Below, piece after piece: positions 1 to 64,000 of a DNA stretch of 64,000 nt. The translations under genes and the position numbers were made by a program. Location: NCBI GenBank assembly GCA_006742785.1, contig AP019755.1, positions 930,001-994,000 of the forward strand, read 5' to 3'. A model generated the notes under the pieces. The model was not told the DNA's origin. It ran no database searches and worked only from the letters and a program-made list of their open reading frames with translations. Every line of letters begins with the position of its first letter. Positions within the stretch are counted from its first letter, which is position 1. The DNA comes from Nitrosomonas stercoris. Its GTDB lineage: Bacteria; Pseudomonadota; Gammaproteobacteria; Burkholderiales; Nitrosomonadaceae.

Positions 1-774
1 TGTGCCGCCATTCCTGAACAATTACTGGAATCCGAACTATTTGGCCACATGAAAGGAGCATTTACTGGTGCCGTACGGGATCACAAAGGCTTATTTCAAC
101 AAGCTGAAGGCGGTACTCTGTTTCTAGATGAGATCGGCGATATGCCATTGGTACTACAGGCAAAATTATTGCATGCGCTGCAGGAACGTGTTATTCGCCC
201 AGTTGGATCAACTCAGAGTATCCCCATCGATGTGCGCATTATCTCTGCTACACACAAGGATCTGAAAGCAGAAATCGAAGAAGAAAATTTTCGTGAAGAT
301 TTGTATTATCGACTCTTTGTGGTGGGCTTAACCATTCCTTCGCTGGATCAGCGTAGTGAAGATATTCCTTTGCTTGCAAATCATTTTCTACGCGTTTTTG
401 CTGAAAAACATCAAAAAGATGTGAATGGTTTCGCTCCGGAAGCCACCGGTTTTCTGCTGGCATCATCCTGGCCTGGTAATGTTCGTCAGCTTATGAACGT
501 GATTGAGCGCTGTGTGGTCATGAGCGCAGTTCCCCTTATCTCGGGTGAACTGATTCGCGATGCCATGCAGAAGGATGCAGAACAATTGACTTCATTTGAA
601 GAAGCACGCAGACAATTTGAAAGAGAATATCTGGTCAAGGTATTAAAAATAACGGCGGGTAATGTTACCCAAGCTGCCAAACTGGCCAAACGTAACCGTA
701 CTGAATTCTATAAATTATTGCAGCGCCATCAGCTGGATTTCACGATGTACCGATCTTTGCAGGAAAAAGTGTAA
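1..774 (+). CDS. Sigma-54-dependent transcriptional activator, 3' part (5' end outside the window)
   Basis: Open from the first base, with 257 residues visible. The part seen is the C-terminal half of an AAA+ sigma-54 activator (NtrC family). The GAFTGA loop that contacts sigma-54 is at visible residues 19-24, preceded by the usual ESELFGH, and a Walker B motif ([11 protein letters not shown]) starts near residue 37. Sensor and arginine-finger segments follow ([17 protein letters not shown]), and a Fis-type helix-turn-helix closes the protein ([20 protein letters not shown]). Such proteins use ATP hydrolysis to remodel sigma-54 RNA polymerase. Whether a receiver or another sensor domain sits at the N-terminus cannot be seen, so the signal is unknown. 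It converges on the next gene with only a few bases between them. Confidence 0.93.
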
Positions 775-779
775 GCTCT

Positions 780-2042
780 TTACTTCTTGCCCAATGGTGG
801 AAATTTAGCTATCACTTCAATAGTCATTCCTTTCCGCAATATTTTCAACGGCAGCCAGGTACCAGGTGCTTGCTGTTTAACGGTTGCGATTACATCATCA
901 CTGCTTTGTAACTGCCTTCCTGCCATTTCCAAAATGACATCACCTGCCTGTAATCCAGCAACAGCTGCGATACTTTTTTTCTTGACTTGCAGGACATGCG
1001 CTCCCCTGGTTTTTTTACTGAATTCAAAACCAATACCCAATTGCTGCCGCGAAGTTGCACCTGCTACGGATGTGAATGGAGCCAGCCCAAAAACTGCATC
1101 AGCATAACCTGCCACCAATCGTTCACAAGAACGATTGGTATCCCAGGGTAATAATGCACCTACTGCTTTCACGCCCAGATTATTGAGCTGATGCGGCACG
1201 CCGAATCCCTGCAGGATATGACCTGATCCCATCACACCTACCACCAAAGGTTTTTTGCGTTTATCATAATTGTTGAGTACTGCATGTATTTCTTGCGCCA
1301 TAGCGCGATCCCACAATTGCTGATTAACTACAAAACGCAAGAAATCAGGATCATATTGATTTGGCTTATTGGATAATTTGGTTTGTTTACGTTTAGGGCG
1401 ATCATGCTGTTGATAAATCGGCAACAAAAATTCTAAATATTCCGATGACGGAGGAGCAGGACGGGTAACGCCTTCTCTTTCTTTTTCCGGCACACCATCA
1501 AATCCCTTGGCAGCAACCGCCTTTCTCAATGAACTATCAATATTCAATGCGCGCATGGGAATGCGATTCATGCGTGCAAAATGAAACAACGGTAAATACA
1601 AATTGGCATCCGTGCTCCAGACCAGGTTCCACTCGGATTTTGCCAAGAATTCAGATTCTGTTAATTCACCTGCCACCCATTGATCCAGCACTTTTTGTAC
1701 CCGCCGCGGAAACATTTCAAAGCCAATCACCATATCGGGGCGAGCGGCGTACAAAGTAGCCAGCATTTGCAATTGCCAACGATGATGTTCGGGATTGGTA
1801 TGCATTTCTCCCAGCAATACCACAGATTTATCTTTGACAGCCGTCATCACATCTGACAACTGTGCTTCCCCTTTGCCAGGCATAACCCAGCTGGCAGCAG
1901 AAACACATTGATCTGCTGCGGCTCGTTTGCTGGCAGCTGTTTTCTCCGACCCATCTCGAGCAGAAAGTCCAGATGCATACGCCATGCTTAATATGAGTAA
2001 ACCGCTTGCAACCAACCGCCAATTAGGCTTGAAATCAATCAT
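780..2042 (-). CDS. ChaN-like haem-uptake-family protein with C-terminal PDZ domain
   Basis: This 420-residue secreted protein starts with a hydrophobic signal segment (about residues 10-28). Its core resembles the ChaN/Tiki (DUF399) family: VVLLGEMHTNPEHH near residue 75 and a following GFEMFPRRVQ are typical, with conserved His and Glu residues. ChaN-type proteins bind haem in the envelope, and the related Tiki family contains metalloproteases. The last 90 or so residues form a PDZ domain (from GIGFEF to about 415), containing AGLQAGDVILEMAG. There is no lipobox cysteine, so it is probably periplasmic rather than a lipoprotein. It is single, with purL running in the same direction upstream. 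The PDZ extension suggests it docks on a partner protein. Substrate and activity are not determinable from sequence alone. Confidence 0.75.
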   Translation of the reverse strand: MIDFKPNWRLVASGLLILSMAYASGLSARDGSEKTAASKRAAADQCVSAASWVMPGKGEAQLSDVMTAVKDKSVVLLGEMHTNPEHHRWQLQMLATLYAARPDMVIGFEMFPRRVQKVLDQWVAGELTESEFLAKSEWNLVWSTDANLYLPLFHFARMNRIPMRALNIDSSLRKAVAAKGFDGVPEKEREGVTRPAPPSSEYLEFLLPIYQQHDRPKRKQTKLSNKPNQYDPDFLRFVVNQQLWDRAMAQEIHAVLNNYDKRKKPLVVGVMGSGHILQGFGVPHQLNNLGVKAVGALLPWDTNRSCERLVAGYADAVFGLAPFTSVAGATSRQQLGIGFEFSKKTRGAHVLQVKKKSIAAVAGLQAGDVILEMAGRQLQSSDDVIATVKQQAPGTWLPLKILRKGMTIEVIAKFPPLGKK

Positions 2043-2113
2043 TTATTTGGTGATGTATTGTTAAAAGTATTGGAATCGTAAAAAACAGGCCGTATCACTT
2101 TGCTGATATGAAG

Positions 2114-5100
2114 CTATCCAACCCATCTACGCGCATTTCTAAACATCCGCATCCAGGGTGCATCTTCTGGCCAATCATCCGGATGCCACGAATGCTGTAC
2201 TGTGCGAATTACCCTTTCCGGATGCGGCATCAAAATTGTTACTCGGCCATCTGTTGAAGTGAGTCCGGTAATACCAGCAGGAGAACCATTGGGATTGAGT
2301 GGGTAACTTTCAGTAAGTTCACCCCGGTTATTGACAAACTGTAGTGCGATATACGGTTGCGCCGCCAATAATTGTTCATTGCTATCAAACACCGCTAGCC
2401 CTTCACCATGTGCCAACGTAATAGGCAAGCGACTCTCCGCCATGCCCTCAAAAAATAAGGAAGGGCTGTGACCAATTTTGACCATGACAAAACGTGCTTC
2501 AAACTGTTCAGAATGATTGCGCTCAAAACGTGGCCAGTGCACTGTGCCTGGTATAATTTCCTGCAGGTGGCTCATCATCTGGCAACCATTACATACTCCT
2601 AACGCAAAAGTATCAGAACGCGCGAAGAAAGCAGCAAATTCATCCCGCGCCCGGGTATTGAACAAAATGGATTGTGCCCATCCCCGGCCCGCCCCCAGTA
2701 CATCACCATAAGAAAAGCCACCGCCAGCGACTAATCCTTTGAATTCAGCCAATTTTATTCGCCCCGATAGAATGTCGCTCATATGCACATCCACTGCATT
2801 GAATCCGGCACGATCAAATGCTGCTGCCATTTCTACCTGGCCATTCACGCCCTGTTCACGCAAAATGGCTACTGTTGGACGCTGACTAAGCATGGCAGGC
2901 GCCAAGGTCGGTTCATTCAGTGAAAACGTCAGTTCGGCATGCAATCCCGGATCTTCTGTATCCAACAACTGATCAAATTCCTGTTGCGCACAACCAGGGT
3001 GATCACGCAATTTTTGCAGCTGGTAGCTTGTTTCCGACCAAATACGTTGCAATGCCACTCGTTTTTCCTGAAAAATAATCTTGTCATTGTGCAACACGTG
3101 GATACTGTCTTGTGAATTCGGCTGGCCAATCAAATGAGTGACTGGCTCCAGACCCGCGTCTTTCAGCACCGCCAGCACAGCAGCACGCTGACGGGTTTCA
3201 ATCTGAACAACCGCCCCCAGCTCTTCATTGAACAAAGTTGCCAATTGCCAGGCGTCGATGTCATCAGTGGCTGGGGTAGTGGAAGCAGATGCCAGAGCAT
3301 CCAGCGTAATGTCCATGCCGCAATGTCCGGCAAATGCCATTTCACACAGCGTCACAAACAATCCGCCATCAGAACGATCATGATAAGCGAGCAATAAACC
3401 ACGTTCATTAAGCGTCTGCATAGCATCAAAAAAATCCTGAAACTGTTGCGGATTTTCCAGATCCGGTGCCACATCGCCGGATTGGGCATACACTTGCGCC
3501 AACGCGGATCCACCCAGCCGATTTTTGCCGTCTCCCAGATCCAGCAAAATCAGCTCAGTTGGCCCCTTATCCAGTCGCAGCTGCGGTGTCAGCGTTTTGC
3601 GGACATCAGATACCTTGGCAAAAGCAGACACAATCAGGGAAAGTGGTGCAATCACATCTTTTTGCTGCCCCTGTTGCGCATCCTGCCAACTGGTTTTCAT
3701 GGACAGGGAATCCTTGCCTACGGGAATGCTGATTCCCAGTTGCGGACATAACTCCAGGCCGACTGCCTGCACCGCCTCATACAAAGCCACGTCTTCACCC
3801 GGATGACCGGCAGCAGCCATCCAGTTGGCTGACAAACGTACCGTAGTCAATCCCGCAACCGTGGCAGCTGCCAGATTAGTCAAGGCTTCGCCCACAGCCA
3901 TGCGTGCGGAACTGGCCGCATCAATTACCGCCAGTGGCGTGCGTTCACCCAGTGCAAACGCTTCACCTAGATACGTCTGAAAACCGGCAGCTGTCACAGC
4001 CACATCCGCCACTGGCACTTGCCACGGGCCGACCATTTGATCACGTGCGGTTAGCCCGCCAACGGTACGATCACCAATGGTAATCAGAAAAGATTTATTG
4101 GCTACTGCTGGCAAACGCAGCATGCGACTGACCGCTTCCTGCAGACGAATATCGCTTTTATCCAAAGGTGCAGGAGCCGGTTGAATGCGTTGCACGTCGC
4201 GCATCATTTTGGGTGGTTTACCCAACAAAACAGCCAGCGGCATATCTGCTGGATGCGTTACTGATTGCGCGTCTGCAACGATTAATTGTGGCTCTGCTAA
4301 CGCTTCTCCCACAACAGCAAACGGGCAGCGCTCGCGCTCGCAAATTGCCTGAAACAGCGGCAAGGATTGCGGATGAATAGCCAGCACATAACGTTCCTGC
4401 GCTTCATTGCACCAGATCTGCAAAGGCGACATGCCCGGTTCATCAGAAGGCACTGCCCGCAAGTCAAAGCGTCCCCCGCGTTTTGCATCGTAGACCAGCT
4501 CAGGCAAAGCATTGGAAAGCCCGCCCGCACCGACATCATGAATTGCCAGAATCGGGTTAGGCTGGCCGCTACGCGCCAGCTGCCAGCAGCGATCAATCAC
4601 TTCCTGCGCGCGACGCTGCATTTCCGCGTTACCGCGTTGCACTGAATTAAAATCAAGCGCTGCTTCGTTGGTACCGGCATCCATACTGGAAGCTGCGCCG
4701 CCACCCAATCCAATCGCCATGCCTGGTCCACCTAAATGGATCAGCAAGGTCCCCGGCGGAAAAGGTTCCTTGGCAGTATGCAAAGCAGAAATCTGCCCAA
4801 TACCGCCGGCCAACATGATAGGTTTGTGGTAGCCACGCCTTTGCTCGTTGACAGTTATTTCGTAAGTACGGAAATAACCGGCCAGATTGGGGCGGCCAAA
4901 TTCATTGCTGAACGCCGCGCCGCCAATTGGGGCAGTCAACATGATGTCAAGCGCGGAAGCAATATGATCCGGTTTGCCATAATCAATGTTTTCCCAAGGC
5001 TGGATCGCACCAGGAATACGCAAATTGGAAACGCTGAATCCGGTCAGCCCCGCCTTGGGTTTAGCGCCGGAACCGGTCGCGCCTTCATCGCGGATTTCAC

Positions 5101-6034
5101 CGCCCACACCGGTAGCTGCTCCTGGAAAAGGTGAAATTGCCGTGGGATGATTGTGTGTTTCCACCTTAACCAGCCAGTGCGTCAGCTCGGAAGTGTACCC
5201 ATACTGGTTGCCTGACCCGGGATAAAAACGCGCTACGGTTTCCCCTTCCAGAATGGCAGCATTATCCGAATAAGCCACAATGGTATGGGCAGGATGCGTT
5301 TGGTGGGTATGACGAATCATGCCGAACAGTGAATGCGGCTGCGCAACGCCATCAATTATCCAGTCAGCATTAAAAATCTTGTGGCGACAATGCTCTGAAT
5401 TGGCCTGAGCAAACATCATTAGCTCAACATCGGTAGGATTACGCTGGACGCGAGTAAAATACTCCAGCAAATACTCCATTTCATCAGTAGACAACGCCAG
5501 CCCCATGGCTCGATTGGCTTGCACCAGCGCATCCATTCCCTGGCCAACCACATCAATTTCACCCAGCTCTCCCGGTGTTGCCTGCTGAAACAGCACGGCA
5601 GCAGCTTCCAGTGTGGGCAGCACTACTTCCGTCATACGATCGTGCAAACAGGCTTCAATTTGCAGCAATTGCTCCGCTGATGGCGCTGTTTGATAACGCA
5701 ACGCAAACCCTACACCGCGCTCCAGCCGTTCAATCCCATCCAGACCGCAATTGTGCGCAATGTCTGTTGCCTTGGATGACCACGGCGAAATTGTGCCGGG
5801 GCGGGGCACCACTAACAATAGCTTGTTGTTCAGGGCAGGTGATTCTGTTGTCGTCACATCCAATAACTGCTGCAATCGATCACTTTCTTCCACTGTTAAA
5901 TCACGCCGCAACTGGCAGAAATAATGGTAATCCGCACGAATCCCTGCAACCTGCGGCACCGCTACCTGAATTGAATGAAGCAAACGTTCCAGACGAAAAG
6001 GGGAAAGTGCATTACGCTGATAAAATTGCAACAT
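2114..6034 (-). CDS. purL: Phosphoribosylformylglycinamidine synthase (large single-chain form)
   Basis: At 1306 residues this is the long fused PurL typical of proteobacteria. It converts FGAR plus glutamine and ATP to FGAM in purine synthesis in the cytoplasm. The N-terminal domain starts near the ATG as in E. coli (ALSPFR). The synthetase core shows [17 protein letters not shown] and [15 protein letters not shown] with glycine-rich nucleotide loops. The C-terminal class-I glutaminase domain carries its nucleophile in GVCNGCQMM and the catalytic His/Glu in MPHPERV, so both halves look intact. It stands alone, as purL usually does, about 150 bases from the divergent small Cys-rich gene. Confidence 0.98.
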
Positions 6035-6187
6035 CGGGAAGGTAACTAGTGAAATGAAAAAAGATGATTTTACACGAGTAGATTATTAGCGGATAAATGC
6101 TGCTTGTATGCAGTCTGATCTGACCAAGTAAAATTAGAATGATGTTACCTCTTTCCCCAGAAATAATTATCAATTATTGAATAAATT

Positions 6188-6406
6188 ATGCTGATGAAAA
6201 ATGTAATCACTCAGTCAACTATTACCTGCCCATATTGCAGACATCAGGAAACTGAAGAAATGCCGGTGGATGCTTGTCAATGGTATTACCAATGTAAATC
6301 GTGCCATACATTACTCCACCCACTACTGGGTGATTGTTGTGTGTTCTGCTCGTATGGCACTGTCTCATGCCCACCCAAGCAACGGGATCAGTCATGCTGT
6401 ACTTGA
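6188..6406 (+). CDS. Small Cys-rich putative metal-binding protein with GDCCVFCSYG motif
   Basis: This protein has 72 residues and ten cysteines. A CPYC (residues 14-17) and a CKSC (36-39) could form a zinc ribbon, and the second half contains GDCCVFCSYG (48-57) followed by a further Cys-Pro-Pro. I recognise this motif as recurring in small uncharacterised proteobacterial proteins but know no demonstrated function. There is no signal peptide or membrane segment, so it should be cytoplasmic. It is followed after about 85 bases by a second Cys-rich gene (GFA family) in the same orientation. Metal or thiol chemistry is likely; anything more specific would be a guess. Confidence 0.7.
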   Translation: MLMKNVITQSTITCPYCRHQETEEMPVDACQWYYQCKSCHTLLHPLLGDCCVFCSYGTVSCPPKQRDQSCCT

Positions 6407-6491
6407 GTGCATAACATTTATATGAATAATAGGCACTGTGATTTGAAAAAATAACCAATTCACAAATTATCAATCATTTGGGAGAGATCAT

Positions 6492-6926
6492 ATGGATAAC
6501 GAAAAATCTTATCACGGTTGCTGTTTTTGTGGTGCCGTTCAATTTACCGTGACAGGTGAACCTGTAGAAATGGGTTATTGTCACTGCGAATCATGTCGCC
6601 ACTGGTCTGCAGGACCGGTGAATGCATTTACCTTATGGAAACCTGAGGCCATTAAAGTTACGCAAGGTGCTGACAATATTGGTACCTATAACAAAACGCC
6701 TGCAAGTTATCGTAAATGGTGCAAAACCTGTGGAGGCCATCTTTTTACTGAACATCCTGGCATGAAGTTGATCGATGTGTATGCTGCGCTGCTTCCAGCG
6801 TTACCTTATACCCCGCAAGTTCATGTACATTATCAGGAAACCGTGTTACCACTTAAGGATGGACTGCCAAAAATAAAGGATTTGCCCAAGGAAATGGGCG
6901 GATCCGGTGAGAGCATGGATGAATAG
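6492..6926 (+). CDS. GFA/CENP-V family protein (glutathione-dependent formaldehyde-activating enzyme-like)
   Basis: This 144-residue protein has the zinc-binding cysteine pattern of the GFA fold: HGCCFCGAVQF (Cys10, 11, 13), YCHCESCRHW (Cys30, 32, 35) and WCKTCGGHLF (Cys77, 80). The founding member, Gfa, speeds up addition of formaldehyde to glutathione, but most family members are uncharacterised and that activity is not established here. A good ribosome-binding site (GGGAGAG) lies upstream of the ATG. The last codons overlap the next gene's start at 6919, so the two are translationally coupled. Co-expression with an NAD(P)HX repair enzyme suggests a role in removing damaged or reactive metabolites, which is an inference. 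Confidence 0.85.
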   Translation: MDNEKSYHGCCFCGAVQFTVTGEPVEMGYCHCESCRHWSAGPVNAFTLWKPEAIKVTQGADNIGTYNKTPASYRKWCKTCGGHLFTEHPGMKLIDVYAALLPALPYTPQVHVHYQETVLPLKDGLPKIKDLPKEMGGSGESMDE

Positions 6927-8442
6927 CACCCCTGTATATACCACAGCCGAAATCCGTAAGATTGAATCACTAGCACTCTCCATACTGCCTAATCCACCTA
7001 CGCTGATGGAGAAAGCTGGATTAGCTGCTGCTGAAATTGTACGTGCCCGATTACTAGTAGGTGACAAACATCGAATCTTGATTCTAGCTGGGCCAGGAAA
7101 TAATGGTGGAGATGCACTTGTAGCAGCGCGCTATCTACATCGTTGGGAGAAACAAGTCACACTAGTATTTACCGGCGAAGCGGAACAATTATCACAAGAT
7201 GCTAAGCAAGCATGGGAACAATGGCAATTCACTGGGGAGATGGTTCACCAGGACATTCCGGCTAACGGTCAATGGGATGCTGTAATCGATGGCTTGTTTG
7301 GTATCGGTCTGAGTGAAACACGCCCGTTAACGGAAAAATACCAGCAACTTATTCACCAGATCAATCAACTCAATCTGCCGGTACTTGCGCTTGATATTCC
7401 CAGTGGTTTGCTCAGTGATTCTGGTCGCGTGCCGAAGGTTGCAGTTAAGGCTACGATTACTGCCACCTTCATCGCACTCAAACCAGGTTTGCTGACCCAT
7501 GATGGCTGCGATCATTGTGGCGAAATTATTGTGTGTAATCTAGCGCTCAATACCGTGGCACTCCTTGCCCCCCATCATTGGTTGCTGGATCGGGCGAGTA
7601 TTGCAACCAGATTACCTGCTCCCCGATTGGCTAACAGCCACAAAGGTACGTACGGCCGACTGGGTATTTTAGGCGGAGCCAGCGGTATGGTCGGAGCAGC
7701 TTTGTTGGCCGGACGTGCGGCACTTAAGCTAGGAGCAGGGCGAGTTTATCTGGGGTTATTAGTTCAGAAAGATGCGCCAATCGTTGACCCACTTCAACCA
7801 GAGTTAATGTTGCTCCCACCTTCCGATATCTTTGATCCAAATTTTCTGGATAGTCTGGTAATCGGCCCTGGTTTAGGGCAGGAAATTGCTGCCTGTATTT
7901 ACCTGGAACAGGCGCTACAGACTAATCTACCGTTAGTACTGGATGCGGATGCACTTAACTTAATTGCGGCTTATACAGAACTAAGCGATATCCTCAAAGC
8001 ACGCCAAGCTACCACCATACTCACCCCTCATCCGGCGGAAGCAGCACGTTTACTGAATACAACCGTGGATGAAATACAATGCAACCGGCTCAATGCAGCA
8101 CAAATCCTCGTACAACAGTTTAATTGCGCCATCGTCTTGAAAGGAGCAGGCAGTATCTGTGCATTGCCGGATGGATCTTGTCATTTCAATACTAGCGGCA
8201 ATCCTGGCTTGAGCAGCGCTGGGACAGGCGATGTGCTTTCAGGTTTTCTAGGTGCGTTACTGGTAAAGGGATTCCCCGCGGAAAATGCGTTGTTATTGGC
8301 TGTTCACCTACACGGTGCAGCTGCAGATGTATTACTAGAACAGCAGCACGGACCAATCGGTATGACTGCTTCAGACATCATTCCCGCTGCTCGTGATCTA
8401 TTGAATCGCTGGGTTTATTCAAACAAAACACATGATTCGTGA
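6919..8442 (+). CDS. nnr: Bifunctional NAD(P)H-hydrate epimerase / ADP-dependent NAD(P)HX dehydratase
   Basis: Two fused domains repair hydrated NADH and NADPH. The N-terminal YjeF_N epimerase (about residues 1-210) shows AGPGNNGGDALVAARYL, and the C-terminal ribokinase-like dehydratase (about 220-505) shows LTPHPAEAARLL and the catalytic-loop GLSSAGTGDVLSGF. The length (507 residues) is normal for the fusion. A GTG at 6907 could start the frame earlier, but ATG 6919 has a GGTGAG ribosome site at the right distance and overlaps the end of the GFA gene, so it is preferred. The downstream helicase gene converges on it with an 11-base gap. Confidence 0.95.
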   Translation: MNSTPVYTTAEIRKIESLALSILPNPPTLMEKAGLAAAEIVRARLLVGDKHRILILAGPGNNGGDALVAARYLHRWEKQVTLVFTGEAEQLSQDAKQAWEQWQFTGEMVHQDIPANGQWDAVIDGLFGIGLSETRPLTEKYQQLIHQINQLNLPVLALDIPSGLLSDSGRVPKVAVKATITATFIALKPGLLTHDGCDHCGEIIVCNLALNTVALLAPHHWLLDRASIATRLPAPRLANSHKGTYGRLGILGGASGMVGAALLAGRAALKLGAGRVYLGLLVQKDAPIVDPLQPELMLLPPSDIFDPNFLDSLVIGPGLGQEIAACIYLEQALQTNLPLVLDADALNLIAAYTELSDILKARQATTILTPHPAEAARLLNTTVDEIQCNRLNAAQILVQQFNCAIVLKGAGSICALPDGSCHFNTSGNPGLSSAGTGDVLSGFLGALLVKGFPAENALLLAVHLHGAAADVLLEQQHGPIGMTASDIIPAARDLLNRWVYSNKTHDS

Positions 8443-8453
8443 CTAGGAAAATA

Positions 8454-10070
8454 TCAGTGTGCTTCACACACATCTAATGCGGGTAAACCGGGAGAAATTC
8501 GTTGAGAAGCGGCAAGATGAAAATGAGGCGATAACCGCAATTTTACACGTGTTTCTCCCCGCAAAATGCCTCTGGCAGTGGGAGCCAACTGCAGAATAAA
8601 ACGCTCTTCGCCAAGGGTGAAATAACCCAATGCCAGCAAATGTCTGAACACAAAACGCCAGCCCTCAATACTAAGTTCCTGACCGATGCCAAACGTACTG
8701 ACGTGATCATGTCCCCATTGCCGGACGCGATCGGTACGCTTGCCGGTGAGCACATCAATCAAATATTCCACGCCAAAACTTTGGCCAGTCCGATAAACAC
8801 AAGAAAGCGCTTTTTGCGCAGCCACCGTAACGTCTTGCACTGGATTAGTTGTCAAGCAGGTATCACAGTAACCGCAGGGTGAATGATTGGCAGCAGACGG
8901 TTCGCCCAAATAACCAAGCAGATGCATTCTGCGGCAGGCTGTAGTTTCACAAAATGCCAGCAGTGCCTCCAAACGAGCAATAGCTGCCTGTTTGACAGGT
9001 GCCGGCAATGCAGCAGTATCTGTTTCAATCCGCAAGCGCAGCCAGATAATATCGCCAGCGCCGTATACCATCCAGGCATTGGCTGGCAGGCCATCCCGTC
9101 CGGCGCGGCCAGTTTCCTGATAATAGCTTTCAATACTGCGCGGCAAATCCAGATGGGCAACAAAACGAATATCAGGTTTATCAATTCCTAACCCAAACGC
9201 TGAAGTTGCCACCATCACAATATTATCCGCTTGTAGAAATTTTTTCTGATGCTGGTTGCGGGTCGCGGTTTCCATGCCAGCATGATAAGCAAGTGCTGGA
9301 ATATTATTATTGTTCAGCCAAGCCGCGGTGGTTTCCGTCTTTTTACGTGATCGACAATAAACAATACCTGCTTCACCAGGATGGTTTCCGCGGATAAAAT
9401 TTAACAACTGCCGCCGACTGTCGGTACGGGCAGTAATACGGTAACAAATATTGGGGCGATCAAAGCTGCTGATAAACACTCGCGCTCGCTCCAAAGCAAG
9501 GCAGCGCAGAATATCAGCACGGGTTTTAGCATCGGCGCTGGCTGTTAAAGCAATACGCGGAACCTGCGGAAATTTCTGCGGCAATATTGCAAGCTGGCCA
9601 TACTCGGGCCGAAAATCATGTCCCCATTGAGAAACACAGTGCGCCTCATCAATGGCAAACAAAGCAATAGAGACTTGTTGTAGCAGCGCACGAAAACGAA
9701 TTGTTAGTAATCTTTCCGGCGCGACATAAACCAGATCATATTCGCCGGCCAGCATGTTTTGTTCAATGGTTCTGACTGCTGCAAAGGGCAACGAAGAATT
9801 AAGATAGGTCGCGCGTATACCGTGTTCACACAGCACTGTAACCTGATTTTCCATCAGTGCTATCAGTGGCGAGATAACTATTGTGACACCATCTCTTAAT
9901 AAGGCTGGTAATTGATAACACAATGATTTGCCACCACCTGTGGGCATCAATACTAAGCAGCTATTGCCAGCTGCAACATACGTAATAATTTCCGCTTGTT
10001 GCCCACGAAATTCATGATAACCAAAGATTTCCTGGAGAAGAGTTTGAGCACGAGCAGCCAAAGCAGTCAT
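8454..10070 (-). CDS. RecQ-type ATP-dependent DNA helicase (no HRDC domain)
   Basis: This is a superfamily-2 helicase of 538 residues. The Walker A motif is LMPTGGGKS (41-49), the DEAH box is in AIDEAHCVSQWGHDFRPEY, and motif VI is YQETGRAGRDG. The RecQ-specific zinc subdomain follows (CRRMHLLGYLGE then CGYCDTC), and then a winged-helix region. RecQ proteins unwind 3'-tailed DNA in recombinational repair. The protein ends soon after the winged helix, so the HRDC domain found in the roughly 600-residue E. coli RecQ is absent. It is either a short RecQ or a paralogue. Its start codon overlaps the stop of the Hsp15 gene by four bases (ATGA), so the two are co-translated. Confidence 0.93.
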   Translation of the reverse strand: MTALAARAQTLLQEIFGYHEFRGQQAEIITYVAAGNSCLVLMPTGGGKSLCYQLPALLRDGVTIVISPLIALMENQVTVLCEHGIRATYLNSSLPFAAVRTIEQNMLAGEYDLVYVAPERLLTIRFRALLQQVSIALFAIDEAHCVSQWGHDFRPEYGQLAILPQKFPQVPRIALTASADAKTRADILRCLALERARVFISSFDRPNICYRITARTDSRRQLLNFIRGNHPGEAGIVYCRSRKKTETTAAWLNNNNIPALAYHAGMETATRNQHQKKFLQADNIVMVATSAFGLGIDKPDIRFVAHLDLPRSIESYYQETGRAGRDGLPANAWMVYGAGDIIWLRLRIETDTAALPAPVKQAAIARLEALLAFCETTACRRMHLLGYLGEPSAANHSPCGYCDTCLTTNPVQDVTVAAQKALSCVYRTGQSFGVEYLIDVLTGKRTDRVRQWGHDHVSTFGIGQELSIEGWRFVFRHLLALGYFTLGEERFILQLAPTARGILRGETRVKLRLSPHFHLAASQRISPGLPALDVCEAH

Positions 10071-10453
10071 TGTCTGTCCAGAAAACGCTCTAACTCGCGA
10101 CGGGTGCGTTTGGTTGGTCGGCCTTTGCCAGTGTAACGCGGTGGGGCTGGTTGAGATTTAAGCTCGGCTGCTAATAGCTCACGTGCCTGCTGACTAGCTT
10201 CCGTTTCCTGATAAAGTTTACGTGCTTCTGTAGCAGAACGGCGCTGGTTAGATAACATCAGCACTTGTATCTGATAATGATAAACGCCAATGCGAATATC
10301 AAACATGTCATCAATATTCAGACTTTTGGATGGCTTCACCCGTGTACCATTTACTTGTACCTGGCCACGTTCAACCGCATCAGCAGCCAGCGAGCGTGTT
10401 TTATAAAATCGCGCAGCAAATAGCCATTTATCAATACGCAGCTTTTCTTCCAT
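10067..10453 (-). CDS. hslR: Hsp15-type ribosome-associated S4 RNA-binding protein
   Basis: This small basic protein (128 residues from ATG 10453) opens with an S4 domain: LRIDKWLFAARFYKTRSLA and then VQVNGTRVKPSK. Hsp15 binds stalled 50S subunits carrying peptidyl-tRNA and helps recycle them after heat shock. The C-terminal tail is rich in Lys and Arg, as in E. coli Hsp15 (133 residues). An in-frame start ten codons earlier (10483) exists, but the family begins at MEEKLRIDKW. The gene precedes and overlaps the recQ-like gene, an arrangement that suggests joint expression. Confidence 0.9.
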   Translation of the reverse strand: MEEKLRIDKWLFAARFYKTRSLAADAVERGQVQVNGTRVKPSKSLNIDDMFDIRIGVYHYQIQVLMLSNQRRSATEARKLYQETEASQQARELLAAELKSQPAPPRYTGKGRPTKRTRRELERFLDRQ

Positions 10454-10544
10454 GATCGTAGTATTCTTTTTAACCATGACCACGCCATATTATCAGGAAA
10501 AAACGGATTGAGACGTGTGCAAAAATTCCTGAAACATATAAATT

Positions 10545-10558
10545 GCCTTGATCAAGGC
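10545..10558. promoter_or_regulatory. 14-bp perfect palindrome upstream of hslR-recQ
   Basis: GCCTTGATCAAGGC is a perfect palindrome about 90 bases upstream of the hslR start and next to the IS1595 remnant. It could be an operator, but it does not match FNR spacing and nothing else identifies the protein that might bind it. Confidence 0.3.
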
Positions 10559-10736
10559 TATGTCTGCATTAAACGTTGAAAAGTCATTTTTGTCCAATGA
10601 GCTGGAACATCAATCGAAGGGAGGACACGATTACGAAAGCCTCTGATTTTCGGGAATGGATTGGAAAGATACCGCACTTAGTCACGGTCAGAAAGAGCAG
10701 ACATAGCTTTGGCGGAACGGTGTCACAAATCGAGGT

Positions 10737-10909
10737 GGCGAAGTGGAGGAAACTTTCTTTCCTGTTTCCTATAAAGGACAGCGCCAGCTGAATCGACCAC
10801 CGCGTAAACGTGGTAAACAAATCCATATGCGGGGTACAGGAAAATCTCAGTTCACCTATTGCCGGGCTGCAAGCTGCTCTCGGCCGGGAAAATCAGTTTC
10901 AACTGTTAA
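10737..10909 (+). pseudogene. IS1595-family transposase remnant (left copy, internally deleted)
   Basis: Translation in one plus frame gives an ETFFPVSYKGQRQL segment followed by NRPPRKRGK (10737-10832), the core 'DETFF-x-SYKGQR' region of IS1595/ISXO2-type transposases. It then jumps, with a frame change, to the extreme C-terminus (LQAALGRENQFQLL, to about 10909). The middle of the transposase is missing and there is no intact reading frame. The part from 10836 is a 74-bp direct repeat of 15272-15345 (five mismatches by eye). DNA between 10454 and 10736 contains no convincing gene. Part of it may belong to the same element, since a short GIVEV-like tract precedes the conserved block. Confidence 0.75.
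10836..10909 (+). repeat. 74-bp direct repeat, left copy (flanks the FecIR-TonB cassette)
   Basis: It matches 15272-15345 at 69 of 74 positions by eye and lies in the same orientation. Both copies encode the C-terminal end of an IS1595-type transposase. Together they bracket 4.4 kb of DNA carrying the iron-uptake cassette. Confidence 0.9.
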
Positions 10910-10954
10910 TGCAGAGTAGCCTTACAACCGATCTTGGCCTTCACACACTTCTCC

Positions 10955-13258
10955 TTACCATCTGAATCTTATACCACCATAAATCGATCGACCATAACCG
11001 GAATTGAAAAGTGCGGAGTCCGCATCGGCGACTCCAGAGGTCATCGTGGTTGAGATATAACGAGCATTGAGCAAGTTACGTCCTTCCAGATAACCAGACC
11101 AACTTGCGCCGTGATCGTAGCCAATCTTGAAGTTAAAAAGCGTGTACGGATCGATTGCGAGACTATTGGCGTTGTCAGCATAGTAGGACTGTGGCATCCA
11201 TTCCACATTCGGGCCAGCGTGGAAGCCGTTTGAATACTTATAGAGCATTTCGGCACGGATATAATGTGGGGGTATCCCGGGAAGCTTGTTATGACCGAAA
11301 GTAGTATCACCATCAAAAAAGAAATCGCTGTAAGTATAGGCAGCATTGACCCGGAGAGAATCCTTCTGGGTAACGATCCCTTTGAGAAGCGTGGCACCAA
11401 GCCCGACTTCTACACCCTGGTGGATAGTACGATCCGCATTCACCACAGTGCAGAGGCTCCATGGCGCTGTCCTCAGACATTGCAGTTCATTCTTGATTTC
11501 TGCACGATAAAATGAGATATCCCACGTGACATCGGAACGTCGGCCGCGTGTACCGATCTCGTAAGTGGTCGCAGTCTGCGCATTAACAGTTGAACTGGCA
11601 GTCGTCATGAACGTATTTGCGTCAAAAGTTGGTACCTCGACACTCCGCGAGATATTCGCAAATATCTGCCACTCCGGATCAATATCCCAGAGCACGCCCA
11701 CTTTGGGGCTAAAGAAGTCGTAGGTGCGGCGGCCTGATTGATCACCATCCGACAGAAACCGATCCTTTCGATCCCGAACCGCATGCAAAAACTGTCCACC
11801 CGCAATGAGTGCGACATTCTGCAGGACGTAGAAACTATTTTCTGCATAGACTGAGTAGTTCTGCGATTTATCCAACGTAGACACCGCCAGATCACCTTTC
11901 ATTGCACCATCCAGATTCACGAACTCCTGACTGTTGTTTTCACCATTATGGACGTTCACACCGACAATGAGACGGTTGCGAAAACCCTCAATGACACGAT
12001 CATCGGTCACGCGAGCAAAGCCACCATAGTCATAAACGTAATAATCGAGATATCGGAAAATCGGATGATCCACGTGACGATGATGGCCAAAAGCGCCAAA
12101 ATCTACCGTAGTAGGGCCAAAGCGCAGGGTTGTCTTATTTGCAAGACGCACTGAATCAATGTTGCGCTGCTGGTTTTGTTGTACGAACTCGGGATCTGCA
12201 CTTCGTGGCGCGTTTAACGCCACACTCTTGGTCAACTCGCCAGGTAGCTGCTGGCGCCACGTGTTTGCATTGATATAGAAACGTGTTTCGGCATCCGGTG
12301 AAAATTGATAGCCGAAATTTATGTTGCCACGCACGACATGACCTTCACTATGTTCACGGAATCCATCCTCATGTTGCGCTGATACGGCTGCGAACCAGTC
12401 CACGGGGCCGTGCACACCCGCCATGCTTGCCTGTCCTCGAACAAAACCAAAGCTTCCCGCATCAAAACGGCCATCAAAAGTGGGCGCATCGTAGCCCGTT
12501 GGCGTAACAAAATTGACCGCTCCACCCAATGCATTGGCACCGTATCGTAGCGCATTCGCCCCCTTGAATACTTCGACATAGCGGTAGGCACTCGGATCTA
12601 TTTCGAAGAGATCGAACAGGCCATCAGCGGTATTAACTGGAATCCCATCCATGTACATATTCACACCACGGTTACCGTAGTTACGCGTCAAACCGGAGCC
12701 GCGAATCGACACCCGATTGTCAATATTTGATTTGGGCTGCGCGATGACACCTGGTACCCAACCGAGAATATCCTTGGCCGTACTTGCTGGCCCACTCTTG
12801 AATACAGTCTCCGGCACTACCTCAACCGCGCCGGGTGTCCGCTGAATATTGGCTATGGCCTGGATCATATCTGGAACAGTCAACGCCCCTCCGTCTCCCG
12901 CAGTAATAGTGATCTCGGGCAGGATCGAACGTGTATTTGCAGCGACTTGTTTGATCACGACCATATTATTATCGGCTATTTCGTATTTCAACTGGCTTTT
13001 ATCCAGCACCCGACTCAGCGCCTCTGCCAGCGTAAAGTTCCCCCGTAATGGCGGAGCCTGGTGATCTCGAGTCGCTTCATCCGCGTAAATCATCTTGGTA
13101 CCAGTTACAGCAGCCAGGCGATTCAACGTAGAGGAAAGTGGCTGTGCAGGAAGATTGAAGGAATAAGTGGCCATATCTTGCGCGTTGGTAATATTGACCC
13201 ACAACAAAATCAGTAGTGGCAATAACCCAAATAATGACTTCATCAGCGTTTTCTCCAA
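10955..13258 (-). CDS. TonB-dependent outer-membrane receptor with STN signalling domain (FecA type)
   Basis: The protein has 767 residues. A signal peptide ends near residue 27 (ITNAQ). An STN domain at about 32-103 (FNLPAQPLSSTLNRLAAVTG) shows that it signals to a FecR/FecI pair. A TonB-box-like EITITAG is at 115-121, a plug domain spans about 130-250 (GVNMYMDGIPVNTADG, GANALRYGANALGGAVNF), and a 22-strand barrel ends in IRFRW with a terminal aromatic residue. Such receptors take up ferric siderophores or other bulky iron complexes. The ligand cannot be read from the sequence. A second in-frame Met at residue 6 is an equally possible start. FecR and FecI genes lie directly upstream in the same direction, so this is a complete transport-and-signalling unit. 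Confidence 0.93.
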   Translation of the reverse strand: MEKTLMKSLFGLLPLLILLWVNITNAQDMATYSFNLPAQPLSSTLNRLAAVTGTKMIYADEATRDHQAPPLRGNFTLAEALSRVLDKSQLKYEIADNNMVVIKQVAANTRSILPEITITAGDGGALTVPDMIQAIANIQRTPGAVEVVPETVFKSGPASTAKDILGWVPGVIAQPKSNIDNRVSIRGSGLTRNYGNRGVNMYMDGIPVNTADGLFDLFEIDPSAYRYVEVFKGANALRYGANALGGAVNFVTPTGYDAPTFDGRFDAGSFGFVRGQASMAGVHGPVDWFAAVSAQHEDGFREHSEGHVVRGNINFGYQFSPDAETRFYINANTWRQQLPGELTKSVALNAPRSADPEFVQQNQQRNIDSVRLANKTTLRFGPTTVDFGAFGHHRHVDHPIFRYLDYYVYDYGGFARVTDDRVIEGFRNRLIVGVNVHNGENNSQEFVNLDGAMKGDLAVSTLDKSQNYSVYAENSFYVLQNVALIAGGQFLHAVRDRKDRFLSDGDQSGRRTYDFFSPKVGVLWDIDPEWQIFANISRSVEVPTFDANTFMTTASSTVNAQTATTYEIGTRGRRSDVTWDISFYRAEIKNELQCLRTAPWSLCTVVNADRTIHQGVEVGLGATLLKGIVTQKDSLRVNAAYTYSDFFFDGDTTFGHNKLPGIPPHYIRAEMLYKYSNGFHAGPNVEWMPQSYYADNANSLAIDPYTLFNFKIGYDHGASWSGYLEGRNLLNARYISTTMTSGVADADSALFNSGYGRSIYGGIRFRW

Positions 13259-13327
13259 TCAGAAATATGTAAAGCATCTGTTTCTTGATGTTCTGTCTAA
13301 TAAGACGTAAAAAGCACACTGAACTGG

Positions 13328-14293
13328 TCACATTTTTTTATCTGCCCAATCAATCAATAGCGATTTGTTGCCCGGCAGCGGTTTCACCCTGACCGGCAGA
13401 ATCTTTTCCAGACTGCTGAGAAAAAACGGCAAATCATCCGTGCCGAATGTGCCGCTCAAGGTTTCGCGCGCAATAGCGGGGTCAAGGAAAACAAAATGGA
13501 TCGGGTGATAGCGTTCCAACTCGGCTACTACTCGCCCCAACCGTGTTTGTCGGAACACCAACTGCCCATGCTGCCAGGCTTCAACTTGCCCGATATCGAT
13601 CGGTCGCAACAAAGTACGTGGATCAGCATAGGGTGAATAATACTGCTGATACCCTGCATTCAGACGTACTCCATTGATTTCTACAGCTCCTTCCAACACT
13701 GTGACCAGGATCGGGCCTGCCTGCTGTTTGTGCACGTTGAATCGGGTACCGATATCACGGATCTGCAGCGCACCTGCATTTACAATGAAAGGACGCCAAA
13801 TTTCATGCTGAACATTGAAAATAGCTTCTCCCGTATCCAGCATGATCTTGCGCTGCAAGGGAGAAATACGGACGGACAGGCGAGTGGCTGTATTCATGAT
13901 GATACTGCTGCCATCCGCAAGAGTAACGCGATGCTGCTCTCCCAATTGCGTGGAATAAATTATGGTTTCAGCACTGTATTCCAGCCAACCGACTCTCATC
14001 AGCACAGACGAGATCAAAAAAAACACAGCCCAACCGACTACGTTGATTGATTTGCGTTTGGAACGCCATTGTCTGGCTTCACGCAAGCCAGGGACATCAG
14101 CAGCTTCTTTAAGTCGATCTACCTCAGACCACAAGCGTTCGGCATGCGCATAGGCCGCCTGATGAGCTTCGCTTTTACAGAACCAGTGATTGAATCTTTG
14201 CCTGTCCTCATCCGTACAACTCTCGGATTGCAATAAAAAAAACCAGCTCAATGCCTGCTTGAGCAACCGCTCACTAGGAGAACGAGAAGACAT
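13328..14293 (-). CDS. FecR-type anti-sigma factor / sigma regulator
   Basis: This 321-residue inner-membrane protein has an N-terminal cytoplasmic DUF4880 segment (RQRFNHWFCKSEAHQAAYA), one membrane helix at about 85-105, and a periplasmic FecR domain (VTLADGSSIIMNTATRLSV). It would sense the ligand-loaded STN domain of the receptor and activate the FecI-like sigma factor. It lies between the sigma-factor gene (15 bases upstream) and the receptor gene (69 bases downstream), in the standard fecI-fecR-receptor order. Confidence 0.93.
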   Translation of the reverse strand: MSSRSPSERLLKQALSWFFLLQSESCTDEDRQRFNHWFCKSEAHQAAYAHAERLWSEVDRLKEAADVPGLREARQWRSKRKSINVVGWAVFFLISSVLMRVGWLEYSAETIIYSTQLGEQHRVTLADGSSIIMNTATRLSVRISPLQRKIMLDTGEAIFNVQHEIWRPFIVNAGALQIRDIGTRFNVHKQQAGPILVTVLEGAVEINGVRLNAGYQQYYSPYADPRTLLRPIDIGQVEAWQHGQLVFRQTRLGRVVAELERYHPIHFVFLDPAIARETLSGTFGTDDLPFFLSSLEKILPVRVKPLPGNKSLLIDWADKKM

Positions 14294-14308
14294 ACGCCGA
14301 TCAGGTGA

Positions 14309-14800
14309 TCATACGCTGCGGTGGCAATGCAGCATGGCTTGCACCAAGCGTCGCTGCACGGTTTTTTCAGAAATATTCAAGCGGATGGAAATTTCTCTAT
14401 AACTGAGCCCGTCAATCTTGCGCAATAAAAACACATCGCGACAACCTTGTGGCATGGTGGCTATAGCATCTATCAGAATACTGCATTGCTGCCTGAGACT
14501 GACTATTTCTTGCAGTTGGGGCAACGGACACGGCTGCGCTTCATCGAGTAGCAGATACTCTATTTTATTCAAAGGATCACGTTGATAATCCACCGCCAGA
14601 TTATGACCAATCTGGAATAAATAGGCGGATAGATTCAGTACATTCGACAAATCACGGTTGTCCAGTAGCCGCATATAGGCTTCCTGTGCCAAATCGGATG
14701 CTGTTTCTCGACAACCGATCAGACGATTAATCCTGCTAATCAAACGCAATCGATACTGCTTGTAAAGCTTGGTAAAGCTTGGAGAATCTAAAGAGGACAT
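14309..14800 (-). CDS. FecI-type ECF sigma factor
   Basis: This extracytoplasmic-function sigma-70 factor of 163 residues has region 2 around ASDLAQEAYMRLL and LSAYLFQIGHNLAVDYQR. Region 4 contains a helix-turn-helix in DGLSYREISIRLNISEKTVQRRL. It directs RNA polymerase to the promoter of the receptor gene once FecR is triggered. The length is typical of FecI. Iron control, probably through Fur, is expected from the family, but I could not point to a clear Fur box in the 160 bases upstream. Confidence 0.93.
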   Translation of the reverse strand: MSSLDSPSFTKLYKQYRLRLISRINRLIGCRETASDLAQEAYMRLLDNRDLSNVLNLSAYLFQIGHNLAVDYQRDPLNKIEYLLLDEAQPCPLPQLQEIVSLRQQCSILIDAIATMPQGCRDVFLLRKIDGLSYREISIRLNISEKTVQRRLVQAMLHCHRSV

Positions 14801-14962
14801 GGCTGTGGCAATAAAAGAGAAGAGTGCCGTATTTATTATTTATTCAGATCAGATTATCCTGGCAAAACAAAGAAATGAGAATGCGACAAATTGTCGCACG
14901 GGAGAATTATCAAAACCACGGGGCCCATCCGGAATTTCGTGAGCGAGATGCGGTACTACTCA

Positions 14963-15103
14963 GAGCCTGTTCAAAGTCTCTGGGAATATGAGAAACGATT
15001 ACCCGAGCGACATTAGTCGCGAACAATTTGAGCTTATCAGGCCTTTACTGGAGAGTGCGCGCAGGAAGACTAACTCTCGACGAATAGATCTGTACGAGGT
15101 GTT
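14963..15103 (+). mobile_element. IS5-family remnant, left end and transposase N-terminus
   Basis: GAGCCTGTTCAAAGTCTC at 14963-14980 has the look of an IS5-family terminal repeat. It is followed from ATG 14988 by DISREQFELIRPLLE and RIDLYEVFW, the same N-terminal block as the transposase at 62085 (DISKEKFAEIEPLL, TIDLYEVF). The similarity stops at about 15103, where the frame runs into a different, IS1595-type sequence. The element is therefore truncated and dead. Confidence 0.75.
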
Positions 15104-15356
15104 TTGGAAAAAGATATCATTTTCTGCAGCGATGGCGCGGTTATTTATCAACCCGCGGCCCGCAGACTTGAAATCACCCACTGTCCCGTCGACCTTGCTG
15201 CCGGGGTTCGAGTCATCTGTTGCAACCCGGTATCTGGAAAATTACCTGGGATGGTTCAGGTGGTTCGATCAACAGGAAAATCTCAGTTCAACTATTGTCG
15301 GACTACAAGCCGCTCTCGGCCGGGAAAATCAGTTTCAACTGTTAACGAATACATAG
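15104..15356 (+). pseudogene. IS1595-family transposase 3' remnant (right copy, frameshifted)
   Basis: Two overlapping plus frames give consecutive pieces of an IS1595/ISXO2-type transposase C-terminus. The first has FCSDGAVIYQPAARR and ITHCPVDLAAGVRV. After a frame change or deletion the second has VATRYLENYLGWFRWFDQQ, running to LQAALGRENQFQLL and a stop at 15354-15356. The usual central 'HIQNVNAYHSRLK' block is missing. The remnant is joined directly to the IS5-family fragment on its left and overlaps the 3' end of the TauE/SafE gene on the opposite strand. Confidence 0.8.
15272..15345 (+). repeat. 74-bp direct repeat, right copy
   Basis: This is the partner of 10836-10909, with five visible mismatches and the same orientation. 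Read on the minus strand it supplies the last 17 or so codons and the stop of the TauE/SafE gene. Confidence 0.9.
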
Positions 15357-16146
15357 CTTTGATCAACATGCTCAACGCAATACACCAGGCTAGAATAGCA
15401 AAACTACGTTGCAGACTGGCTTCATCAAAAATATGTGTACAACGTTTGCCAAGTAGCGTTCCGGCAACGGTTCCAGCGGTAAAAGGCAGTGCCAGTGCCC
15501 AATTCATAAATCCCATGGAAGTTGCTGACACAACTCCAGCCAAAGAAATCAAGGCAGTGATGGAAAGTGCAGTGGCAACCAGCATTTTCATAGGTAAATC
15601 AGACACTTTGCGCAAGGCAGGCACAATGATGAATCCACCGCCCACCCCAAGCAGACCAGATAAAAATCCGGTTGCAGTGCCAGCGGCAAACAATCCCTTG
15701 GCGCAAGGAATAGTCCATATCAAACGACCACTTTCCAGACTAAGCTGGCAAGGTGGAATCACTATTACCGGCTGTGCAGCAGATGCATGGCTCTTGTGAT
15801 ACATATACCAGGCGGCATATGCTAACACTGCGGAAAATAATATTGTCAGTAACGCATCAGAAAACTGCTGCGCTACCCAGATGCCAATCGGTGTAATCAG
15901 CATGCCTGTCCCTGCTATCAGGCTGGCTGCCCGATAGCGCACAACGCGTTCTCTGAAGGAAGAATAGGTTGCTACTGCTGCTGATACTCCGACTGATAAT
16001 AATGCAACCGGCGCAGCTTCCGCTACCGTTGCACTCAAGCCGAAAACCAACAGCGGGACCGCCACAATAGAACCACCTGAGCCAGTCAACCCAAGCACGA
16101 AGCCTGCAAGTATCCCTGGCAAAATCCCGAGCCACTGAATTTCCAT
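15292..16146 (-). CDS. TauE/SafE-family sulfite/organosulfonate exporter
   Basis: This polytopic inner-membrane protein (284 residues, about eight hydrophobic segments) carries the family's repeated glycine-rich motifs (GFVLGLTGSGGSIVAVPLL near the N-terminus and GFLSGLLGVGGGFIIVPAL in the second half). Members export sulfite, sulfonates or related oxidised sulfur products. It is the last gene of a leftward operon, 11 bases after the DUF442-SQR fusion, which fits removal of sulfite or thiosulfate made from sulfide. The C-terminal 17 residues (TVETDFPGRERLVVRQ) are encoded by the complement of an IS1595 remnant, so the native end of the protein was probably replaced. Confidence 0.9.
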   Translation of the reverse strand: MEIQWLGILPGILAGFVLGLTGSGGSIVAVPLLVFGLSATVAEAAPVALLSVGVSAAVATYSSFRERVVRYRAASLIAGTGMLITPIGIWVAQQFSDALLTILFSAVLAYAAWYMYHKSHASAAQPVIVIPPCQLSLESGRLIWTIPCAKGLFAAGTATGFLSGLLGVGGGFIIVPALRKVSDLPMKMLVATALSITALISLAGVVSATSMGFMNWALALPFTAGTVAGTLLGKRCTHIFDEASLQRSFAILAWCIALSMLIKAMYSLTVETDFPGRERLVVRQ

Positions 16147-16157
16147 GCAGGACTGAT

Positions 16158-17819
16158 TTATTTCGATTCAGTTGATCCGGCAAGCCATTCACGTCCTTTC
16201 AGTAAGCAATCCCAGTATACCCATGGGAAAAGATTGACTTTCATCCACCAATACAACTTGCGAGGAAGCGTTGGACTTAACGGAAAAGTCGGTAGCAATT
16301 TTCCACCATAGCCAAATTCAGCCAGAACCACCTTGCCGTTCTCAACTGTTAGTGGGCAGGCACCGTAACCATCGTAAACCGCGCGCATTTCACGCCCTTC
16401 TTTTGCTGCTATTAGATTTTCAGCAACAATGACCACTTGTTTTCTGACTGCAGCAGCCGTTTTAGAATTAGGCGCAGAGCAGGCATCACCCAGCGAGAAG
16501 ACATTGGAAAAACAGGTACTTTGCAAGGTTTTCGCGTCTACTTCACAATAGCCAGCAGCATTGGCTAATGCACTCTTGCTTAGAAAATCAGGAGCTTTCT
16601 GTGGTGGCGTGACATGCAGCATATCAAATGATTTATCCACACGAGTAACTTCACCTGTTTCGTTTTTAACTTCAAAAGTAGCTATTTTTTTCGAGCCATC
16701 TACTTTGACCAAGTTGGAATTGAATGCGAGATTGGCATTGTATTTATGCACATACTTCATTAAAGGTGGTACAAATTCTGATACCCCAAATAACACTGCC
16801 CCTGCCAGATCGAATTCTACTTCAATTTTGTCCAGCACCCTTTTACGCTGCCAATAATCACAAGATAAATACATGGCCTTTTGAGGTGCACCAGCACATT
16901 TAATCGGCATGGGTGGCTGAGTAAAAAGCGCTTTTCCCTCTTTAAGCTCTTGCACTAATGACCAGGTATAGGGTGCCAGATCAAACACATAGTTGGAAGT
17001 TACACCATTTTTACCGAGTGTTTCCTGAAGTCCTTCTACTTTATCCCAGGCCAGCTGAATACCTGGGCAAACAATCAGTTGACGATAACCAATCGAACGG
17101 CCATCCGTTAAGTTAACTAAGTTTTTTTCCGGAGCAAACCCAGCAGCAGCAGCCTTGATCCATTCCGCGCCTTTGGGCATCACATCTGCTGTATTGCGAG
17201 CAGTATCGTTAATTGCATAAGCACCGCCACCGACTAATGTCCAGGCTGGCTGATAATAATGTTTTTCACTGGGTTCTACCACGGCAATACGCAACGCCGG
17301 GCGTCGTTTCAACAAGCTCGCTGTCACCCCCAAACCACCTGATCCGCCTCCTACTACCACCACATCAAATACGTTATCCCAGTTACAAGCAGCAACCGTT
17401 TCTGCCTGGCGTTTATCGACCGGTTCACAATACGCTTCCGTTCCCTCTGTTCCGGTTTGAGTAGCTGCAGCATCGGTATTATTGGTATACAGCGCCTGAG
17501 CACGATTACCAGAACCACAAAAGGCCAGTACTGGGCCTGGCAATGATTGCATCAATTGATGAAAGGCAGAACATTTATCATCGGATACCCGGCCTACTTC
17601 AACTGGCATATAAGCAAATTGTAATCCCGCTGCCTTTGCTGCACCTTCTAACGCAGCACTAGCAGGCTGACTCTCTCCACCTTCTCCATCCGGACGATTG
17701 CAAATAATTGATTTATAACCCGCTGCTGCAATATCAGCGACATCGTCCACGCTGATTTGGCCGGTGACCGCTATTTTTTTGTCCAGTTCTTTCCACTTTG
17801 TTGCAGAAGTAGCATTCAT
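16158..17819 (-). CDS. DUF442 phosphatase/rhodanese-like domain fused to sulfide:quinone oxidoreductase
   Basis: A fusion of 553 residues. Residues 1-115 form a DUF442 (Blh-type) domain with a tyrosine-phosphatase-like loop CGSGNR (Cys101). From about 150 a flavin-dependent oxidoreductase begins with VVVVGGGSGGLG (dinucleotide binding, 154-164). The two redox cysteines expected of the human-SQOR type are present: Cys308 in PIKCAGAPQK and Cys447 in GDACSAPNSKTAAA. The C-terminus is amphipathic (KLYWWMKVNLFPWVYW), suited to membrane attachment. It would oxidise sulfide to a persulfide at the inner membrane and pass electrons to quinone, with DUF442 possibly handling the persulfide. In BigR-type loci DUF442 is normally fused to the dioxygenase instead. 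An AAGGAG ribosome site precedes the ATG. Confidence 0.88.
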   Translation of the reverse strand: MNATSATKWKELDKKIAVTGQISVDDVADIAAAGYKSIICNRPDGEGGESQPASAALEGAAKAAGLQFAYMPVEVGRVSDDKCSAFHQLMQSLPGPVLAFCGSGNRAQALYTNNTDAAATQTGTEGTEAYCEPVDKRQAETVAACNWDNVFDVVVVGGGSGGLGVTASLLKRRPALRIAVVEPSEKHYYQPAWTLVGGGAYAINDTARNTADVMPKGAEWIKAAAAGFAPEKNLVNLTDGRSIGYRQLIVCPGIQLAWDKVEGLQETLGKNGVTSNYVFDLAPYTWSLVQELKEGKALFTQPPMPIKCAGAPQKAMYLSCDYWQRKRVLDKIEVEFDLAGAVLFGVSEFVPPLMKYVHKYNANLAFNSNLVKVDGSKKIATFEVKNETGEVTRVDKSFDMLHVTPPQKAPDFLSKSALANAAGYCEVDAKTLQSTCFSNVFSLGDACSAPNSKTAAAVRKQVVIVAENLIAAKEGREMRAVYDGYGACPLTVENGKVVLAEFGYGGKLLPTFPLSPTLPRKLYWWMKVNLFPWVYWDCLLKGREWLAGSTESK

Positions 17820-17912
17820 AATGGTTTCTCCTTACTTTAATTTTACTGCTCGGTTTGATACCAAATGCGTATCCGTACTGTGCAATATGTTTACAAATTC
17901 AACGCGTACTAA

Positions 17913-18329
17913 TTAATCCTGTTTTTCCAAATCGGGTTGATTGCTATCTGTATCAGCCAATCCTGCACTACTACTATTTTTTTGCTGCACAATCAGAGCA
18001 TTTTCATCTTGGCAGTATAGAGCAAATAGTGTGCCAATAATTTGTACCACTTCACGACTGGCAAGCTTGTAATAAATATATTTGCCTACGCGCTTGGTCG
18101 AAACCAGCTCTTCCTCACGCAAGACAGAAAGTTGCTGCGACAGGGTCGGTTGCCGAATACCGAGCAATTGCTCCAGTTCACTGACATTTTTTTCCCCTTC
18201 CACCAGTTGGCACAAGATCATCAAACGGTCTTCATTGGCCAAGGTTTTCAACATGGAACAAGCTTTGCCTGCAGCAGCTTTTTTTTTCACCATTGTTGAT
18301 AAATCCCATTGTATATATGAATTTGTCAT
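17913..18329 (-). CDS. ArsR-family persulfide-responsive repressor (BigR/SqrR-like)
   Basis: From ATG 18329 the protein has 138 residues with an ArsR winged helix (LANEDRLMILCQL, then GIRQPTLSQQLSVLREEELV). Cysteines 40 and 106 fall where BigR and SqrR have the pair that forms a tetrasulfide with persulfides (about positions 41-42 and 107-108), one in the recognition scaffold and one in the last helix (LFALYCQDE). Cys24 is extra. The frame is open further upstream, but ATG 18329 overlaps the stop of the preceding YeeE gene (TAATG), which favours coupled translation from there. It should repress its own operon and the divergent dioxygenase gene until sulfide appears. Confidence 0.88.
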   Translation of the reverse strand: MTNSYIQWDLSTMVKKKAAAGKACSMLKTLANEDRLMILCQLVEGEKNVSELEQLLGIRQPTLSQQLSVLREEELVSTKRVGKYIYYKLASREVVQIIGTLFALYCQDENALIVQQKNSSSAGLADTDSNQPDLEKQD

Positions 18330-18787
18330 TATTTGCCAATATTTTTCTGTTGCGAATGATCCAAATGCGTATTGCGATATTTTTCCAGCCAATCAAACAC
18401 AGCCATACCCGCTAACATTGCTATCACAAAAATAATTCCTGCCAACTGACCTGAGGCTGCCAATACTAATCCTGGCCCCGGACAAAGCCCTGATAACCCC
18501 CAGCCGATACCAAACAGTAAACTACCCAGAATCAAACGATGATCAATTACGTGAGAAGTAGGCAAATGCAGCGGCATTGACAACAGTGTTTGACCACGTT
18601 GTCTTACCCACCTGAAAGCAAAAAAACCGATACTAATCGCACCTAACATCACCAGTGCCAACGAAGGATCCCAGGATCCGGCTACATCCAGAAATGCCAA
18701 TACCTTTGCCGGATTGATCATCCCAGACAAAATTAATCCCAAACCGAAAATTAGTCCAGAAAACAATGCAGCAATTATGACCAACAT
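18329..18787 (-). CDS. YeeE/YedE-family membrane protein, second half-transporter
   Basis: About 152 residues from ATG 18787, which has a GGGAGT ribosome site. Earlier in-frame starts (18805, 18817) would overlap the previous gene. It has four or so membrane helices and the family motif WGLSGLCPGPGLV, whose cysteine matches a conserved site in YeeE/YedE (TsuA-type) transporters. E. coli TsuA imports thiosulfate, and in BigR operons these paired short proteins are thought to move sulfur species. This one is the partner of the 18792-19229 product. Confidence 0.85.
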   Translation of the reverse strand: MLVIIAALFSGLIFGLGLILSGMINPAKVLAFLDVAGSWDPSLALVMLGAISIGFFAFRWVRQRGQTLLSMPLHLPTSHVIDHRLILGSLLFGIGWGLSGLCPGPGLVLAASGQLAGIIFVIAMLAGMAVFDWLEKYRNTHLDHSQQKNIGK

Positions 18788-18791
18788 GCTT

Positions 18792-19229
18792 TTACTCCCA
18801 ACCATGACGTACAACATAGACTATTGCCATGCCCATCAACATAAATAGAACAGTTGCCACAATTGAACGTGGTGAAAGGCGCGATAGACCACACACCCCA
18901 TGCCCACTGGTACAACCAGAGCCATAACGGGTACCGATTCCGACCGCGAAACCGGCCAAAGCCAAGATTGCGTAATTACTTTCAATGTGGACAGGAGGCA
19001 ATGTTCCCAATTCACGCCACAACCAAGGTGCGAGTAACAAACCGCTAACAAATGCCGCTCGCCAAGCAAAATCTCTCCGCTGTAATCGGAGTAAACCACC
19101 AACAATGCCTGATATTCCTGCGATTCTCCCGGCAACAAATAACAGCAGTGCTGTGGCCAGACCTATGATCATCCCACCTGAAAATGCACTTACTGGCGTA
19201 AAAGCTTGCCAATCAATCATAGCAATCAT
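18792..19229 (-). CDS. YeeE/YedE-family membrane protein, first half-transporter
   Basis: This first gene of the leftward sulfide operon encodes 145 residues with about four membrane helices and the family signature GSGCTSGHGVCGLSR. That motif complements the CPGP motif of the next gene, so the two short proteins together resemble one full-length YeeE. An AGAGGA ribosome site sits six bases before ATG 19229. The promoter must lie in the 134-base AT-rich gap shared with the divergent dioxygenase gene. Confidence 0.87.
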   Translation of the reverse strand: MIAMIDWQAFTPVSAFSGGMIIGLATALLLFVAGRIAGISGIVGGLLRLQRRDFAWRAAFVSGLLLAPWLWRELGTLPPVHIESNYAILALAGFAVGIGTRYGSGCTSGHGVCGLSRLSPRSIVATVLFMLMGMAIVYVVRHGWE

Positions 19230-19275
19230 ACGTTTTCCTCTTGACAGATAAATAATATTAACACACTATATATTT

Positions 19276-19314
19276 TAATAATTTATTATTTTATATATTG
19301 AATTATTTGAATAT
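19276..19314. promoter_or_regulatory. Candidate operator for the BigR/SqrR-like repressor
   Basis: The shared intergenic region of the divergent sulfide genes is almost pure A/T. It holds a perfect 13-bp palindrome TAATAATTTATTA (19276-19288) and a second imperfect dyad, ATATTG to GAATAT (19295-19314, eight of ten half-site positions matching). BigR operators are AT-rich dyads, so these are good candidates. The assignment is inferred. Confidence 0.5.
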
Positions 19315-19363
19315 GAACTGAATCCATACACCAAATCAACAAATCACCTAGGGAGAGAAAATA

Positions 19364-20227
19364 ATGCAAGCAAATATCCAGGCTTTCTTTGATCCTGCTA
19401 CCTGGACAGTCAGCTACATCGTGTTCGACAAGCCAGGAGGTCACTGCGCCATTATTGATCCAGTGTTGGACTACGATCCTAAATCTGGACGAACCAAACA
19501 CCATTCCGCCGATATCTTGATTAAATTCGTACGTGCTCAAAACCTAACAACCGATTGGTTGCTGGAAACTCACGCACATGCTGATCATCTTTCTTCCGCC
19601 CATTACCTGCAGCAGCAACTAGGCGGTAAAACAGCCATAGGCAGTCAGATTCCTGCTGTACAACAGTTTTTTAAGAAACTATTTAATTTAGGAACAAATT
19701 TTCAGCCCGATGGCTCACAATTTGATCATCTGTTTAGCGATGGAGATACTTTTCAGGTAGGGGAGTTACAAGGTAAGGCAATTCTTGTGCCTGGACATAC
19801 GCCGACCGATCTTGCTTATCAATTTGGTGACGTTATTTTCATTGGTGATACGATGTTCATGCCTGATGTTGGGACAGCACGTGCTGATTTTCCTGGTGGA
19901 GATGCGCGCCAACTTTATCGTTCTATCCGCAAACTGCTGGATAATTATCCACCAGAAACAAGGTTATTAATGTGTCACGACTATCCACCTGGAGATCGTC
20001 CGGTACAGTGGGAAAGCACTGTTGCCGAGCAACGTGCCAATAATATTCACGTCCGCGATGGAATTAGCGAAGATGAATTTGTTGCAATGCGTACTACACG
20101 TGATGCAACGCTGGATGTTCCGGTACTGATCCTGCCTTCCATTCAGGTCAACATCCGGGCAGGACAAATGCCACCGGTGGAAGACAACGGCACAACTTAT
20201 TTGAAGATACCAATCAATAAACTATAA
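19364..20227 (+). CDS. Persulfide dioxygenase-type metallo-beta-lactamase-fold protein
   Basis: This 287-residue protein has the metallo-beta-lactamase signature THAHADHL (His70, His72, Asp74, His75), a later VPGHTPTD and a metal-bridging Asp in IFIGDTMF. The pattern is that of Blh/ETHE1-type persulfide dioxygenases, which use one Fe(II) to oxidise glutathione persulfide to sulfite. It lacks the DUF442 domain that the Blh proteins of Xylella and Agrobacterium carry; here that domain is on the SQR protein across the divergent promoter. A GGGAGAG ribosome site precedes the ATG. The product sulfite would be the natural cargo of the TauE/SafE exporter. Confidence 0.9.
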   Translation: MQANIQAFFDPATWTVSYIVFDKPGGHCAIIDPVLDYDPKSGRTKHHSADILIKFVRAQNLTTDWLLETHAHADHLSSAHYLQQQLGGKTAIGSQIPAVQQFFKKLFNLGTNFQPDGSQFDHLFSDGDTFQVGELQGKAILVPGHTPTDLAYQFGDVIFIGDTMFMPDVGTARADFPGGDARQLYRSIRKLLDNYPPETRLLMCHDYPPGDRPVQWESTVAEQRANNIHVRDGISEDEFVAMRTTRDATLDVPVLILPSIQVNIRAGQMPPVEDNGTTYLKIPINKL

Positions 20228-20240
20228 CAATACTTGTTGC

Positions 20241-20286
20241 CATTTTTTGGCCAGCTAACTGTAACAGGTTGACTGGCCAAAAAATG
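20241..20286. terminator. Bidirectional intrinsic terminator
   Basis: A perfect 14-bp inverted repeat, CATTTTTTGGCCAG (20241-20254) and its complement (20273-20286), sits between two convergent genes. Each arm ends in a six-base T or A tract, so it can terminate transcription from both sides. Confidence 0.85.
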
Positions 20287-20289
20287 CTA

Positions 20290-20874
20290 CTACCAATAGC
20301 GAACGTTGCCGGTATCCACATGGATAAAGTTCGATTCAGGATAATAACCCACTCCCCCCGCACGCATAGACATAGCCACTTGCTTTAATGTGTTAAGCGG
20401 TACGCCAGGTAAACGGATATCAATTGCTCTGCCTTGCATATGCATGCTTTTCTTGGCAACACCGTTGCTTCTTGCAGCAAGTTTGGCATTAGTCGCTGGT
20501 GAACGATAACCGGAAATTACCTGAAATTCTTTGCTGCTGCCCGTTTTATAGTGCAGTTGTTGAATCAAATCAAGCAGGCTTGGATCAATTGGATGCCGCT
20601 CACCCGAACGATGGTCACGTAACACTGTGGCGATTTCCTGCAACGCTTCCGGAATATATTTTCCTTGCTCCCAGTAAGCGGTCTTGATACGTTCTCCGGT
20701 ATGCAAATTCAACAAGGATAAACGTTTTTCGTAGACACGGGCATAAGCAGCATTGGCTACTGGCATCGCAAACATTGCACATGCACCCAAGCCAACCTGC
20801 AACAATCGGCGACGTGCGCGACCTTGTTCAGTCAACGTTTCTAGATTGTCTGCAATAATCAACTCTGGCATCAA
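20290..20874 (-). CDS. YcbK-like periplasmic peptidase (DUF882, M15A type), Tat-exported
   Basis: The protein has 194 residues. The N-terminus holds a twin-arginine signal (RARRRLLQVGLGACAMF). The mature domain has the peptidase M15A/DUF882 pattern: SGYRSPATNAKLAARSNGVA, then KKSMHMQGRAIDIRLPG and FIHVDTGNVRYW, whose His and Asp residues are zinc ligands in related D,D/L,D-carboxypeptidases. It probably trims peptidoglycan or a related polymer in the periplasm. E. coli carries ycbK next to the L,D-transpeptidase gene ycbB, and the same pair occurs here (48 bases apart, same strand). An AGGAT ribosome site precedes the ATG. Confidence 0.88.
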   Translation of the reverse strand: MMPELIIADNLETLTEQGRARRRLLQVGLGACAMFAMPVANAAYARVYEKRLSLLNLHTGERIKTAYWEQGKYIPEALQEIATVLRDHRSGERHPIDPSLLDLIQQLHYKTGSSKEFQVISGYRSPATNAKLAARSNGVAKKSMHMQGRAIDIRLPGVPLNTLKQVAMSMRAGGVGYYPESNFIHVDTGNVRYW

Positions 20875-20922
20875 TATCCTCCATAATTAGCGAGATTAAA
20901 AATCGTAATAAATATTCCTGGA

Positions 20923-22641
20923 TTACCAATGGGCATAGGCAAGCGCTCGCTCGTCACGTCCGTATACATCAGATGAAAAATGAACTTCATCCTGTTCATC
21001 ACTCCAGGTTGTTAAATACAACAAATAAACTGGCACACGTTCTGCAAGATTCACTGTACGCGTCTTGCCACTGGCTATTTTTTCAGCAAGATCTGCTTGT
21101 TCAAATGCACCTCCCAATACGAACTCAGCTAGTTGTAATGGCCTTTCCAATCGAATACAACCTGAGCTGAAAGTACGAACATCTCTTTTGAACAAATATT
21201 TGGATGGCGTATCGTGCAGGTAAATGCTGAAGGGATTGGGAAACATGAATTTAATGGTTCCTAACGCATTTCTTCTGCCTGGGTCTTGGCGAAAAACATA
21301 GGGAAGGGAGCTACTATTGATCGAATGCCAGTCAATGGAATACGAATCGATCTCAGATTCATATTGGTAATCAGAAAAAACTCTAATACCTTGAGAAACA
21401 AAATAATCCGGATTATTTTTTTGCTTGGGCAACAAATCCTTGCGCGCGATACTACGCGGTACATTCCAGTATGGATTAAGCACTAGATGTGAGATCTTGC
21501 TACTAAAACTGGGTGTTGAACGATAACCGCGTCCAACAACAATACGCATATCAAATATTCGTTCATCATTTTCAATTGCAGCCAGATCAAATCCGGCAAT
21601 GTTAACCAGTATATAGCGCTTACCAAGCTCTTTTGGTAACCAACGCAAACGTTCTAGCGAAATACGTAAACGTCGCACGTGCTCATCTGGTGTCATATTT
21701 AATGCTTGTCGGGTATTTTTACCAATTATACCATCAGCATTTAATCCATATTGACGTTGAAAAGTGCGAATTGCTGTTTCTAGCTGACCGTCATAAAGAT
21801 CATTATCATCTGCAACAATATCGTATTCTGGTTTTTCAAACACATGATGGGCTTCCAGAATGCGTTGACGAATTAACGGGATAGAAGCGTGCCTACTATA
21901 TGGATGAATCGATAAAGCACTTTCCGGTATATGCATTTGTGAGGTTATGTCTGCCAGTAGCCGAAACTCACGCAATGATTGCTTCAATAAACGATATTGC
22001 GGGATACTCGGTAACAAATCAGTGAAAATCTGTTGCAATTCTCCGGAAGCGATTGCTTTATGCAAAAATGCGACTGCATCAAATTTAGATTGTGGAATGT
22101 GCCAATCGGGATCTGCCAAAGCAGCGTCTAATCTACCACGATACCAATCACGAGCAAGAGCAAGTAATGCTCGGGTGATATCCAGTTCCAGTGGCAAAGA
22201 CACTTCATCATAAGACGCCGTTGCATGCTGTGCTTGTAAAAAAGCACTACGGTAATCATCACTGCTCAGCCCTTCTTCATCAGCTTGTTCAATTAGTGCC
22301 AGCGCTGTATTCAGTAAATCAGATGCGTGATCCGACAATACCCACACGGGTTGATAATCACGCTGGGCATAAAATCGCTGCAAATTTTTCTGTTCACTGT
22401 CACCCTGATAACTCGCAATATTACTTGTCAGTTGTGCACGAATTGATTCTGCATCCACAATAGCCAGATTTTCAGCCCTTGCAGGTGACGTTGTTGCTAG
22501 CAATATCAGAATGGTTAAACAATATGATAAAGTCAGAAAAGTAAACGTAGGCCGTAACTTCAGCGGTATTTGAACAAACAACAGAAGAATATTTTCTGTC
22601 TGAACCGCAAAGTTCGTCACTCGTCTGATTATTCTTTGCAT
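20923..22641 (-). CDS. L,D-transpeptidase of the YcbB/LdtD type
   Basis: At 572 residues, the protein has a membrane or signal segment at about 30-55, a scaffold domain, a peptidoglycan-binding repeat (YDGQLETAIRTFQRQYGLN, GIIGKNTRQALN) and a YkuD catalytic domain with SIYLHDTPSKYLF and the active-site SSGCIRLERP. It forms 3-3 cross-links in peptidoglycan, can bypass penicillin-binding proteins, and acts in the periplasm. The length matches YcbB. It is probably co-transcribed with the DUF882 gene downstream and runs divergently from dnaA. Confidence 0.93.
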   Translation of the reverse strand: MQRIIRRVTNFAVQTENILLLFVQIPLKLRPTFTFLTLSYCLTILILLATTSPARAENLAIVDAESIRAQLTSNIASYQGDSEQKNLQRFYAQRDYQPVWVLSDHASDLLNTALALIEQADEEGLSSDDYRSAFLQAQHATASYDEVSLPLELDITRALLALARDWYRGRLDAALADPDWHIPQSKFDAVAFLHKAIASGELQQIFTDLLPSIPQYRLLKQSLREFRLLADITSQMHIPESALSIHPYSRHASIPLIRQRILEAHHVFEKPEYDIVADDNDLYDGQLETAIRTFQRQYGLNADGIIGKNTRQALNMTPDEHVRRLRISLERLRWLPKELGKRYILVNIAGFDLAAIENDERIFDMRIVVGRGYRSTPSFSSKISHLVLNPYWNVPRSIARKDLLPKQKNNPDYFVSQGIRVFSDYQYESEIDSYSIDWHSINSSSLPYVFRQDPGRRNALGTIKFMFPNPFSIYLHDTPSKYLFKRDVRTFSSGCIRLERPLQLAEFVLGGAFEQADLAEKIASGKTRTVNLAERVPVYLLYLTTWSDEQDEVHFSSDVYGRDERALAYAHW

Positions 22642-23002
22642 TTATAAAAATTTTCAAAGAATTGATAAAGGCTACTTTGTACCATAGCTTCCTAGCCTGA
22701 TAAAATGACGATTAAAGAGGTAAATTTGAAAGATGAGTAGCAATTCTCTAATATAAGACTGCTCATTATTTGCGATCCGCAATCAATTAAATTCCACTTC
22801 ATCCGGCAGGATAACGTTTTTGATGGAATTTAATTATACTGAACCCGCCAGCAAATAACGAAACTCATACCAAACTGAATGACAAAAAGTTTTTATTTCG
22901 TTGCTCGGCATTGAGCTGTTAACGACTTATTACTCGTCCTGTCTATTTTTCATAGTTCCACCGGAACACTTTTTAAATCCGGGTTAATTTTTCCTATTTG
23001 TC
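22642..23002. promoter_or_regulatory. Divergent intergenic region upstream of dnaA with a long inverted repeat
   Basis: These 361 bases hold no gene that I can see. A perfect 12-bp inverted repeat, AATTAAATTCCA (22785-22796) and TGGAATTTAATT (22824-22835), frames a 27-base loop. It is not followed by a T-run. I found no perfect DnaA box here, and the rpmH gene that often lies next to dnaA is absent. The dnaA and L,D-transpeptidase promoters must be within it. Confidence 0.55.
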
Positions 23003-24394
23003 ATGCAGAAAATAGAAACTTTCTGGCGTACCTGTCTGAAACATTTTGAACAAGAACTCAATGCACAACAGTTCAATACCTGGATCAAACCACTTAAGCT
23101 GGAAGTCTGTCCAGATGAGGAAAACACACTAATTCTAATTGCACCCAATCGTTTCGTGCTGCAGTGGATCAAAGACAATTTTGTTCATCCTATCAACGAA
23201 ATGGCATACAGCCATTTTGCTGAAAAAATCAATTTCAAGCTAGAACTAGAAAATCCAACGCACAACCAGACAATAGCTGAAGAACAAATCTCCAATCCAA
23301 CCAACAAGGAAAAAAATAATTTAATAATAAAAAACCCAATACGTTCTGCCCCTGCTAAACCCAGAAAACCTAGTTCTAATCGGCTAAACCCAGCCTTCAC
23401 ATTTGAAGCATTTGTCACTGGAAAAGCCAATCAGCTGGCGCGTGCTGGCGCCATTCAAGTGGCAGAGCGCCCTGGCATTGCTTACAACCCTTTGTTTATT
23501 TACGGCGGCGTGGGGTTAGGCAAAACACATCTGATGCACGCCATCGGTAATTATGTAATAGAGCTAGATGCAACGGCAAAAATTCGCTATGTCCACGCTG
23601 AAAAATATGTGTCCGATGTAGTCAGTGCCTACCAGCACAAATCATTTGACAAATTCAAGCTTTATTACCATTCACTGGATTTGCTATTGGTGGATGATGT
23701 TCAGTTTTTCAGCGGTAAGAACCGCACACAGGAAGAGTTCTTCTATGCCTTTAATGCGTTAATCGAGGCACATAAACAAGTCATCATTACTTCTGATTGT
23801 TATCCTAAAGAAATTTCCGGACTAGAAGAACGTTTAGTATCAAGATTTGGCTGGGGATTAACTGTTGCCATCGAACCGCCTGAGCTAGAAATGCGTGTAG
23901 CTATTCTGCTCAAAAAAGCAATCGCTGAAAAAGTTGAACTAGATGAAAACACCGCCTTTTTCATTGCTAAATATATTCGCTCAAATGTCAGAGAGCTAGA
24001 AGGCGCATTAAAACGAGTATTAGCCTATTCCCGTTTCACTGGCCAATCCATTTCTCTTGCTTTGGCCAAAGAAGCACTTAAAGACCTGTTAGCAATACAA
24101 AATCGGCAAATCTCGATTGAAAATATCCAGAAAACAGTCGCAGATTACTACAAGATAAAAGTAGCCGATATGTATTCAAAAAAACGTGTAAGGGCCATTG
24201 CTCGCCCCCGGCAAGTAGCAATGGCCATTGCCAAAGAACTGACTCAATCCAGTTTGCCCGATATTGGTGAAGCCTTCGGCGGCAGAGACCACACCACGGT
24301 GTTATATGCTCATCGAAAAATTATGGAATTGCGTGGATCAGATCCTGCTGTCAATCGGGATTACAACGCGCTCATTCATATTCTGCAAGGATAA
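23003..24394 (+). CDS. dnaA: Chromosomal replication initiator DnaA
   Basis: The 463 residues show all four domains. The N-terminal DnaB-interacting domain (1-80, NTWIKPLK) is followed by a short Lys/Asn-rich linker (85-130). The AAA+ core has Walker [10 protein letters not shown] (168-176) and Walker [11 protein letters not shown]. The C-terminal DNA-binding domain carries the signature [15 protein letters not shown]. DnaA-ATP binds TTATCCACA boxes and melts the origin. It heads the rightward dnaA-dnaN-gyrB series, with candidate boxes just downstream. Confidence 0.99.
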
Positions 24395-24685
24395 ATAATG
24401 ATTTCAAACACACATGAATTGTTCAAAACCTGCTTTTAAGTAAGATATTGAACAGGTTTCAAGAAGCTGTGCATAATTACGCACAATTAACGTTATATTT
24501 TGTGGATAACTCACATTTTTTCTGTACCGGAAATTTAGTGCACAATTTATCCACAGTCCATACCCAAAATATACAAAACTAATTAATTACATAAATATAT
24601 AATAAATAAGCGTTTTTTGTACTTATCCTAATTTTACTGATTGTTTAATTATTACTATTAGTTTTTTAAATAAAAAATAAAGTAA
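24395..24685. other. Probable chromosomal replication origin (oriC)
   Basis: The 291-base dnaA-dnaN gap contains two perfect DnaA boxes, TGTGGATAA (24501-24509, minus) and TTATCCACA (24547-24555, plus), in opposite orientation. A one-mismatch box TGTGCATAA lies at 24468-24476. An A/T-rich stretch from about 24575 to 24685 could serve as the unwinding element. This layout next to dnaA is common for bacterial origins. The exact limits cannot be set from sequence alone. Confidence 0.75.
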
Positions 24686-25807
24686 ATGAAACTAACCCTA
24701 TCCGATCGAGATTTACTATTCAAACCACTACAAACTGTCAGCGGTATCGTGGAACGAAGACATACGCTTCCTATTCTTCTAAATACGCTAATTGAAGTAA
24801 AAGAAGGAAAATTGACATTAGTTACCACTGATCTGGAAATAGAAGCTGAGTCCACCTCCGACATCGTCGAACTGGCACAACAAGAATCTCTACGCACCAC
24901 TATTTCTGTTAAAAAGTTACAAGATATACTACGTGCCTTACCCTCTGGTTCCCCAGTGGAACTAATTCGTTCAGAAAGTCGATTGCAGATTGTTTCTGGT
25001 AAAAGTCGCTTCGTATTACAACTATTACCTGCTGAAGATTTTCCAAGAATGGCCAAGGATAATGAATCCAGCCATACAACATTCACTCTACCGCAGCAAA
25101 TCCTGAAAAAACAGCTACAACAAGTCGCTCATGCCATGGCACAGCAAGATTTGCGTTATTATCTCAATGGGATGTTGCTCCTAATTGAAAACCAACAATT
25201 GCTATTGGTTGCCACTGATACGCACCGACTAGGGATTACAACCATTAATCTGGAAATACCAGCTGAAAGGTCCGAAACTATCATCCCACGTAAAACTGTA
25301 CTGGAGCTAATCAGACAACTAGAAGACAATGATCAGCCAGTAACCATAGAAATTTATTCCAAAAAAATATGTTTCCGCTTGCCTAACACAGTTTTGATGT
25401 CAAAAGTCATTTCTGGAAAATTCATTGATTTTAAACGTGCTATTCCGCAAAGTAGTGCTTTTCAGTTTGATGTCAGTCGCCTTGATCTTTTGCATGCGCT
25501 ACAGCGAATAGCAATTATTACCAGCAGTAACGACTTATTTCGTAGCGCCCACCTTATTATTGCTAACAACAAATTAAACTTATCAGCCAAAAATAAGGAA
25601 CAGGAAGAAGCACAGGAAGAACTTGAAATTGTCTATACAGATGAAACTATTGACACCAGCTTTAATATTGTTTACTTGATGGAGGTACTCAATAGTCTCG
25701 ATAGCGAACATATTCGGTGTTCCTTTGAAAGTGCACAAAGTGCTGTACTGATAACCTTACCTGATAGCGATCAGTTCAAGCACATCTTGATGCCATTGCG
25801 CGAATGA
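24686..25807 (+). CDS. dnaN: DNA polymerase III beta subunit (sliding clamp)
   Basis: The 373-residue length is normal for the beta clamp. The three-fold repeated clamp domain is recognisable, with the opening MKLTLSDRDLLFKPLQTVSG, RHTLPILLNTL, and a C-terminus ending ...MPLRE, close to the usual MPMRL. The dimer encircles DNA and tethers polymerase III and repair polymerases. It lies directly after the probable origin and before gyrB in the conserved order. Confidence 0.98.
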   Translation: MKLTLSDRDLLFKPLQTVSGIVERRHTLPILLNTLIEVKEGKLTLVTTDLEIEAESTSDIVELAQQESLRTTISVKKLQDILRALPSGSPVELIRSESRLQIVSGKSRFVLQLLPAEDFPRMAKDNESSHTTFTLPQQILKKQLQQVAHAMAQQDLRYYLNGMLLLIENQQLLLVATDTHRLGITTINLEIPAERSETIIPRKTVLELIRQLEDNDQPVTIEIYSKKICFRLPNTVLMSKVISGKFIDFKRAIPQSSAFQFDVSRLDLLHALQRIAIITSSNDLFRSAHLIIANNKLNLSAKNKEQEEAQEELEIVYTDETIDTSFNIVYLMEVLNSLDSEHIRCSFESAQSAVLITLPDSDQFKHILMPLRE

Positions 25808-25812
25808 TGTGA

Positions 25813-28290
<2,478 letters not shown>

Positions 28291-28324
28291 TGATAGCAAC
28301 CCAAACCGGTTGCGAGGTGTTTTT

Positions 28325-28765
28325 ATGTCAACAAAATTGAATAAATCACTGAATCAGTCACAAAATATTCACTTGCTTCAGCTGCATGCTTCGCCTGTCG
28401 TGCGCTGGCTTTACATGAGTATAGGCATCATTGCTCTGTTGCTGGGCATCGCGGGTATATTTTTACCTATATTGCCTACCACTCCCTTCATCTTGTTGGC
28501 AACCGGCTGTTTTGCGCGCAGTTCCAAACGCTTCCACGGTTATTTGCTGAATCACCGCATTGCCGGCCCTATTATTCAGGAATGGTGCGAACATCGCAGC
28601 GTAACGCGGCAAGTCAAACACTGGGCCTATTTTGTTATGACGCTATCCTTTGGCAGCTCCATCTTGATCGTCTCTTCCTGGGGATTAAGAGCCATGCTGG
28701 TTGGCATAGCAATGGTTTTGTTCCTGTTTATCTGGCGTATTCCAATACGTGCTGAAGCGCAGTAG
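28325..28765 (+). CDS. YbaN-family (DUF454) inner-membrane protein
   Basis: From ATG 28325 (ribosome site GAGGTG) the protein has 146 residues. An upstream in-frame start at 28280 would overlap gyrB and is unlikely. It contains two or three hydrophobic stretches and the DUF454 hallmark: GIAGIFLPILPTTPFILLA, then CFARSSKRFHGYLL and GPIIQEW. Its function is unknown in the family. The short gap to gyrB suggests that it may be read from the same transcript. Confidence 0.88.
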   Translation: MSTKLNKSLNQSQNIHLLQLHASPVVRWLYMSIGIIALLLGIAGIFLPILPTTPFILLATGCFARSSKRFHGYLLNHRIAGPIIQEWCEHRSVTRQVKHWAYFVMTLSFGSSILIVSSWGLRAMLVGIAMVLFLFIWRIPIRAEAQ

Positions 28766-28789
28766 ATTGCGATTACCGGTTGCCTTGTT

Positions 28790-29527
28790 GTGAAGGATGA
28801 AAAGGTACGCATCTCCAAATTAATGTCGGCACAGGGCATGTGCTCACGCAGGGAAGCGGATCACTATATTGCGCAAGGCTGGGTATATGTGGATGGTGAA
28901 CAGGTTTGCGAACTGGGAACAAAAATATTTCCCTGGCAACAGATTACACTTGCGCAAACTGCACAAGCCAAACAAAATCAGCGTGTAACAATCCTACTGA
29001 ATAAACCAGTTGGCTATGTATCCGGACAACCAGAACCTGGCTATCAACCAGCTGTCAGCCTTATTCAACCTGCCTCTCATTTTGAGCGTGACCGAGCTCG
29101 TCAAAAATTTAATCGATCACACTTGAAACAATTGGCGCCTGCTGGCCGGCTTGATATTGATTCACAAGGTTTGCTGGTGTTAACGCAAGATGGGCGCATT
29201 GCCAAACAATTAATTGGCGAGCATTCGTCTATCAAAAAGGAATATCTGGTGCGTATTAGCGGTCATTTAACGCAAAAAGAATTGGCATTGCTAAATCATG
29301 GCCTGGAACTGGATGGACAACCGTTAAAACCCGCGCAGGTGAGTCGCCTGAATAATGATCAACTACGCTTCATTTTGCAAGAAGGAAAAAAACGCCAGAT
29401 ACGGCGCATGTGCGAATTGGTTGGATTAAGAGTCACCGGTTTAAAACGTGTCAGCATCGGCCGCGTCAAACTGGCTGATTTGCCGGAAGGGAAATGGCGT
29501 TATCTGGCTAAAAATGAATCGTTTTAA
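28790..29527 (+). CDS. RluF/RsuA-family 23S rRNA pseudouridine synthase
   Basis: This is a 245-residue protein with an N-terminal S4 RNA-binding domain ([24 protein letters not shown]) and a catalytic domain with [14 protein letters not shown] (catalytic Asp at residue 122) and [14 protein letters not shown] near the end. The family isomerises uridine in rRNA (RluF) or tRNA. Overall it resembles RluF more than RsuA, but the target position cannot be proved. The start is a GTG at 28790. The following 130 bases lead to the tRNA promoter. Confidence 0.88.
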
Positions 29528-29593
29528 AGTAGCTTTACCTAAACAGCAAAGTATTTTATGCAGTTGCAATGGTAGTAATATCAAGCGTAATTC

Positions 29594-29621
29594 TTGACAA
29601 AATCAAAGGGGTCTCTATAAT
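29594..29621 (+). promoter_or_regulatory. Near-consensus sigma-70 promoter of the tRNA array
   Basis: TTGACA (29594-29599) and TATAAT (29616-29621) are both perfect hexamers, separated by 16 bases. The tRNA-Gly gene starts 40 bases downstream, as expected for a strong stable-RNA promoter. Confidence 0.85.
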
Positions 29622-29660
29622 CACCGATCTGCCGAGAGGCAAATCTTGATCTGAATATTT

Positions 29661-29736
29661 GCGGGAATAGCTCAGTTGGTAGAGCGCAACCTTGCCAAGG
29701 TTGAGGTCGCGAGTTCGAGACTCGTTTCCCGCTCCA
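29661..29736 (+). tRNA. tRNA-Gly (GCC)
   Basis: These 76 bases fold as a cloverleaf with acceptor stem GCGGGAA/TTCCCGC, D-loop AGCTCAGTTGGTAGAG, anticodon GCC in CTTGCCAAG, T-arm GAGTTCGAGACTC and an encoded CCA end. It is first in a three-tRNA array. Confidence 0.97.
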
Positions 29737-29842
29737 GTTTTATATTGTATCCTGCATCCTTCTATATTTTTGATCAGCTCAATATTCTCATGCTTTGGTA
29801 TCGTGTAACAAACGATGTCTTAAAACAGCTACAGCAACTCAT

Positions 29843-29916
29843 GGCGGGGTGGCAGAGTGGTTATGCAGCGGCCTGCAAAGCCGTGTACGCCGGTTCGATT
29901 CCGGCCCCCGCCTCCA
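29843..29916 (+). tRNA. tRNA-Cys (GCA)
   Basis: A 74-base cloverleaf with acceptor stem GGCGGGG/CCCCGCC, anticodon GCA in CCTGCAAAG, T-loop GGTTCGATTCC and an encoded CCA end. Confidence 0.97.
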
Positions 29917-29940
29917 TAACTTCAGCAAATATATGTCATT

Positions 29941-30030
29941 GCCCGGGTGGTGAAATTGGTAGACACAAGGGACTTAAAATCCCTCGGACATAAAACGTCC
30001 GTGCCGGTTCGATTCCGGCCCCGGGCACCA
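29941..30030 (+). tRNA. tRNA-Leu (UAA)
   Basis: This class-II tRNA of 90 bases has acceptor stem GCCCGGG/CCCGGGC, anticodon TAA in GACTTAAAATC, a long variable arm (CGGACATAAAACGTCCG), T-loop GGTTCGATTCC and an encoded CCA end. An IS remnant begins within 35 bases of its 3' end. Confidence 0.97.
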
Positions 30031-30064
30031 CAGCAGAATGCTTAAACCCAACTAGGTAGTGTAG

Positions 30065-30433
30065 TCACGAGATACTTGCCCAAAGGGCGATACATCTAAT
30101 TTGTACAGCAGCAAGGAAAGAAGAAGTATTTTTAGCATACCTTGTAGCAATGCTGCGCCATTGTTTGAGATGCAAAAAAGCATTCTCGGCCAGATGCCTC
30201 AGTTTATACAATTCTTTATCATAAGATCTTTGTATCTTTCGGTTTTTCTTCGGAGGAATAACCACCTTCATTCCCTGTTTTTCCGCCTGTTCAATAATGG
30301 CATTACTATCGTAGCCACGATCTGCCAACAGATAATGTGCGTCTATTCCTGCGATCAGGTGGCTAGCTTGTGTGTAATCAGCAGTGGTACCTTGTGTAAC
30401 AAGGATTCTGACCGGTATACCATGCCCATATCG
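30065..30433 (-). pseudogene. IS5-family transposase, C-terminal remnant
   Basis: Leftward translation gives about 123 residues of a DDE transposase: GIPVRILVTQGTTADYTQA, LLADRGYDSNAIIEQA, VIPPKKNRKIQR and HLAENAFLHLKQWRSIATRY. The second catalytic Asp (in ADRGYDS) and the third acidic residue (in the AENAF block) are present. The N-terminal half is missing, and the frame hits a stop just upstream (about 30440). It is unrelated at sequence level to the IS at 62043, so it represents another insertion. Its position directly behind the tRNA array is typical of an integration hot spot. Confidence 0.85.
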
Positions 30434-30534
30434 TCCAGATCAGTGGTAACAGTTATCGCTTAAAGGGTAAAACAACAGCAGGCGTTTTACCAGCCGTTGA
30501 AGTAACCACAAACTGACCCATGAAAAAAACACAG

Positions 30535-30594
30535 GTGGGTCAAATTTAAATTATCGTTTTTATACCGTAAGTGGGTCAAAATTAGATTGTCGTT
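30535..30594. repeat. Two 24-bp near-identical tandem-spaced repeats (possible IS end)
   Basis: GTGGGTCAAATTTAAATTATCG (begins 30535) and GTGGGTCAAAATTAGATTGTCG (begins 30571) are similar units 36 bases apart. A short inverted TGACCCA (30514-30520) faces the first. Multiple terminal repeats of this kind occur at ends of IS21-like elements, but no transposase of that type is nearby. Confidence 0.5.
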
Positions 30595-30634
30595 GACAGC
30601 TGTCTCGTGCCTGTCAGTATCGCCACTTGTTTTC

Positions 30635-30650
30635 ATATCAATATTGATAT
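30635..30650. promoter_or_regulatory. 16-bp perfect palindrome, candidate HicB operator
   Basis: ATATCAATATTGATAT is a perfect palindrome centred about 20 bases before the hicA start. HicB antitoxins with a C-terminal DNA-binding domain repress their own operon, so this is the natural candidate site. Confidence 0.6.
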
Positions 30651-30662
30651 ATCATTTCATTG

Positions 30663-30848
30663 ATGAATGGAAAGGAAATCATCACGAAACTGGCGATGGC
30701 AGGTTGGCGATTGTATCGAATTAATGGCAGTCATCACATCATGCATAAAGATGGTGTTTCCGTGAGTGTTCCTGTGCATGGTTCAAAAGATCTGAGAATT
30801 GGCACGGTGCTATCGATTGGTAAACAGACTGGAGTAAAACTGAAATGA
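30663..30848 (+). CDS. hicA: HicA-type mRNA interferase toxin
   Basis: This 61-residue protein has the double-stranded RNA-binding-like HicA fold: GKEIITKLAMAGWRLYRI, then the catalytic-His motif GSHHIMHKDG and VPVHGSKDLRIGT. HicA cleaves mRNA and arrests growth until neutralised by HicB. ATG 30663 is preferred over the TTG one codon earlier. Its stop overlaps the hicB start (ATGA). Confidence 0.92.
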   Translation: MNGKEIITKLAMAGWRLYRINGSHHIMHKDGVSVSVPVHGSKDLRIGTVLSIGKQTGVKLK

Positions 30849-31261
30849 ATACCCTTTATCCCGTTATGCTTGAGCCGCAGGAGCCATCCGGCTATTGTGT
30901 GCAGTTCGTTGATATTCCCGGTGCCATTACAGAAGGCGAGACACTGGAAGAATGTTTGTTTAACGCAGCGGAAGCGCTAACAGGTGTGATTGAATCGTAC
31001 ATTGAGCTGGGTCAGGAAATTCCACGCCCAAGCGAAAATATAAAAGAGGCTTATTACATTGCGCCGGATGCGCGTGTGCAATCAGCGCTGTTGATCCGCT
31101 GGGCGCGCGGTGATCGTTCGCTGGCGGATATAGCGCGTGCGCTGGAAACTTCCTGGCCTTCTGCCCAGCGGCTGGAAAATCCACATCATTCCCCCACCCT
31201 TAAACAACTGGAACGAGCAGCTTCTGTATTGGGTAAAAAGCTAGTGTTATCGCTTGAATAA
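30845..31261 (+). CDS. hicB: HicB-type antitoxin with C-terminal helix-turn-helix
   Basis: The 138 residues form an N-terminal partially degraded RNase H-like domain (MLEPQEPSGYCVQFVDIPGA, GETLEECLFNAAEAL) that blocks HicA, and a C-terminal DNA-binding helix-turn-helix (LADIARALETSWPSAQRLEN, TLKQLERAASVLGKKL). It neutralises the toxin and represses the operon. The four-base overlap with hicA ensures coupled synthesis. Confidence 0.92.
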   Translation: MNTLYPVMLEPQEPSGYCVQFVDIPGAITEGETLEECLFNAAEALTGVIESYIELGQEIPRPSENIKEAYYIAPDARVQSALLIRWARGDRSLADIARALETSWPSAQRLENPHHSPTLKQLERAASVLGKKLVLSLE

Positions 31262-31491
31262 CAGCCATGGTGCTTTGTTGTTTCATGCAGGCTGATATGG
31301 CTTACTGAAGATTTATTACGTTTGGTTACACACTTGCACATATCGTGCTGTTTTTTGCTGTAACGAGGAAGGTAGAGGCAATAACAGTTAACCTGTTGAA
31401 TATAAATAACATTATTTTCACAGGTCCGGGCTACAGAAACCCGTCGTGCAGAGTCACGCTTGAAACAGTAGGACTGAAGTAAAGGTAGTAA

Positions 31492-31549
31492 AAAGAAACC
31501 GGCACTAGGCTGTCAGAACAATTCTGATGTGCGTAGCGCCGGTTTCTTT
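31492..31549. repeat. Long hairpin, 58 bp
   Basis: Arms AAAGAAACCGGC (31492-31503) and GCCGGTTTCTTT (31538-31549) are perfectly complementary. Inside them CTA/TAG pairs and a second perfect stem, TCAGAA-CAA-TTCTGA (31513-31527), continue the helix. The whole segment can fold into one long stem. No gene overlaps it. It could be a terminator for hicAB read-through, a structured RNA or a repeat element. Confidence 0.6.
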
Positions 31550-31593
31550 GTGGATGGACGAAAAATCGCAGTGGCTGCTTTTCTTCGTTGTGA

Positions 31594-31779
31594 CGGTTGT
31601 ACTGGATTGCTTCACCGGCCTCGGCCTTCTCGAAAAGACGTTTTTTCCACTGTCATCGCGAAATCCGTCGGATTGTGGCGATCCAGCAATAACATCAGCA
31701 GTATGTACAAAGACGATTTTTCCTTCATTGGTACGGTTGTACTGGGTTGCTTCGTCAGCCTGCGGCTTCCTCGCAAGGT
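31594..31779. repeat. Three copies of a dispersed palindromic intergenic repeat
   Basis: Copies at about 31594-31632 (GGTTGTACTGGATTGCTTC...) and 31733-31779 (GGTTGTACTGGGTTGCTTC...) lie in the same direction. One at about 31650-31689 is inverted (TGTCATCGCGAAATCCG...GGCGATCCAGC). The consensus resembles the widespread 'GGATTGCTTCGTC...CCTCGCAATGAC' intergenic repeat of many proteobacteria. The remaining gap from 31262 to 31897 shows no convincing gene. Confidence 0.6.
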
Positions 31780-31897
31780 CGGTGCAAGTGAGAAAGGGGA
31801 CTACAAATCATCACTATTATTGCAGGGGTAACACAACACGGCAATCCAGAAGAATTGACAAGGTAGCGCCAGTTTTTAGGTGTTTTATCTTGACGTT

Positions 31898-32434
31898 TTA
31901 ACGATTTGCCGTGGGGTGTATGCCGGCTTTCAGGGCATGGATGGCTTCTTTGGGAGAGCCAACAACCAGACCGCGTGGGCAGAAATAAAATTTTGCCAGT
32001 TCTCGTTGTGCAAGGGATTGCGTGACCATTTCGAGCAGTTGCCATTGAGAATTTTTGGCGCGTACCCAGGTGTGAGTTTCGTTATTGCCAAATGCATAAC
32101 GTTTGCGTTCTCGTGTTTCGCAACGTATTCCTTCGTAGGCAACGTTATCGGCACCTTGTGCTGATTGCGCGACGATGGTGTAGCGGATAACACGCTGTTC
32201 GTCGATGCTGATGGATTGTTGATCAATAAAGTAGCGTAATTGTGCAGTTGGTCCAGCGTCAAATTCCAGTAGATCGGCTGGTTGTGGGTAGGCAGGTAGA
32301 TTGGCCTGTATAGTTTCCCAGTCTTTTTTGTAATCGAGCGTATCAATAAATTTGCTTTGGCTGATACAGGCAGATAGACACAAGATAGACGTCAAGCATA
32401 GTATGAGATTACGTCTGTTGATAGGTGCGTGCAT
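31898..32434 (-). CDS. CNP1-like family lipoprotein
   Basis: From ATG 32434 the protein has 178 residues. It has a lipoprotein signal with the lipobox LSAC (CLTSILCLSACISQ). The mature part (DWETIQANLPAYPQPADLL, VAYEGIRCETRERKRYAFG, WQLLEMVTQSLAQRELAKFYFCPRG) matches my recollection of the CNP1-like family, whose role is unknown. The frame is open to 32497, but that extension would run through the terminator hairpin at 32461-32506, so the later start is chosen. It is probably anchored in an envelope membrane. Confidence 0.75.
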   Translation of the reverse strand: MHAPINRRNLILCLTSILCLSACISQSKFIDTLDYKKDWETIQANLPAYPQPADLLEFDAGPTAQLRYFIDQQSISIDEQRVIRYTIVAQSAQGADNVAYEGIRCETRERKRYAFGNNETHTWVRAKNSQWQLLEMVTQSLAQRELAKFYFCPRGLVVGSPKEAIHALKAGIHPTANR

Positions 32435-32460
32435 GAATTTGCAAAAATGGCAGATGTTAA

Positions 32461-32506
32461 AACCGGCTAGTGTTTTCTCAGATAAAGGAGGAAACACTAG
32501 CCGGTT
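32461..32506 (-). terminator. Intrinsic terminator of the peroxiredoxin gene
   Basis: A perfect 15-bp inverted repeat, AACCGGCTAGTGTTT (32461-32475) and its complement (32492-32506), has a 16-base loop. Read leftward it is followed by TTTT, so it would end transcription from the peroxiredoxin gene just before the lipoprotein gene. Confidence 0.8.
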
Positions 32507-32532
32507 GTGAGGTGCGACGAGAAATATTTTAA

Positions 32533-33096
32533 TTAAATCTTGCCAACCAGATCAATGGATGGCGTCAGGGTATTGGCCCCTTCAGTCCATTTGGCGGGAC
32601 ATACTTCTCCGTCGTGGGTAGAAACATATTGCGCAGCTTTAGTTTTGCGCAGTAATTCAGCAGCATTACGACCAATGCTGAGATCTTGCACTTCAAATGC
32701 TTTGATTTGCCCTTCTGGATTGATGATGAAACTACCACGCAAGGCAAGTCCTTCTTCTTCAATGAGCACATCGAAATTACGGGCGAGTTGGCGGGTTGGA
32801 TCTCCAATCATAGGATACTGAACTTTACGCACTACGCTGGAGCTGTCGTGCCAGGCTTTGTGGGTGAAGTGGGTATCAGTAGAAACTGTATAAACTTCAA
32901 TACCTGCTTTCTGAAATTCTGCGTAGTTATCTGCCAGATCTTCCAGTTCAGTTGGGCAGACGAAGGTGAAATCCGCCGGGTAAAAAACGATAACGGACCA
33001 TTTTCCTTTTAAGGTGGCGTCCGATACTTCAATAAAATCGCCGTTGTGATAGGCCGTTGCTTTAAACGGTTTAATAGTAGTGTTAATCAGTGACAT
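32533..33096 (-). CDS. ahpC: AhpC-type 2-Cys peroxiredoxin
   Basis: From ATG 33096 (ribosome site AAAGGAA) the protein has 187 residues, the standard AhpC length. The peroxidatic Cys47 lies in [17 protein letters not shown], and the resolving Cys166 in DGEVCPAKW. It reduces hydrogen peroxide, alkyl hydroperoxides and peroxynitrite in the cytoplasm. An ahpF reductase gene is not adjacent, so the electron donor is unknown. The reading frame is open 39 codons further upstream, but no AhpC has such an extension. Confidence 0.93.
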
Positions 33097-33322
33097 TGCC
33101 GTTCCTTTATATAGTTGATACAAGTATGAAAGCTTAAGAAGTTTAAGGTGCTGCGTGTAATTAGTCCAGCCAAATGCATACAATGGAATGCTGGTTACAT
33201 TTATTTTTGACACGTAAAAGGTGTTATTTATTTTAGCGCTTATTAAAAATCCTGATTAAGAGAGGCGGTAATCAAGCAAAAATGAACAAAAGGTTAGGAC
33301 ATATTTTACGTCGATCGGTTTC

Positions 33323-34228
33323 TTAATCGATATCAGAATGTTTATTGGGTTGATTACGATTCACATTAGCGGAAAACAAGCTTGCTGAGACGATGATGCA
33401 GCCGCCAATCCAATCACGATGAGTGAGGAACTCATCAGTTAAAAAGTGAGCAGCGATGGCGGCAGCAACCAGCTCAAGCAACATGATTACAATCGCTTGA
33501 TTAGCCGGAACATGTGTCATGCCGTACTGCACCAATAAGCCAAGTAGCAGGACCAGTCCGCCAGTTGCTAGCAATAACAGCCAAGAGGCACTGGGTAGAG
33601 AGGCAAGGTCAAATGGGGGTTGCGTGATGAGCGTTGCAATAAAACCTATGCTGGCAGCGCCAGATAACATCGCCAGCAGCTTGAGATAAATACTGTGTTG
33701 TTGACCTTTACGAATGAGTACGGTGGTGAGTGCAAAGGTTATTCCGCTGGATAATCCCATCCAATCGCCATAAGAAGTGGGTAGAGGTAAACCGCCACCA
33801 GGTTGCCATAATAGTAATGAGGCGCCAGTTAAAGAAAGCAATATGATGAGATAGCCTTGTTGGCTTAGGCGTTCTTGCAATAGGAGGCGAGAAAATAAAA
33901 TGGTCCATAAGGGAGCGAGATAAAACAGCAGCAGAACGCGAACAACTTCGCCGTGAATGATGCCTAGTATATAAGCGGTGCTGGTCCAGCCAGCACCGAG
34001 ATGAATACCCAGTAAAATCCAGGCAGCGGGATGAAAGATTGCAGAGAGTGTGACTTTGTTACGAAACAGAATAAGCGCAATCAACAAGGCGATGGTATAG
34101 GATAAGGCAATCGTCAGCTCACCTGGTATGCCTGCTTGTTCCAGAAGGCGATAAGGGTACCAAGCAATGCCCCAGCCGAGGGCACCGCATAGTAAACTTG
34201 TTTTGGGAAAGCCTTTTTGTTTGGTCAA
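33323..34228 (-). CDS. EamA/DMT-superfamily transporter
   Basis: This inner-membrane protein of 301 residues has about ten hydrophobic helices in two EamA repeats. The first contains YRLLEQAGIPGELTIALSY and LLLFYLAPLWTILFSRLLL, and the second LVQYGMTHVPANQAIVIMLL and ELVAAAIAAHFLTDE. Drug/metabolite transporters of this family export amino acids, sugars or other small molecules. The substrate is not predictable. It is divergent from dapC. Confidence 0.88.
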   Translation of the reverse strand: MTKQKGFPKTSLLCGALGWGIAWYPYRLLEQAGIPGELTIALSYTIALLIALILFRNKVTLSAIFHPAAWILLGIHLGAGWTSTAYILGIIHGEVVRVLLLFYLAPLWTILFSRLLLQERLSQQGYLIILLSLTGASLLLWQPGGGLPLPTSYGDWMGLSSGITFALTTVLIRKGQQHSIYLKLLAMLSGAASIGFIATLITQPPFDLASLPSASWLLLLATGGLVLLLGLLVQYGMTHVPANQAIVIMLLELVAAAIAAHFLTDEFLTHRDWIGGCIIVSASLFSANVNRNQPNKHSDID

Positions 34229-34321
34229 GGTTGTAAGTGCCCTTTATAATTAGTGTCCAAAAAATTTTGTTGCTTCTTCTGATCCCATTTATACACAGTA
34301 TGTGTAGCCAAATTTGAAAGT

Positions 34322-35518
34322 ATGAATCCTTCTCTGGAAAATCTGCAGCTGTACCCGTTTCAAAAACTTGCCAAATTATTTGAAAATCTTGCGCCTGCTG
34401 ATGCATCGTCGGCGGCAATTGCATTGCATATTGGCGAACCGAAGCATGCGCTCCCAGAATTTATCCGGCAAGTGCTGATAGATAATCTCGGAGAGCTGGC
34501 GCGTTACCCTTCCGTGCGTGGAACCGGGCGATTGCGCGAGAGTATTGCACACTGGTTGATGCGACGCTATCAGCTGGCGGCTGTTAATCCAGATACGGAA
34601 GTTATTCCTGTGAATGGCAGTCGTGAGGCGTTGTTTGCCTTTGCTCAGGTAATCATTGATAACCGCTCGGTTAAGCCAGCGGTGATCTGCCAGAACCCTT
34701 TTTATCAGATATATGAAGGCGCTGCATTATTGGCTGGCGCGGAACCTTGTTTTTTAAATCAACTACCGGACAGTGATTTTGCAGTGGAAACCGCGCAACT
34801 GCCAGATGCTGTCTGGCAGCGTACGCAACTGGTTTATATTTGTTCGCCTAATAATCCTACCGGCAAAGTGTTGACGCTGGATGAATGGCAACATTTATTT
34901 GCATTGTCAGATCGCTATGGATTTGTTATTGCGGCCGATGAGTGCTATTCGGAAATCTATTTTGATGAAGAGCAGCCGCCATTGGGCGCATTGGAAGCAG
35001 CGGAAAAACTAGGGCGCAGCGGATTTCCTCGGTTGGTGGTGTTCAGCAGTCTTTCTAAACGTTCAAATGTGCCGGGAATGCGTTCTGGATTTGTAGCTGG
35101 TGATGCAGCCATTATCAAGCAATTTTTGCTGTATCGCACATATCATGGTTGTGCAATGAATCCTGCGGTGCAAATAGCCAGCGCTGCTGCGTGGGAAGAT
35201 GAACAACATGTTGTGAGCAATCGTGATTTATACCGTGAAAAATTTGCAAGCGCGATTCGCGTGCTGGAAGATACTTTGTCTGTTAGCCGACCGGATGCTG
35301 GATTTTATTTGTGGTTGAAAACCCCTGTTTGTGGGGTTGAGTTTGCTAGGCGTTTGTATCAGGAAGAAAATGTTACAGTATTGCCCGGCAGTTATTTGGC
35401 ACGAAAGGCGCATGGGGTGAATCCGGGTGAGGATTTTGTGCGCATTGCGCTGGTTGCGCCCGTGGCAGAATGTGTGGAAGCGATGACGCGTATCAGAGCG
35501 CTCGCCCAAAAAATTTAA
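34322..35518 (+). CDS. dapC: N-succinyldiaminopimelate aminotransferase
   Basis: This is a class-I PLP-dependent aminotransferase of 398 residues. [13 protein letters not shown] binds the substrate and cofactor, [11 protein letters not shown] is conserved, and the PLP-binding lysine lies in [16 protein letters not shown]. The DapC assignment rests on these and on the neighbour dapD 28 bases downstream. DapC makes N-succinyl-LL-diaminopimelate from the keto precursor in lysine and peptidoglycan synthesis. Confidence 0.93.
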
Positions 35519-35546
35519 TCTGATTGTTATTTTAATTAGGAGTCAC

Positions 35547-36368
35547 ATGGAGCAATTACAAGCTGTCATTGAAGATGCTTTTGAAAGGCGTGCTGACATT
35601 ACCCCGCGTAACGTTGAGGCGAATCTGAAGGAATCAGTTGCTCAGGTCATGAACATGCTGGATACGGGCAAACTACGAGTGGCTGAGAAAATTAATGATG
35701 AGTGGGTGACGCATCAATGGGTGAAAAAGGCGGTACTGCTGTCTTTTCGCATGGAAGATAATTATTTTATCAAAGGTGGATTCTCCAATTATTTTGACAA
35801 AATTCCTTCCAAATTTGCTGATTACAGTTCACGCGATTTTCGTGATGGCGGGTTTCGTGTGGTTCCACCAGCAGCCGTGCGCAGAGGTGCGTTTATTGCA
35901 AGTAATGTGGTGTTGATGCCATCTTATGTCAATATTGGCGCTTATGTTGATGAAGGAACCATGGTAGATACCTGGGCAACCGTGGGGTCTTGTGCGCAAG
36001 TGGGTAAAAATGTGCATTTATCCGGTGGAGTGGGTATCGGCGGCGTGTTGGAACCGGTGCAGGCTAATCCTACGATTATTGAAGATAATTGTTTTATTGG
36101 TGCGCGCTCGGAAATTGTAGAAGGAGTAATCGTTGGTGAAAATTCAGTTATTTCCATGGGCGTGTACATTGGCCAAAGCACGCGTATTTATAATCGCGAA
36201 ACCGGGGAAATCAGCTATGGGCGTGTTCCACCGGGATCAGTAGTGGTTTCTGGAAGTTTGCCGGCAGACAATGGGCGCTATAGTTTGTATTGCGCGGTGA
36301 TTGTGAAACAGGTTGATGCTAAAACGCGTTCTAAAACCGGGATTAACGAGTTGTTACGTGGTATTTAA
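35547..36368 (+). CDS. dapD: Tetrahydrodipicolinate N-succinyltransferase
   Basis: The 273 residues are almost identical in length to E. coli DapD. A left-handed beta-helix of hexapeptide repeats covers about 100-240 ([40 protein letters not shown]). The protein succinylates tetrahydrodipicolinate with succinyl-CoA in lysine/diaminopimelate synthesis and is a cytoplasmic trimer. It is co-directional with dapC, its pathway partner. Confidence 0.98.
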
Positions 36369-36474
36369 ATTGAATGAAGCTATCTGCTGGGAATAAATCT
36401 GTGGTATAAAAATAACTGTATGGATTCTGTTGCACGAGGTATAACGGGATTTAATAAATAATGAAATAAGCTAG

Positions 36475-36536
36475 TTGGTCAGCTGATCCTTTGCTTAACG
36501 TCGTTTTGTTACAGAAAATCCGTACACCCTGACCAA
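36475..36536. promoter_or_regulatory. Inverted repeat upstream of smbP
   Basis: TTGGTCAG (36475-36482) and CTGACCAA (36529-36536) are perfect complements separated by 46 bases, just before the smbP ribosome site (AGAGGAG). They may form a leader stem or flank an operator. No known metal regulator site is recognised. Confidence 0.35.
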
Positions 36537-36558
36537 TTCCTATAGAGGAGAAGTTATC

Positions 36559-36942
36559 ATGAAAAAGATTCTGACAAGTTTAGTTGCCCTTTTTGCAGCT
36601 GGATTACTGATAAGTATGCCAGCGTATGCAGCCGGTCATCTGGACGAGGCGCTGGAGCATGCTCAAGAAGCGGTCTTGCACGGTGAAGAAGGTCACGCTG
36701 ATGTATTGGCACAGCATGCGAAAGAAGCAGTAGAGCATGCCAAGGCTGCCAGAGCAGCAGGTGAAGGCAATACGCATACGGATCATTTTATTGCACATGC
36801 GGAAGACGCTATCAAGCATGCTGAAGAAGGTCATACTGATGTTGCAACCAAGCATATAAAAGAAGCTGTTGAGCATTTGAAAGCTAGTATGACTGCTGCT
36901 CCTGCAGGAGGAGATGAGCATTCCGGCCACGCTGGGTACTAA
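36559..36942 (+). CDS. smbP: Small metal-binding protein SmbP, His-rich and periplasmic
   Basis: The product is 127 residues with a Sec signal peptide (cleavage after about residue 25, MPAYAAG). The mature part is built of short helical repeats such as [36 protein letters not shown] and [13 protein letters not shown], which line up many His and Glu side chains. This is the pattern of Nitrosomonas europaea SmbP, a four-helix-bundle protein that binds Cu(II) and other divalent metals. A role in periplasmic copper buffering is plausible, since ammonia oxidation depends on copper. It is a single gene ended by a strong terminator. Confidence 0.93.
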
Positions 36943-36960
36943 AACCAATAGCTGAACCTG

Positions 36961-37031
36961 AAAAACCTCTTCTGATGAATTATTGGAAGAGGTTTTTTTA
37001 TGCAATCGAAAGGCGGGTTAACCGCTTTTTT
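36961..37031 (+). terminator. Two tandem intrinsic terminators after smbP
   Basis: The first hairpin pairs AAAAACCTCTTC (36961-36972) with its complement (36986-36997) and ends in seven T. The second pairs GCGG with CCGC around GTTAA (37013-37025) and is followed by seven T. Tandem terminators suggest a highly transcribed gene. Confidence 0.85.
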
Positions 37032-37102
37032 TGTTGGTAATGTCAGAAATACTTTGTATGGTAATTGTACTCAGGTAGCTGTTTTAAACAGATGTTTTAC
37101 CT

Positions 37103-38095
37103 ATGAAACCATTGGCATTCACGTTGCTGCGTATATTGGCGGATGGAAATTATCATTCCGGCACGGCACTGGGGCGCATGTTGAATATTTCCCGTTCCAG
37201 TGTGTTCAATATGTTAAGCAAGCTGGAATGTTACGGTGTGACAATTCATCGGGTACGTGGTCGAGGTTATCGCTGGTTGAATCCGGTTCGGTGGTTGGAT
37301 AGCGAGCAAATACGCCATTATCTAGCTGAATATGGCTATTCCATTGCAATAGAAATTGCTGATGTGGTTGAATCGACAAATTCGTTATTGTTGCAACGTG
37401 CAATGCAACAGGAAGTGGTTGCGGATCAAGGAATACAGGTATTGGCTGCTGAGTTACAGACACAAGGGCGCGGTCGACGAGGGCGTACCTGGTCATCGGG
37501 GTTGGGAGATAGTCTGACTTTTTCCGTGTTGTGGCCTTCAAAATGTACCGTGAATGCACTTTCCGGATTAAGTCTGGCAGTGGGCATTGCCATTGTACGG
37601 GCATTGGCAACATTTGAAATTTGCAATATTGCGTTGAAATGGCCAAATGATGTAACTGTGGATCACAATAAATTAGCGGGTGTGCTGATTGAGCTGCATG
37701 GTGATATGTTGAGCCCTAGCAAGGTAATTATCGGCATTGGATTAAATACCAAACTTTCTGCGATTGTAAAGAATCAGATTGAGCAAAAAGTAACCGATAT
37801 TGCTACGATTGCGGCACAAGTACCTGATCGGAATCAGCTGTTGGCAGTATTGTTGCGAGAATTGATTCAAGTACTGGGGTCGTTTGAGCAAAATGGTTTT
37901 GCGCCTTTTGTTGAGGAGTGGCAACGTTATCATGCTTATCAGCATAAAGCGGTGCGAATCAGTTTTCCGGATGGTAACAGTAAGGATGGTGTAGCAATCG
38001 GCGTTGCATCAGATGGGGCTTTGCTCGTTGAAATGGGCAATGAAACTGTGCAATTAAGAAGCGGTGAAGTATCGTTGCGTGGATTAGCAAAATGA
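37103..38095 (+). CDS. birA: Bifunctional biotin-protein ligase / biotin operon repressor
   Basis: A protein of 330 residues. The N-terminal winged helix (LRILADGNYHSGTALGRMLN, SRSSVFNMLSKLECYGV) binds DNA. The ligase domain contains the biotinyl-AMP loop GRGRRGRTWSS, ALKWPNDV and KLAGVLIELHGD. A C-terminal SH3-like domain follows. It attaches biotin to carboxylase carrier protein and can repress biotin genes. Its last codons overlap coaX by four bases (ATGA). Confidence 0.96.
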   Translation: MKPLAFTLLRILADGNYHSGTALGRMLNISRSSVFNMLSKLECYGVTIHRVRGRGYRWLNPVRWLDSEQIRHYLAEYGYSIAIEIADVVESTNSLLLQRAMQQEVVADQGIQVLAAELQTQGRGRRGRTWSSGLGDSLTFSVLWPSKCTVNALSGLSLAVGIAIVRALATFEICNIALKWPNDVTVDHNKLAGVLIELHGDMLSPSKVIIGIGLNTKLSAIVKNQIEQKVTDIATIAAQVPDRNQLLAVLLRELIQVLGSFEQNGFAPFVEEWQRYHAYQHKAVRISFPDGNSKDGVAIGVASDGALLVEMGNETVQLRSGEVSLRGLAK

Positions 38096-38874
38096 GCACT
38101 GCTTTGTTATTGGCAATTGATTCTGGCAATACTGCAATCAAGTGGGGATTACACGATGGTGAACGCTGGATCACACTTGGGCGTGTGTTACAAAATGAGC
38201 GGCAAGTATTGCAACAGGTTTGGCATACTCTGCCTTTGCCTGAATCAGTAATTATTGCCAATGTGGCAGGCAAGCAGGCAGCGGATGATTTAACCGAGTT
38301 GCTGAAACAGTGGCCAGTGCAACCTCATTGGGTTACAGCCAATAATCAGCAATGTGGTGTAATCAATAACTATACGGAACCGACGCAATTGGGCAGTGAT
38401 CGCTGGGCTGCGCTAATCGCTGCTTGGTACCGATTGCATGCGCCATGTTTGGTGGTTGATGTGGGTACGGCAATGACGGTGGACGCATTATCTGCGTCTG
38501 GCTATTTTCTGGGGGGGATTATCCTGCCTGGCCCGTACTTGGTGCAGCAATCATTGATAAAACATACAGATAAATTGGCCCAATCTCAATCAGTGATGGG
38601 CTGTTATCAGGATTTTCCAGTCAATACTAACGATGCGTTATATAGCGGGACAATTCAGGCGCTGTGCGGCGCATTGCAGCGTATGCATCATCTGCTTGCT
38701 TTTCATTCAGAACAAGAAAAAGTGCCAGCAGCAATAGAGATTATTATGACCGGTGGGGGTGCTGCGTTACTGGACCAATTTGTTACCGCACCGCATCGTA
38801 TTGTTGAGCATTTGGTGCTGGAAGGATTGGTCATTATCGCGCAAACGAGTAGACTTGAGAGCAATCAGAAATAG
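38092..38874 (+). CDS. coaX: Type III pantothenate kinase
   Basis: 260 residues with the acetate/sugar-kinase fold: the N-terminal phosphate loop LAIDSGNTAIKWGL, the pantothenate-site motif LGSDRWAALIAA and the catalytic DVGTAMTVDAL. It performs the first step of coenzyme A synthesis without feedback inhibition. It is translationally coupled to birA, a pairing that is common in betaproteobacteria. Confidence 0.96.
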   Translation: MSTALLLAIDSGNTAIKWGLHDGERWITLGRVLQNERQVLQQVWHTLPLPESVIIANVAGKQAADDLTELLKQWPVQPHWVTANNQQCGVINNYTEPTQLGSDRWAALIAAWYRLHAPCLVVDVGTAMTVDALSASGYFLGGIILPGPYLVQQSLIKHTDKLAQSQSVMGCYQDFPVNTNDALYSGTIQALCGALQRMHHLLAFHSEQEKVPAAIEIIMTGGGAALLDQFVTAPHRIVEHLVLEGLVIIAQTSRLESNQK

Positions 38875-38885
38875 GTTACTAAAAT

Positions 38886-39518
38886 ATGGCGCACCCACTT
38901 TTCAGACACGCTGAGTTTTATACCACAGTTAATCACTTGCGGGATTTGCCTCAGACCACTGGCGTTGAAGTTGCTTTTGTTGGACGCTCCAATGCAGGGA
39001 AATCAAGTGCAATTAATACTTTAGTGGGAAAAGGAAGATTTGCCTTTACCAGCAAGACGCCTGGGCGGACACAACATATCAATTTTTTCCAATTAGGGGA
39101 AAATCGCTTTATGGTGGATTTGCCTGGTTATGGTTATGCGCGCGTGCCTTTATCTGTTCGGCAACATTGGGCACATTTGTTGGGTACCTATCTGCAAACC
39201 CGAGCAGCGTTGTACGGTATGATATTGATCATGGATATACGCCGTCCGTTGACACAATTGGATTTACAGATGCTGGAGTGGTTTGCTCAGACAGATAAAA
39301 CAGTGCATATTTTGCTGACCAAAGCGGACAAGTTGAGCCGAAGTAAAGTGCATGCGGTACTTGCTGAGATTGAGCAGTTTCTGGCAACAAATTATTCCGG
39401 CCATACTGTGCAAGCCTTTTCCAGTTTGACGAAGGAAGGTACCCAAGAGGCTGCAGAATTATTACAGAGCTGGTTTGATAAAGGCAGTGACGAACAATTG
39501 TTACCAAATAGCAGTTAA
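38886..39518 (+). CDS. engB: Ribosome-biogenesis GTPase EngB (YihA)
   Basis: This small GTPase of 210 residues has G1 [13 protein letters not shown]3 DLPGYGYA and G4 TKADK. It is required for maturation of the 50S subunit and cell division. It follows coaX by 11 bases, so birA-coaX-engB is probably one operon. An A-rich stretch and hairpins follow its stop. Confidence 0.96.
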
Positions 39519-39616
39519 AAAAAACCCCGGCCAAAGGGAGAGCCGGGGAGAATTATTTGCCTTGCTTATAAGGCCTCGCCCCAGGGAGGGAAGGCGAGAG
39601 ACAATTAAAAATTGTC
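39519..39616. terminator. Three adjacent hairpins, including a leftward-type terminator, between engB and hemB
   Basis: CCCCGGC (39525-39531) pairs with GCCGGGG (39542-39548). CTCGCC (39575-39580) pairs with GGCGAG (39593-39598). GACAATT (39600-39606) pairs with AATTGTC (39610-39616). The first stem is preceded by eight A on the plus strand, so it reads as a classical terminator with a T-run only for transcription going left. No leftward gene is visible here. Confidence 0.6.
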
Positions 39617-39659
39617 TGTTCATGAGAGGAAGCTAATTGAGATTAGTTCCACGTGGTGA

Positions 39660-40694
<1,035 letters not shown>

Positions 40695-40706
40695 AGTATT
40701 TTTCCT

Positions 40707-40778
40707 AAGGTATCTTTGAAAAGCTATCTATTTTTGTTGTGAACTGACAGTTTCGATAACGTTTTTCAGAGATACCTT
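40707..40778. mobile_element. MITE-like inverted-repeat element, copy 1
   Basis: 72 bp with terminal arms AAGGTATCTTTGAAAA (40707-40722) and TTTTTCAGAGATACCTT (40762-40778), one mismatch over 16. The ends belong to the same family as 45023-45089 and 59362-59455. It fills the convergent gap between hemB and pstB and may also act as their terminator. Confidence 0.65.
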
Positions 40779-40785
40779 GGTCAAA

Positions 40786-41586
40786 CTAACCAAACCGGCC
40801 GGTAATGTAGTCTTCCGTCCGCTTGTTTTTTGGCTTGATAAAGATTTTTCCGGTTGCGCCAAATTCAATTAATTCTCCCATATACATATAAGCAGTGTAA
40901 TCCGATACTCTAGCGGCTTGTTGCATGTTATGGGTAACGATCAGGATCGTGACTTTATTTCTGATATCTGAAATCAGCTCTTCAATGCTGGCGGTGGCGA
41001 TTGGGTCCAACGCAGAAGTGGGCTCGTCAAACAACAAAATTTCTGGATCAGTAGCTAATGCGCGGGCAATACATAGTCGTTGCTGCTGACCGCCGGACAG
41101 GTTAAAGGCAAGATCCCCCAATCTATTTTTGACTTCTTCCCACAACGCGGCGTTGCGTAGCGCATTTTCCACGCGTTCTTCCAAAATGGAACGGCGTCTA
41201 ACCCCTCTTATTCTGAGACCGTAAGCAACATTCTCAAAAATTGATTTTGGAAAAGGATTGGGTTTCTGAAACACCATGCTGATTCGCATCCTGACTTCGA
41301 TCGGATCAATTTCTGGCGAGAGAATATTTTCATTATCAGGATGCAGAAAAATTTCTCCCTCATAGTGATTATCCGGATAAAGATCATGCATGCGATTAAA
41401 ACAGCGCAAAAAGGTGGATTTACCGCATCCAGAAGGACCGATCAAAGCGGTTACCTGTTTTTCATGCACCACCATATTGATATTTTTGAGTGCCTGATGT
41501 TCTCCATAAAAGAAGTTCAGGTCTTTGACAACGGCCTTTTGAACAGCCTGGCCAGTGTTACTGGAAGAAGATTTAAATATTTGCAT
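40786..41586 (-). CDS. pstB: Phosphate ABC transporter ATP-binding protein
   Basis: This ATPase of 266 residues has Walker [11 protein letters not shown], the signature [15 protein letters not shown] and Walker [13 protein letters not shown]. It powers high-affinity phosphate import by PstC/PstA. It is last in the leftward order pstC-pstA-pstB, nine bases after pstA. A phoU gene does not follow; the next feature is a MITE-like element and hemB. Confidence 0.97.
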
Positions 41587-41595
41587 GGCTTCAAA

Positions 41596-42525
41596 TTACC
41601 ATTTGATTTTTTTGCGCAAATGATAGCGCAAATAGATCGCCAACCCATTCATAATTACCGTCATGATAATTAATACCAGGCCGGCGGCAGCGGCATTATG
41701 TTGGAAGGCTTCCTGCGGTCTTGAAATCCAGTTAAACATTTGGATCGGCATCACGGTAAAGGGATCCATTAACCAGTCAAAAGACAAAAACGGAAATTGC
41801 TCCTGCACAGGCGAAGGCGGTAGGAAGGCAATAAATGTCAGGGCACCAATAGTAATAATCGGTGCGGTTTCACCAATTGCTCGTGCCAATCCGATAATAA
41901 TGCCAGTCAGGATGCCTGCGGCAGAATAAGGTATTACGTGATCCGCAACTGTTTGCCATTTAGTTGCGCCCAAAGCATAAGCACCTTCTCGGATGGCAAC
42001 GGGGATAGAGCGAATTGCTTCCCGCGTGGCAACAATAACAATTGGCAGAATCAATAGTGCCAGTGTTAATCCGGCGGCGAGAATGCTTTGTCCTAGTCCC
42101 ATTTGATAAACAAATAATCCTAATGCCAGCAAGCCGTAAATAATGGAAGGTACACCGGCCAGGTTGGTCACGTTGATTTCAATGATTTCAGTAATAAGAT
42201 TCTTGGGTGCGTATTCTTCAAGATAGACACCAGCGGCAACGCCAAGCGGTACAGCAGCTGCAGCGGTAACTAGCATGACTAAAGTTGTGCCGACCCATGC
42301 TGAGAGAATGCCAGCGATTTCCGGCTTGCGGGAAGGGAAGGAGGTAAAAAATTCCAAGGTGATGCGCGGCATGCCATCAATCACCATGCTGCCAAACAAT
42401 GCAATGAATGTTAGAACAGCGATCATTAATGCAATGATGCCTGCAATCAGTGCGAGTAAATCCCAGCGCTTATGACGCGTGATAATTGCACGAATTTCGT
42501 CAACGCTGTCTGTATTGTCCATCAT
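41596..42525 (-). CDS. pstA: Phosphate ABC transporter permease PstA
   Basis: The protein has 309 residues and about six membrane helices. The binding-protein-dependent permease loop is SIPVAIREGAYALGATKWQTV, and GLARAIGETAPIITIGA is typical of PstA. It forms the channel with PstC. The gene is flanked closely by pstC (6 bases) and pstB. Confidence 0.96.
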   Translation of the reverse strand: MMDNTDSVDEIRAIITRHKRWDLLALIAGIIALMIAVLTFIALFGSMVIDGMPRITLEFFTSFPSRKPEIAGILSAWVGTTLVMLVTAAAAVPLGVAAGVYLEEYAPKNLITEIIEINVTNLAGVPSIIYGLLALGLFVYQMGLGQSILAAGLTLALLILPIVIVATREAIRSIPVAIREGAYALGATKWQTVADHVIPYSAAGILTGIIIGLARAIGETAPIITIGALTFIAFLPPSPVQEQFPFLSFDWLMDPFTVMPIQMFNWISRPQEAFQHNAAAAGLVLIIMTVIMNGLAIYLRYHLRKKIKW

Positions 42526-42531
42526 AGAGAA

Positions 42532-43464
42532 TTAGTAAACCTCACGAAAACGCTTGCGTAATAAATGTCCTAGAATATTGAAAACCAGTGTCAACAATAA
42601 TAATGTCAATCCGGCAGCAAAAATAGTCTGGTAGCCGATACTGCCATGAGGCAAATCACCCAGGCTGACTTGCACAATGTAAGTGGTAATGGTGGCAGCA
42701 GGCTCGGTTGGATTCCACACCAAATTGGGCTGCATACCTGCTGCAATAGCAACCACCATAGTTTCGCCTACTGCGCGAGAAATACCGAGAATGTAAGCAG
42801 CCGCGATACCGGATAACGAAGCGGGCATGACAACAGTAATAGCTGTTTGAAAACGCGTGGCGCCCATTGCATAGGAGCCTTCCCGTAAATGCATCGGCAC
42901 CGAACGCATTGCATCTTCAGTCATGGAACTGACATATGGAATGATCATGATTCCCATGACCAAACCAGCGGAAAGCAAGTTGAAGCCGGGTAAATCGGGC
43001 AAGATTGTTTGCAACAAGGGTGTGACAAATAGTAGCGCAAAGTATCCATAAACAACTGTTGGTACACCGCCGAGTAGTTCGAGAAAGGGTTTGGCTATTT
43101 CTCTTACTAGGAAGGGCGCGAATTCTGAAAGATAGATGGCAATAATGGTACCGAAAGGTAGCGCAATGGCCAGCGCGACCAGTGAGCTGATCACTGTTCC
43201 TGAAAGCAGGGGCAAAATTCCATAATGAGCGTCATCGAATAATGGTGTCCACTGCGTATCAGTCAAAAAATCCCATAAAGGTACATGTTTGAAAAAAACC
43301 AGTGATTCCGAGATCAACAGATAAATAATTGCAAACGTAATAAAAACCGAAAGAAAGGCAGCCAGAAACAGCAGCAATTCTATGATTCGTTCTTTTAAAT
43401 GACGTTTGTGGTTGTGACGCAGACTTTTGGGGGGGGTATTAATAGCAGCAGGTATTTTTGCCAT
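42532..43464 (-). CDS. pstC: Phosphate ABC transporter permease PstC
   Basis: The protein has 310 residues with an N-terminal basic segment and six membrane helices. The permease loop is SVPMHLREGSYAMGATRFQTA, and GISRAVGETMVVAIAAG marks PstC. It normally works with the binding protein PstS, whose gene would be expected directly upstream but is not there: the next gene upstream encodes a PEP-CTERM protein. Confidence 0.96.
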   Translation of the reverse strand: MAKIPAAINTPPKSLRHNHKRHLKERIIELLLFLAAFLSVFITFAIIYLLISESLVFFKHVPLWDFLTDTQWTPLFDDAHYGILPLLSGTVISSLVALAIALPFGTIIAIYLSEFAPFLVREIAKPFLELLGGVPTVVYGYFALLFVTPLLQTILPDLPGFNLLSAGLVMGIMIIPYVSSMTEDAMRSVPMHLREGSYAMGATRFQTAITVVMPASLSGIAAAYILGISRAVGETMVVAIAAGMQPNLVWNPTEPAATITTYIVQVSLGDLPHGSIGYQTIFAAGLTLLLLTLVFNILGHLLRKRFREVY

Positions 43465-43617
43465 GAATAACGCTTAGTTCTTTCGAAGAGAGTTATTCTA
43501 GAAATTAATTGTTACAATTTGATGAAAATAGGAAACAAATATTGATAAATGCTATTGGATTATTAATCCTTAAGTTACAAAGTAAAGATTGGATTGCAGT
43601 TTTGTCTCTATGTCCCA

Positions 43618-43654
43618 TTTTCCAGTTTTGCACAGAGGGCGCAAAACTGGAAAA
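43618..43654. terminator. Terminator-like hairpin after the PEP-CTERM gene
   Basis: A perfect 14-bp inverted repeat, TTTTCCAGTTTTGC (43618-43631) and its complement (43641-43654), has a nine-base loop, just past the stop of the PEP-CTERM gene (leftward). The T tracts are inside the stem. It probably separates that gene from pstC. Confidence 0.6.
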
Positions 43655-43663
43655 GCTCAAATT

Positions 43664-44647
43664 TTAGTGACCCCTATGTTGTACCCACAATAATAAGATG
43701 CCACCTAATCCGATTAACAGAGTGCTAGCTGGCTCGGGAACAGTTCTAGATGAATCGCTGGGTGACTGTCTATCAGAAGGAATTGGATCTCTGCCCGCAC
43801 CCACGAGAGCTAAATTATCATTATTGTCTGGTGATTTGTTTAAGTCTTCGGGCGACGCTTCAAAGAACTCTGGCTCATTTTTTTGATCATCGGCAGCAGA
43901 ATTATCTTTGCTATCCTTTTGTTTTTGCTCTGACGTAGGCAGGTGGTCAGAGCTGTTTTTAGCGAATGATTTATCTTGTTTGCCATGATCACGATTATTA
44001 CCATTGCTACCGCTTGGAGTTTTGCTATCTGGATCAGTTGAGGAAGGAGTATCTATTTTTCTGTCGTCATTACTATTATCAGAAGCTTTGCTCAAATTTT
44101 CGCGAGATGGTTTTTCAGCACCGTTCTTAGAAGCCAATTTATCCTGTTTGCTACGATCACCCCAGCCACCACCTCCACCTGGAAAAAATCCACTACTGCC
44201 ACTTGGTTTTGATCTTACTGCTGATTGGCGAGCATTTTTTGTTCCTGAATCTATTCCTGAGTTTGAGTGTCCGGAATTGTCGTTATGATGGCCGTAACCA
44301 GCAGTGATATCTTCCTCATCATCCTGACTAGAAAAAACAATATGATCGTTGTTGACGAAGTCATCTAGATAGATGGACATCGCGTTATCGAGCGAGCCAT
44401 TGTCATTTCCAATAAAGAAATAATCGATAACACCATTGACATCAGCTGTTGCTACCTGACTATTTGCCGCAAATCTGTTTCCATGTCGATGATTAATCGT
44501 TGTCGCATCGGTGGTAACGTGATTATGTGAGTTCGCCTGTTCACTATCCATGGCATGATCATTAGCAGACAGCTTTAATCCGATCAATGTGAGTGCGGCA
44601 ATCAATGGTATACCGGCACAGATAGCTTTAATTGCTATTTTATTCAC
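43664..44647 (-). CDS. PEP-CTERM sorted, low-complexity Asp/Ser/Asn/Lys-rich surface protein
   Basis: The protein has 327 residues. A hydrophobic N-terminal segment (about 5-28) serves as signal. A long hydrophilic region rich in Ser, Asp, Asn, Lys and Gly follows, with repeats such as KQDKLASKN and KQDKSFAKN, plus GGGGWGDRSKQ. The C-terminus is a textbook PEP-CTERM tag: VPEPASTLLIGLGGILLLW and a basic tail. Such proteins are cut by an exosortase and displayed on the cell surface or in the exopolysaccharide. The low-complexity body has no recognisable domain. The product is probably an extracellular matrix or biofilm protein. Confidence 0.85.
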   Translation of the reverse strand: MNKIAIKAICAGIPLIAALTLIGLKLSANDHAMDSEQANSHNHVTTDATTINHRHGNRFAANSQVATADVNGVIDYFFIGNDNGSLDNAMSIYLDDFVNNDHIVFSSQDDEEDITAGYGHHNDNSGHSNSGIDSGTKNARQSAVRSKPSGSSGFFPGGGGGWGDRSKQDKLASKNGAEKPSRENLSKASDNSNDDRKIDTPSSTDPDSKTPSGSNGNNRDHGKQDKSFAKNSSDHLPTSEQKQKDSKDNSAADDQKNEPEFFEASPEDLNKSPDNNDNLALVGAGRDPIPSDRQSPSDSSRTVPEPASTLLIGLGGILLLWVQHRGH

Positions 44648-44816
44648 TTTAAATATTCCTTATAAATATATTCACCAGAGCAACCATTGATAAAGTCTTG
44701 CCAAATCCCGATGCTGGTTTTCCAACAACTGACTAGATTTGGCAAATCAACGTGACGACGCTAGAAACCATTAAATGGATGCACAAAATATGTGATTTGT
44801 TCTGATACCGTCTCAA

Positions 44817-44832
44817 CAGTGCTAAGGCACTG
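44817..44832. promoter_or_regulatory. Small hairpin upstream of the PEP-CTERM gene
   Basis: CAGTGC-TAAG-GCACTG is a perfect 6-bp stem with a four-base loop about 170 bases before the gene's start. It lies in the 468-base gap 44648-45115, which otherwise holds only the inverted-repeat element at 45023-45089 and no visible gene. Its function is unknown. Confidence 0.3.
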
Positions 44833-45022
44833 GTGTACTTACTTATAAATAAGCAATTTTTGTGCCAAGGAATGTATTTATTTGTTTTTAAAGAACAATT
44901 TTGGTGAAGCAATACTTACTTAAAGTATTATGTAAAAAGATTCGACACCGGTTCAGGGTGGAGATTGAAGCAGTTGTCAATCAAAAAATAGAAGAAAAGA
45001 TTGAGATCGTGCGGACGTGTAA

Positions 45023-45089
45023 TTAGGGAATTTCTAAAAACTATTGGTTTTGTTACTTCTGTTCTACAATATTTTCAGAAATTCCCTAA
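45023..45089. mobile_element. MITE-like inverted-repeat element, copy 2
   Basis: 67 bp with terminal arms TTAGGGAATTTCTAAAAA (45023-45040) and TTTTCAGAAATTCCCTAA (45072-45089), one mismatch over 18. A TA dinucleotide borders GGGAA on both sides, as expected for insertion at TA by an IS630-like transposase. Confidence 0.7.
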
Positions 45090-45115
45090 AAAGATAACGA
45101 ATAGTTACGCTGTGA

Positions 45116-45679
45116 TTAGCGCATGGTTTTAAGCGCTTGTGCCCACTTATACAATTCATCTAGCATAATTGTAGCGGCGCGTGTATGAGAATCAATAGGA
45201 TTGAAGTGCTTGTTTTCATCGATGAGCGTGAAAACGTTCTGCACTGTGACTGCTTCTACTGTGGGCATGATTTTCAGCGTTGTCAGCGTTTGTTTCAGAA
45301 TTTGCGCTGAACGCAACCCACCAGATATTCCGCCGTAACTTACGATACCCGCCGGCTTGTAGTTCCATTCCTTATAGACATAGTTCAGCGCATTAAGCAA
45401 TGAAGGTGGTGGGCCAAAATTATATTCGGGTGTGACAAATACATATGCATCGGCAGCATCGACACTAGCTGCCCAGTCTTTGGTATGGGCGTGTTGATAT
45501 TGTTGGCGTACTGGATGTTCCGGTTCGTTATAGACCGGTAAATTAAAGTAAGCCAAATCGACTGGCACGACTGCAAATTTGCCATGCTGGATAGCAGCTT
45601 CACAAAACCATTGTGCGACATAAGGCCCAATGCGTCCGGGACGAGTACTACAAGTAATAACGTGTAACTTGAGAGTCAT
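45116..45679 (-). CDS. NADPH-dependent FMN reductase family protein
   Basis: This flavodoxin-like protein of 187 residues has the phosphate-binding CSTRPGRIGPYVAQWF, TPEYNFGPPPSLLNALNYVY and SYGGISGGLRSAQIL. Relatives reduce FMN, quinones, azo dyes or chromate with NAD(P)H. The physiological substrate is not clear. It lies 41 bases after the mutarotase gene in the same direction, so the two may share a transcript. Confidence 0.88.
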   Translation of the reverse strand: MTLKLHVITCSTRPGRIGPYVAQWFCEAAIQHGKFAVVPVDLAYFNLPVYNEPEHPVRQQYQHAHTKDWAASVDAADAYVFVTPEYNFGPPPSLLNALNYVYKEWNYKPAGIVSYGGISGGLRSAQILKQTLTTLKIMPTVEAVTVQNVFTLIDENKHFNPIDSHTRAATIMLDELYKWAQALKTMR

Positions 45680-45720
45680 TGTTTAACTTTGTTTGAAATA
45701 TAAGGTTTTGATAATTTTGA

Positions 45721-46632
45721 TCAGTCCTGCTCAATTTTATAGTTAGCGGTGAGTTTGACTTCACTATTTGGCGGGATATGAGCGCGATCAGTCGCAGCAT
45801 TGGTGGTTTCCACACAAATGAAACGTAGATAATCCTCATCTCCCAGATCAGACATAGCAGCAGAGCGTTTGGCCCATGGATTCCACACCACTGCTGTTCT
45901 GTTGCCTTTGGACGTAATCCGAATACGACGTTGCCAAGCCTGATCATGAATAACCAGATCACTACTGCCCACCGCCTGATAAATCCGATCCACCTCAGCA
46001 TCGATAGTTACTGCACCCAATTGTTCCCTTTCCATGTTATCACTGACCTTATCGATATAGCGCGTGTTTTCCAAACCCGTCACACTGGTTTGGCGAATAT
46101 CGCCCACCTGGAAATAAGGATGAAAGGCTTGTGTGATAGTACACGGTTGCGTACCAGTATTACGCGTAGTCAACTCCAGATTCAAGGTATCTGCAATGGT
46201 GATCTCCAACTGCAGTGCAAAAGCACGTGACCAGATCGCCCGGGTCTCTGCCGTATCCGTGGCTCCTAATACAATCTGTACCGCACCTTCCGGTGTCAGA
46301 GCAGTGGAGATAACCTCCCACATACGATTGCGCATAAAGCCATGCGCTGGTCGCCCTTTACCTTCCAAATCCGGACCAAACCACGGCCAACAAATCGGCA
46401 CCCCCCCCTTAATTGCCTTGCCGGGCTGATAATAAGCTTGCTGGCTGACAAACAATAACTGCTGCTGCGCATGCGCTGGCTGAAAAGCCAAGACTTGTCC
46501 CCCATATACTGAGATAAGCGCTTTGGCCTGCTCGTTATTCACCTGGATAACTGGCAAGCCACCTTTGCCCTCGCTAAAGACCACCTGCTGACCGATACCA
46601 TATTGTTGATTGAGCTGTTCGCTATTCATCAT
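45721..46632 (-). CDS. D-hexose-6-phosphate mutarotase (YeaD-like aldose epimerase)
   Basis: The protein has 303 residues of a galactose-mutarotase-like beta-sandwich: GVPICWPWFGPDLEGKGRPA, HGFMRNRMWEV, FHPYFQVGDI and VVWNPWAKRSAAMSDLGDED. These are the conserved blocks of the YeaD group, which equilibrates alpha and beta anomers of glucose 6-phosphate. Catalytic His and Glu residues are in the HGFMR/FHPYF region and near the C-terminus. It is divergent from acnA. Confidence 0.9.
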   Translation of the reverse strand: MMNSEQLNQQYGIGQQVVFSEGKGGLPVIQVNNEQAKALISVYGGQVLAFQPAHAQQQLLFVSQQAYYQPGKAIKGGVPICWPWFGPDLEGKGRPAHGFMRNRMWEVISTALTPEGAVQIVLGATDTAETRAIWSRAFALQLEITIADTLNLELTTRNTGTQPCTITQAFHPYFQVGDIRQTSVTGLENTRYIDKVSDNMEREQLGAVTIDAEVDRIYQAVGSSDLVIHDQAWQRRIRITSKGNRTAVVWNPWAKRSAAMSDLGDEDYLRFICVETTNAATDRAHIPPNSEVKLTANYKIEQD

Positions 46633-46663
46633 ACTCCTATCAAATACATCAAAAAGCGGTTGT

Positions 46664-46695
46664 GCTGGCCTCCCAAGTCAATACTTGGTGCCAGC
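46664..46695. promoter_or_regulatory. Stem-loop between the mutarotase gene and acnA
   Basis: GCTGGC (46664-46669) pairs with GCCAGC (46690-46695), and inside it CCAAGT (46673-46678) pairs with ACTTGG (46683-46688) around CAAT. There is no T-run. It lies in the divergent promoter region, so it may be an operator or an mRNA leader structure. Confidence 0.4.
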
Positions 46696-46771
46696 CAGTG
46701 GCAAATGATAAACTCAAATGATTCATCGATACATACAAAATCGCTGCCAAGCGCTCACGCAAGGAACTGAC

Positions 46772-49630
46772 ATGGCTCATAATTTATTCAACAGTTTACG
46801 TCCCCTCACCCTGGCAAATGGTACCACTGCCCAGTTTTATGCTCTGTCAGCACTGGAGGAAGCTGGGTTAGGCAAGATTACACGGCTGCCTCTTTCCATT
46901 CGTATCGTGCTGGAATCAGTCCTGCGCAATTATGATGACAACAAGATCACCCAGGCGCATGTTGAGCAACTGGCTGGCTGGCAACCCCAAGCAGAACGCA
47001 CCCATGAAATTCCATTTGTAGTGGCCCGCATTGTCTTACAGGATTTCACAGGCGTACCGCTGCTGGTCGATCTGGCTGCCATGCGTAGCGCTGCGCAACG
47101 ATTGGGTAAAGATCCTGAACAAATTGAACCACTGGTCCCCGTCGATCTGGTGGTCGATCACTCCATCCAGGTGGATTATTACGGTGATAGCCAGGCATTG
47201 GCACGCAATATGGAAATTGAATTCCAGCGTAATCACGAGCGCTATCAATTCATCAAATGGGGTATGCAAGCATTTGACACCTTTGGCGTAATTCCCCCAG
47301 GCATTGGCATTGTGCATCAGGTCAACTTAGAATACCTGGCGCGTGGCGTACATCAAAAGAATGGCTTAATCTATCCTGATACCCTGGTCGGTACCGACTC
47401 ACATACCACCATGATCAACGGTATTGGTGTAGTGGGTTGGGGCGTAGGCGGCATTGAAGCTGAAGCCGGCATGCTGGGCCAACCAGTGTATTTCTTAACG
47501 CCAGATGTAGTTGGGGTGAATCTAGTGGGGCAATTGCGAGAGGGAGTGACTGCTACTGACTTGGTACTAACTGTGACAGAAATGCTGCGTCAAGCCAATG
47601 TAGTAGGCAAGTTTGTAGAATTCTTTGGCGAAGGCACCGCTTCACTGAGCCTGCCAGATCGTGCCACCATCAGTAACATGTCGCCAGAATATGGCGCCAC
47701 CTTAGGTCTATTCCCGGTAGATGACACCACCTTAGATTACTTTCGCTACACCGGGCGCACAGCAGAGGAAATCGATGCACTGGAACGCTACTTCCGCGCT
47801 CAAGGTCTATTTGGTGTACCGCAGCTGGGAGACATTGACTACAGTCAAGTCTTAACACTGGATTTGGCCACCATTGAGCCCTCACTAGCTGGCCCCAAAC
47901 GCCCGCAAGATCGCATTGCATTAGAGGCACTCAAAACCACCTTTACAGAGCTATTTAGCCGACCGGTGAAAGATAACGGCTTTGGTAAAGCAGCGGAACT
48001 ACTTACGCAAACCTATCACACCCGCGATAAGCGCGCCCAATCAGAATTATGTGTCGCCCCTGATCGCAGTCAAAATGAATCTGCTGTCACCCCAGGTGAT
48101 GCACGCAATGCCACTGAAATGACTGGCAACCGTCCTACTCCGCGGATTGGCGCACATCCTGCAGATAATGCGGCAATCCCGGCAGCCATTGATTTGCATC
48201 ACGGCGATATTCTGATTGCAGCGATTACCTCCTGTACCAACACCTCTAACCCCAGCGTATTGATTGCGGCGGGCTTGCTGGCCAAAAAGGCAGTAGAAAA
48301 AGGCTTGACCGTACAACATCACATCAAGACATCGCTTGCCCCTGGTTCACGCGTAGTCACAGACTATCTGCAAGCAGCGGGTTTGCTGCCCTATCTGGAG
48401 CAACTAGGCTTTAGCTTAGCTGGGTATGGTTGTACCACCTGTATTGGTAACTCTGGTCCGCTGCCAGAAATTGTAGAAGAGACCGTCATCAAAGAAGATC
48501 TGGTTTGTGCTGCCGTGCTATCCGGTAACCGCAACTTTGAAGCACGCATCCATTCCAACATCCGGGCCAACTTCCTGGCTTCCCCACCACTGGTCGTAGC
48601 TTATGCTATTGCCGGCACCGTGTTAAAAGATCCCACCCGTGAACCATTGGGGACAGGTAAAGACGGCCAACCAGTTTGGCTGCGTGATATCTGGCCCAGC
48701 AATGCCGAGATTGCTGCCGTGATGAACTATGCCACCCAAGCGGATACCTTCCGTCGTCTGTATCGTGATTTCACCAAAGATCATGTCTTGTGGAATAACA
48801 TTACAGCGGCCACTGGCAAATCCTATGATTGGCCCGCTTCCACCTACATTGCCGAGCCGCCCTTCTTTGCAGATTTCCCACTGGATATCCATCAAGTTGA
48901 ACAACCTACCGCTATCCAGGGTGCTCGCGCCTTGGCCGTATTTGGAGATTCCGTCACCACCGATCACATTAGCCCAGCAGGCGCCATCAAAGCAGCTTCC
49001 CCAGCAGGTGAATACCTGCTAGAGCATGGCGTAAAACGACTGGATTTCAACAGCTATGGTTCGCGTCGCGGCAATCATCATGTCATGATGCGCGGCACCT
49101 TTGCTAATGTCCGCATTAGAAACCTGATGGTGCCAGGCAGTGAAGGCGGCGTGACCTGCTATTACGCGCAAGGAAATGACAATGGTGGCGAACAGATGAG
49201 TATCTTTGATGCCGCCATGCGTTATCAACAAACTGGCATCCCTACCGTGGTATTGGCTGGCAAGGAATACGGCACTGGTTCCAGCCGTGACTGGGCAGCT
49301 AAAGGCACCCAATTATTAGGCGTTAAAGCCGTGATTGCCCAAAGCTATGAGCGCATCCATCGCAGTAACTTAATTGGTATGGGCGTGCTGCCACTACAAT
49401 TCCAGCCTGGCGATAGTCCAACTTCATTAGGCATCACCGGTAATGAGCAGTTTGATATTTTAGGATTAGGTCAATTGCAACCGCAACAAACCGTCACACT
49501 AGTCATTCACAGACGTGATGGTACTCAGCAAGAAGTAACGCTACGTTGCCGTATTGATACTGCCATTGAAGTGGACTACTACCGCCATGGCGGCATCCTG
49601 CAATACGTACTCAGAAAAAATTATGCGTGA
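46772..49630 (+). CDS. acnA: Aconitate hydratase A
   Basis: From ATG 46772, with an AAGGAA ribosome site, the protein has 952 residues. An upstream in-frame start (46718) is less likely. The three iron-sulfur ligands lie in [11 protein letters not shown] (about residue 487) and [14 protein letters not shown] (about 554 and 557). Other conserved blocks are [20 protein letters not shown] and [16 protein letters not shown]. It converts citrate to isocitrate in the TCA cycle. It is longer than E. coli AcnA (891) because of an insert of about 60 residues before the first cysteine (around residue 430-475, rich in Asn, Ala and Thr). Only isolated metabolic genes surround it. Confidence 0.97.
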
Positions 49631-49716
49631 GGGGGACAAGTGCACCATGAATTGCAACGTTTATAAGTATCAAGAAATTCCTAACATTTTAGCCGCGTTC
49701 TTTTTATACCATCGGC

Positions 49717-50838
49717 CTAGTAGTGGTAATGTGCGCCGAAACCAATATATTCGACCTTTTCTCTGTAAAACTGGCCAGTAGGAGAATAGCCATTAAAATA
49801 CTCAAATAGAAACTGAAGTTTTCTGTTGAAAGTCTGAAAATTGTCGAATTGGATGCCGGCTCTGGCTGACACATCCGCATTCCAACGATTTTGTTCGTGG
49901 TTTTTAATATCCACCGCAAGGATCGGCCGCATTTGTGCCAACTCCATTCTCCATGGACTTCTGAATTCCACGCCATATTGTACTGACCAAGGTTTAATCG
50001 TCGATGGTTCTTTGCGAAAAATACCACCACCACCGCCGTATACACGAATTCCATATGGCAACTCGTAGGAAAGTCTGAGATCAGCTGCTTCATAGCTAAG
50101 ATTAATACGCTCTACATCGCTGAGCTTCCTCAATAGAAATTCGTCACCCAAATGGGAGCTTTGATGGTAGATACGAGCGAAAGCAGAGGCATGACCTGCA
50201 CGTACACTGGTATAAAGCCCCCCAATAAAATCTGTATTAATGAGATCAGTTGAGGGGGCACCCAGATTAAAATCACTGAATACTCCTGCCTGGAGACCAA
50301 CTTCCCACTGTACGATAGATTGTCCGATGTTGGCACGATAAAACGGGATGGTTTCACCGAAGCTGACAGAACCATTGTGATTGCCATCCACCTTTTTCCC
50401 CACATAATTACGGTAGGTTGCTGAGAAATGATTCCAACGTGGATCAGCCAATAACGGTTTAAATAAGTGGCCTTCCGGCAGCAAACCTGTTGCTAGCACT
50501 GTTGAATGTGTTGCCAGAGCGCCTTCATCGACAACCACTTCAGTTGGTGTCGGAGAAGTTTGCGGAGGCTGTTGAGCGGTATATTCTGCTATTTCTACTT
50601 TGGTAACACCCGGAATTTCTGCGAGCTGCTGTGTAATTCTGGCGAGATCCTCTGCCGGTAGCTTGTCGGCTGGCAATGTAATGTTGCCGTTGCGTACGGT
50701 TAATTCAGGAAGATCAACCCCAAACTGAAGTTTCAGAATAGCTGTAGCATAGCCAGCGACATATGAATCATCTGGTGATGCGGCGCTTGCGGAACAGACA
50801 CAGAATATTGTGGTTATAAAGATTAAGAAAAATCGCAT
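49717..50838 (-). CDS. Outer-membrane beta-barrel-like protein (DUF1207 type)
   Basis: A 373-residue protein with a signal peptide (cleavage after SASA, about residue 19). Residues 20-85 resemble a small BON-like alpha/beta domain (TQQLAEIPGVTKVEIAEY). The rest is rich in alternating aromatic strands (FRSPWRMELAQMRPILAVDI) and ends FGAHYHY with a terminal aromatic residue, as in outer-membrane barrels. LPEGHLFKPLLADPRWNHFS fits the DUF1207 family as I remember it. Function unknown. It converges with acnA and is monocistronic. Confidence 0.65.
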   Translation of the reverse strand: MRFFLIFITTIFCVCSASAASPDDSYVAGYATAILKLQFGVDLPELTVRNGNITLPADKLPAEDLARITQQLAEIPGVTKVEIAEYTAQQPPQTSPTPTEVVVDEGALATHSTVLATGLLPEGHLFKPLLADPRWNHFSATYRNYVGKKVDGNHNGSVSFGETIPFYRANIGQSIVQWEVGLQAGVFSDFNLGAPSTDLINTDFIGGLYTSVRAGHASAFARIYHQSSHLGDEFLLRKLSDVERINLSYEAADLRLSYELPYGIRVYGGGGGIFRKEPSTIKPWSVQYGVEFRSPWRMELAQMRPILAVDIKNHEQNRWNADVSARAGIQFDNFQTFNRKLQFLFEYFNGYSPTGQFYREKVEYIGFGAHYHY

Positions 50839-51083
50839 GTTATTGTCTTAGCAGAAAAAATTTTGCTCCGTATAACAGCAGACTGAAGTGATCCAGTTCT
50901 AACAAACTGATACTTGCGAATAAGCTAGGTTTTCGCCAATTTACAGCTGAATTGGCAGAAACTGTGTATTACTGGCGGACATAATGCGCATACTGTACGG
51001 ATTATCATATAAAGCACGTCTGACAAGACAAACTAAAAGGTGAACGCCAAGCTCAGGAAGTCCGCCTACAATGCCTTTTATAA

Positions 51084-51689
51084 TCAGGAATGGCAACAAT
51101 TGTCAGAATTGCTAGATATATGATGCAGTGTATTTCTGTCAGTATGTTGCATTTCCTTGCCACCCAAAGTAGCAAGTTTTAACACAAGTGTTTGCTCGTA
51201 ACTAAACGATCCATCATCGTTCAAAGTGAACGATCCACTGAAACCTCGAAGCTCTGCACGTTCTGATAAATATTTATTCTGCAAGATACCGTAATTCGGA
51301 TCACCTGGTGTAGCTTTGAAATGTAGTATCTTGTCACGTTCTTTGGCATCGCCACCAGCAATCATGGCAATGCCACGGCCGAAGACTACAACACGCATGA
51401 TTTGTCCCGTAGCTTTTTCCCATAGCATGTAACCAACTTCATCATGGAATGGATCCATGGCTTCTTCGCCGTGGCGCCATGCGGTCATTTGGTAATTAAG
51501 ACCTTCGAGTGATTGCTTGCCATTTTCTGTTTTTGGAATGGGATGAAACCAAGCTTTTTCAAAGTAACCGGTCTTTCCTATTTGATCATCCGCATTGTGG
51601 TATGACACATCAATACCAGTGTTGCCTTCCCATTCACCAACCAGCCAGGTGAGTGGTCCGAGTCTTTGCGGACCTAGAATTTCGTTCAT
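51084..51689 (-). CDS. Nitrobindin-like heme-binding beta-barrel protein (DUF1794/FABP-like)
   Basis: The protein has 201 residues and no signal peptide. LTWLVGEWEGNTGID is the nitrobindin/THAP4-C signature near the N-terminus. It is followed by beta-strands (YQMTAWRHGEEAMDPFHDEV, MLWEKATGQIMRVVVFGRG) of a lipocalin-sized barrel. Nitrobindins bind ferric haem and react with nitric oxide or peroxynitrite. That would suit an ammonia oxidiser that generates NO, but the haem-ligand His cannot be assigned with certainty here. Confidence 0.75.
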   Translation of the reverse strand: MNEILGPQRLGPLTWLVGEWEGNTGIDVSYHNADDQIGKTGYFEKAWFHPIPKTENGKQSLEGLNYQMTAWRHGEEAMDPFHDEVGYMLWEKATGQIMRVVVFGRGIAMIAGGDAKERDKILHFKATPGDPNYGILQNKYLSERAELRGFSGSFTLNDDGSFSYEQTLVLKLATLGGKEMQHTDRNTLHHISSNSDNCCHS

Positions 51690-51923
51690 GACAAACTCCT
51701 TATGTGATTGTTCATAGATTTACACTATACATAGGCGCAAGTTTGGATACAATTTTACAAGCATTGACCTTGTTCCCTGCTCGCCATAGGCAAAGAAAAG
51801 TTCGCAAAATCCATCAACTTTACGAAGAGTGCTAGATATGAAGCGAACATGATTTAGCGAAGAACAGATGGTAATTCCCCGCGAACTTAGCTGATGTCAA
51901 AAGTAGATTTTTCTCGTAATTTG

Positions 51924-52298
51924 TCACGAAGGAGATTTTGCATGACTTTGGCTACAGTTCGCGCCACCTTGCGCAATTGTGATGGCTTTATCATTTCGCT
52001 GCAGCGCTTCCTGCATAATCTCGGTCTTGAAACGTTGAACAAAGAACAGTAATAATCCGCGTGATAAGGGGTTTTGCCATATTTTTATGGCAGGTTTTTG
52101 CATATTTATTTTTGCAAATCCTGCTGTAAAACCCGCCCCTCCCGCAATAATCGGCCAGATTAGAGGATGTGCAGCCAGCTGGTGGCGTATTTGTACAGCT
52201 TTGTCGATGTAATGCTGACGAGCCGTTGTGATACGCGCACGAGCTATACGTATTTCATTCAGATTTTTGTAAAGTCCTATCATTGGTTGTCTTGTCAT
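51924..52298 (-). CDS. Conserved hypothetical protein, YqjK position
   Basis: This 124-residue protein is basic, with one hydrophobic stretch (HPLIWPIIAGGAGFTAGFA) and a later amphipathic segment (GLLLFFVQRFKTEIMQEA). I do not recognise a family. It overlaps the YqjE-like gene by 44 bases and is the third gene of a yqjD-yqjE-like set, where enterobacteria have yqjK. It is likely a small membrane-associated partner. Confidence 0.55.
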   Translation of the reverse strand: MTRQPMIGLYKNLNEIRIARARITTARQHYIDKAVQIRHQLAAHPLIWPIIAGGAGFTAGFAKINMQKPAIKIWQNPLSRGLLLFFVQRFKTEIMQEALQRNDKAITIAQGGANCSQSHAKSPS

Positions 52299-52782
52299 GC
52301 GTCGAAGTGCTTACCAGACCTGTTATCGTTCGATGCAGCTGTGCCCGTGTTTCGGGCAAACTTATCCGATGCAGGCAATACCGTAGACCATATAGCGCCA
52401 AAATGAGGCAGAACGCTAAAATTATCACAAGTATAGTGAGTGCGAGTATCCAGGAGCCGAACCATTTTGCTAATAACAATGCAGTGAGCATCGTTACAGA
52501 TAAGCTTAAGGCCAGGACAAAAAATATTGCGAGTACGATGCATAAGAAAGCAGCGGTTGCGATGCTGCGTGCCAGCTGCCATTCCGCAGTAAATAGTTGA
52601 CGCTGCGCTTGCATTAATTCTTGCAGCGCTAGCAAAACTTCCTTTAGTTCAGTTATCCAACGCAATGATAATGCCAACGAATCTGTATGATGCTTCGAAC
52701 TAAACACAATGTTTCGCTCGATCACTTTGCGCAGAAACTGTTGGCCTCCTGTCAACGACGAATCAAACGACCAATAATCCAT
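52255..52782 (-). CDS. YqjE-type phage-holin-superfamily membrane protein
   Basis: The protein has 175 residues. An amphipathic helix (TELKEVLLALQELMQAQRQL) is followed by two long membrane helices (about 75-100 and 105-130), the layout of the YqjE/phage holin III family. The N-terminus overlaps the previous gene by 31 bases, so the true start may be later. It is paired with a YqjD-like protein as in E. coli, where YqjD tethers ribosomes to the membrane in stationary phase. Confidence 0.75.
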   Translation of the reverse strand: MDYWSFDSSLTGGQQFLRKVIERNIVFSSKHHTDSLALSLRWITELKEVLLALQELMQAQRQLFTAEWQLARSIATAAFLCIVLAIFFVLALSLSVTMLTALLLAKWFGSWILALTILVIILAFCLILALYGLRYCLHRISLPETRAQLHRTITGLVSTSTHDKTTNDRTLQKSE

Positions 52783-53120
52783 CCGACTGCTAGCGCGATC
52801 ACAATAGATTGGCCTGGATTCTCTTGAATAAAAGTACGTGTGTTTCCGGCATAATCACTCGCTTGTTCTACCAGGTCATCGACTGCTTCGCGTCCGCGTT
52901 CACCCGCAGCTTCAGCGATATTCACTGCTTTTTTTGTAACCTTGCCCAATTTTTCTGTACCTTGCTCTACACCGTCTCCGGCCGTATCTGCTATTTTATC
53001 TAATGCGGTACTAATACGTTTGACCGCTTCGTTTGCTGCATCTTGTACTTTCTGAACGGTTTTTTCGATTTGTTCTGCTGCTTTATCTGCTTTTTCGTCA
53101 GATATTGATTTTTCAACCAT
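52752..53120 (-). CDS. YqjD/ElaB-family (DUF883) tail-anchored protein
   Basis: 122 residues, mostly Ala/Lys/Glu-rich helix or coiled coil ([40 protein letters not shown]). A C-terminal membrane anchor follows (SIVIALAVGWIIGRLIRR), and the pattern is diagnostic of DUF883. In E. coli these proteins sit in the inner membrane, bind ribosomes and rise under RpoS. A good AAGGAGA ribosome site precedes the ATG. Confidence 0.88.
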   Translation of the reverse strand: MVEKSISDEKADKAAEQIEKTVQKVQDAANEAVKRISTALDKIADTAGDGVEQGTEKLGKVTKKAVNIAEAAGERGREAVDDLVEQASDYAGNTRTFIQENPGQSIVIALAVGWIIGRLIRR

Positions 53121-53286
53121 GATTTATCTCCTTTAGTATGGGCGTCTGCTTACTTTGAGAATCATGAATAATTTCATGAAATTGGTATCACAGACGTGTT
53201 TTTCTTACGAAGGGATTGGATTGCCGCCTGGCATATTCAATCAGCCTTGTTCTTGTAAAATATTTATGCTTTTTTGGTATTGTTTG

Positions 53287-53619
53287 TCAAGGTTTCACGA
53301 CCAGATTGTTATATACCTTGGTAACCCCCTTGACAGAATATGCCAATTCGGTGGCACGATCTTTTTCAGCTTGGGATGTGGTAAATCCAGACAGTTGTAC
53401 TTCGCCTCCTTCTATGGTCTTGACGTTGATGTTAGCTGCTGAAGTGCCAGGGTCATTCGTCAATCTGGCTTTGACCTCTGTTGTAATGATGGAGCCGTCT
53501 ACATATTCACCCACAGATTCCTGGTGTTGCGCCACTGAACAGCTGGTAATCATTACTGTAGAGGCGCCAGCGATAACTGCAATTGCAATTGCAATTGCAA
53601 TTGCACGCGATATTGTCAT
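53287..53619 (-). CDS. BON-domain lipoprotein-like stress protein (OsmY-related)
   Basis: The protein has 110 residues. A signal segment contains a repeated Ala-Ile tract and a Cys (VMITSCSVAQ) that could be a lipidation site. One BON domain spans about 45-110 (IITTEVKARLTNDPGTSAAN, VQLSGFTTSQAEKDRATEL). BON domains bind membranes or other envelope components. The Ala-Ile tract is encoded by four GCAATT repeats (53579-53605), which could change number. A second BON gene lies 0.7 kb upstream in the same direction. Confidence 0.85.
   Translation of the reverse strand: MTISRAIAIAIAIAVIAGASTVMITSCSVAQHQESVGEYVDGSIITTEVKARLTNDPGTSAANINVKTIEGGEVQLSGFTTSQAEKDRATELAYSVKGVTKVYNNLVVKP
53579..53605. 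repeat. GCAATT hexanucleotide microsatellite inside a signal peptide
   Basis: Four perfect GCAATT units plus GCA lie within the signal-peptide codons of the BON protein. Gain or loss of a unit keeps the frame and changes the hydrophobic core by two residues (Ala-Ile). Confidence 0.9.
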
Positions 53620-53722
53620 GATGTTCTCCTTTGTAAAAGTGAATAAGTTATGTACTTGTGTTAGTGAGTTTAGAAAATATTACAACTTCACGTAGTATTT
53701 TGTGTACTCATCCCTAGAGTGA

Positions 53723-53896
53723 TCAAGCCACCATTCCAATACCGAGAAACCCGAGAGTAAGCAATACGAGTGTGACGAGTACAAACAGAAAGAAGAGGAG
53801 CTTCGCAATGGATGCCGTATTGGAACTGGTATTTCGGAAACCCAAAATGCCAGAAATCACTGAAATTATCGCAAAAATGATGGCCCACTTAAGCAT
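53723..53896 (-). CDS. DUF1328/YtjA-family small membrane protein
   Basis: This 57-residue protein is below usual gene-calling length limits. Translation from ATG 53896 reads MLKWAIIFAIISVISGILGF and continues through AKLLFFLFVLVTLVLLTLG to a stop at 53723. It has two membrane helices with the SGILGF motif typical of DUF1328. The family has no known function and is often found among general-stress genes. Its start lies about 200 bases downstream of the CsbD gene. An overlapping longer frame on the same strand has no family features and is rejected. Confidence 0.88.
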   Translation of the reverse strand: MLKWAIIFAIISVISGILGFRNTSSNTASIAKLLFFLFVLVTLVLLTLGFLGIGMVA

Positions 53897-54095
53897 ACAA
53901 TCACCCCTGATTTGGTTGAGATTCTAAAAAATCCATAAGCAACTATCTCCGCTACCGTTTCTGCGTTAAAAGACAGCTCGAATATTCGTTTGCTGAACAT
54001 AAATCCTGTTTCTCGATTAATTGAATGATATTGGCCAGCAAGCTGCGCGAAATACACCAACCAGCTTGATGTATTTCGCGTAAGCATGGATTGCC

Positions 54096-54293
54096 TTATA
54101 AAGAATCGTGAAACTTTTTGATCTGTTTTTTGGCCTCATCTCGAGCGATACCATAGCGTTCCTGCAATATTCCCTCCAGATACTCGCTGTTTCCTTCGGC
54201 AACTTTTAAATCATCATCGGTAAGCTCGCCCCAATGTTCTTTGATTTTTCCTGTTATTTGTTTCCATTGTCCCTTGATTTTGTCTTCGTTCAT
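54096..54293 (-). CDS. CsbD-family general stress protein
   Basis: Starting at ATG 54293, the product is 65 residues: MNEDKIKGQWKQITGKIKEH, then WGELTDDDLKVAEGNSEYLEG and a basic end. This is the classic CsbD pattern (E. coli YjbJ), a very abundant stationary-phase/osmotic-stress protein of unknown mechanism. Upstream in-frame codons would overlap the BON gene and do not belong to the family. Confidence 0.92.
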   Translation of the reverse strand: MNEDKIKGQWKQITGKIKEHWGELTDDDLKVAEGNSEYLEGILQERYGIARDEAKKQIKKFHDSL

Positions 54294-54348
54294 TTTGGAT
54301 TCCTTTTTTTGTTTATTTGAAAAATATATAGTTTTTACTAACCGACAT

Positions 54349-54711
54349 TTAGTTAGCTGGAGTGGCATCGACTGTCAGGCCCGAGATATCAACTCTTACG
54401 ACATCTTTGACACTTTGGGCAACGGCTTCTGCTTTTTTAATAAGAGTTTCATCTGGTTGTGTTCCGGTGAGCGTGACTACCCCATTATTTGTTTCAACTG
54501 ATATGTCGTTACTTTTGATGCCTTCAGTAATAGCTAGCTCTGCTTTGACTTTGGTGGTGATTACCGTGTCGCTGATTGATTGAGTGCTATCTGTAGATTC
54601 GTTTTCAAGAGAGGGTACTGTTGTTTCCATTGATTGTGCTGTTACTGTTCCGGCACTGAAGATCAACAAAGTCATTGCAGTAATAGTCGAAAATAAAATT
54701 TTTATTTTCAT
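54349..54711 (-). CDS. BON-domain periplasmic protein (OsmY-like)
   Basis: The protein has 120 residues with a Sec signal peptide (cleavage after TVTAQ, about 26). A single BON domain covers about 45-115 (TVITTKVKAELAITEGIKSN, NNGVVTLTGTQPDETLIKKA). OsmY-type proteins are induced by osmotic shock and support the outer membrane. It leads the leftward run of small stress genes and faces the PAS-LuxR regulator across a 311-base gap. Confidence 0.88.
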   Translation of the reverse strand: MKIKILFSTITAMTLLIFSAGTVTAQSMETTVPSLENESTDSTQSISDTVITTKVKAELAITEGIKSNDISVETNNGVVTLTGTQPDETLIKKAEAVAQSVKDVVRVDISGLTVDATPAN

Positions 54712-54821
54712 GATTATTCTCCTTATTTTATGAAAAATTAAAATTGGTCTGCAGATTTCCGGCGTGTGTATGAGTCAGCTATATATTCATTGATCAGATT
54801 TACCTATCGTACTTTTGCCGC

Positions 54822-54868
54822 TAGTGGCTACCGGTTACTTGCGTGTACAACAAGGTCGATAGCCACTA
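54822..54868. promoter_or_regulatory. Inverted repeat in the stress-cluster/regulator intergenic region
   Basis: TAGTGGCTA (54822-54830) and TAGCCACTA (54860-54868) are perfect complements in the gap between the divergent BON gene and the PAS-LuxR regulator gene. It could be an operator for the regulator or a leader stem. The rest of the 311-base gap shows nothing that I can name. Confidence 0.4.
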
Positions 54869-55022
54869 CTTAACTGATTGACCGCATTTATTAAATCATG
54901 GCATTGCAAGTTCAGGTAAGATGCAAATTTACTAAATGATGTAGTATTTTCATACCATTAGCATTTTGCGGTTTGACATGGAAACTCCAGCTCGAATAGA
55001 GGTTTTTTTATGAAGGATTCAT

Positions 55023-56495
55023 ATGGATACGACGCAGGATGAGCTGGATATCGGCAGAGAGCAGTTTAGGCAATTGGTCGCGCATTTGGTTGAAGGAGTG
55101 CTCCTGATTAATCCGGGTGGCAAGATTACATGGGCCAACAAAGCTGCACTTGAAATGCATGGCTGTGAGCAACTTGCAGAACTGGGAACAACTGTTGATC
55201 AATACCATAAACGCTTTGTGCTGACGTATTTGAATCACCATAAACTTGCTGTGAAACAGTATCCGATAATGCGCGCTGCTTCTGGTGAAGAATTCGATGA
55301 CGTCAGAGTGGAATTAACCTTGCATCGAAGAAATTCTGATTTTCGGCGTGTGCTTGTCATGCGCAGTATATTGTTCACAGATGTGAATGACGATGTTGGG
55401 GCTGTAGCACTTCTGATCAAAGATGAGACTGAACAGGTTAATGTGGAAGAGCGTTTTGAGCGCGCTTTTGCGGTTAACCCGGCTCCTGCCGTGATTTGTC
55501 GGTTATCAGATACTCGATATATTAAAGTAAGTCGTGGTTTTCTGAAAATGACGGGTTACAGTAGTGATCAGGTGATTGATAAATCACTGTATGAGTTAGA
55601 TGTTTTGCGCGAGGCTGAAAATCGCAAACAAGCTATTCAGTCACTACAAAGAGGAGAATCCATTGCGCAACAGGAAGCAATATTACGTGTACATGGGGGA
55701 GATGATAAATTTGTGATTGTGGCTGGTCAGCCAATTGAATTTGCTGATGAAGCGTGCATGATATTCACCTTTGTCGATCTGGATGCGCGTAAGCAGGCTG
55801 AGGAATCGTTGAAGCATAGTGAAGAGGTTTTTTTCAAAGCTTTCGATCTAGCACCAACTCCGATGATGGTGTGTATCGAACCCGCATGGCGTGTGGTTGC
55901 CGTTAACACCTCTTTTGAATCCGTTACTGGTTACGATAACGAGAAAGTTTACGGTAAAACTGTAACTGAAATTGGTTTATGGAATGATAAGAGGATATTA
56001 GAAATGATGCGCAGCGAGTTAGAGGAAAATGGTGGCATTCGTAATCATGAAATACCATTGTGCGGGACGGACGGCATCATGTTGGATACGCTGTTTTCAG
56101 CAGAATTTGTCACAATTAATGATGATGCCTGTGTGTTGTGCGTGTTTGAGGACATTACAGATCGTAAACGTACTGAAATGGAATTAGTTTCTGCTATTGA
56201 TGCGGTCATGCAAGATTCATCTTGGTTTAGTCAAACAGTGATGGAAAAACTTGCACAATTGCGCCAACCCGGAGCAACTGACTCAAAGTTGGAGCTTTCT
56301 GTTTTGACAGCGCGTGAAAAAGAGGTGTTGAGTCTGATTTGCCAAGGTAAAAGTAATACTGAAATTGCATCTGCACTAAATTTATCACCTAATACGGTAC
56401 GCAACCATGTTGCGTCAGTGTATGACAAGATTGGCGTACACCGACGTAGTGATGCTGTTGTTTGGGGACGCGAACGCGGATTAGCTAGTTATTGA
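55023..56495 (+). CDS. PAS-domain LuxR-type transcriptional regulator
   Basis: This is a soluble regulator of 490 residues. Three PAS-like sensor modules follow one another (about 15-130, 140-255, 265-385; for example RGFLKMTGYSSDQVIDKSLY and TSFESVTGYDNEKVYGKTV). A LuxR/GerE helix-turn-helix closes the protein (LTAREKEVLSLICQGKSNTE, NLSPNTVRNHVASVYDKIGV). No kinase or receiver domain is present, so it may sense redox, a ligand or light directly. It is divergent from the small stress genes, which are the obvious candidate targets. Confidence 0.88.
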   Translation: MDTTQDELDIGREQFRQLVAHLVEGVLLINPGGKITWANKAALEMHGCEQLAELGTTVDQYHKRFVLTYLNHHKLAVKQYPIMRAASGEEFDDVRVELTLHRRNSDFRRVLVMRSILFTDVNDDVGAVALLIKDETEQVNVEERFERAFAVNPAPAVICRLSDTRYIKVSRGFLKMTGYSSDQVIDKSLYELDVLREAENRKQAIQSLQRGESIAQQEAILRVHGGDDKFVIVAGQPIEFADEACMIFTFVDLDARKQAEESLKHSEEVFFKAFDLAPTPMMVCIEPAWRVVAVNTSFESVTGYDNEKVYGKTVTEIGLWNDKRILEMMRSELEENGGIRNHEIPLCGTDGIMLDTLFSAEFVTINDDACVLCVFEDITDRKRTEMELVSAIDAVMQDSSWFSQTVMEKLAQLRQPGATDSKLELSVLTAREKEVLSLICQGKSNTEIASALNLSPNTVRNHVASVYDKIGVHRRSDAVVWGRERGLASY

Positions 56496-56516
56496 TATGG
56501 CTGAAATCCGTAATAG

Positions 56517-57308
56517 CTATTGTTGCTGTATGTTGTCGTTATTGGATTTTTTCTGAGCCATTTCTTGCAAAATAGACATAAATTCCAAGGGTAGTGGAAA
56601 GACGATAGTAGAGCTTTTTTCACCTGCTATTTCGGTCAGTGTTTGCAGGTAGCGTAATTGCAAGGCTTGCGGCTGATCGGCTAATACTTGTGAGGCTTCA
56701 AGCAAATGGTGCGAGGCTTGCAGTTCGCCTTCTGCATGAATAATTTTGGCACGTCGCTCACGTTCAGCTTCAGCCTGTTTAGCGATGGCGCGCACCATGG
56801 TTTCATTCAGGTCAACATGCTTGATTTCAACATTTGAAACTTTAATGCCCCATGCTTCTGTTTGTTCATCCAGGATGGATTGAATATCTGCATTGAGTTT
56901 TTCACGGCTGGCCAGCATTTCATCAAGCTCATGTCTACCTAACACCGAGCGTAATGTGGTTTGTGCTAGCTGACTGGTTGCCATATTGTAATCTTCCACC
57001 TGAATAATAGCTTTTTCTGCATCTACTACTCGAAAATACAACACAGCGCTAACTTTTACCGAAACGTTGTCGCGAGAAATCACATCCTGACTAGGAACAT
57101 CCATCACGATGGTACGCATATCAACCCGGACCATGGTTTGCACCACTGGAATGAGAATGATAAGTCCAGGACCCTTCACACGCCAGAAGCGCCCCAGCAT
57201 AAATACCACTCCGCGCTCGTATTCTTTCAGCACTTTAAGCGCGCTGGCCAGGAAAAAGAGCGTGAAAATTAACAGTGGCGTAATAATCGACAGCATATCG
57301 ATGTACAT
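56517..57308 (-). CDS. Slipin / stomatin-like SPFH membrane protein
   Basis: The protein has 263 residues. A short N-terminal hydrophobic hairpin ([17 protein letters not shown]) is followed by a band-7/SPFH domain ([40 protein letters not shown]) and a C-terminal helix ([20 protein letters not shown]). It scaffolds membrane microdomains and pairs with NfeD proteases. The nfeD gene is immediately upstream, one base away, confirming the usual partnership. Confidence 0.93.
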
Positions 57309-57309
57309 A

Positions 57310-58737
57310 TCAATTCTCCGTTGGATTGATGGTCAATTCAGGTTGGTTAGGTGTTACTTCAAGCGTTAAGCCGTGTACAGCCAGTACATTAACTTGTTGC
57401 CCGGATTTCAACGGCGTGCTGGAGTGCGCGCGCCATAATTCGCCCTGTATGCGGATCCAGCCTTCTCGCTCAAAGTCTGCGACGACTTCACCCGTGCTGT
57501 ACAGGAGTTGTTCGCTGCCGGTTGCAACTTGTTTTTTTCTGGATTTGAGTACCATGCCAAGTATGACAATGAGAAATCCGGCTGAGAGCAGCGCAAATGT
57601 TGCAATGAGTGGAATAGAAATACCGTAATCTGGCAAATCGGTATCGATCAGCATAATCGAGCCGATAACAAACGCTGCGACACCACCTATTCCTAATATG
57701 CCAATGCCCGGTACGAGTGCTTCCGCCACCATAAAAACAATGCCCAATAAGATTAGCGCTAATCCAGCGTAGTTGATGGGCAATACCTGAAAGGCAAATA
57801 GCGCTAACAATAAACAAATGGCGCCAACCACTCCAGGAATAATGACACCAGGCGTAGCAAATTCCAGAATCAAGCCATAAAATCCAATCAGCATCAAAAT
57901 ATAGGCAACATCCGGGTTGGTGATGACCGCTAATAAATTCGTACGCCAATCTTGAGTAAAGCGATCTAACGTCAGTGATTGAGTTGCCAATGTTAATTTT
58001 TGCCCGGCAACTTCAACTACACGATCATCTATTTGCGTGAGGAGATCTTGCAGATCATTAGCGATTAAATCAATAACATTGTTGTCCAGTGCTTCGGTTG
58101 CGGTCAAACTGACTCCTTCACGTACCGCTCGTTCTGCCCAGTCTGCATTGCGATCACGCATGCGAGCTAATCCACGTATATAAGCAGCCGCATCGTTGAT
58201 CATTTTTTTGGTCATCGCATCATCGGTTGCATCTTGCATGCCCGGAAAACGGAATTGGTCGTCTTGTAGTGGTTTATGCTCAGGTTTCACGTCTTGAGCA
58301 TAAACACCTAATTTAACCGGGGTAGCCGCACCCAGATTGGTGGCTGGTGCCATAGCAGCGATATGACTGGCATAAAGAATGTAAGTACCAGCGCTGGCTG
58401 CTCGCGCACCACCCGGTGCCACATAGCTGATCACAGGAATTGGCGAGGTAATGATAGCCTGGATAATTTTGCGCATGGATAGATCCAATCCGCCGGGCGT
58501 ATCAATTTGCAGAATAACAGCTCGAGCGTGTTGTTCGGCTGCTTTAGTCAAGCCACGCTGAATATAATCGTGCATGGCCGGACTGATGGCGCCATTGACA
58601 TCCAGCCAGACGGCGGTGTTGCTGCTGGAATGCGAGCTTGTTTGCGCGAATAATGAGTTGGTGCCCAATAACATCGCCACTAGCAAGCTGAAACATGCCC
58701 AATGAAATTTGCTGAATTGGTGGGCAGTCAAGCGCAT
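57310..58737 (-). CDS. NfeD-family membrane-bound serine protease (long form)
   Basis: The protein has 475 residues. It opens with a signal segment, then a ClpP/SppA-like periplasmic protease domain with [20 protein letters not shown] (nucleophile Ser) and a Lys-containing helix ([20 protein letters not shown]). Four or five membrane helices follow, and then a C-terminal NfeD OB-fold ([20 protein letters not shown]). The homologue in Pyrococcus cuts stomatin. It is the upstream partner of slipin in the same transcript. Confidence 0.93.
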
Positions 58738-58740
58738 GTG

Positions 58741-59343
58741 TTATTCAGACAGCCAACGTTGTCGTACTGCATCACGGTTCAGAGCGAGCCATTGCAATGC
58801 TATGATGGCACTGGCGGAATTGATTTTGCCGGTATGCAACAAGATTAACGCGTGCGCAAAAGAAACAATGTGCGTTTTGATGTCTTCATCTTCTTCCTGG
58901 TTGCCGTGAATACTGCCGGCAGTTATTGTTTGCATATCTACTTGACCACAAAACAGCATAATGCGTTCAGTGGTGCCGCCTGGGCTGACCAGATAATCAT
59001 AGAGTGGAATTAGATTGCTGATATGACAATCTGCTTCTTCAATCGCTTCTCTTAGTACAACTTGTTCCGATGTTTCATTATCTTCAATCACACCCGCGAT
59101 GATTTCCAGTAACCAAGGACCACCTGGTGCGAAAAGTGCACCGGCACGAAATTGTTCAATTAACAATATTTCATCGGTATGGGGATCATAAGGCAGTACG
59201 GCAGCGGCATGTCCGCGTTCAAATAATTCACGGGTAATAGAGCGACCCCATTCACCGTTAAATTTTTGATGACGTAAACGATAGCGTTCCAAGCGAAAAA
59301 AGCCTTGGTAACAAATCGTTTTTTCTTGTATGTCAAAATCCAT
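58741..59343 (-). CDS. nudF: Nudix hydrolase, ADP-ribose pyrophosphatase type
   Basis: A protein of 200 residues with a Nudix box: GVIEDNETSEQVVLREAIEE followed by an A-D-C end that departs slightly from the usual GU. The preceding GPWLLEIIAG and RAGALFAPGG match NudF. NudF hydrolyses ADP-ribose to AMP and ribose 5-phosphate. It lies three bases before nfeD, so nudF-nfeD-slipin is a probable operon. Confidence 0.9.
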   Translation of the reverse strand: MDFDIQEKTICYQGFFRLERYRLRHQKFNGEWGRSITRELFERGHAAAVLPYDPHTDEILLIEQFRAGALFAPGGPWLLEIIAGVIEDNETSEQVVLREAIEEADCHISNLIPLYDYLVSPGGTTERIMLFCGQVDMQTITAGSIHGNQEEDEDIKTHIVSFAHALILLHTGKINSASAIIALQWLALNRDAVRQRWLSE

Positions 59344-59361
59344 GGTTATGCCAAATGTGGA

Positions 59362-59455
59362 TTAGGGAATCTCTGAAAACATGAGCAATGTGATCAGCTT
59401 AAGCTAATTTTTTGCAAAGATGATGTAACGTGGGTGGTTTTCAGAGATTCCTTAA
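59362..59455. mobile_element. MITE-like inverted-repeat element, copy 3
   Basis: 94 bp with terminal arms TTAGGGAATCTCTGAAAAC (59362-59380) and GTTTTCAGAGATTCCTTAA (59437-59455), one mismatch over 19. The ends are essentially the same as copies 1 and 2, and the interior differs. It lies between the nudF start and the Tim44-domain gene. Confidence 0.7.
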
Positions 59456-59477
59456 TCTGTAATTTATTACAGTAGCA

Positions 59478-60383
59478 TCAATGTTTCAGATCGGCTGTTT
59501 GCTGAATGCCAGCAAGTAGCCAAGCAGAATCGGCCACAGTTAGATCTTTTTCAACGTGCCAGATTTCATCAAATGATTCTAACGGCGCATTGGGTCCTTC
59601 CCGTAATTCGCCAGTAAAACGAACACTGGCAATGGCATGATCCGTTTGAGTAGTGATATCGAGCAATGCAGCTTCAACATAAGTGATATCAGTTTGTTGG
59701 GAGGAATTACCACGCTCGGCAATTTGCTGGCTGATTTCTGCAAATAGCTCCGGTGTTGTAAATGCGCGAATTTCCTCTAAATCACCGTCATCGTGTGCTA
59801 ACTGCATGGTAATGAATGAGCCTTTGGCATTTTTGAGAAAAGCATCCACATCAAATCCGGCAGGAATATCAATTGTACCTGTATTGGTAGAGGGTTCACT
59901 GTGTCTGCTAGTAAATCCACCACCAGCAGGAGGAGCATTATCTCGATGAGTAAAGGGAGAATTTCCTGTGGTTTGTCCCGTTCCGGAATATTGCATAGGG
60001 CGCGTGTATCCTCCTCCAGAAGCACGGCGCATTATACGTATACCAAAGAATATTGCAGCCATTATTCCTAGCAGAACCAGAATATCAACCATGTTGATGC
60101 CATCAAAGGCGCCACCCATGAGTAAAGAGGCTAATAATCCACCGGCAGCTAGTCCAGCCAAGGGGCCAAGCCATTTATTGCCACCCGCTGCAGAAGCTGG
60201 GTTGGTTGTTTTGTCAGACTGTCGTTGTGTCTGCTGAGGTGCTTGCTTTTGTTGACGATTAAGGTTGAGAGATTGCCGTTGTTTACCAAAACTGCTGCCT
60301 CCTCCCAAGCGACGAGCTTCGGCGTCCAATGCTGTCAAGCTAAAAGTAAGCAACACCAAAGTCAAAAGTGTTAATATCCGCAT
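59478..60383 (-). CDS. Tim44-domain membrane protein
   Basis: From ATG 60383 (GGAG ribosome site nine bases upstream) the protein has 301 residues. It has a signal peptide (LTFSLTALDAEA), a Gly/Ser/Gln-rich stretch, two hydrophobic helices (about 73-93 and 100-120) and a C-terminal Tim44-like domain (GSFITMQLAHDDGDLEEIRA, WHVEKDLTVADSAWLLAGIQ). Bacterial Tim44-like proteins (TimA type) resemble the mitochondrial import subunit, but their role is not settled. An ATG five codons earlier (60398) lacks a ribosome site. Confidence 0.88.
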   Translation of the reverse strand: MRILTLLTLVLLTFSLTALDAEARRLGGGSSFGKQRQSLNLNRQQKQAPQQTQRQSDKTTNPASAAGGNKWLGPLAGLAAGGLLASLLMGGAFDGINMVDILVLLGIMAAIFFGIRIMRRASGGGYTRPMQYSGTGQTTGNSPFTHRDNAPPAGGGFTSRHSEPSTNTGTIDIPAGFDVDAFLKNAKGSFITMQLAHDDGDLEEIRAFTTPELFAEISQQIAERGNSSQQTDITYVEAALLDITTQTDHAIASVRFTGELREGPNAPLESFDEIWHVEKDLTVADSAWLLAGIQQTADLKH

Positions 60384-60476
60384 TATGCTTATCTCCATGA
60401 TTCAAAAATGTAATTTGAGGGTTGAGTATAGCACCATCCCTTATCGCTCTGGACTTGTCTCTAGCTGGAAAAGTTC

Positions 60477-61343
60477 ATGATTGCAAGCATGACCGGTTAT
60501 GCGGCAATTTCCACAGAAATACCACAAGGTTCACTTGCTGTAGAGCTCCGTTCTGTCAATAGTCGCTACTTCGATTTGCATTTCAAACTTTCTGATGAAT
60601 TACGCGTATTGGAGCCGGCAATGCGTAATTTGTTGAGCGCAGCTATTGTGCGAGGAAAAGTGGAGTGTCGTTTGACTTTCTCGGCATATGCAGGAAAAGA
60701 TCATAACCAACAGCTTAATCACGAACTACTTAATACGTTGTTGATATTGAATAAAACGATTAAATCAACTTTTCCGGCTGCATCAGATCTTTCAGTAGCA
60801 GATATTTTGCATTGGCCAGGTGTGCTTGAAAGTGATGCGGTTTCCTTGGATGAGTTGCACCCTGCTTGCATGACACTTTTGCAATCTGCGGTGCAAGCAC
60901 TACTGTTGGCACGTCAGCGTGAAGGCGAAAAACTACAAAGCTTTTTGTTGGAGCGAATACAACAGTTACGACAATTGGTACAGGATTTGTTACCTAGCTT
61001 GCCAACTATTCTAGCCAGCTTTCAGGAAAGATTACTGCATTGTCTGCAAACAGCGGGGTTGGATGAAAATGACGAGCGTATCCGCCAGGAATTTACGCTG
61101 TTCGCTAATAGAATTGACGTTGATGAAGAATTATCGCGTCTGCAAGGCCATTTGGATGAATTTGAGCATATTGTGCAACAAGGCGGTGTAGTCGGTAAAC
61201 AGCTTGATTTTTTAGCACAAGAACTCAATCGTGAAGCTAACACATTAGCATCCAAATCCGTTGCCAAGGAAACAACGCATGCTGCGGTGGAAATGAAAGT
61301 TCTGATTGAGCAACTACGTGAGCAAATTCAGAATATAGAGTAA
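60477..61343 (+). CDS. yicC: YicC-family endoribonuclease
   Basis: 288 residues with the YicC_N start (MIASMTGYAAISTEIPQGSL, VELRSVNSRYFDLHFKL) and the DUF1732 C-terminus with GKQLDFLAQELNREANTLAS. E. coli YicC is a hexameric RNase that targets the small RNA RyhB. Homologues are widespread. In many bacteria it precedes gmk, which is not the case here. The gene stands alone. Confidence 0.93.
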   Translation: MIASMTGYAAISTEIPQGSLAVELRSVNSRYFDLHFKLSDELRVLEPAMRNLLSAAIVRGKVECRLTFSAYAGKDHNQQLNHELLNTLLILNKTIKSTFPAASDLSVADILHWPGVLESDAVSLDELHPACMTLLQSAVQALLLARQREGEKLQSFLLERIQQLRQLVQDLLPSLPTILASFQERLLHCLQTAGLDENDERIRQEFTLFANRIDVDEELSRLQGHLDEFEHIVQQGGVVGKQLDFLAQELNREANTLASKSVAKETTHAAVEMKVLIEQLREQIQNIE

Positions 61344-61399
61344 TTCAATTGGTATGTTGCTCAAATTGCTCGTTCTTGTAAAACAAGCGTAATTGAATG

Positions 61400-61867
61400 T
61401 TATTCGCCACTATCCGTAATGTTTTCTTGATCTAATTTAGCGTTTGCTTTCATCAGATCAATGGCGGAATCCAGACAAGACAATTCAGTCGCAGTAATGT
61501 AACTGAGCAAATTGTTGCTATTACGGATACGTTCACTTAGATTTTGTAAGATAAAGTAGGCTTGTTTCCTGTCCACAGGCTTGCGATCTGCTACGACTTG
61601 ATCGGGGTCATTTTCTATTAATACTATTTTTCCTGGCTGGATATATTGGCTCACCCGTGTGAATTGAGTGCGGTTCCATCCTAGGCAATCCCATGAAGGT
61701 TTTTCCTCGTTGTCTGGAAAATAATATTTTACCAATCGATCAGACATCATCATCTTAGATTTTTCTACCATACAAACCATATATTTTCTGACAAGGATTA
61801 TTGATCGGATAATTGTGCCAACTCTTGAATAAAACAATTCTGTGATTATCAAGGTAAAAGTTGTCAA
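61400..61867 (-). CDS. Hypothetical protein
   Basis: 155 residues from the farthest start, or about 115-120 from the inner methionines (around 61750-61780), which look more natural because the first 30 residues have no clear character. The core is hydrophilic: VKYYFPDNEEKPSWDCLGW, NRTQFTRVSQYIQPGKIVLI, NLSERIRNSNNLLSYITATE. I recognise no family or motif. There is no signal peptide. The gene is isolated next to an IS element, so it may be accessory DNA. Confidence 0.5.
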   Translation of the reverse strand: MTTFTLIITELFYSRVGTIIRSIILVRKYMVCMVEKSKMMMSDRLVKYYFPDNEEKPSWDCLGWNRTQFTRVSQYIQPGKIVLIENDPDQVVADRKPVDRKQAYFILQNLSERIRNSNNLLSYITATELSCLDSAIDLMKANAKLDQENITDSGE

Positions 61868-61893
61868 CTAAACAACATGGTTTCTCATTATTT

Positions 61894-62042
61894 TTAAGAA
61901 CTATCTGAAAAGCATTGTGTTAGTGAGAGCGTCAGTTCAAGATGAAAATCAGCAAAAAAGTGAGATTTATGCGTAATAGATGGGTATTTTGGGCTGATTT
62001 TTAGTGTGAAAGGCAGTGTAGATAATTTTTAGAGATTCCTTA
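61894..62042. mobile_element. Possible degenerate MITE-like element, copy 4
   Basis: The right arm TTTTTAGAGATTCCTTA (62026-62042) is nearly identical to the right arm of copy 3. The only candidate left arm, TAAGAACTATCTGAAAAG (from about 61894), matches poorly. The IS5-family element is inserted at its very edge. Confidence 0.35.
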
Positions 62043-62084
62043 GAGCCCGTTTACGATCTCATCATTATTCCTTACGATACGTGG

Positions 62085-62450
62085 ATGAAGAGAACAAAAT
62101 ATGCCAGTGATATTAGCAAAGAGAAGTTTGCCGAGATAGAGCCGCTATTGCGTAGCGTGAGGTGCAGCACCAAACCCACGACAATAGATTTGTATGAAGT
62201 ATTTTGTGCTGTGCTGTATCTGCTGCGTACTGGTTGCCAGTGGAGATTTTTGCCCGGAGAGTTTCCCAAATGGCAGAGTGTATATGCCTATTGGCGCAAA
62301 TGGAATGAGCCTGACCAGCACGGCGTGAGCGTGCTGGAGCAGGCATTAAAAAAATCAGGTTGGCGCGGCCCGAGAGAAACTGGGGCGCAACGCTTGCAGC
62401 ACGTTCTTGATTGTGGACGCGCAAAGCGTGAAGAATACAGACACGGCTGA
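62085..62450 (+). CDS. IS5-family transposase, frame A (N-terminal part)
   Basis: 121 residues. The first 85 are transposase N-terminus: DISKEKFAEIEPLL, TIDLYEVFCAVLYLLRTGCQ, WRFLPGEFPKWQSVY. Beyond residue 88 the frame departs from the family because the natural continuation lies in another frame. The change point coincides with a run of seven A (about 62346-62352). Confidence 0.85.
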   Translation: MKRTKYASDISKEKFAEIEPLLRSVRCSTKPTTIDLYEVFCAVLYLLRTGCQWRFLPGEFPKWQSVYAYWRKWNEPDQHGVSVLEQALKKSGWRGPRETGAQRLQHVLDCGRAKREEYRHG

Positions 62451-62883
62451 CCAGAAAGGCTATGACGCCGGCAAGAAGGTGTCGGGCATCAAGCGCCATA
62501 TCGCTGTTGATACCTTGGGGTTGCCGCACGCCATTGCAGTGACGACAGCGGAAGTGACTGACCGTAACGGTGCATTGCAGGCCTTGAAGCGTTGCAGATC
62601 GAGTTTGGGACAAGTGCAAGGTTTGCTGTGTGACGGTGGCTATACTGGAGCACCATTTGCCGAAAGTGTGCAAGAAATTCTGGGCAGACCTGTCACCGTG
62701 CAGATCGCCAAACGCAGCAAACTGCATACCTTCAAGGTTATGCCCAGGCGCTGGATAGTGGAACGTAGTTTCGCCTGGCTGGAAAAGTGCCGAAGATTAT
62801 GGAAAAACTGCGAACGTAAACTTGATACCAGCTTGCAGCTCATTCATTTGGCTTTCTTGGCACTATTACTCAGAAGATCGTAA
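62407..62883 (+). CDS. IS5-family transposase, frame B (catalytic part)
   Basis: 158 residues from the ATT/ATG-like start assigned here. The frame is actually open back to the A-run, where removing one A gives LKNQVGAAREKLGRN leading into FLIVDAQSVKNTD. The DDE residues are Asp in IVDAQSVKNTD, Asp in LLCDGGYTGAPF and Glu in VERSFAWLEKCRRLWKN. The stop TAA lies inside the right terminal repeat. The protein is probably made as an A-B fusion by slippage at the A-run, or else is split by a one-base insertion. Confidence 0.85.
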   Translation: MIVDAQSVKNTDTADQKGYDAGKKVSGIKRHIAVDTLGLPHAIAVTTAEVTDRNGALQALKRCRSSLGQVQGLLCDGGYTGAPFAESVQEILGRPVTVQIAKRSKLHTFKVMPRRWIVERSFAWLEKCRRLWKNCERKLDTSLQLIHLAFLALLLRRS

Positions 62884-62974
62884 ACAGGCTCTTAGCGCTA
62901 GATATCGTTTGATTGGTGAGATATGTCATACTGCCACTTTATTTTTTGCTTCTGTTCTCCGGGGAATATTTCTT

Positions 62975-64000
62975 GTGGCCAGTTATGAGTTTCTGATTGG
63001 ATTGCGTTACACGCGTGCCAAGCGGCGTAATCATTTTATTTCTTTTATTTCGTTGATTTCGTTATTTGGCATCATTCTGGGCATGACCGCACTCATTACG
63101 GTGATGTCAGTTATGAATGGATTTCACAAAGAAGTACGTTCTCGCATTCTAGGAGTGGCATCACATGCCCAGATTAGTAGCTACGAAGGCAGTTTGTCCA
63201 ACTGGGAAAAGATAAAGGAAGCCGCACTTAGGGATCCACAAGTTATCGCAGCCGCACCTTACATCGATGCGCAGGGGATGCTCTCGCACAATAGCGTGGT
63301 GCAAGGAGTCATGGTGCGTGGTATTTTACCGACAGATGAAAACAAAGTGGCCGATTTTGGTGACAAAATGATCGCTGGCACGCTAGAACAATTAATGCCG
63401 GGAGGGTTCGGTATTGTTATTGGTCGAGAATTAGCGCGTAATCTCGGTGTTTTCCCAGGCGATAGAATTGTACTGATTTCTCCGCAAGGGCAGATTACAC
63501 CAGCAGGTATATTGCCGCGCTTAAAACAATTTACTGTCACCGGAATTTTTGAAGTAGGACATTTTGAATATGATTCTGGTTTAGCACTGATTCATTTGGC
63601 AGATGCACAAAAACTTTATCGTATGGCGCCTGAGCAAGTTTCCGGTGTTCGTCTCAAGTTGCATGACATGTTTGCAGCACCCCAAGTTATCCGGGATTTA
63701 GCAACAACCTTGCCGCCCGATCTTTATTTCACTGATTGGACACAGCAACATGCCAACTATTTTCGAGCTATTCAGATTGAAAAACGAATGCTATCGCTTA
63801 TTTTGGCACTGATCATTGCTGTGGCAGCGTTTAATATCGTTTCTACCTTGGTGATGGCGGTTACAGATAAGCAAGCAGATATTGCAATTTTGCGAACGTT
63901 GGGAGCCAGTGCTGGCAGTATCATGAAAATATTTATTATTCAGGGCGCATTGATCGGTATTTTGGGAACTTTATTAGGTTTATTAGGCGGAATGTTGCTG
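62975..64000 (+). CDS. Lipoprotein-releasing ABC transporter permease LolC/LolE, 5' part
   Basis: From GTG 62975 (ribosome site GGGGA) 342 residues are visible and the frame runs off the window. The opening YEFLIGLRYTRAKRRNHFIS and FISLISLFGIILGMTALI, with MSVMNGFHKEVRSRILG, is diagnostic. A large periplasmic domain follows, then LILALIIAVAAFNIVSTLVM and TDKQADIAILRTLGASAGSI. The complex extracts lipoproteins from the inner membrane for outer-membrane delivery. LolC and LolE (or a fused LolF type) cannot be told apart from this part. The IS at 62043 ends 83 bases before the start. Confidence 0.94.
   Translation, partial: MASYEFLIGLRYTRAKRRNHFISFISLISLFGIILGMTALITVMSVMNGFHKEVRSRILGVASHAQISSYEGSLSNWEKIKEAALRDPQVIAAAPYIDAQGMLSHNSVVQGVMVRGILPTDENKVADFGDKMIAGTLEQLMPGGFGIVIGRELARNLGVFPGDRIVLISPQGQITPAGILPRLKQFTVTGIFEVGHFEYDSGLALIHLADAQKLYRMAPEQVSGVRLKLHDMFAAPQVIRDLATTLPPDLYFTDWTQQHANYFRAIQIEKRMLSLILALIIAVAAFNIVSTLVMAVTDKQADIAILRTLGASAGSIMKIFIIQGALIGILGTLLGLLGGMLL

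Follow-up and report, generated by a model that had tools for sequence, protein, structure and literature searches.

How should one read a locus of the ammonia oxidizer Nitrosomonas stercoris in which a DUF442 rhodanese domain is fused to an SQR? In Xylella fastidiosa and Agrobacterium tumefaciens, the BigR/Blh operon likewise combines a BigR-type dithiol repressor, a dioxygenase, a DUF442 rhodanese and TauE, but there the DUF442 domain resides on the dioxygenase (PMC5823870, available excerpt). The first-pass annotation of the 64-kb stretch of DNA analyzed here (the window) viewed the locus as a rewired form of this system, in which DUF442 had moved from the dioxygenase to the SQR. Sequence comparisons, structural models and analogy instead make it very likely that we are dealing with an ordinary cassette for the aerobic detoxification of sulfide and sulfane sulfur. 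Its DUF442-SQR is of a known kind, with nothing to suggest an origin from Blh.

Gene order and the divergent gap

Six open reading frames were recovered at the coordinates previously assigned to them (Table 1), and a Pfam/NCBIfam profile search matched them to the TauE, BLH_phosphatase (DUF442) plus Pyr_redox_2, ArsR HTH, DUF6691/Sulf_transp, Sulf_transp and metallo-beta-lactamase families, respectively. Together with the GC content, these matches bear out the initial description of a leftward YeeE, YeeE, ArsR, DUF442-SQR and TauE operon that faces a divergent metallo-beta-lactamase gene across an AT-rich gap. Because the YeeE1 and YeeE2 reading frames overlap, the repressor gene abuts that of YeeE2 at position 18329, and intervals of 93 and 11 nt separate the repressor from the SQR gene and the SQR from the TauE gene, it is plausible that the five leftward genes form a single operon. 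The identical six-gene order is present in 23 of the 80 loci compared. The gap itself (19230-19363) has a GC content of 23.1%, compared with 45.4% across the window, and ranks 123rd in AT-richness among 63,866 segments of equal length. No Rfam family reached its threshold within positions 14800-21000. At its 3' end, the TauE gene overlaps a repeat remnant, as seen from the comparison of C-termini and the repeat itself.

Table 1. Features of the locus, in window coordinates.
Feature	Position	Strand	Basis
TauE/SafE-family anion exporter (predicted)	15292..16146	-	PF01925, 153.8 bits
DUF442-type II SQR fusion, 553 aa	16158..17819	-	Pfam/NCBIfam; human SQOR by sequence and fold
Putative SQR redox Cys488, corresponding to human Cys379	16356..16358	-	Human SQOR alignment; Cys in 105/105 rows
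Putative SQR redox Cys308, corresponding to human Cys201	16896..16898	-	Human SQOR alignment; Cys in 103/105 rows
DUF442 catalytic loop CGSGNR, Cys101-Arg106	17502..17519	-	Loop position, not residue alignment to JMP134
ArsR-family BigR-like repressor, Cys40 and Cys106	17913..18329	-	BigR structure match, profile score
YeeE2 half-transporter (DUF6691/Sulf_transp)	18329..18817	-	PF20398, 177.8 bits; PF04143, 34.3 bits
YeeE1 half-transporter	18792..19229	-	PF04143, 23.2 bits, under cut-off 27
Operator-like palindrome, candidate repressor site	19265..19299		Matrix from 12 other loci; support weak
Stand-alone persulfide dioxygenase, ETHE1/PDO type, divergent (predicted)	19364..20227	+	PDB relatives, metal-ligand set

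The two halves of the fusion protein

The fusion protein comprises the DUF442 domain (residues ~11-112), a linker of low model confidence (~116-137) and the SQR domain (~149-549). Human SQOR was the first match by sequence (E 4.5e-100), with other solved families following at 1.4e-24 or weaker. It was also the top fold match of both AlphaFold2 models in comparisons covering about residues 147-548, with a Z of 55.8 for model one (rmsd 1.5, 399 residues; best match other than SQOR, 42.4) and of 32.6 for model two (rmsd 3.4, 380 residues; 28.6). The human enzyme shares both redox cysteines, but it is mitochondrial and lacks a DUF442 domain. Its residue-numbering offset agrees with the fold comparison. 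Given these matches and an identity of 40.5 and 41.5% to two proteins annotated as type II Sqr, the flavoprotein half is assigned to the type II SQRs rather than to type I or flavocytochrome c, with sulfide-dependent quinone reduction as its predicted activity. The best NCBIfam match of this half, the type III selenoprotein SQR family (NF049943), was rejected, as the score was 199.7 bits versus a cut-off of 525. Human SQOR carries Cys201 and Cys379, which we take to be its redox pair. Cys308 and Cys447, the cysteines initially highlighted in the SQR, are both present, and Cys308 indeed aligns with human Cys201. The second redox cysteine, however, is most consistent with Cys488 (conserved in 105/105 rows) and not with Cys447, which lies opposite a threonine in the human SQOR alignment, is a cysteine in only 59/105 rows and was ruled out on these grounds.

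The DUF442 half scores above the curated cut-offs (Pfam, 86.1 versus 26.1 bits; NCBIfam TIGR01244, 93.7 versus 85.85 bits) and, as previously noted, keeps its CGSGNR loop, whose Cys101 and Arg106 are found in all 78 SQR-fused rows. A further residue of this domain, Cys40, is a cysteine in 68/78 SQR-fused, 0/9 Blh and 18/61 stand-alone rows, with too few independent pairs in a tree-aware test and with one gene (loci L002 and L084) counted twice among the 61. Against the Blh family NF040641 (cut-off 625 bits), the fusion protein reaches 71.5 bits, over positions 3-121 only.

A similar enzyme is the SQR of Cupriavidus pinatubonensis JMP134. We take its two accessions, AAZ62946.1 and WP_011299713.1, to denote one gene. 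The former is used in PMC6441731 and the latter in PMC10812762. As described in the accessible parts of the respective articles, JMP134 combines an SQR bearing a 128-residue DUF442 rhodanese domain with pdo2 and yedE1E2 (PMC6441731, PMC8533005, PMC10812762), whereas its active-site loop reads CRTGTR instead of CGSGNR (PMC8533005) and its sulfide genes are activated by FisR, not BigR (PMC9774590). Its DUF442 domain catalyzes the conversion of GSSH and sulfite to thiosulfate, with Cys94 being essential (PMC6441731) and Arg99 critical (PMC8533005). Escherichia coli cells carrying the JMP134 SQR turn sulfide into zero-valent sulfur, which PDO2 oxidizes to thiosulfate (PMC10812762). By its position, the loop with Cys101 and Arg106 is taken as the likely counterpart of Cys94 and Arg99 in JMP134.

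Conceivably, the DUF442 half could be a passive appendage to an SQR that works alone, with the fusion mainly fixing an equal dose of both domains. SQRs of the same family lack DUF442 in 18/18 Achromobacter loci, where their genes adjoin a similar cassette, as well as in a Nitrosospira and one Nitrosomonas MAG, so that the domain is not indispensable; unfused relatives also occur in Methylophilaceae. The low model confidence of the linker would suit this reading as well, as would the reported formation of thiosulfate from persulfide and sulfite without an enzyme (PMC8533005, in part), due to which the appearance of thiosulfate alone does not prove DUF442 activity. However, the invariance of the catalytic Cys101 and Arg106 among the fused rows and the activity reported for the JMP134 domain (PMC6441731 and PMC8533005, excerpts) render a merely passive role unlikely.

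Dioxygenase, repressor and transporters

The divergent gene product matches the PDB entries 9g8t, 4ysk and 4efz (E 3e-110 to 5e-110), which were deposited as metallo-beta-lactamase proteins, and human ETHE1 is among its relatives (E 9.5e-16). Residues His70, His72, Asp74, His75, His145, Asp162 and His205 are kept in 98 of 99 rows, the remaining row showing a gap. The HxHxDH motif with His145, Asp162 and His205 presumably represents the metal-ligand set of the ETHE1/PDO family, and by this set the protein is classified as a predicted persulfide dioxygenase. It is not a Blh: its match to the model NF040641 of that family spans model positions 141-423 and scores 388.3 bits, compared with a cut-off of 625.

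For the repressor, the best solved structure is 3pqj, the 'Biofilm growth-associated repressor' (E 8.5e-24). Since its score against the BigR equivalog NF040642 (104.1 bits) lies under the cut-off of 155, we refer to it as BigR-like rather than BigR. The two cysteines attributed to it at the outset, Cys40 and Cys106, are both present when counted from the start at 18329, recurring in 72/75 and 70/75 rows, respectively. Their spacing of 66 equals that of the BigR dithiol cysteines Cys42 and Cys108 (PMC5823870, excerpt), and their places mark the protein as a probable BigR/SqrR-type dithiol sensor, predicted to respond to persulfide. The operator-like palindrome in the gap is a weak candidate for its binding site. 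Scored with a matrix built from 12 chosen loci, it reaches 10.0, the highest value in the window (best outside the gap, 4.1), a score also attained in 4 of 300 cases when the gap was shuffled; among the 17 other repressor-side gaps, 9 are Achromobacter near-copies of the matrix set. A plainer two-arm operator pattern yielded a p of 0.23 in the gap; evident in Achromobacter and in a handful of other loci, it is not recognizable as such in the window. These tests covered gaps of up to 300 nt, 4 of the 58 being longer.

The same regulator bears on the idea that sulfide may serve as an extra electron donor, conserving energy rather than being detoxified. SQR passes electrons into the quinone pool, and its chemistry would thus lend itself to such a role. 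However, a BigR-type dithiol repressor fits stress control, and PDO reactions allow no energy conservation, according to the available section of PMC12345210, so that we regard this idea as quite unlikely. In Acinetobacter baumannii, BigR similarly controls a YeeE pair and a PDO (yeeE-yedE-pdo2), but the SQR gene is part of a separate FisR operon (PMC7315123, excerpt).

As for the transporters, Cys112 of YeeE2 is kept in 57/57 rows, and YeeE1 has Cys106 in 56/56 and Cys113 in 53/56 rows; the Sulf_transp cut-off is exceeded by YeeE2 but missed by YeeE1 (23.2 versus 27 bits). YedE1E2 was reported to speed the import of zero-valent sulfur, not its export (PMC10812762, in part). By analogy, import of zero-valent sulfur is a more likely function of the YeeE pair than a part in export. 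Of the complete sulfide-to-sulfite-to-export route initially proposed for an ammonia oxidizer, detoxification, the BigR-like repressor and the nature of the host, whose genome contains two copies of amoA and which is thus an ammonia oxidizer, hold up, but not the place given to the YeeE pair in export.

Descent and predicted role of the fusion

The DUF442-SQR fusion is present in at least 20 of the 398 Pseudomonadota genomes sampled and the DUF442-dioxygenase Blh in at least 5. DUF442 can thus sit on either enzyme, as was originally suggested. In each of the 20 fusion genomes found in this sample, the same stretch also contains a stand-alone PDO gene. Both fusions together occur in none of the genomes listed, although counts of at least 20 and at least 5 among 398 cannot establish that the two exclude each other. 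Architectures were verified by sequence for open frames of at least 287 aa and for automatically returned loci; shorter frames, including those of 282 and 285 aa, were classed as stand-alone by length. A homolog encoded on a plasmid of one A. tumefaciens strain (WP_065658830.1) shares 50.5% identity over 99% of the protein. Genes nearby code for an MBL-fold protein, an ArsR regulator and TauE, but the stretch seen differs in that it includes a peroxiredoxin gene and lacks an annotated YeeE pair. RefSeq names the fusion 'bifunctional protein tyrosine phosphatase family protein/NAD(P)/FAD-dependent oxidoreductase'. Given this spread, the RefSeq name and the biochemistry of JMP134, the fusion is widespread and already described, which is the very outcome that the first-pass annotation had named as its own refutation, and its supposed novelty has to be abandoned. 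Among the listed entries of the literature on sulfide detoxification in nitrifiers, there was no article on a DUF442-SQR fusion in Nitrosomonas.

The relationships of the domains were analyzed in unrooted trees retaining 58 of 105 SQR, 109 of 148 DUF442 and 60 of 97 PDO rows. The domain sets do not include loci L001, L083, L097 and L110, which repeat other loci. For the trees, close duplicates from Nitrosomonas and Achromobacter were removed by hand, and the DUF442 tree (103 columns, 109 rows, many open forks) also excluded L002 and rows of up to 80 residues. The nine Blh genes included stem from six genomes, without the reference Blh of Xylella or Agrobacterium. The nine Blh dioxygenase domains all fall into a single clade (support 100/100) with no stand-alone PDO inside, and eight of the nine Blh DUF442 domains form a clade apart from all 47 SQR-fused ones, the ninth (L093) grouping weakly with a stand-alone domain. 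Although DUF442 is fused to the PDO in Blh and to the SQR here, and some Blh loci (L149, L151, L156) share the repressor, the YeeE pair and TauE, a move of DUF442 from the dioxygenase in a rewired BigR/Blh system is most improbable and was rejected, because all nine dioxygenase and eight of the nine DUF442 domains of Blh stand apart in the trees and the fusion is not rarer than Blh in the phylum sample, not nested within Blh in these trees, already published and present on an A. tumefaciens plasmid. As judged from these sequences, the DUF442-SQR arrangement is widespread within Pseudomonadota and has for the most part been passed on by inheritance, without any sign of an origin from Blh. The fused enzyme is real but of an already known design, and the locus is no new kind of system.

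In the detoxification cassette that we favor, the SQR would oxidize sulfide via Cys308, Cys488 and FAD, passing the electrons to quinone and the sulfur into a persulfide, for example GSSH, which the divergent PDO would convert to sulfite. The tethered rhodanese, as suggested by its JMP134 homolog, may shift sulfane sulfur via Cys101, with either glutathione or sulfite as the acceptor; transfer to sulfite would yield thiosulfate. TauE would export sulfite and/or thiosulfate, and YeeE1/YeeE2 would import zero-valent sulfur. The dithiol ArsR-type repressor would sense persulfide through Cys40 and Cys106 and control both promoters from the 134-nt AT-rich gap. It is tempting to speculate, albeit with considerable doubt, that DUF442 acts as a swinging arm in nitrifiers, delivering sulfur from the SQR straight to sulfite, such that thiosulfate would be the main export product and persulfide and sulfite would be kept away from the ammonia-oxidation enzymes.

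Collectively, our findings provide a concrete candidate for sulfide tolerance in ammonia oxidizers, which may be useful where nitrifiers meet sulfide. Moreover, as the DUF442 rhodanese is fused to the SQR, fused to the dioxygenase, located beside the SQR or absent in similar cassettes, these loci offer a natural experiment on the contribution of this domain.

The DUF442-SQR fusion and its distribution

The sulfide locus of N. stercoris is real and was well read in the first-pass annotation: its six reading frames lie where they had been placed, their profile matches agree with the families named, and the description of the host as an ammonia oxidiser stands, since the genome carries two amoA copies. 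The leftward genes, which are separated by small gaps or overlap, fit a single operon. The kind of system is already known, and the fusion of the rhodanese-type domain DUF442 to sulfide:quinone oxidoreductase (SQR), previously presented as a novelty, is not unusual. DUF442 matches occur in 138 of 398 Pseudomonadota genomes. Classification of the long frames among the matches listed, which gives lower bounds, placed DUF442-SQR in at least 20 of the 398 genomes, versus at least five (8 genes) for the DUF442-dioxygenase fusion Blh, and all 20 fusion genomes found have a stand-alone persulfide dioxygenase (PDO) gene in the same stretch. Among 369 genomes sampled from the class, the SQR fusion occurs in seven (the window and loci L090, L092, L157, L159, L160 and L161, the last with only a weak PDO match) and Blh in one (L093); the window and L157 are counted in both samples. 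The window's complete six-gene order is present in 23 of 80 loci compared, several others of which end at contig ends, and the nearest relatives of the fusion among these loci are from Nitrosomonas eutropha Nm24 and Nitrosomonas sp. HPC101 (87%).

Among 258 plasmid records with a match, 56 contain at least 80% of the fusion protein at a single site. Of the 40 matches listed, many are entered in RefSeq as 'bifunctional protein tyrosine phosphatase family ...', and one is named 'DUF442/Sulfide:quinone oxidoreductase'. An A. tumefaciens plasmid has DUF442-SQR close to an MBL protein, an ArsR regulator and TauE; in this cassette (L169), the ArsR and DUF442-SQR genes flank a peroxiredoxin gene, and the annotation of the stretch examined shows no YeeE pair. 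The fusion is also already described in the literature. DUF442 is reported as a domain of the SQR of Cupriavidus pinatubonensis JMP134, with rhodanese activity that forms thiosulfate from GSSH and sulfite and with Cys94 as its sole conserved and essential cysteine (PMC6441731); Arg99 of its CRTGTR loop is reported as critical (PMC8533005). Being both widespread and described, the fusion thus loses the novelty claimed for it.

Residues about 11-112 of the fusion match DUF442/TIGR01244 above both curated cut-offs, and residues about 149-549 constitute a type II SQR, with human SQOR as the best solved relative by sequence, Foldseek and structural alignment. A first AlphaFold2 model (45 rows, mean pLDDT 87.6) aligns with human SQOR over 399 residues (Z 55.8, rmsd 1.5); a second model, built from fewer rows because those of the first partly went beyond the sources the tool states, is poorer (28 rows, mean pLDDT 75.4) and again has it at the top (Z 32.6, rmsd 3.4, 380 residues), and the linker is of low confidence in both (residues 116-137 and 115-146, respectively). 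The predicted SQR redox pair is Cys308 and Cys488. Cys308 had been recognised before, whereas its proposed partner Cys447 is rejected: human SQOR has a threonine at the aligned position, which is a cysteine in only 59 of 105 SQR rows, versus 105 of 105 for Cys488. In the window's DUF442, Cys40 and Cys101 are spaced by 61, with 59-61 among the 68 SQR-fused rows having both; by spacing, not alignment, this resembles Cys34 and Cys94 of JMP134 SQR (60).

Relationship of the SQR-fused and Blh domains

The trees give no sign that DUF442 moved from the dioxygenase to SQR, as the first-pass annotation had proposed, and a transfer from Blh is rejected, although the test is limited by its Blh set of nine genes from six genomes, without the named Blh of Xylella or Agrobacterium. 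All nine Blh dioxygenase domains form one clade (support 100/100) with no stand-alone PDO within, and eight of the nine DUF442 domains from Blh fall in one clade, which includes none of the 47 SQR-fused domains, in a tree of 103 columns for 109 rows with many forks open. The SQR tree has 58 rows, 47 of them fused, with five changes of the fused/unfused label; the unfused rows are from Achromobacter, Nitrosospira, Methylophilaceae, one Nitrosomonas MAG and two others. No DUF442 was seen in the stretches examined of 18 Achromobacter loci, and the Methylophilaceae loci L057 and L058 have it as a separate gene adjoining SQR. As the trees are unrooted, gain and loss of DUF442 are not distinguishable.

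Additional DUF442 genes were also observed. Loci L135, L141 and L055 have a stand-alone copy immediately before the DUF442-SQR gene, giving two tandem copies; seven Nitrosomonadaceae loci (e.g. L011, L012, L031) have one downstream of TauE on the opposite strand; and the N. stercoris genome itself encodes a second DUF442 protein (L084).

Partner proteins, divergent gap and inferred route

The divergent protein is a stand-alone PDO by its solved relatives, and its His/Asp set is kept in 98 of 99 rows (the remaining row has a gap). BigR is the nearest solved relative of the repressor, whose two cysteines are kept in 72 and 70 of 75 rows and whose score lies under NCBI's BigR cut-off. TauE and YeeE2 score above their Pfam cut-offs, and YeeE1 below its own. 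The last dozen or so TauE residues extend beyond the ends of close relatives (e.g. L003, L004).

The divergent gap ranks among the window's most AT-rich stretches. A clear two-arm site lies between PDO and the leftward genes in Achromobacter and a few other loci, and 27 of the 54 gaps scored for this pattern, many being near-copies, show it at p 0.05 or lower; it is not apparent in the window's gap (p 0.23). A softer matrix built from 12 such sites scores highest, over the entire window, at a position within this gap, and 4 of 300 shuffled versions of the gap score as high, matrix and gap both being AT-rich. Applied to 25 gaps adjoining YeeE1, the window's included, it reaches p 0.05 in 16 and not in nine. 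The matrix tentatively suggests a weak candidate repressor site that overlaps the one first proposed. Perfect two-arm sites (ATATTGAC-N13-GTCAATAT) occur between PDO and DUF442-SQR in loci L045 and L077, whose examined stretches show no repressor gene.

Features in and around the locus (window positions unless stated)
Feature	Position	Remark
TonB-dependent receptor, FecR-like protein and ECF-type sigma factor genes	10955-14800	adjoin the locus
Repeat remnant	14940-15420	overlaps TauE 3' end; matches 21 other genome places, 16 being equal-scoring 126-nt copies
ORF	14988-15356	no Pfam match at 0.001
Divergent gap	19230-19363	between YeeE1 and PDO
Candidate repressor site	19265-19299	best matrix place
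Site first proposed	19276-19314	
Second DUF442 gene (L084)	G000:C1:2091077-2091370 (own genome)	182-aa open frame; outside SQR-fused rows in tree
A. tumefaciens cassette (L169)	3632-8505 (plasmid)	

Our analysis establishes the gene content, domain identity, conserved catalytic residues and co-location of DUF442-SQR with PDO. JMP134 SQR and PDO2 together oxidise sulfide in E. coli, and the YedE1E2 pair of that strain accelerates import, not export, of zero-valent sulfur, as stated in PMC10812762; the latter argues against the part of the earlier reading in which a complete route ended in export, as far as all transport at the locus is concerned. DUF442 may not be needed: thiosulfate can arise spontaneously from persulfide and sulfite (PMC8533005), and unfused SQR relatives exist among the compared loci, both of which count against such a need. 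If DUF442 acts as in the JMP134 homologue, it would transfer sulfur in N. stercoris, where SQR and PDO would likewise oxidise sulfide, with thiosulfate possibly as a main product. The repressor would bind the divergent gap and sense in the BigR manner, which is established in homologues according to PMC5823870 and PMC7315123.

Follow-up and report, generated by a model that had tools for sequence, protein, structure and literature searches.

CsbD stress proteins are very widespread in bacteria, and genes of the CsbD, BON, DUF1328, and YqjDE types are included in the regulons of RpoS in Escherichia coli and of EcfG/PhyR in the Alphaproteobacteria. To our knowledge, the role of CsbD and its control beyond these sigma-factor regulons are poorly understood. 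RpoS and EcfG/PhyR are global sigma-factor systems, whereas the Nitrosomonas stercoris regulator described here has a local, unique candidate site in a genome without RpoS. PAS-LuxR one-component regulators are already known as a class. Like the Nitrosomonas regulator, EL222 (LOV-HTH), PimM/PteF, and VqmA have PAS fused to a LuxR-type HTH and no receiver domain, but they contain one PAS domain as opposed to three, the candidate operator reported here is much longer, and their targets are light, antibiotic, or quorum-sensing genes, whereas the putative targets here are CsbD/BON. The best structural match is PpsR/CrtJ, a photosynthesis repressor that binds palindromes; both it and the regulator are soluble and carry three PAS-type domains ahead of an HTH. 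However, the HTH of PpsR/CrtJ is Fis-like, not LuxR, and sequence identity with the regulator is very low, at 15-16%.

The window analyzed was a stretch of 64,000 nucleotides (64 kb) of the N. stercoris genome. The first-pass annotation had described seven leftward genes and a divergent three-PAS LuxR regulator at 51924-56495; the ORFs, strands, and coordinates were confirmed, and a Pfam run provided the family matches listed in Table 1. The CsbD ORF as called mechanically was 25 codons too long, and the start was placed at 54293 (MNEDKIKG) because of family similarity and a good ribosome site there. Gaps of ~100-200 bp separate CsbD, DUF1328, the second BON gene, and DUF883, and the YqjE-like gene overlaps both adjoining genes. 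The YqjD-like label is likely and is not certified by Pfam; the position of the hypothetical gene suggests the YqjK-like third gene of a yqjDEK-type operon. Two other CsbD genes are present in the source genome (L215:3692-4009 and 8407-8613; G000:C1 377691-382613), near TonB-receptor/FecIR-like genes, and the operator described below is absent at both. RpoS was not found in the source genome, in which the only matches were RpoD-, RpoH-, and FliA-like and all fell under the curated cut-off; control must therefore differ from the E. coli scheme.

Table 1. Coordinates of the island genes, the regulator, and the candidate operator in the window.
Feature	Position	Strand	Basis or remark
Hypothetical protein	51924..52298	-	Without Pfam match; overlaps YqjE-like gene
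YqjE-like (holin superfamily III) membrane protein	52255..52782	-	Phage_holin_3_6 (PF07332) 1.5e-6, barely over cut-off
DUF883/YqjD-like protein, C-terminal glycine zipper	52752..53120	-	DUF883_C 1.4e-4, under gathering score
Second BON protein	53287..53619	-	Pfam 8.1e-20; kept in G014
DUF1328 small membrane protein	53723..53896	-	Pfam 2.8e-12; kept in G014
CsbD (YjbJ-like)	54096..54293	-	Pfam CsbD 8.6e-20; mechanical ORF start 54368
BON-domain protein, first gene facing regulator	54349..54711	-	Pfam BON 3.6e-16; N terminus signal-peptide-like
Candidate operator agatgcaaattt-ACTAAATGATGTAGT-attttcatacca	54919..54957, centre 54938		Between BON-CsbD and regulator
PAS-PAS-PAS-LuxR(GerE) regulator, 490 aa	55023..56495	+	Pfam PAS x3 + GerE

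The AlphaFold model of the regulator contains three PAS folds, a long helix (residues 379-414), and an HTH (430-484); the mean pLDDT was 84 and the pTM 0.43, so that the relative placement of the domains is unsure. The Pfam scan returned no receiver domain (no Response_reg match) and no autoinducer-binding domain, the N-terminal 380 residues being PAS, and the flavin-binding LOV signature GXNCRFLQ, with its reactive cysteine, is absent from the sequence. By Pfam the HTH is of the GerE/LuxR type and not of the Fis type, and the combination of PAS with a C-terminal GerE/LuxR HTH in a single polypeptide places the protein among the PAS-LuxR one-component regulators. In PDB searches the nearest solved structures were PpsR and the PAS pairs of DosP, NifL, and FixL, with EL222 chains also among the matches. 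Full-length alignments of the orthologues gave 36-73% identity; the HTH motif NTVRNHVA is almost invariant across them, and the HTH recognition region, like the operator site, hardly varies.

An ACTA-N7-TAGT block was first seen by aligning the divergent regions of the source genome (G000) and two other Nitrosomonadaceae genomes (G032 and G014), in both of which the candidate operator is conserved. Its centre is located 85 bp upstream of the regulator ATG and 227 bp upstream of the BON ATG. Using a matrix built without any Nitrosomonas site, the candidate operator scored 22.5, the next best site in 64 kb scored 15.1, and none of 200 simulated windows, whose best scores averaged 11.9, reached this value. 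It is the single match in the whole source genome with up to 3 mismatches allowed. A motif scan of the window identified no operator-like site upstream of DUF1328, the second BON gene, or the YqjDE-like genes. Three further candidates were dropped: a weak core upstream of BON (54811-54825), which is at the usual distance yet ranks 208th in the window; an ACTC-N7-GAGT palindrome at 53706, a single chance-like match; and an exact core at position 30058, which lies outside the best matrix scores of the window and was taken as chance.

The loci share a ~39-bp palindrome, AGRTGCRAATGC-ACYA-N7-TRGT-GCATTYGCAYCT, which consists of the inner ACYA-N7-TRGT flanked at about one helical turn by outer TGCRAAT arms, and which carries about 26 bits of information when symmetrised over 11 groups. 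Its usual position is 105-125 bp before the CsbD gene or 85-170 bp before that of the regulator. In 14 Burkholderia loci the spacing is identical to that of the Nitrosomonas block. Among 23 exact ACTA-N7-TAGT cores in the fetched loci, 19 are upstream of the regulator or CsbD, and the remaining 4, all from Pseudomonas, lie just past the regulator stop, ahead of the next gene. When matrices were built leaving out one family at a time, the best site of the locus fell within promoter regions, which make up 2-13% of the DNA and had been delimited with some of the data already inspected, in 63 of 76 loci. The misses were mostly low-scoring loci, the two f91 loci have a good site further upstream, and in part of the Sphingomonas-type and f85 loci the site is weak or absent. 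In Pseudomonas (L165:5593-5901, 7661-8629), there are sites in front of two genes: a DUF1652 gene, which lies downstream of the regulator, and a divergent gene for a membrane protein with no Pfam family. Membrane proteins resembling the latter are encoded at L043:11158-12147, L094:7989-8969, and L203:7207-8000.

An exact search of the 257-Gb collection with a strict form of the palindrome core found 25 places: 21 with the regulator, 3 with CsbD only, and 1 in a spirochaete assembly. The last, in a Spirochaetaceae MAG (L200:28-58), precedes an unrelated gene; the regulator is absent from that genome, and the match may represent chance or contamination. In Xanthomonas euvesicatoria (L202:6380-6410) and X. 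cissicola (L195:1505-1535), operator and CsbD are retained and the regulator was not found, in a search of the two genomes that was run without a positive control; with the same query, other Xanthomonas loci give matches at ~1e-140. These two CsbD-only sites look like relics.

Linkage was scanned by running CsbD and BON profiles built for this study on 75 fetched loci. A CsbD gene was located no more than 3 kb from the regulator in 58 of these (59/76 with the present locus added), and a BON gene in 24. About half of the loci come from one family, and the group count, in which the CsbD link is present in 8 of 12 family-level groups, is the fairer figure. One locus (L163) has a partial CsbD, detected by Pfam only, and no CsbD was present near the regulator in the Pseudomonas, f4, f60, and f85 loci. 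Most regulator-bearing genomes, which are multi-megabase, contain roughly 1-8 CsbD copies, and we estimate the probability of adjacency by chance to be in the region of one per cent. In five Burkholderia genomes most or all CsbD copies flank the regulator (2/2 in G401, G867, and G793; 2/3 in G728 and G625). The Burkholderia layout is as in Nitrosomonas: CsbD-BON leftward, the regulator rightward, then another CsbD, with which annotated records agree. Because it recurs in many unrelated genomes, the adjacency is more than chance.

The first-pass annotation had tentatively attributed the arrangement to betaproteobacterial nitrifiers as a group. Orthologues were found in 3 of 125 Nitrosomonadaceae genomes, namely the source genome, G032 (73% identity), and G014 (~81%), and eight sampled genomes of the family carry CsbD without the regulator. 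In G032, BON alone is beside the regulator and CsbD is gone. In G014 the regulator is split across two contig ends (L037:300-345 and L038:17520-17640), which carry the IS-like termini ACATAGCC and GGCTATGT with the same 8 bases, AATTTCAA, alongside each; the gene appears to be interrupted by an IS-like insertion, which would leave such a duplication, and the CsbD of this genome is missing about half its domain. Since only three of the 125 genomes have the regulator, one IS-cut and one without CsbD, it is, judged by gene content, rare among nitrifiers and not a general nitrifier trait. A YicC-Tim44-NUDIX-NfeD-SPFH block is kept in relatives, but different genes come after it, and the island is therefore at a lineage-specific junction.

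Outside the Nitrosomonadaceae, the regulator was found in 6/399 genomes of the order (threshold 1e-30), 56/399 genomes of family f31, home of the Burkholderia genomes (threshold 1e-60), 20/398 genomes across the phylum (threshold 1e-50), and 22 plasmid records from Rhizobium, Burkholderia, Microvirga, Sphingomonas, and others. From named records and gene content, we read f31 as Burkholderiaceae, f55 as Pseudomonas, and f78 as Sphingomonadaceae-like. These orthologues share 36-53% identity and occur sporadically in the Alpha-, Beta-, and Gammaproteobacteria, and plasmids or second chromosomes carry many of them. A single-protein peptide scan of genome contigs, too strict for ~48% identity, gave no match. 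In the tree, the Nitrosomonas pair falls outside the main Burkholderia clade and groups with a mixed set made up of f31, f4, and a single alphaproteobacterial row, a placement that fits horizontal movement but is no proof of it.

We consider it probable, on sequence comparison, that the regulator is a local, one-component, autoregulated CsbD/BON stress switch that does not control all seven genes. Its architecture, the linkage, the conserved palindrome, and the uniqueness of that palindrome in the source genome are direct readings; from sequence we further infer that the regulator binds the palindrome and activates. The protein would be a soluble switch whose three PAS domains sense some cytoplasmic signal and whose LuxR-type HTH binds the long palindrome as a dimer or pair of dimers. 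In Nitrosomonas it would most likely bind 54919-54957, controlling its own gene and the divergent BON-CsbD pair; DUF1328, the second BON gene, and the YqjDE-like genes, without a site of their own, would be reached by read-through at most. The activator role is suggested because in relatives, where ~115 bp separate the site from the CsbD start, a -10-like element comes shortly after the site, which is consistent with activation from next to or over the -35. A stress role for CsbD and BON is presumed from knowledge of these families.

The site might instead serve only self-control of the regulator, by autorepression or activation, with BON-CsbD answering to something else. This is conceivable because the distance to the BON start exceeds the usual ~115 bp to CsbD and the weak core at 54811-54825 is statistically unremarkable; the site is also nearest the regulator start, and many Burkholderia loci have it 106-158 bp upstream of the regulator. 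We nevertheless judge it unlikely, as in Comamonadaceae, Rhizobium, Xanthomonas, and Burkholderia the site also stands 105-125 bp before CsbD, and two Xanthomonas genomes keep it with CsbD after loss of the regulator.

The first-pass annotation had proposed that one local sensor runs the whole set. A local sensor-regulator tied to small general-stress genes is borne out, but extension to all seven genes as one stress regulon, through a single site and read-through, appears distinctly unlikely. All seven genes do run leftward from the divergent promoter, and G014 retains BON-CsbD-DUF1328-BON in unchanged order. Against this, the only operator-like site is between the regulator and BON-CsbD, the ~100-200 bp gaps further along the island contain none, G032 has only BON left, and the module elsewhere is the regulator with CsbD(+BON). 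The same holds for conservation of the neighbourhood: the full cluster is absent as a unit in relatives, and what occurs far outside the family is the regulator with CsbD(+BON). The regulator probably drives only part of the island.

That the palindrome is the target of another, unlinked transcription factor governing both the regulator and CsbD is improbable: X. euvesicatoria and X. cissicola hold the site without the regulator, but nearly all occurrences of the strict site in the 257 Gb adjoin the regulator, and a widespread factor should have sites elsewhere, whereas the source genome has one. Mere coincidence, in which small stress genes adjoin a PAS-LuxR gene by accident, agrees with the seven-gene set as a whole not being conserved in Nitrosomonadaceae, but it is contradicted by recurrent CsbD adjacency with a shared site in three proteobacterial classes and is scarcely credible.

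The CsbD/BON switch, comprising the regulator, a CsbD partner, and a long palindrome, appears to be a portable stress-response system that has so far gone undescribed. A full-text literature search, which covered few subscription papers so that a prior description is possible, returned no description of the three-PAS family, the CsbD link, or the operator. We lean towards a self-contained stress cassette in three classes of Proteobacteria, in which the three-PAS LuxR regulator and the ~39-bp nested palindrome, perhaps occupied by two dimers side by side, control the regulator itself as well as CsbD, joined in some lineages by BON, DUF1652, or a conserved membrane protein, independently of RpoS/EcfG, and which has undergone patchy spread and decay, often on plasmids or second chromosomes. 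A long recognisable operator found from Nitrosomonas to Burkholderia, Xanthomonas, Pseudomonas, and Rhizobium offers a handle on the signal, the regulon, and CsbD function in laboratory strains that are easy to work with, and the regulon in other genomes is predictable by searching for the site.

Two arrangements outside the Nitrosomonadaceae were also recorded. On a Rhizobium lusitanum plasmid (L101:5851-9179), the regulator is followed by a tandem second PAS protein, with DUF1328 ~4 kb off and no CsbD. In the Sphingomonadaceae-like f78 (L169-L177), genomes carry up to three regulator copies, most followed by several CsbD genes, and one genome (G1043) has 22 CsbD matches.
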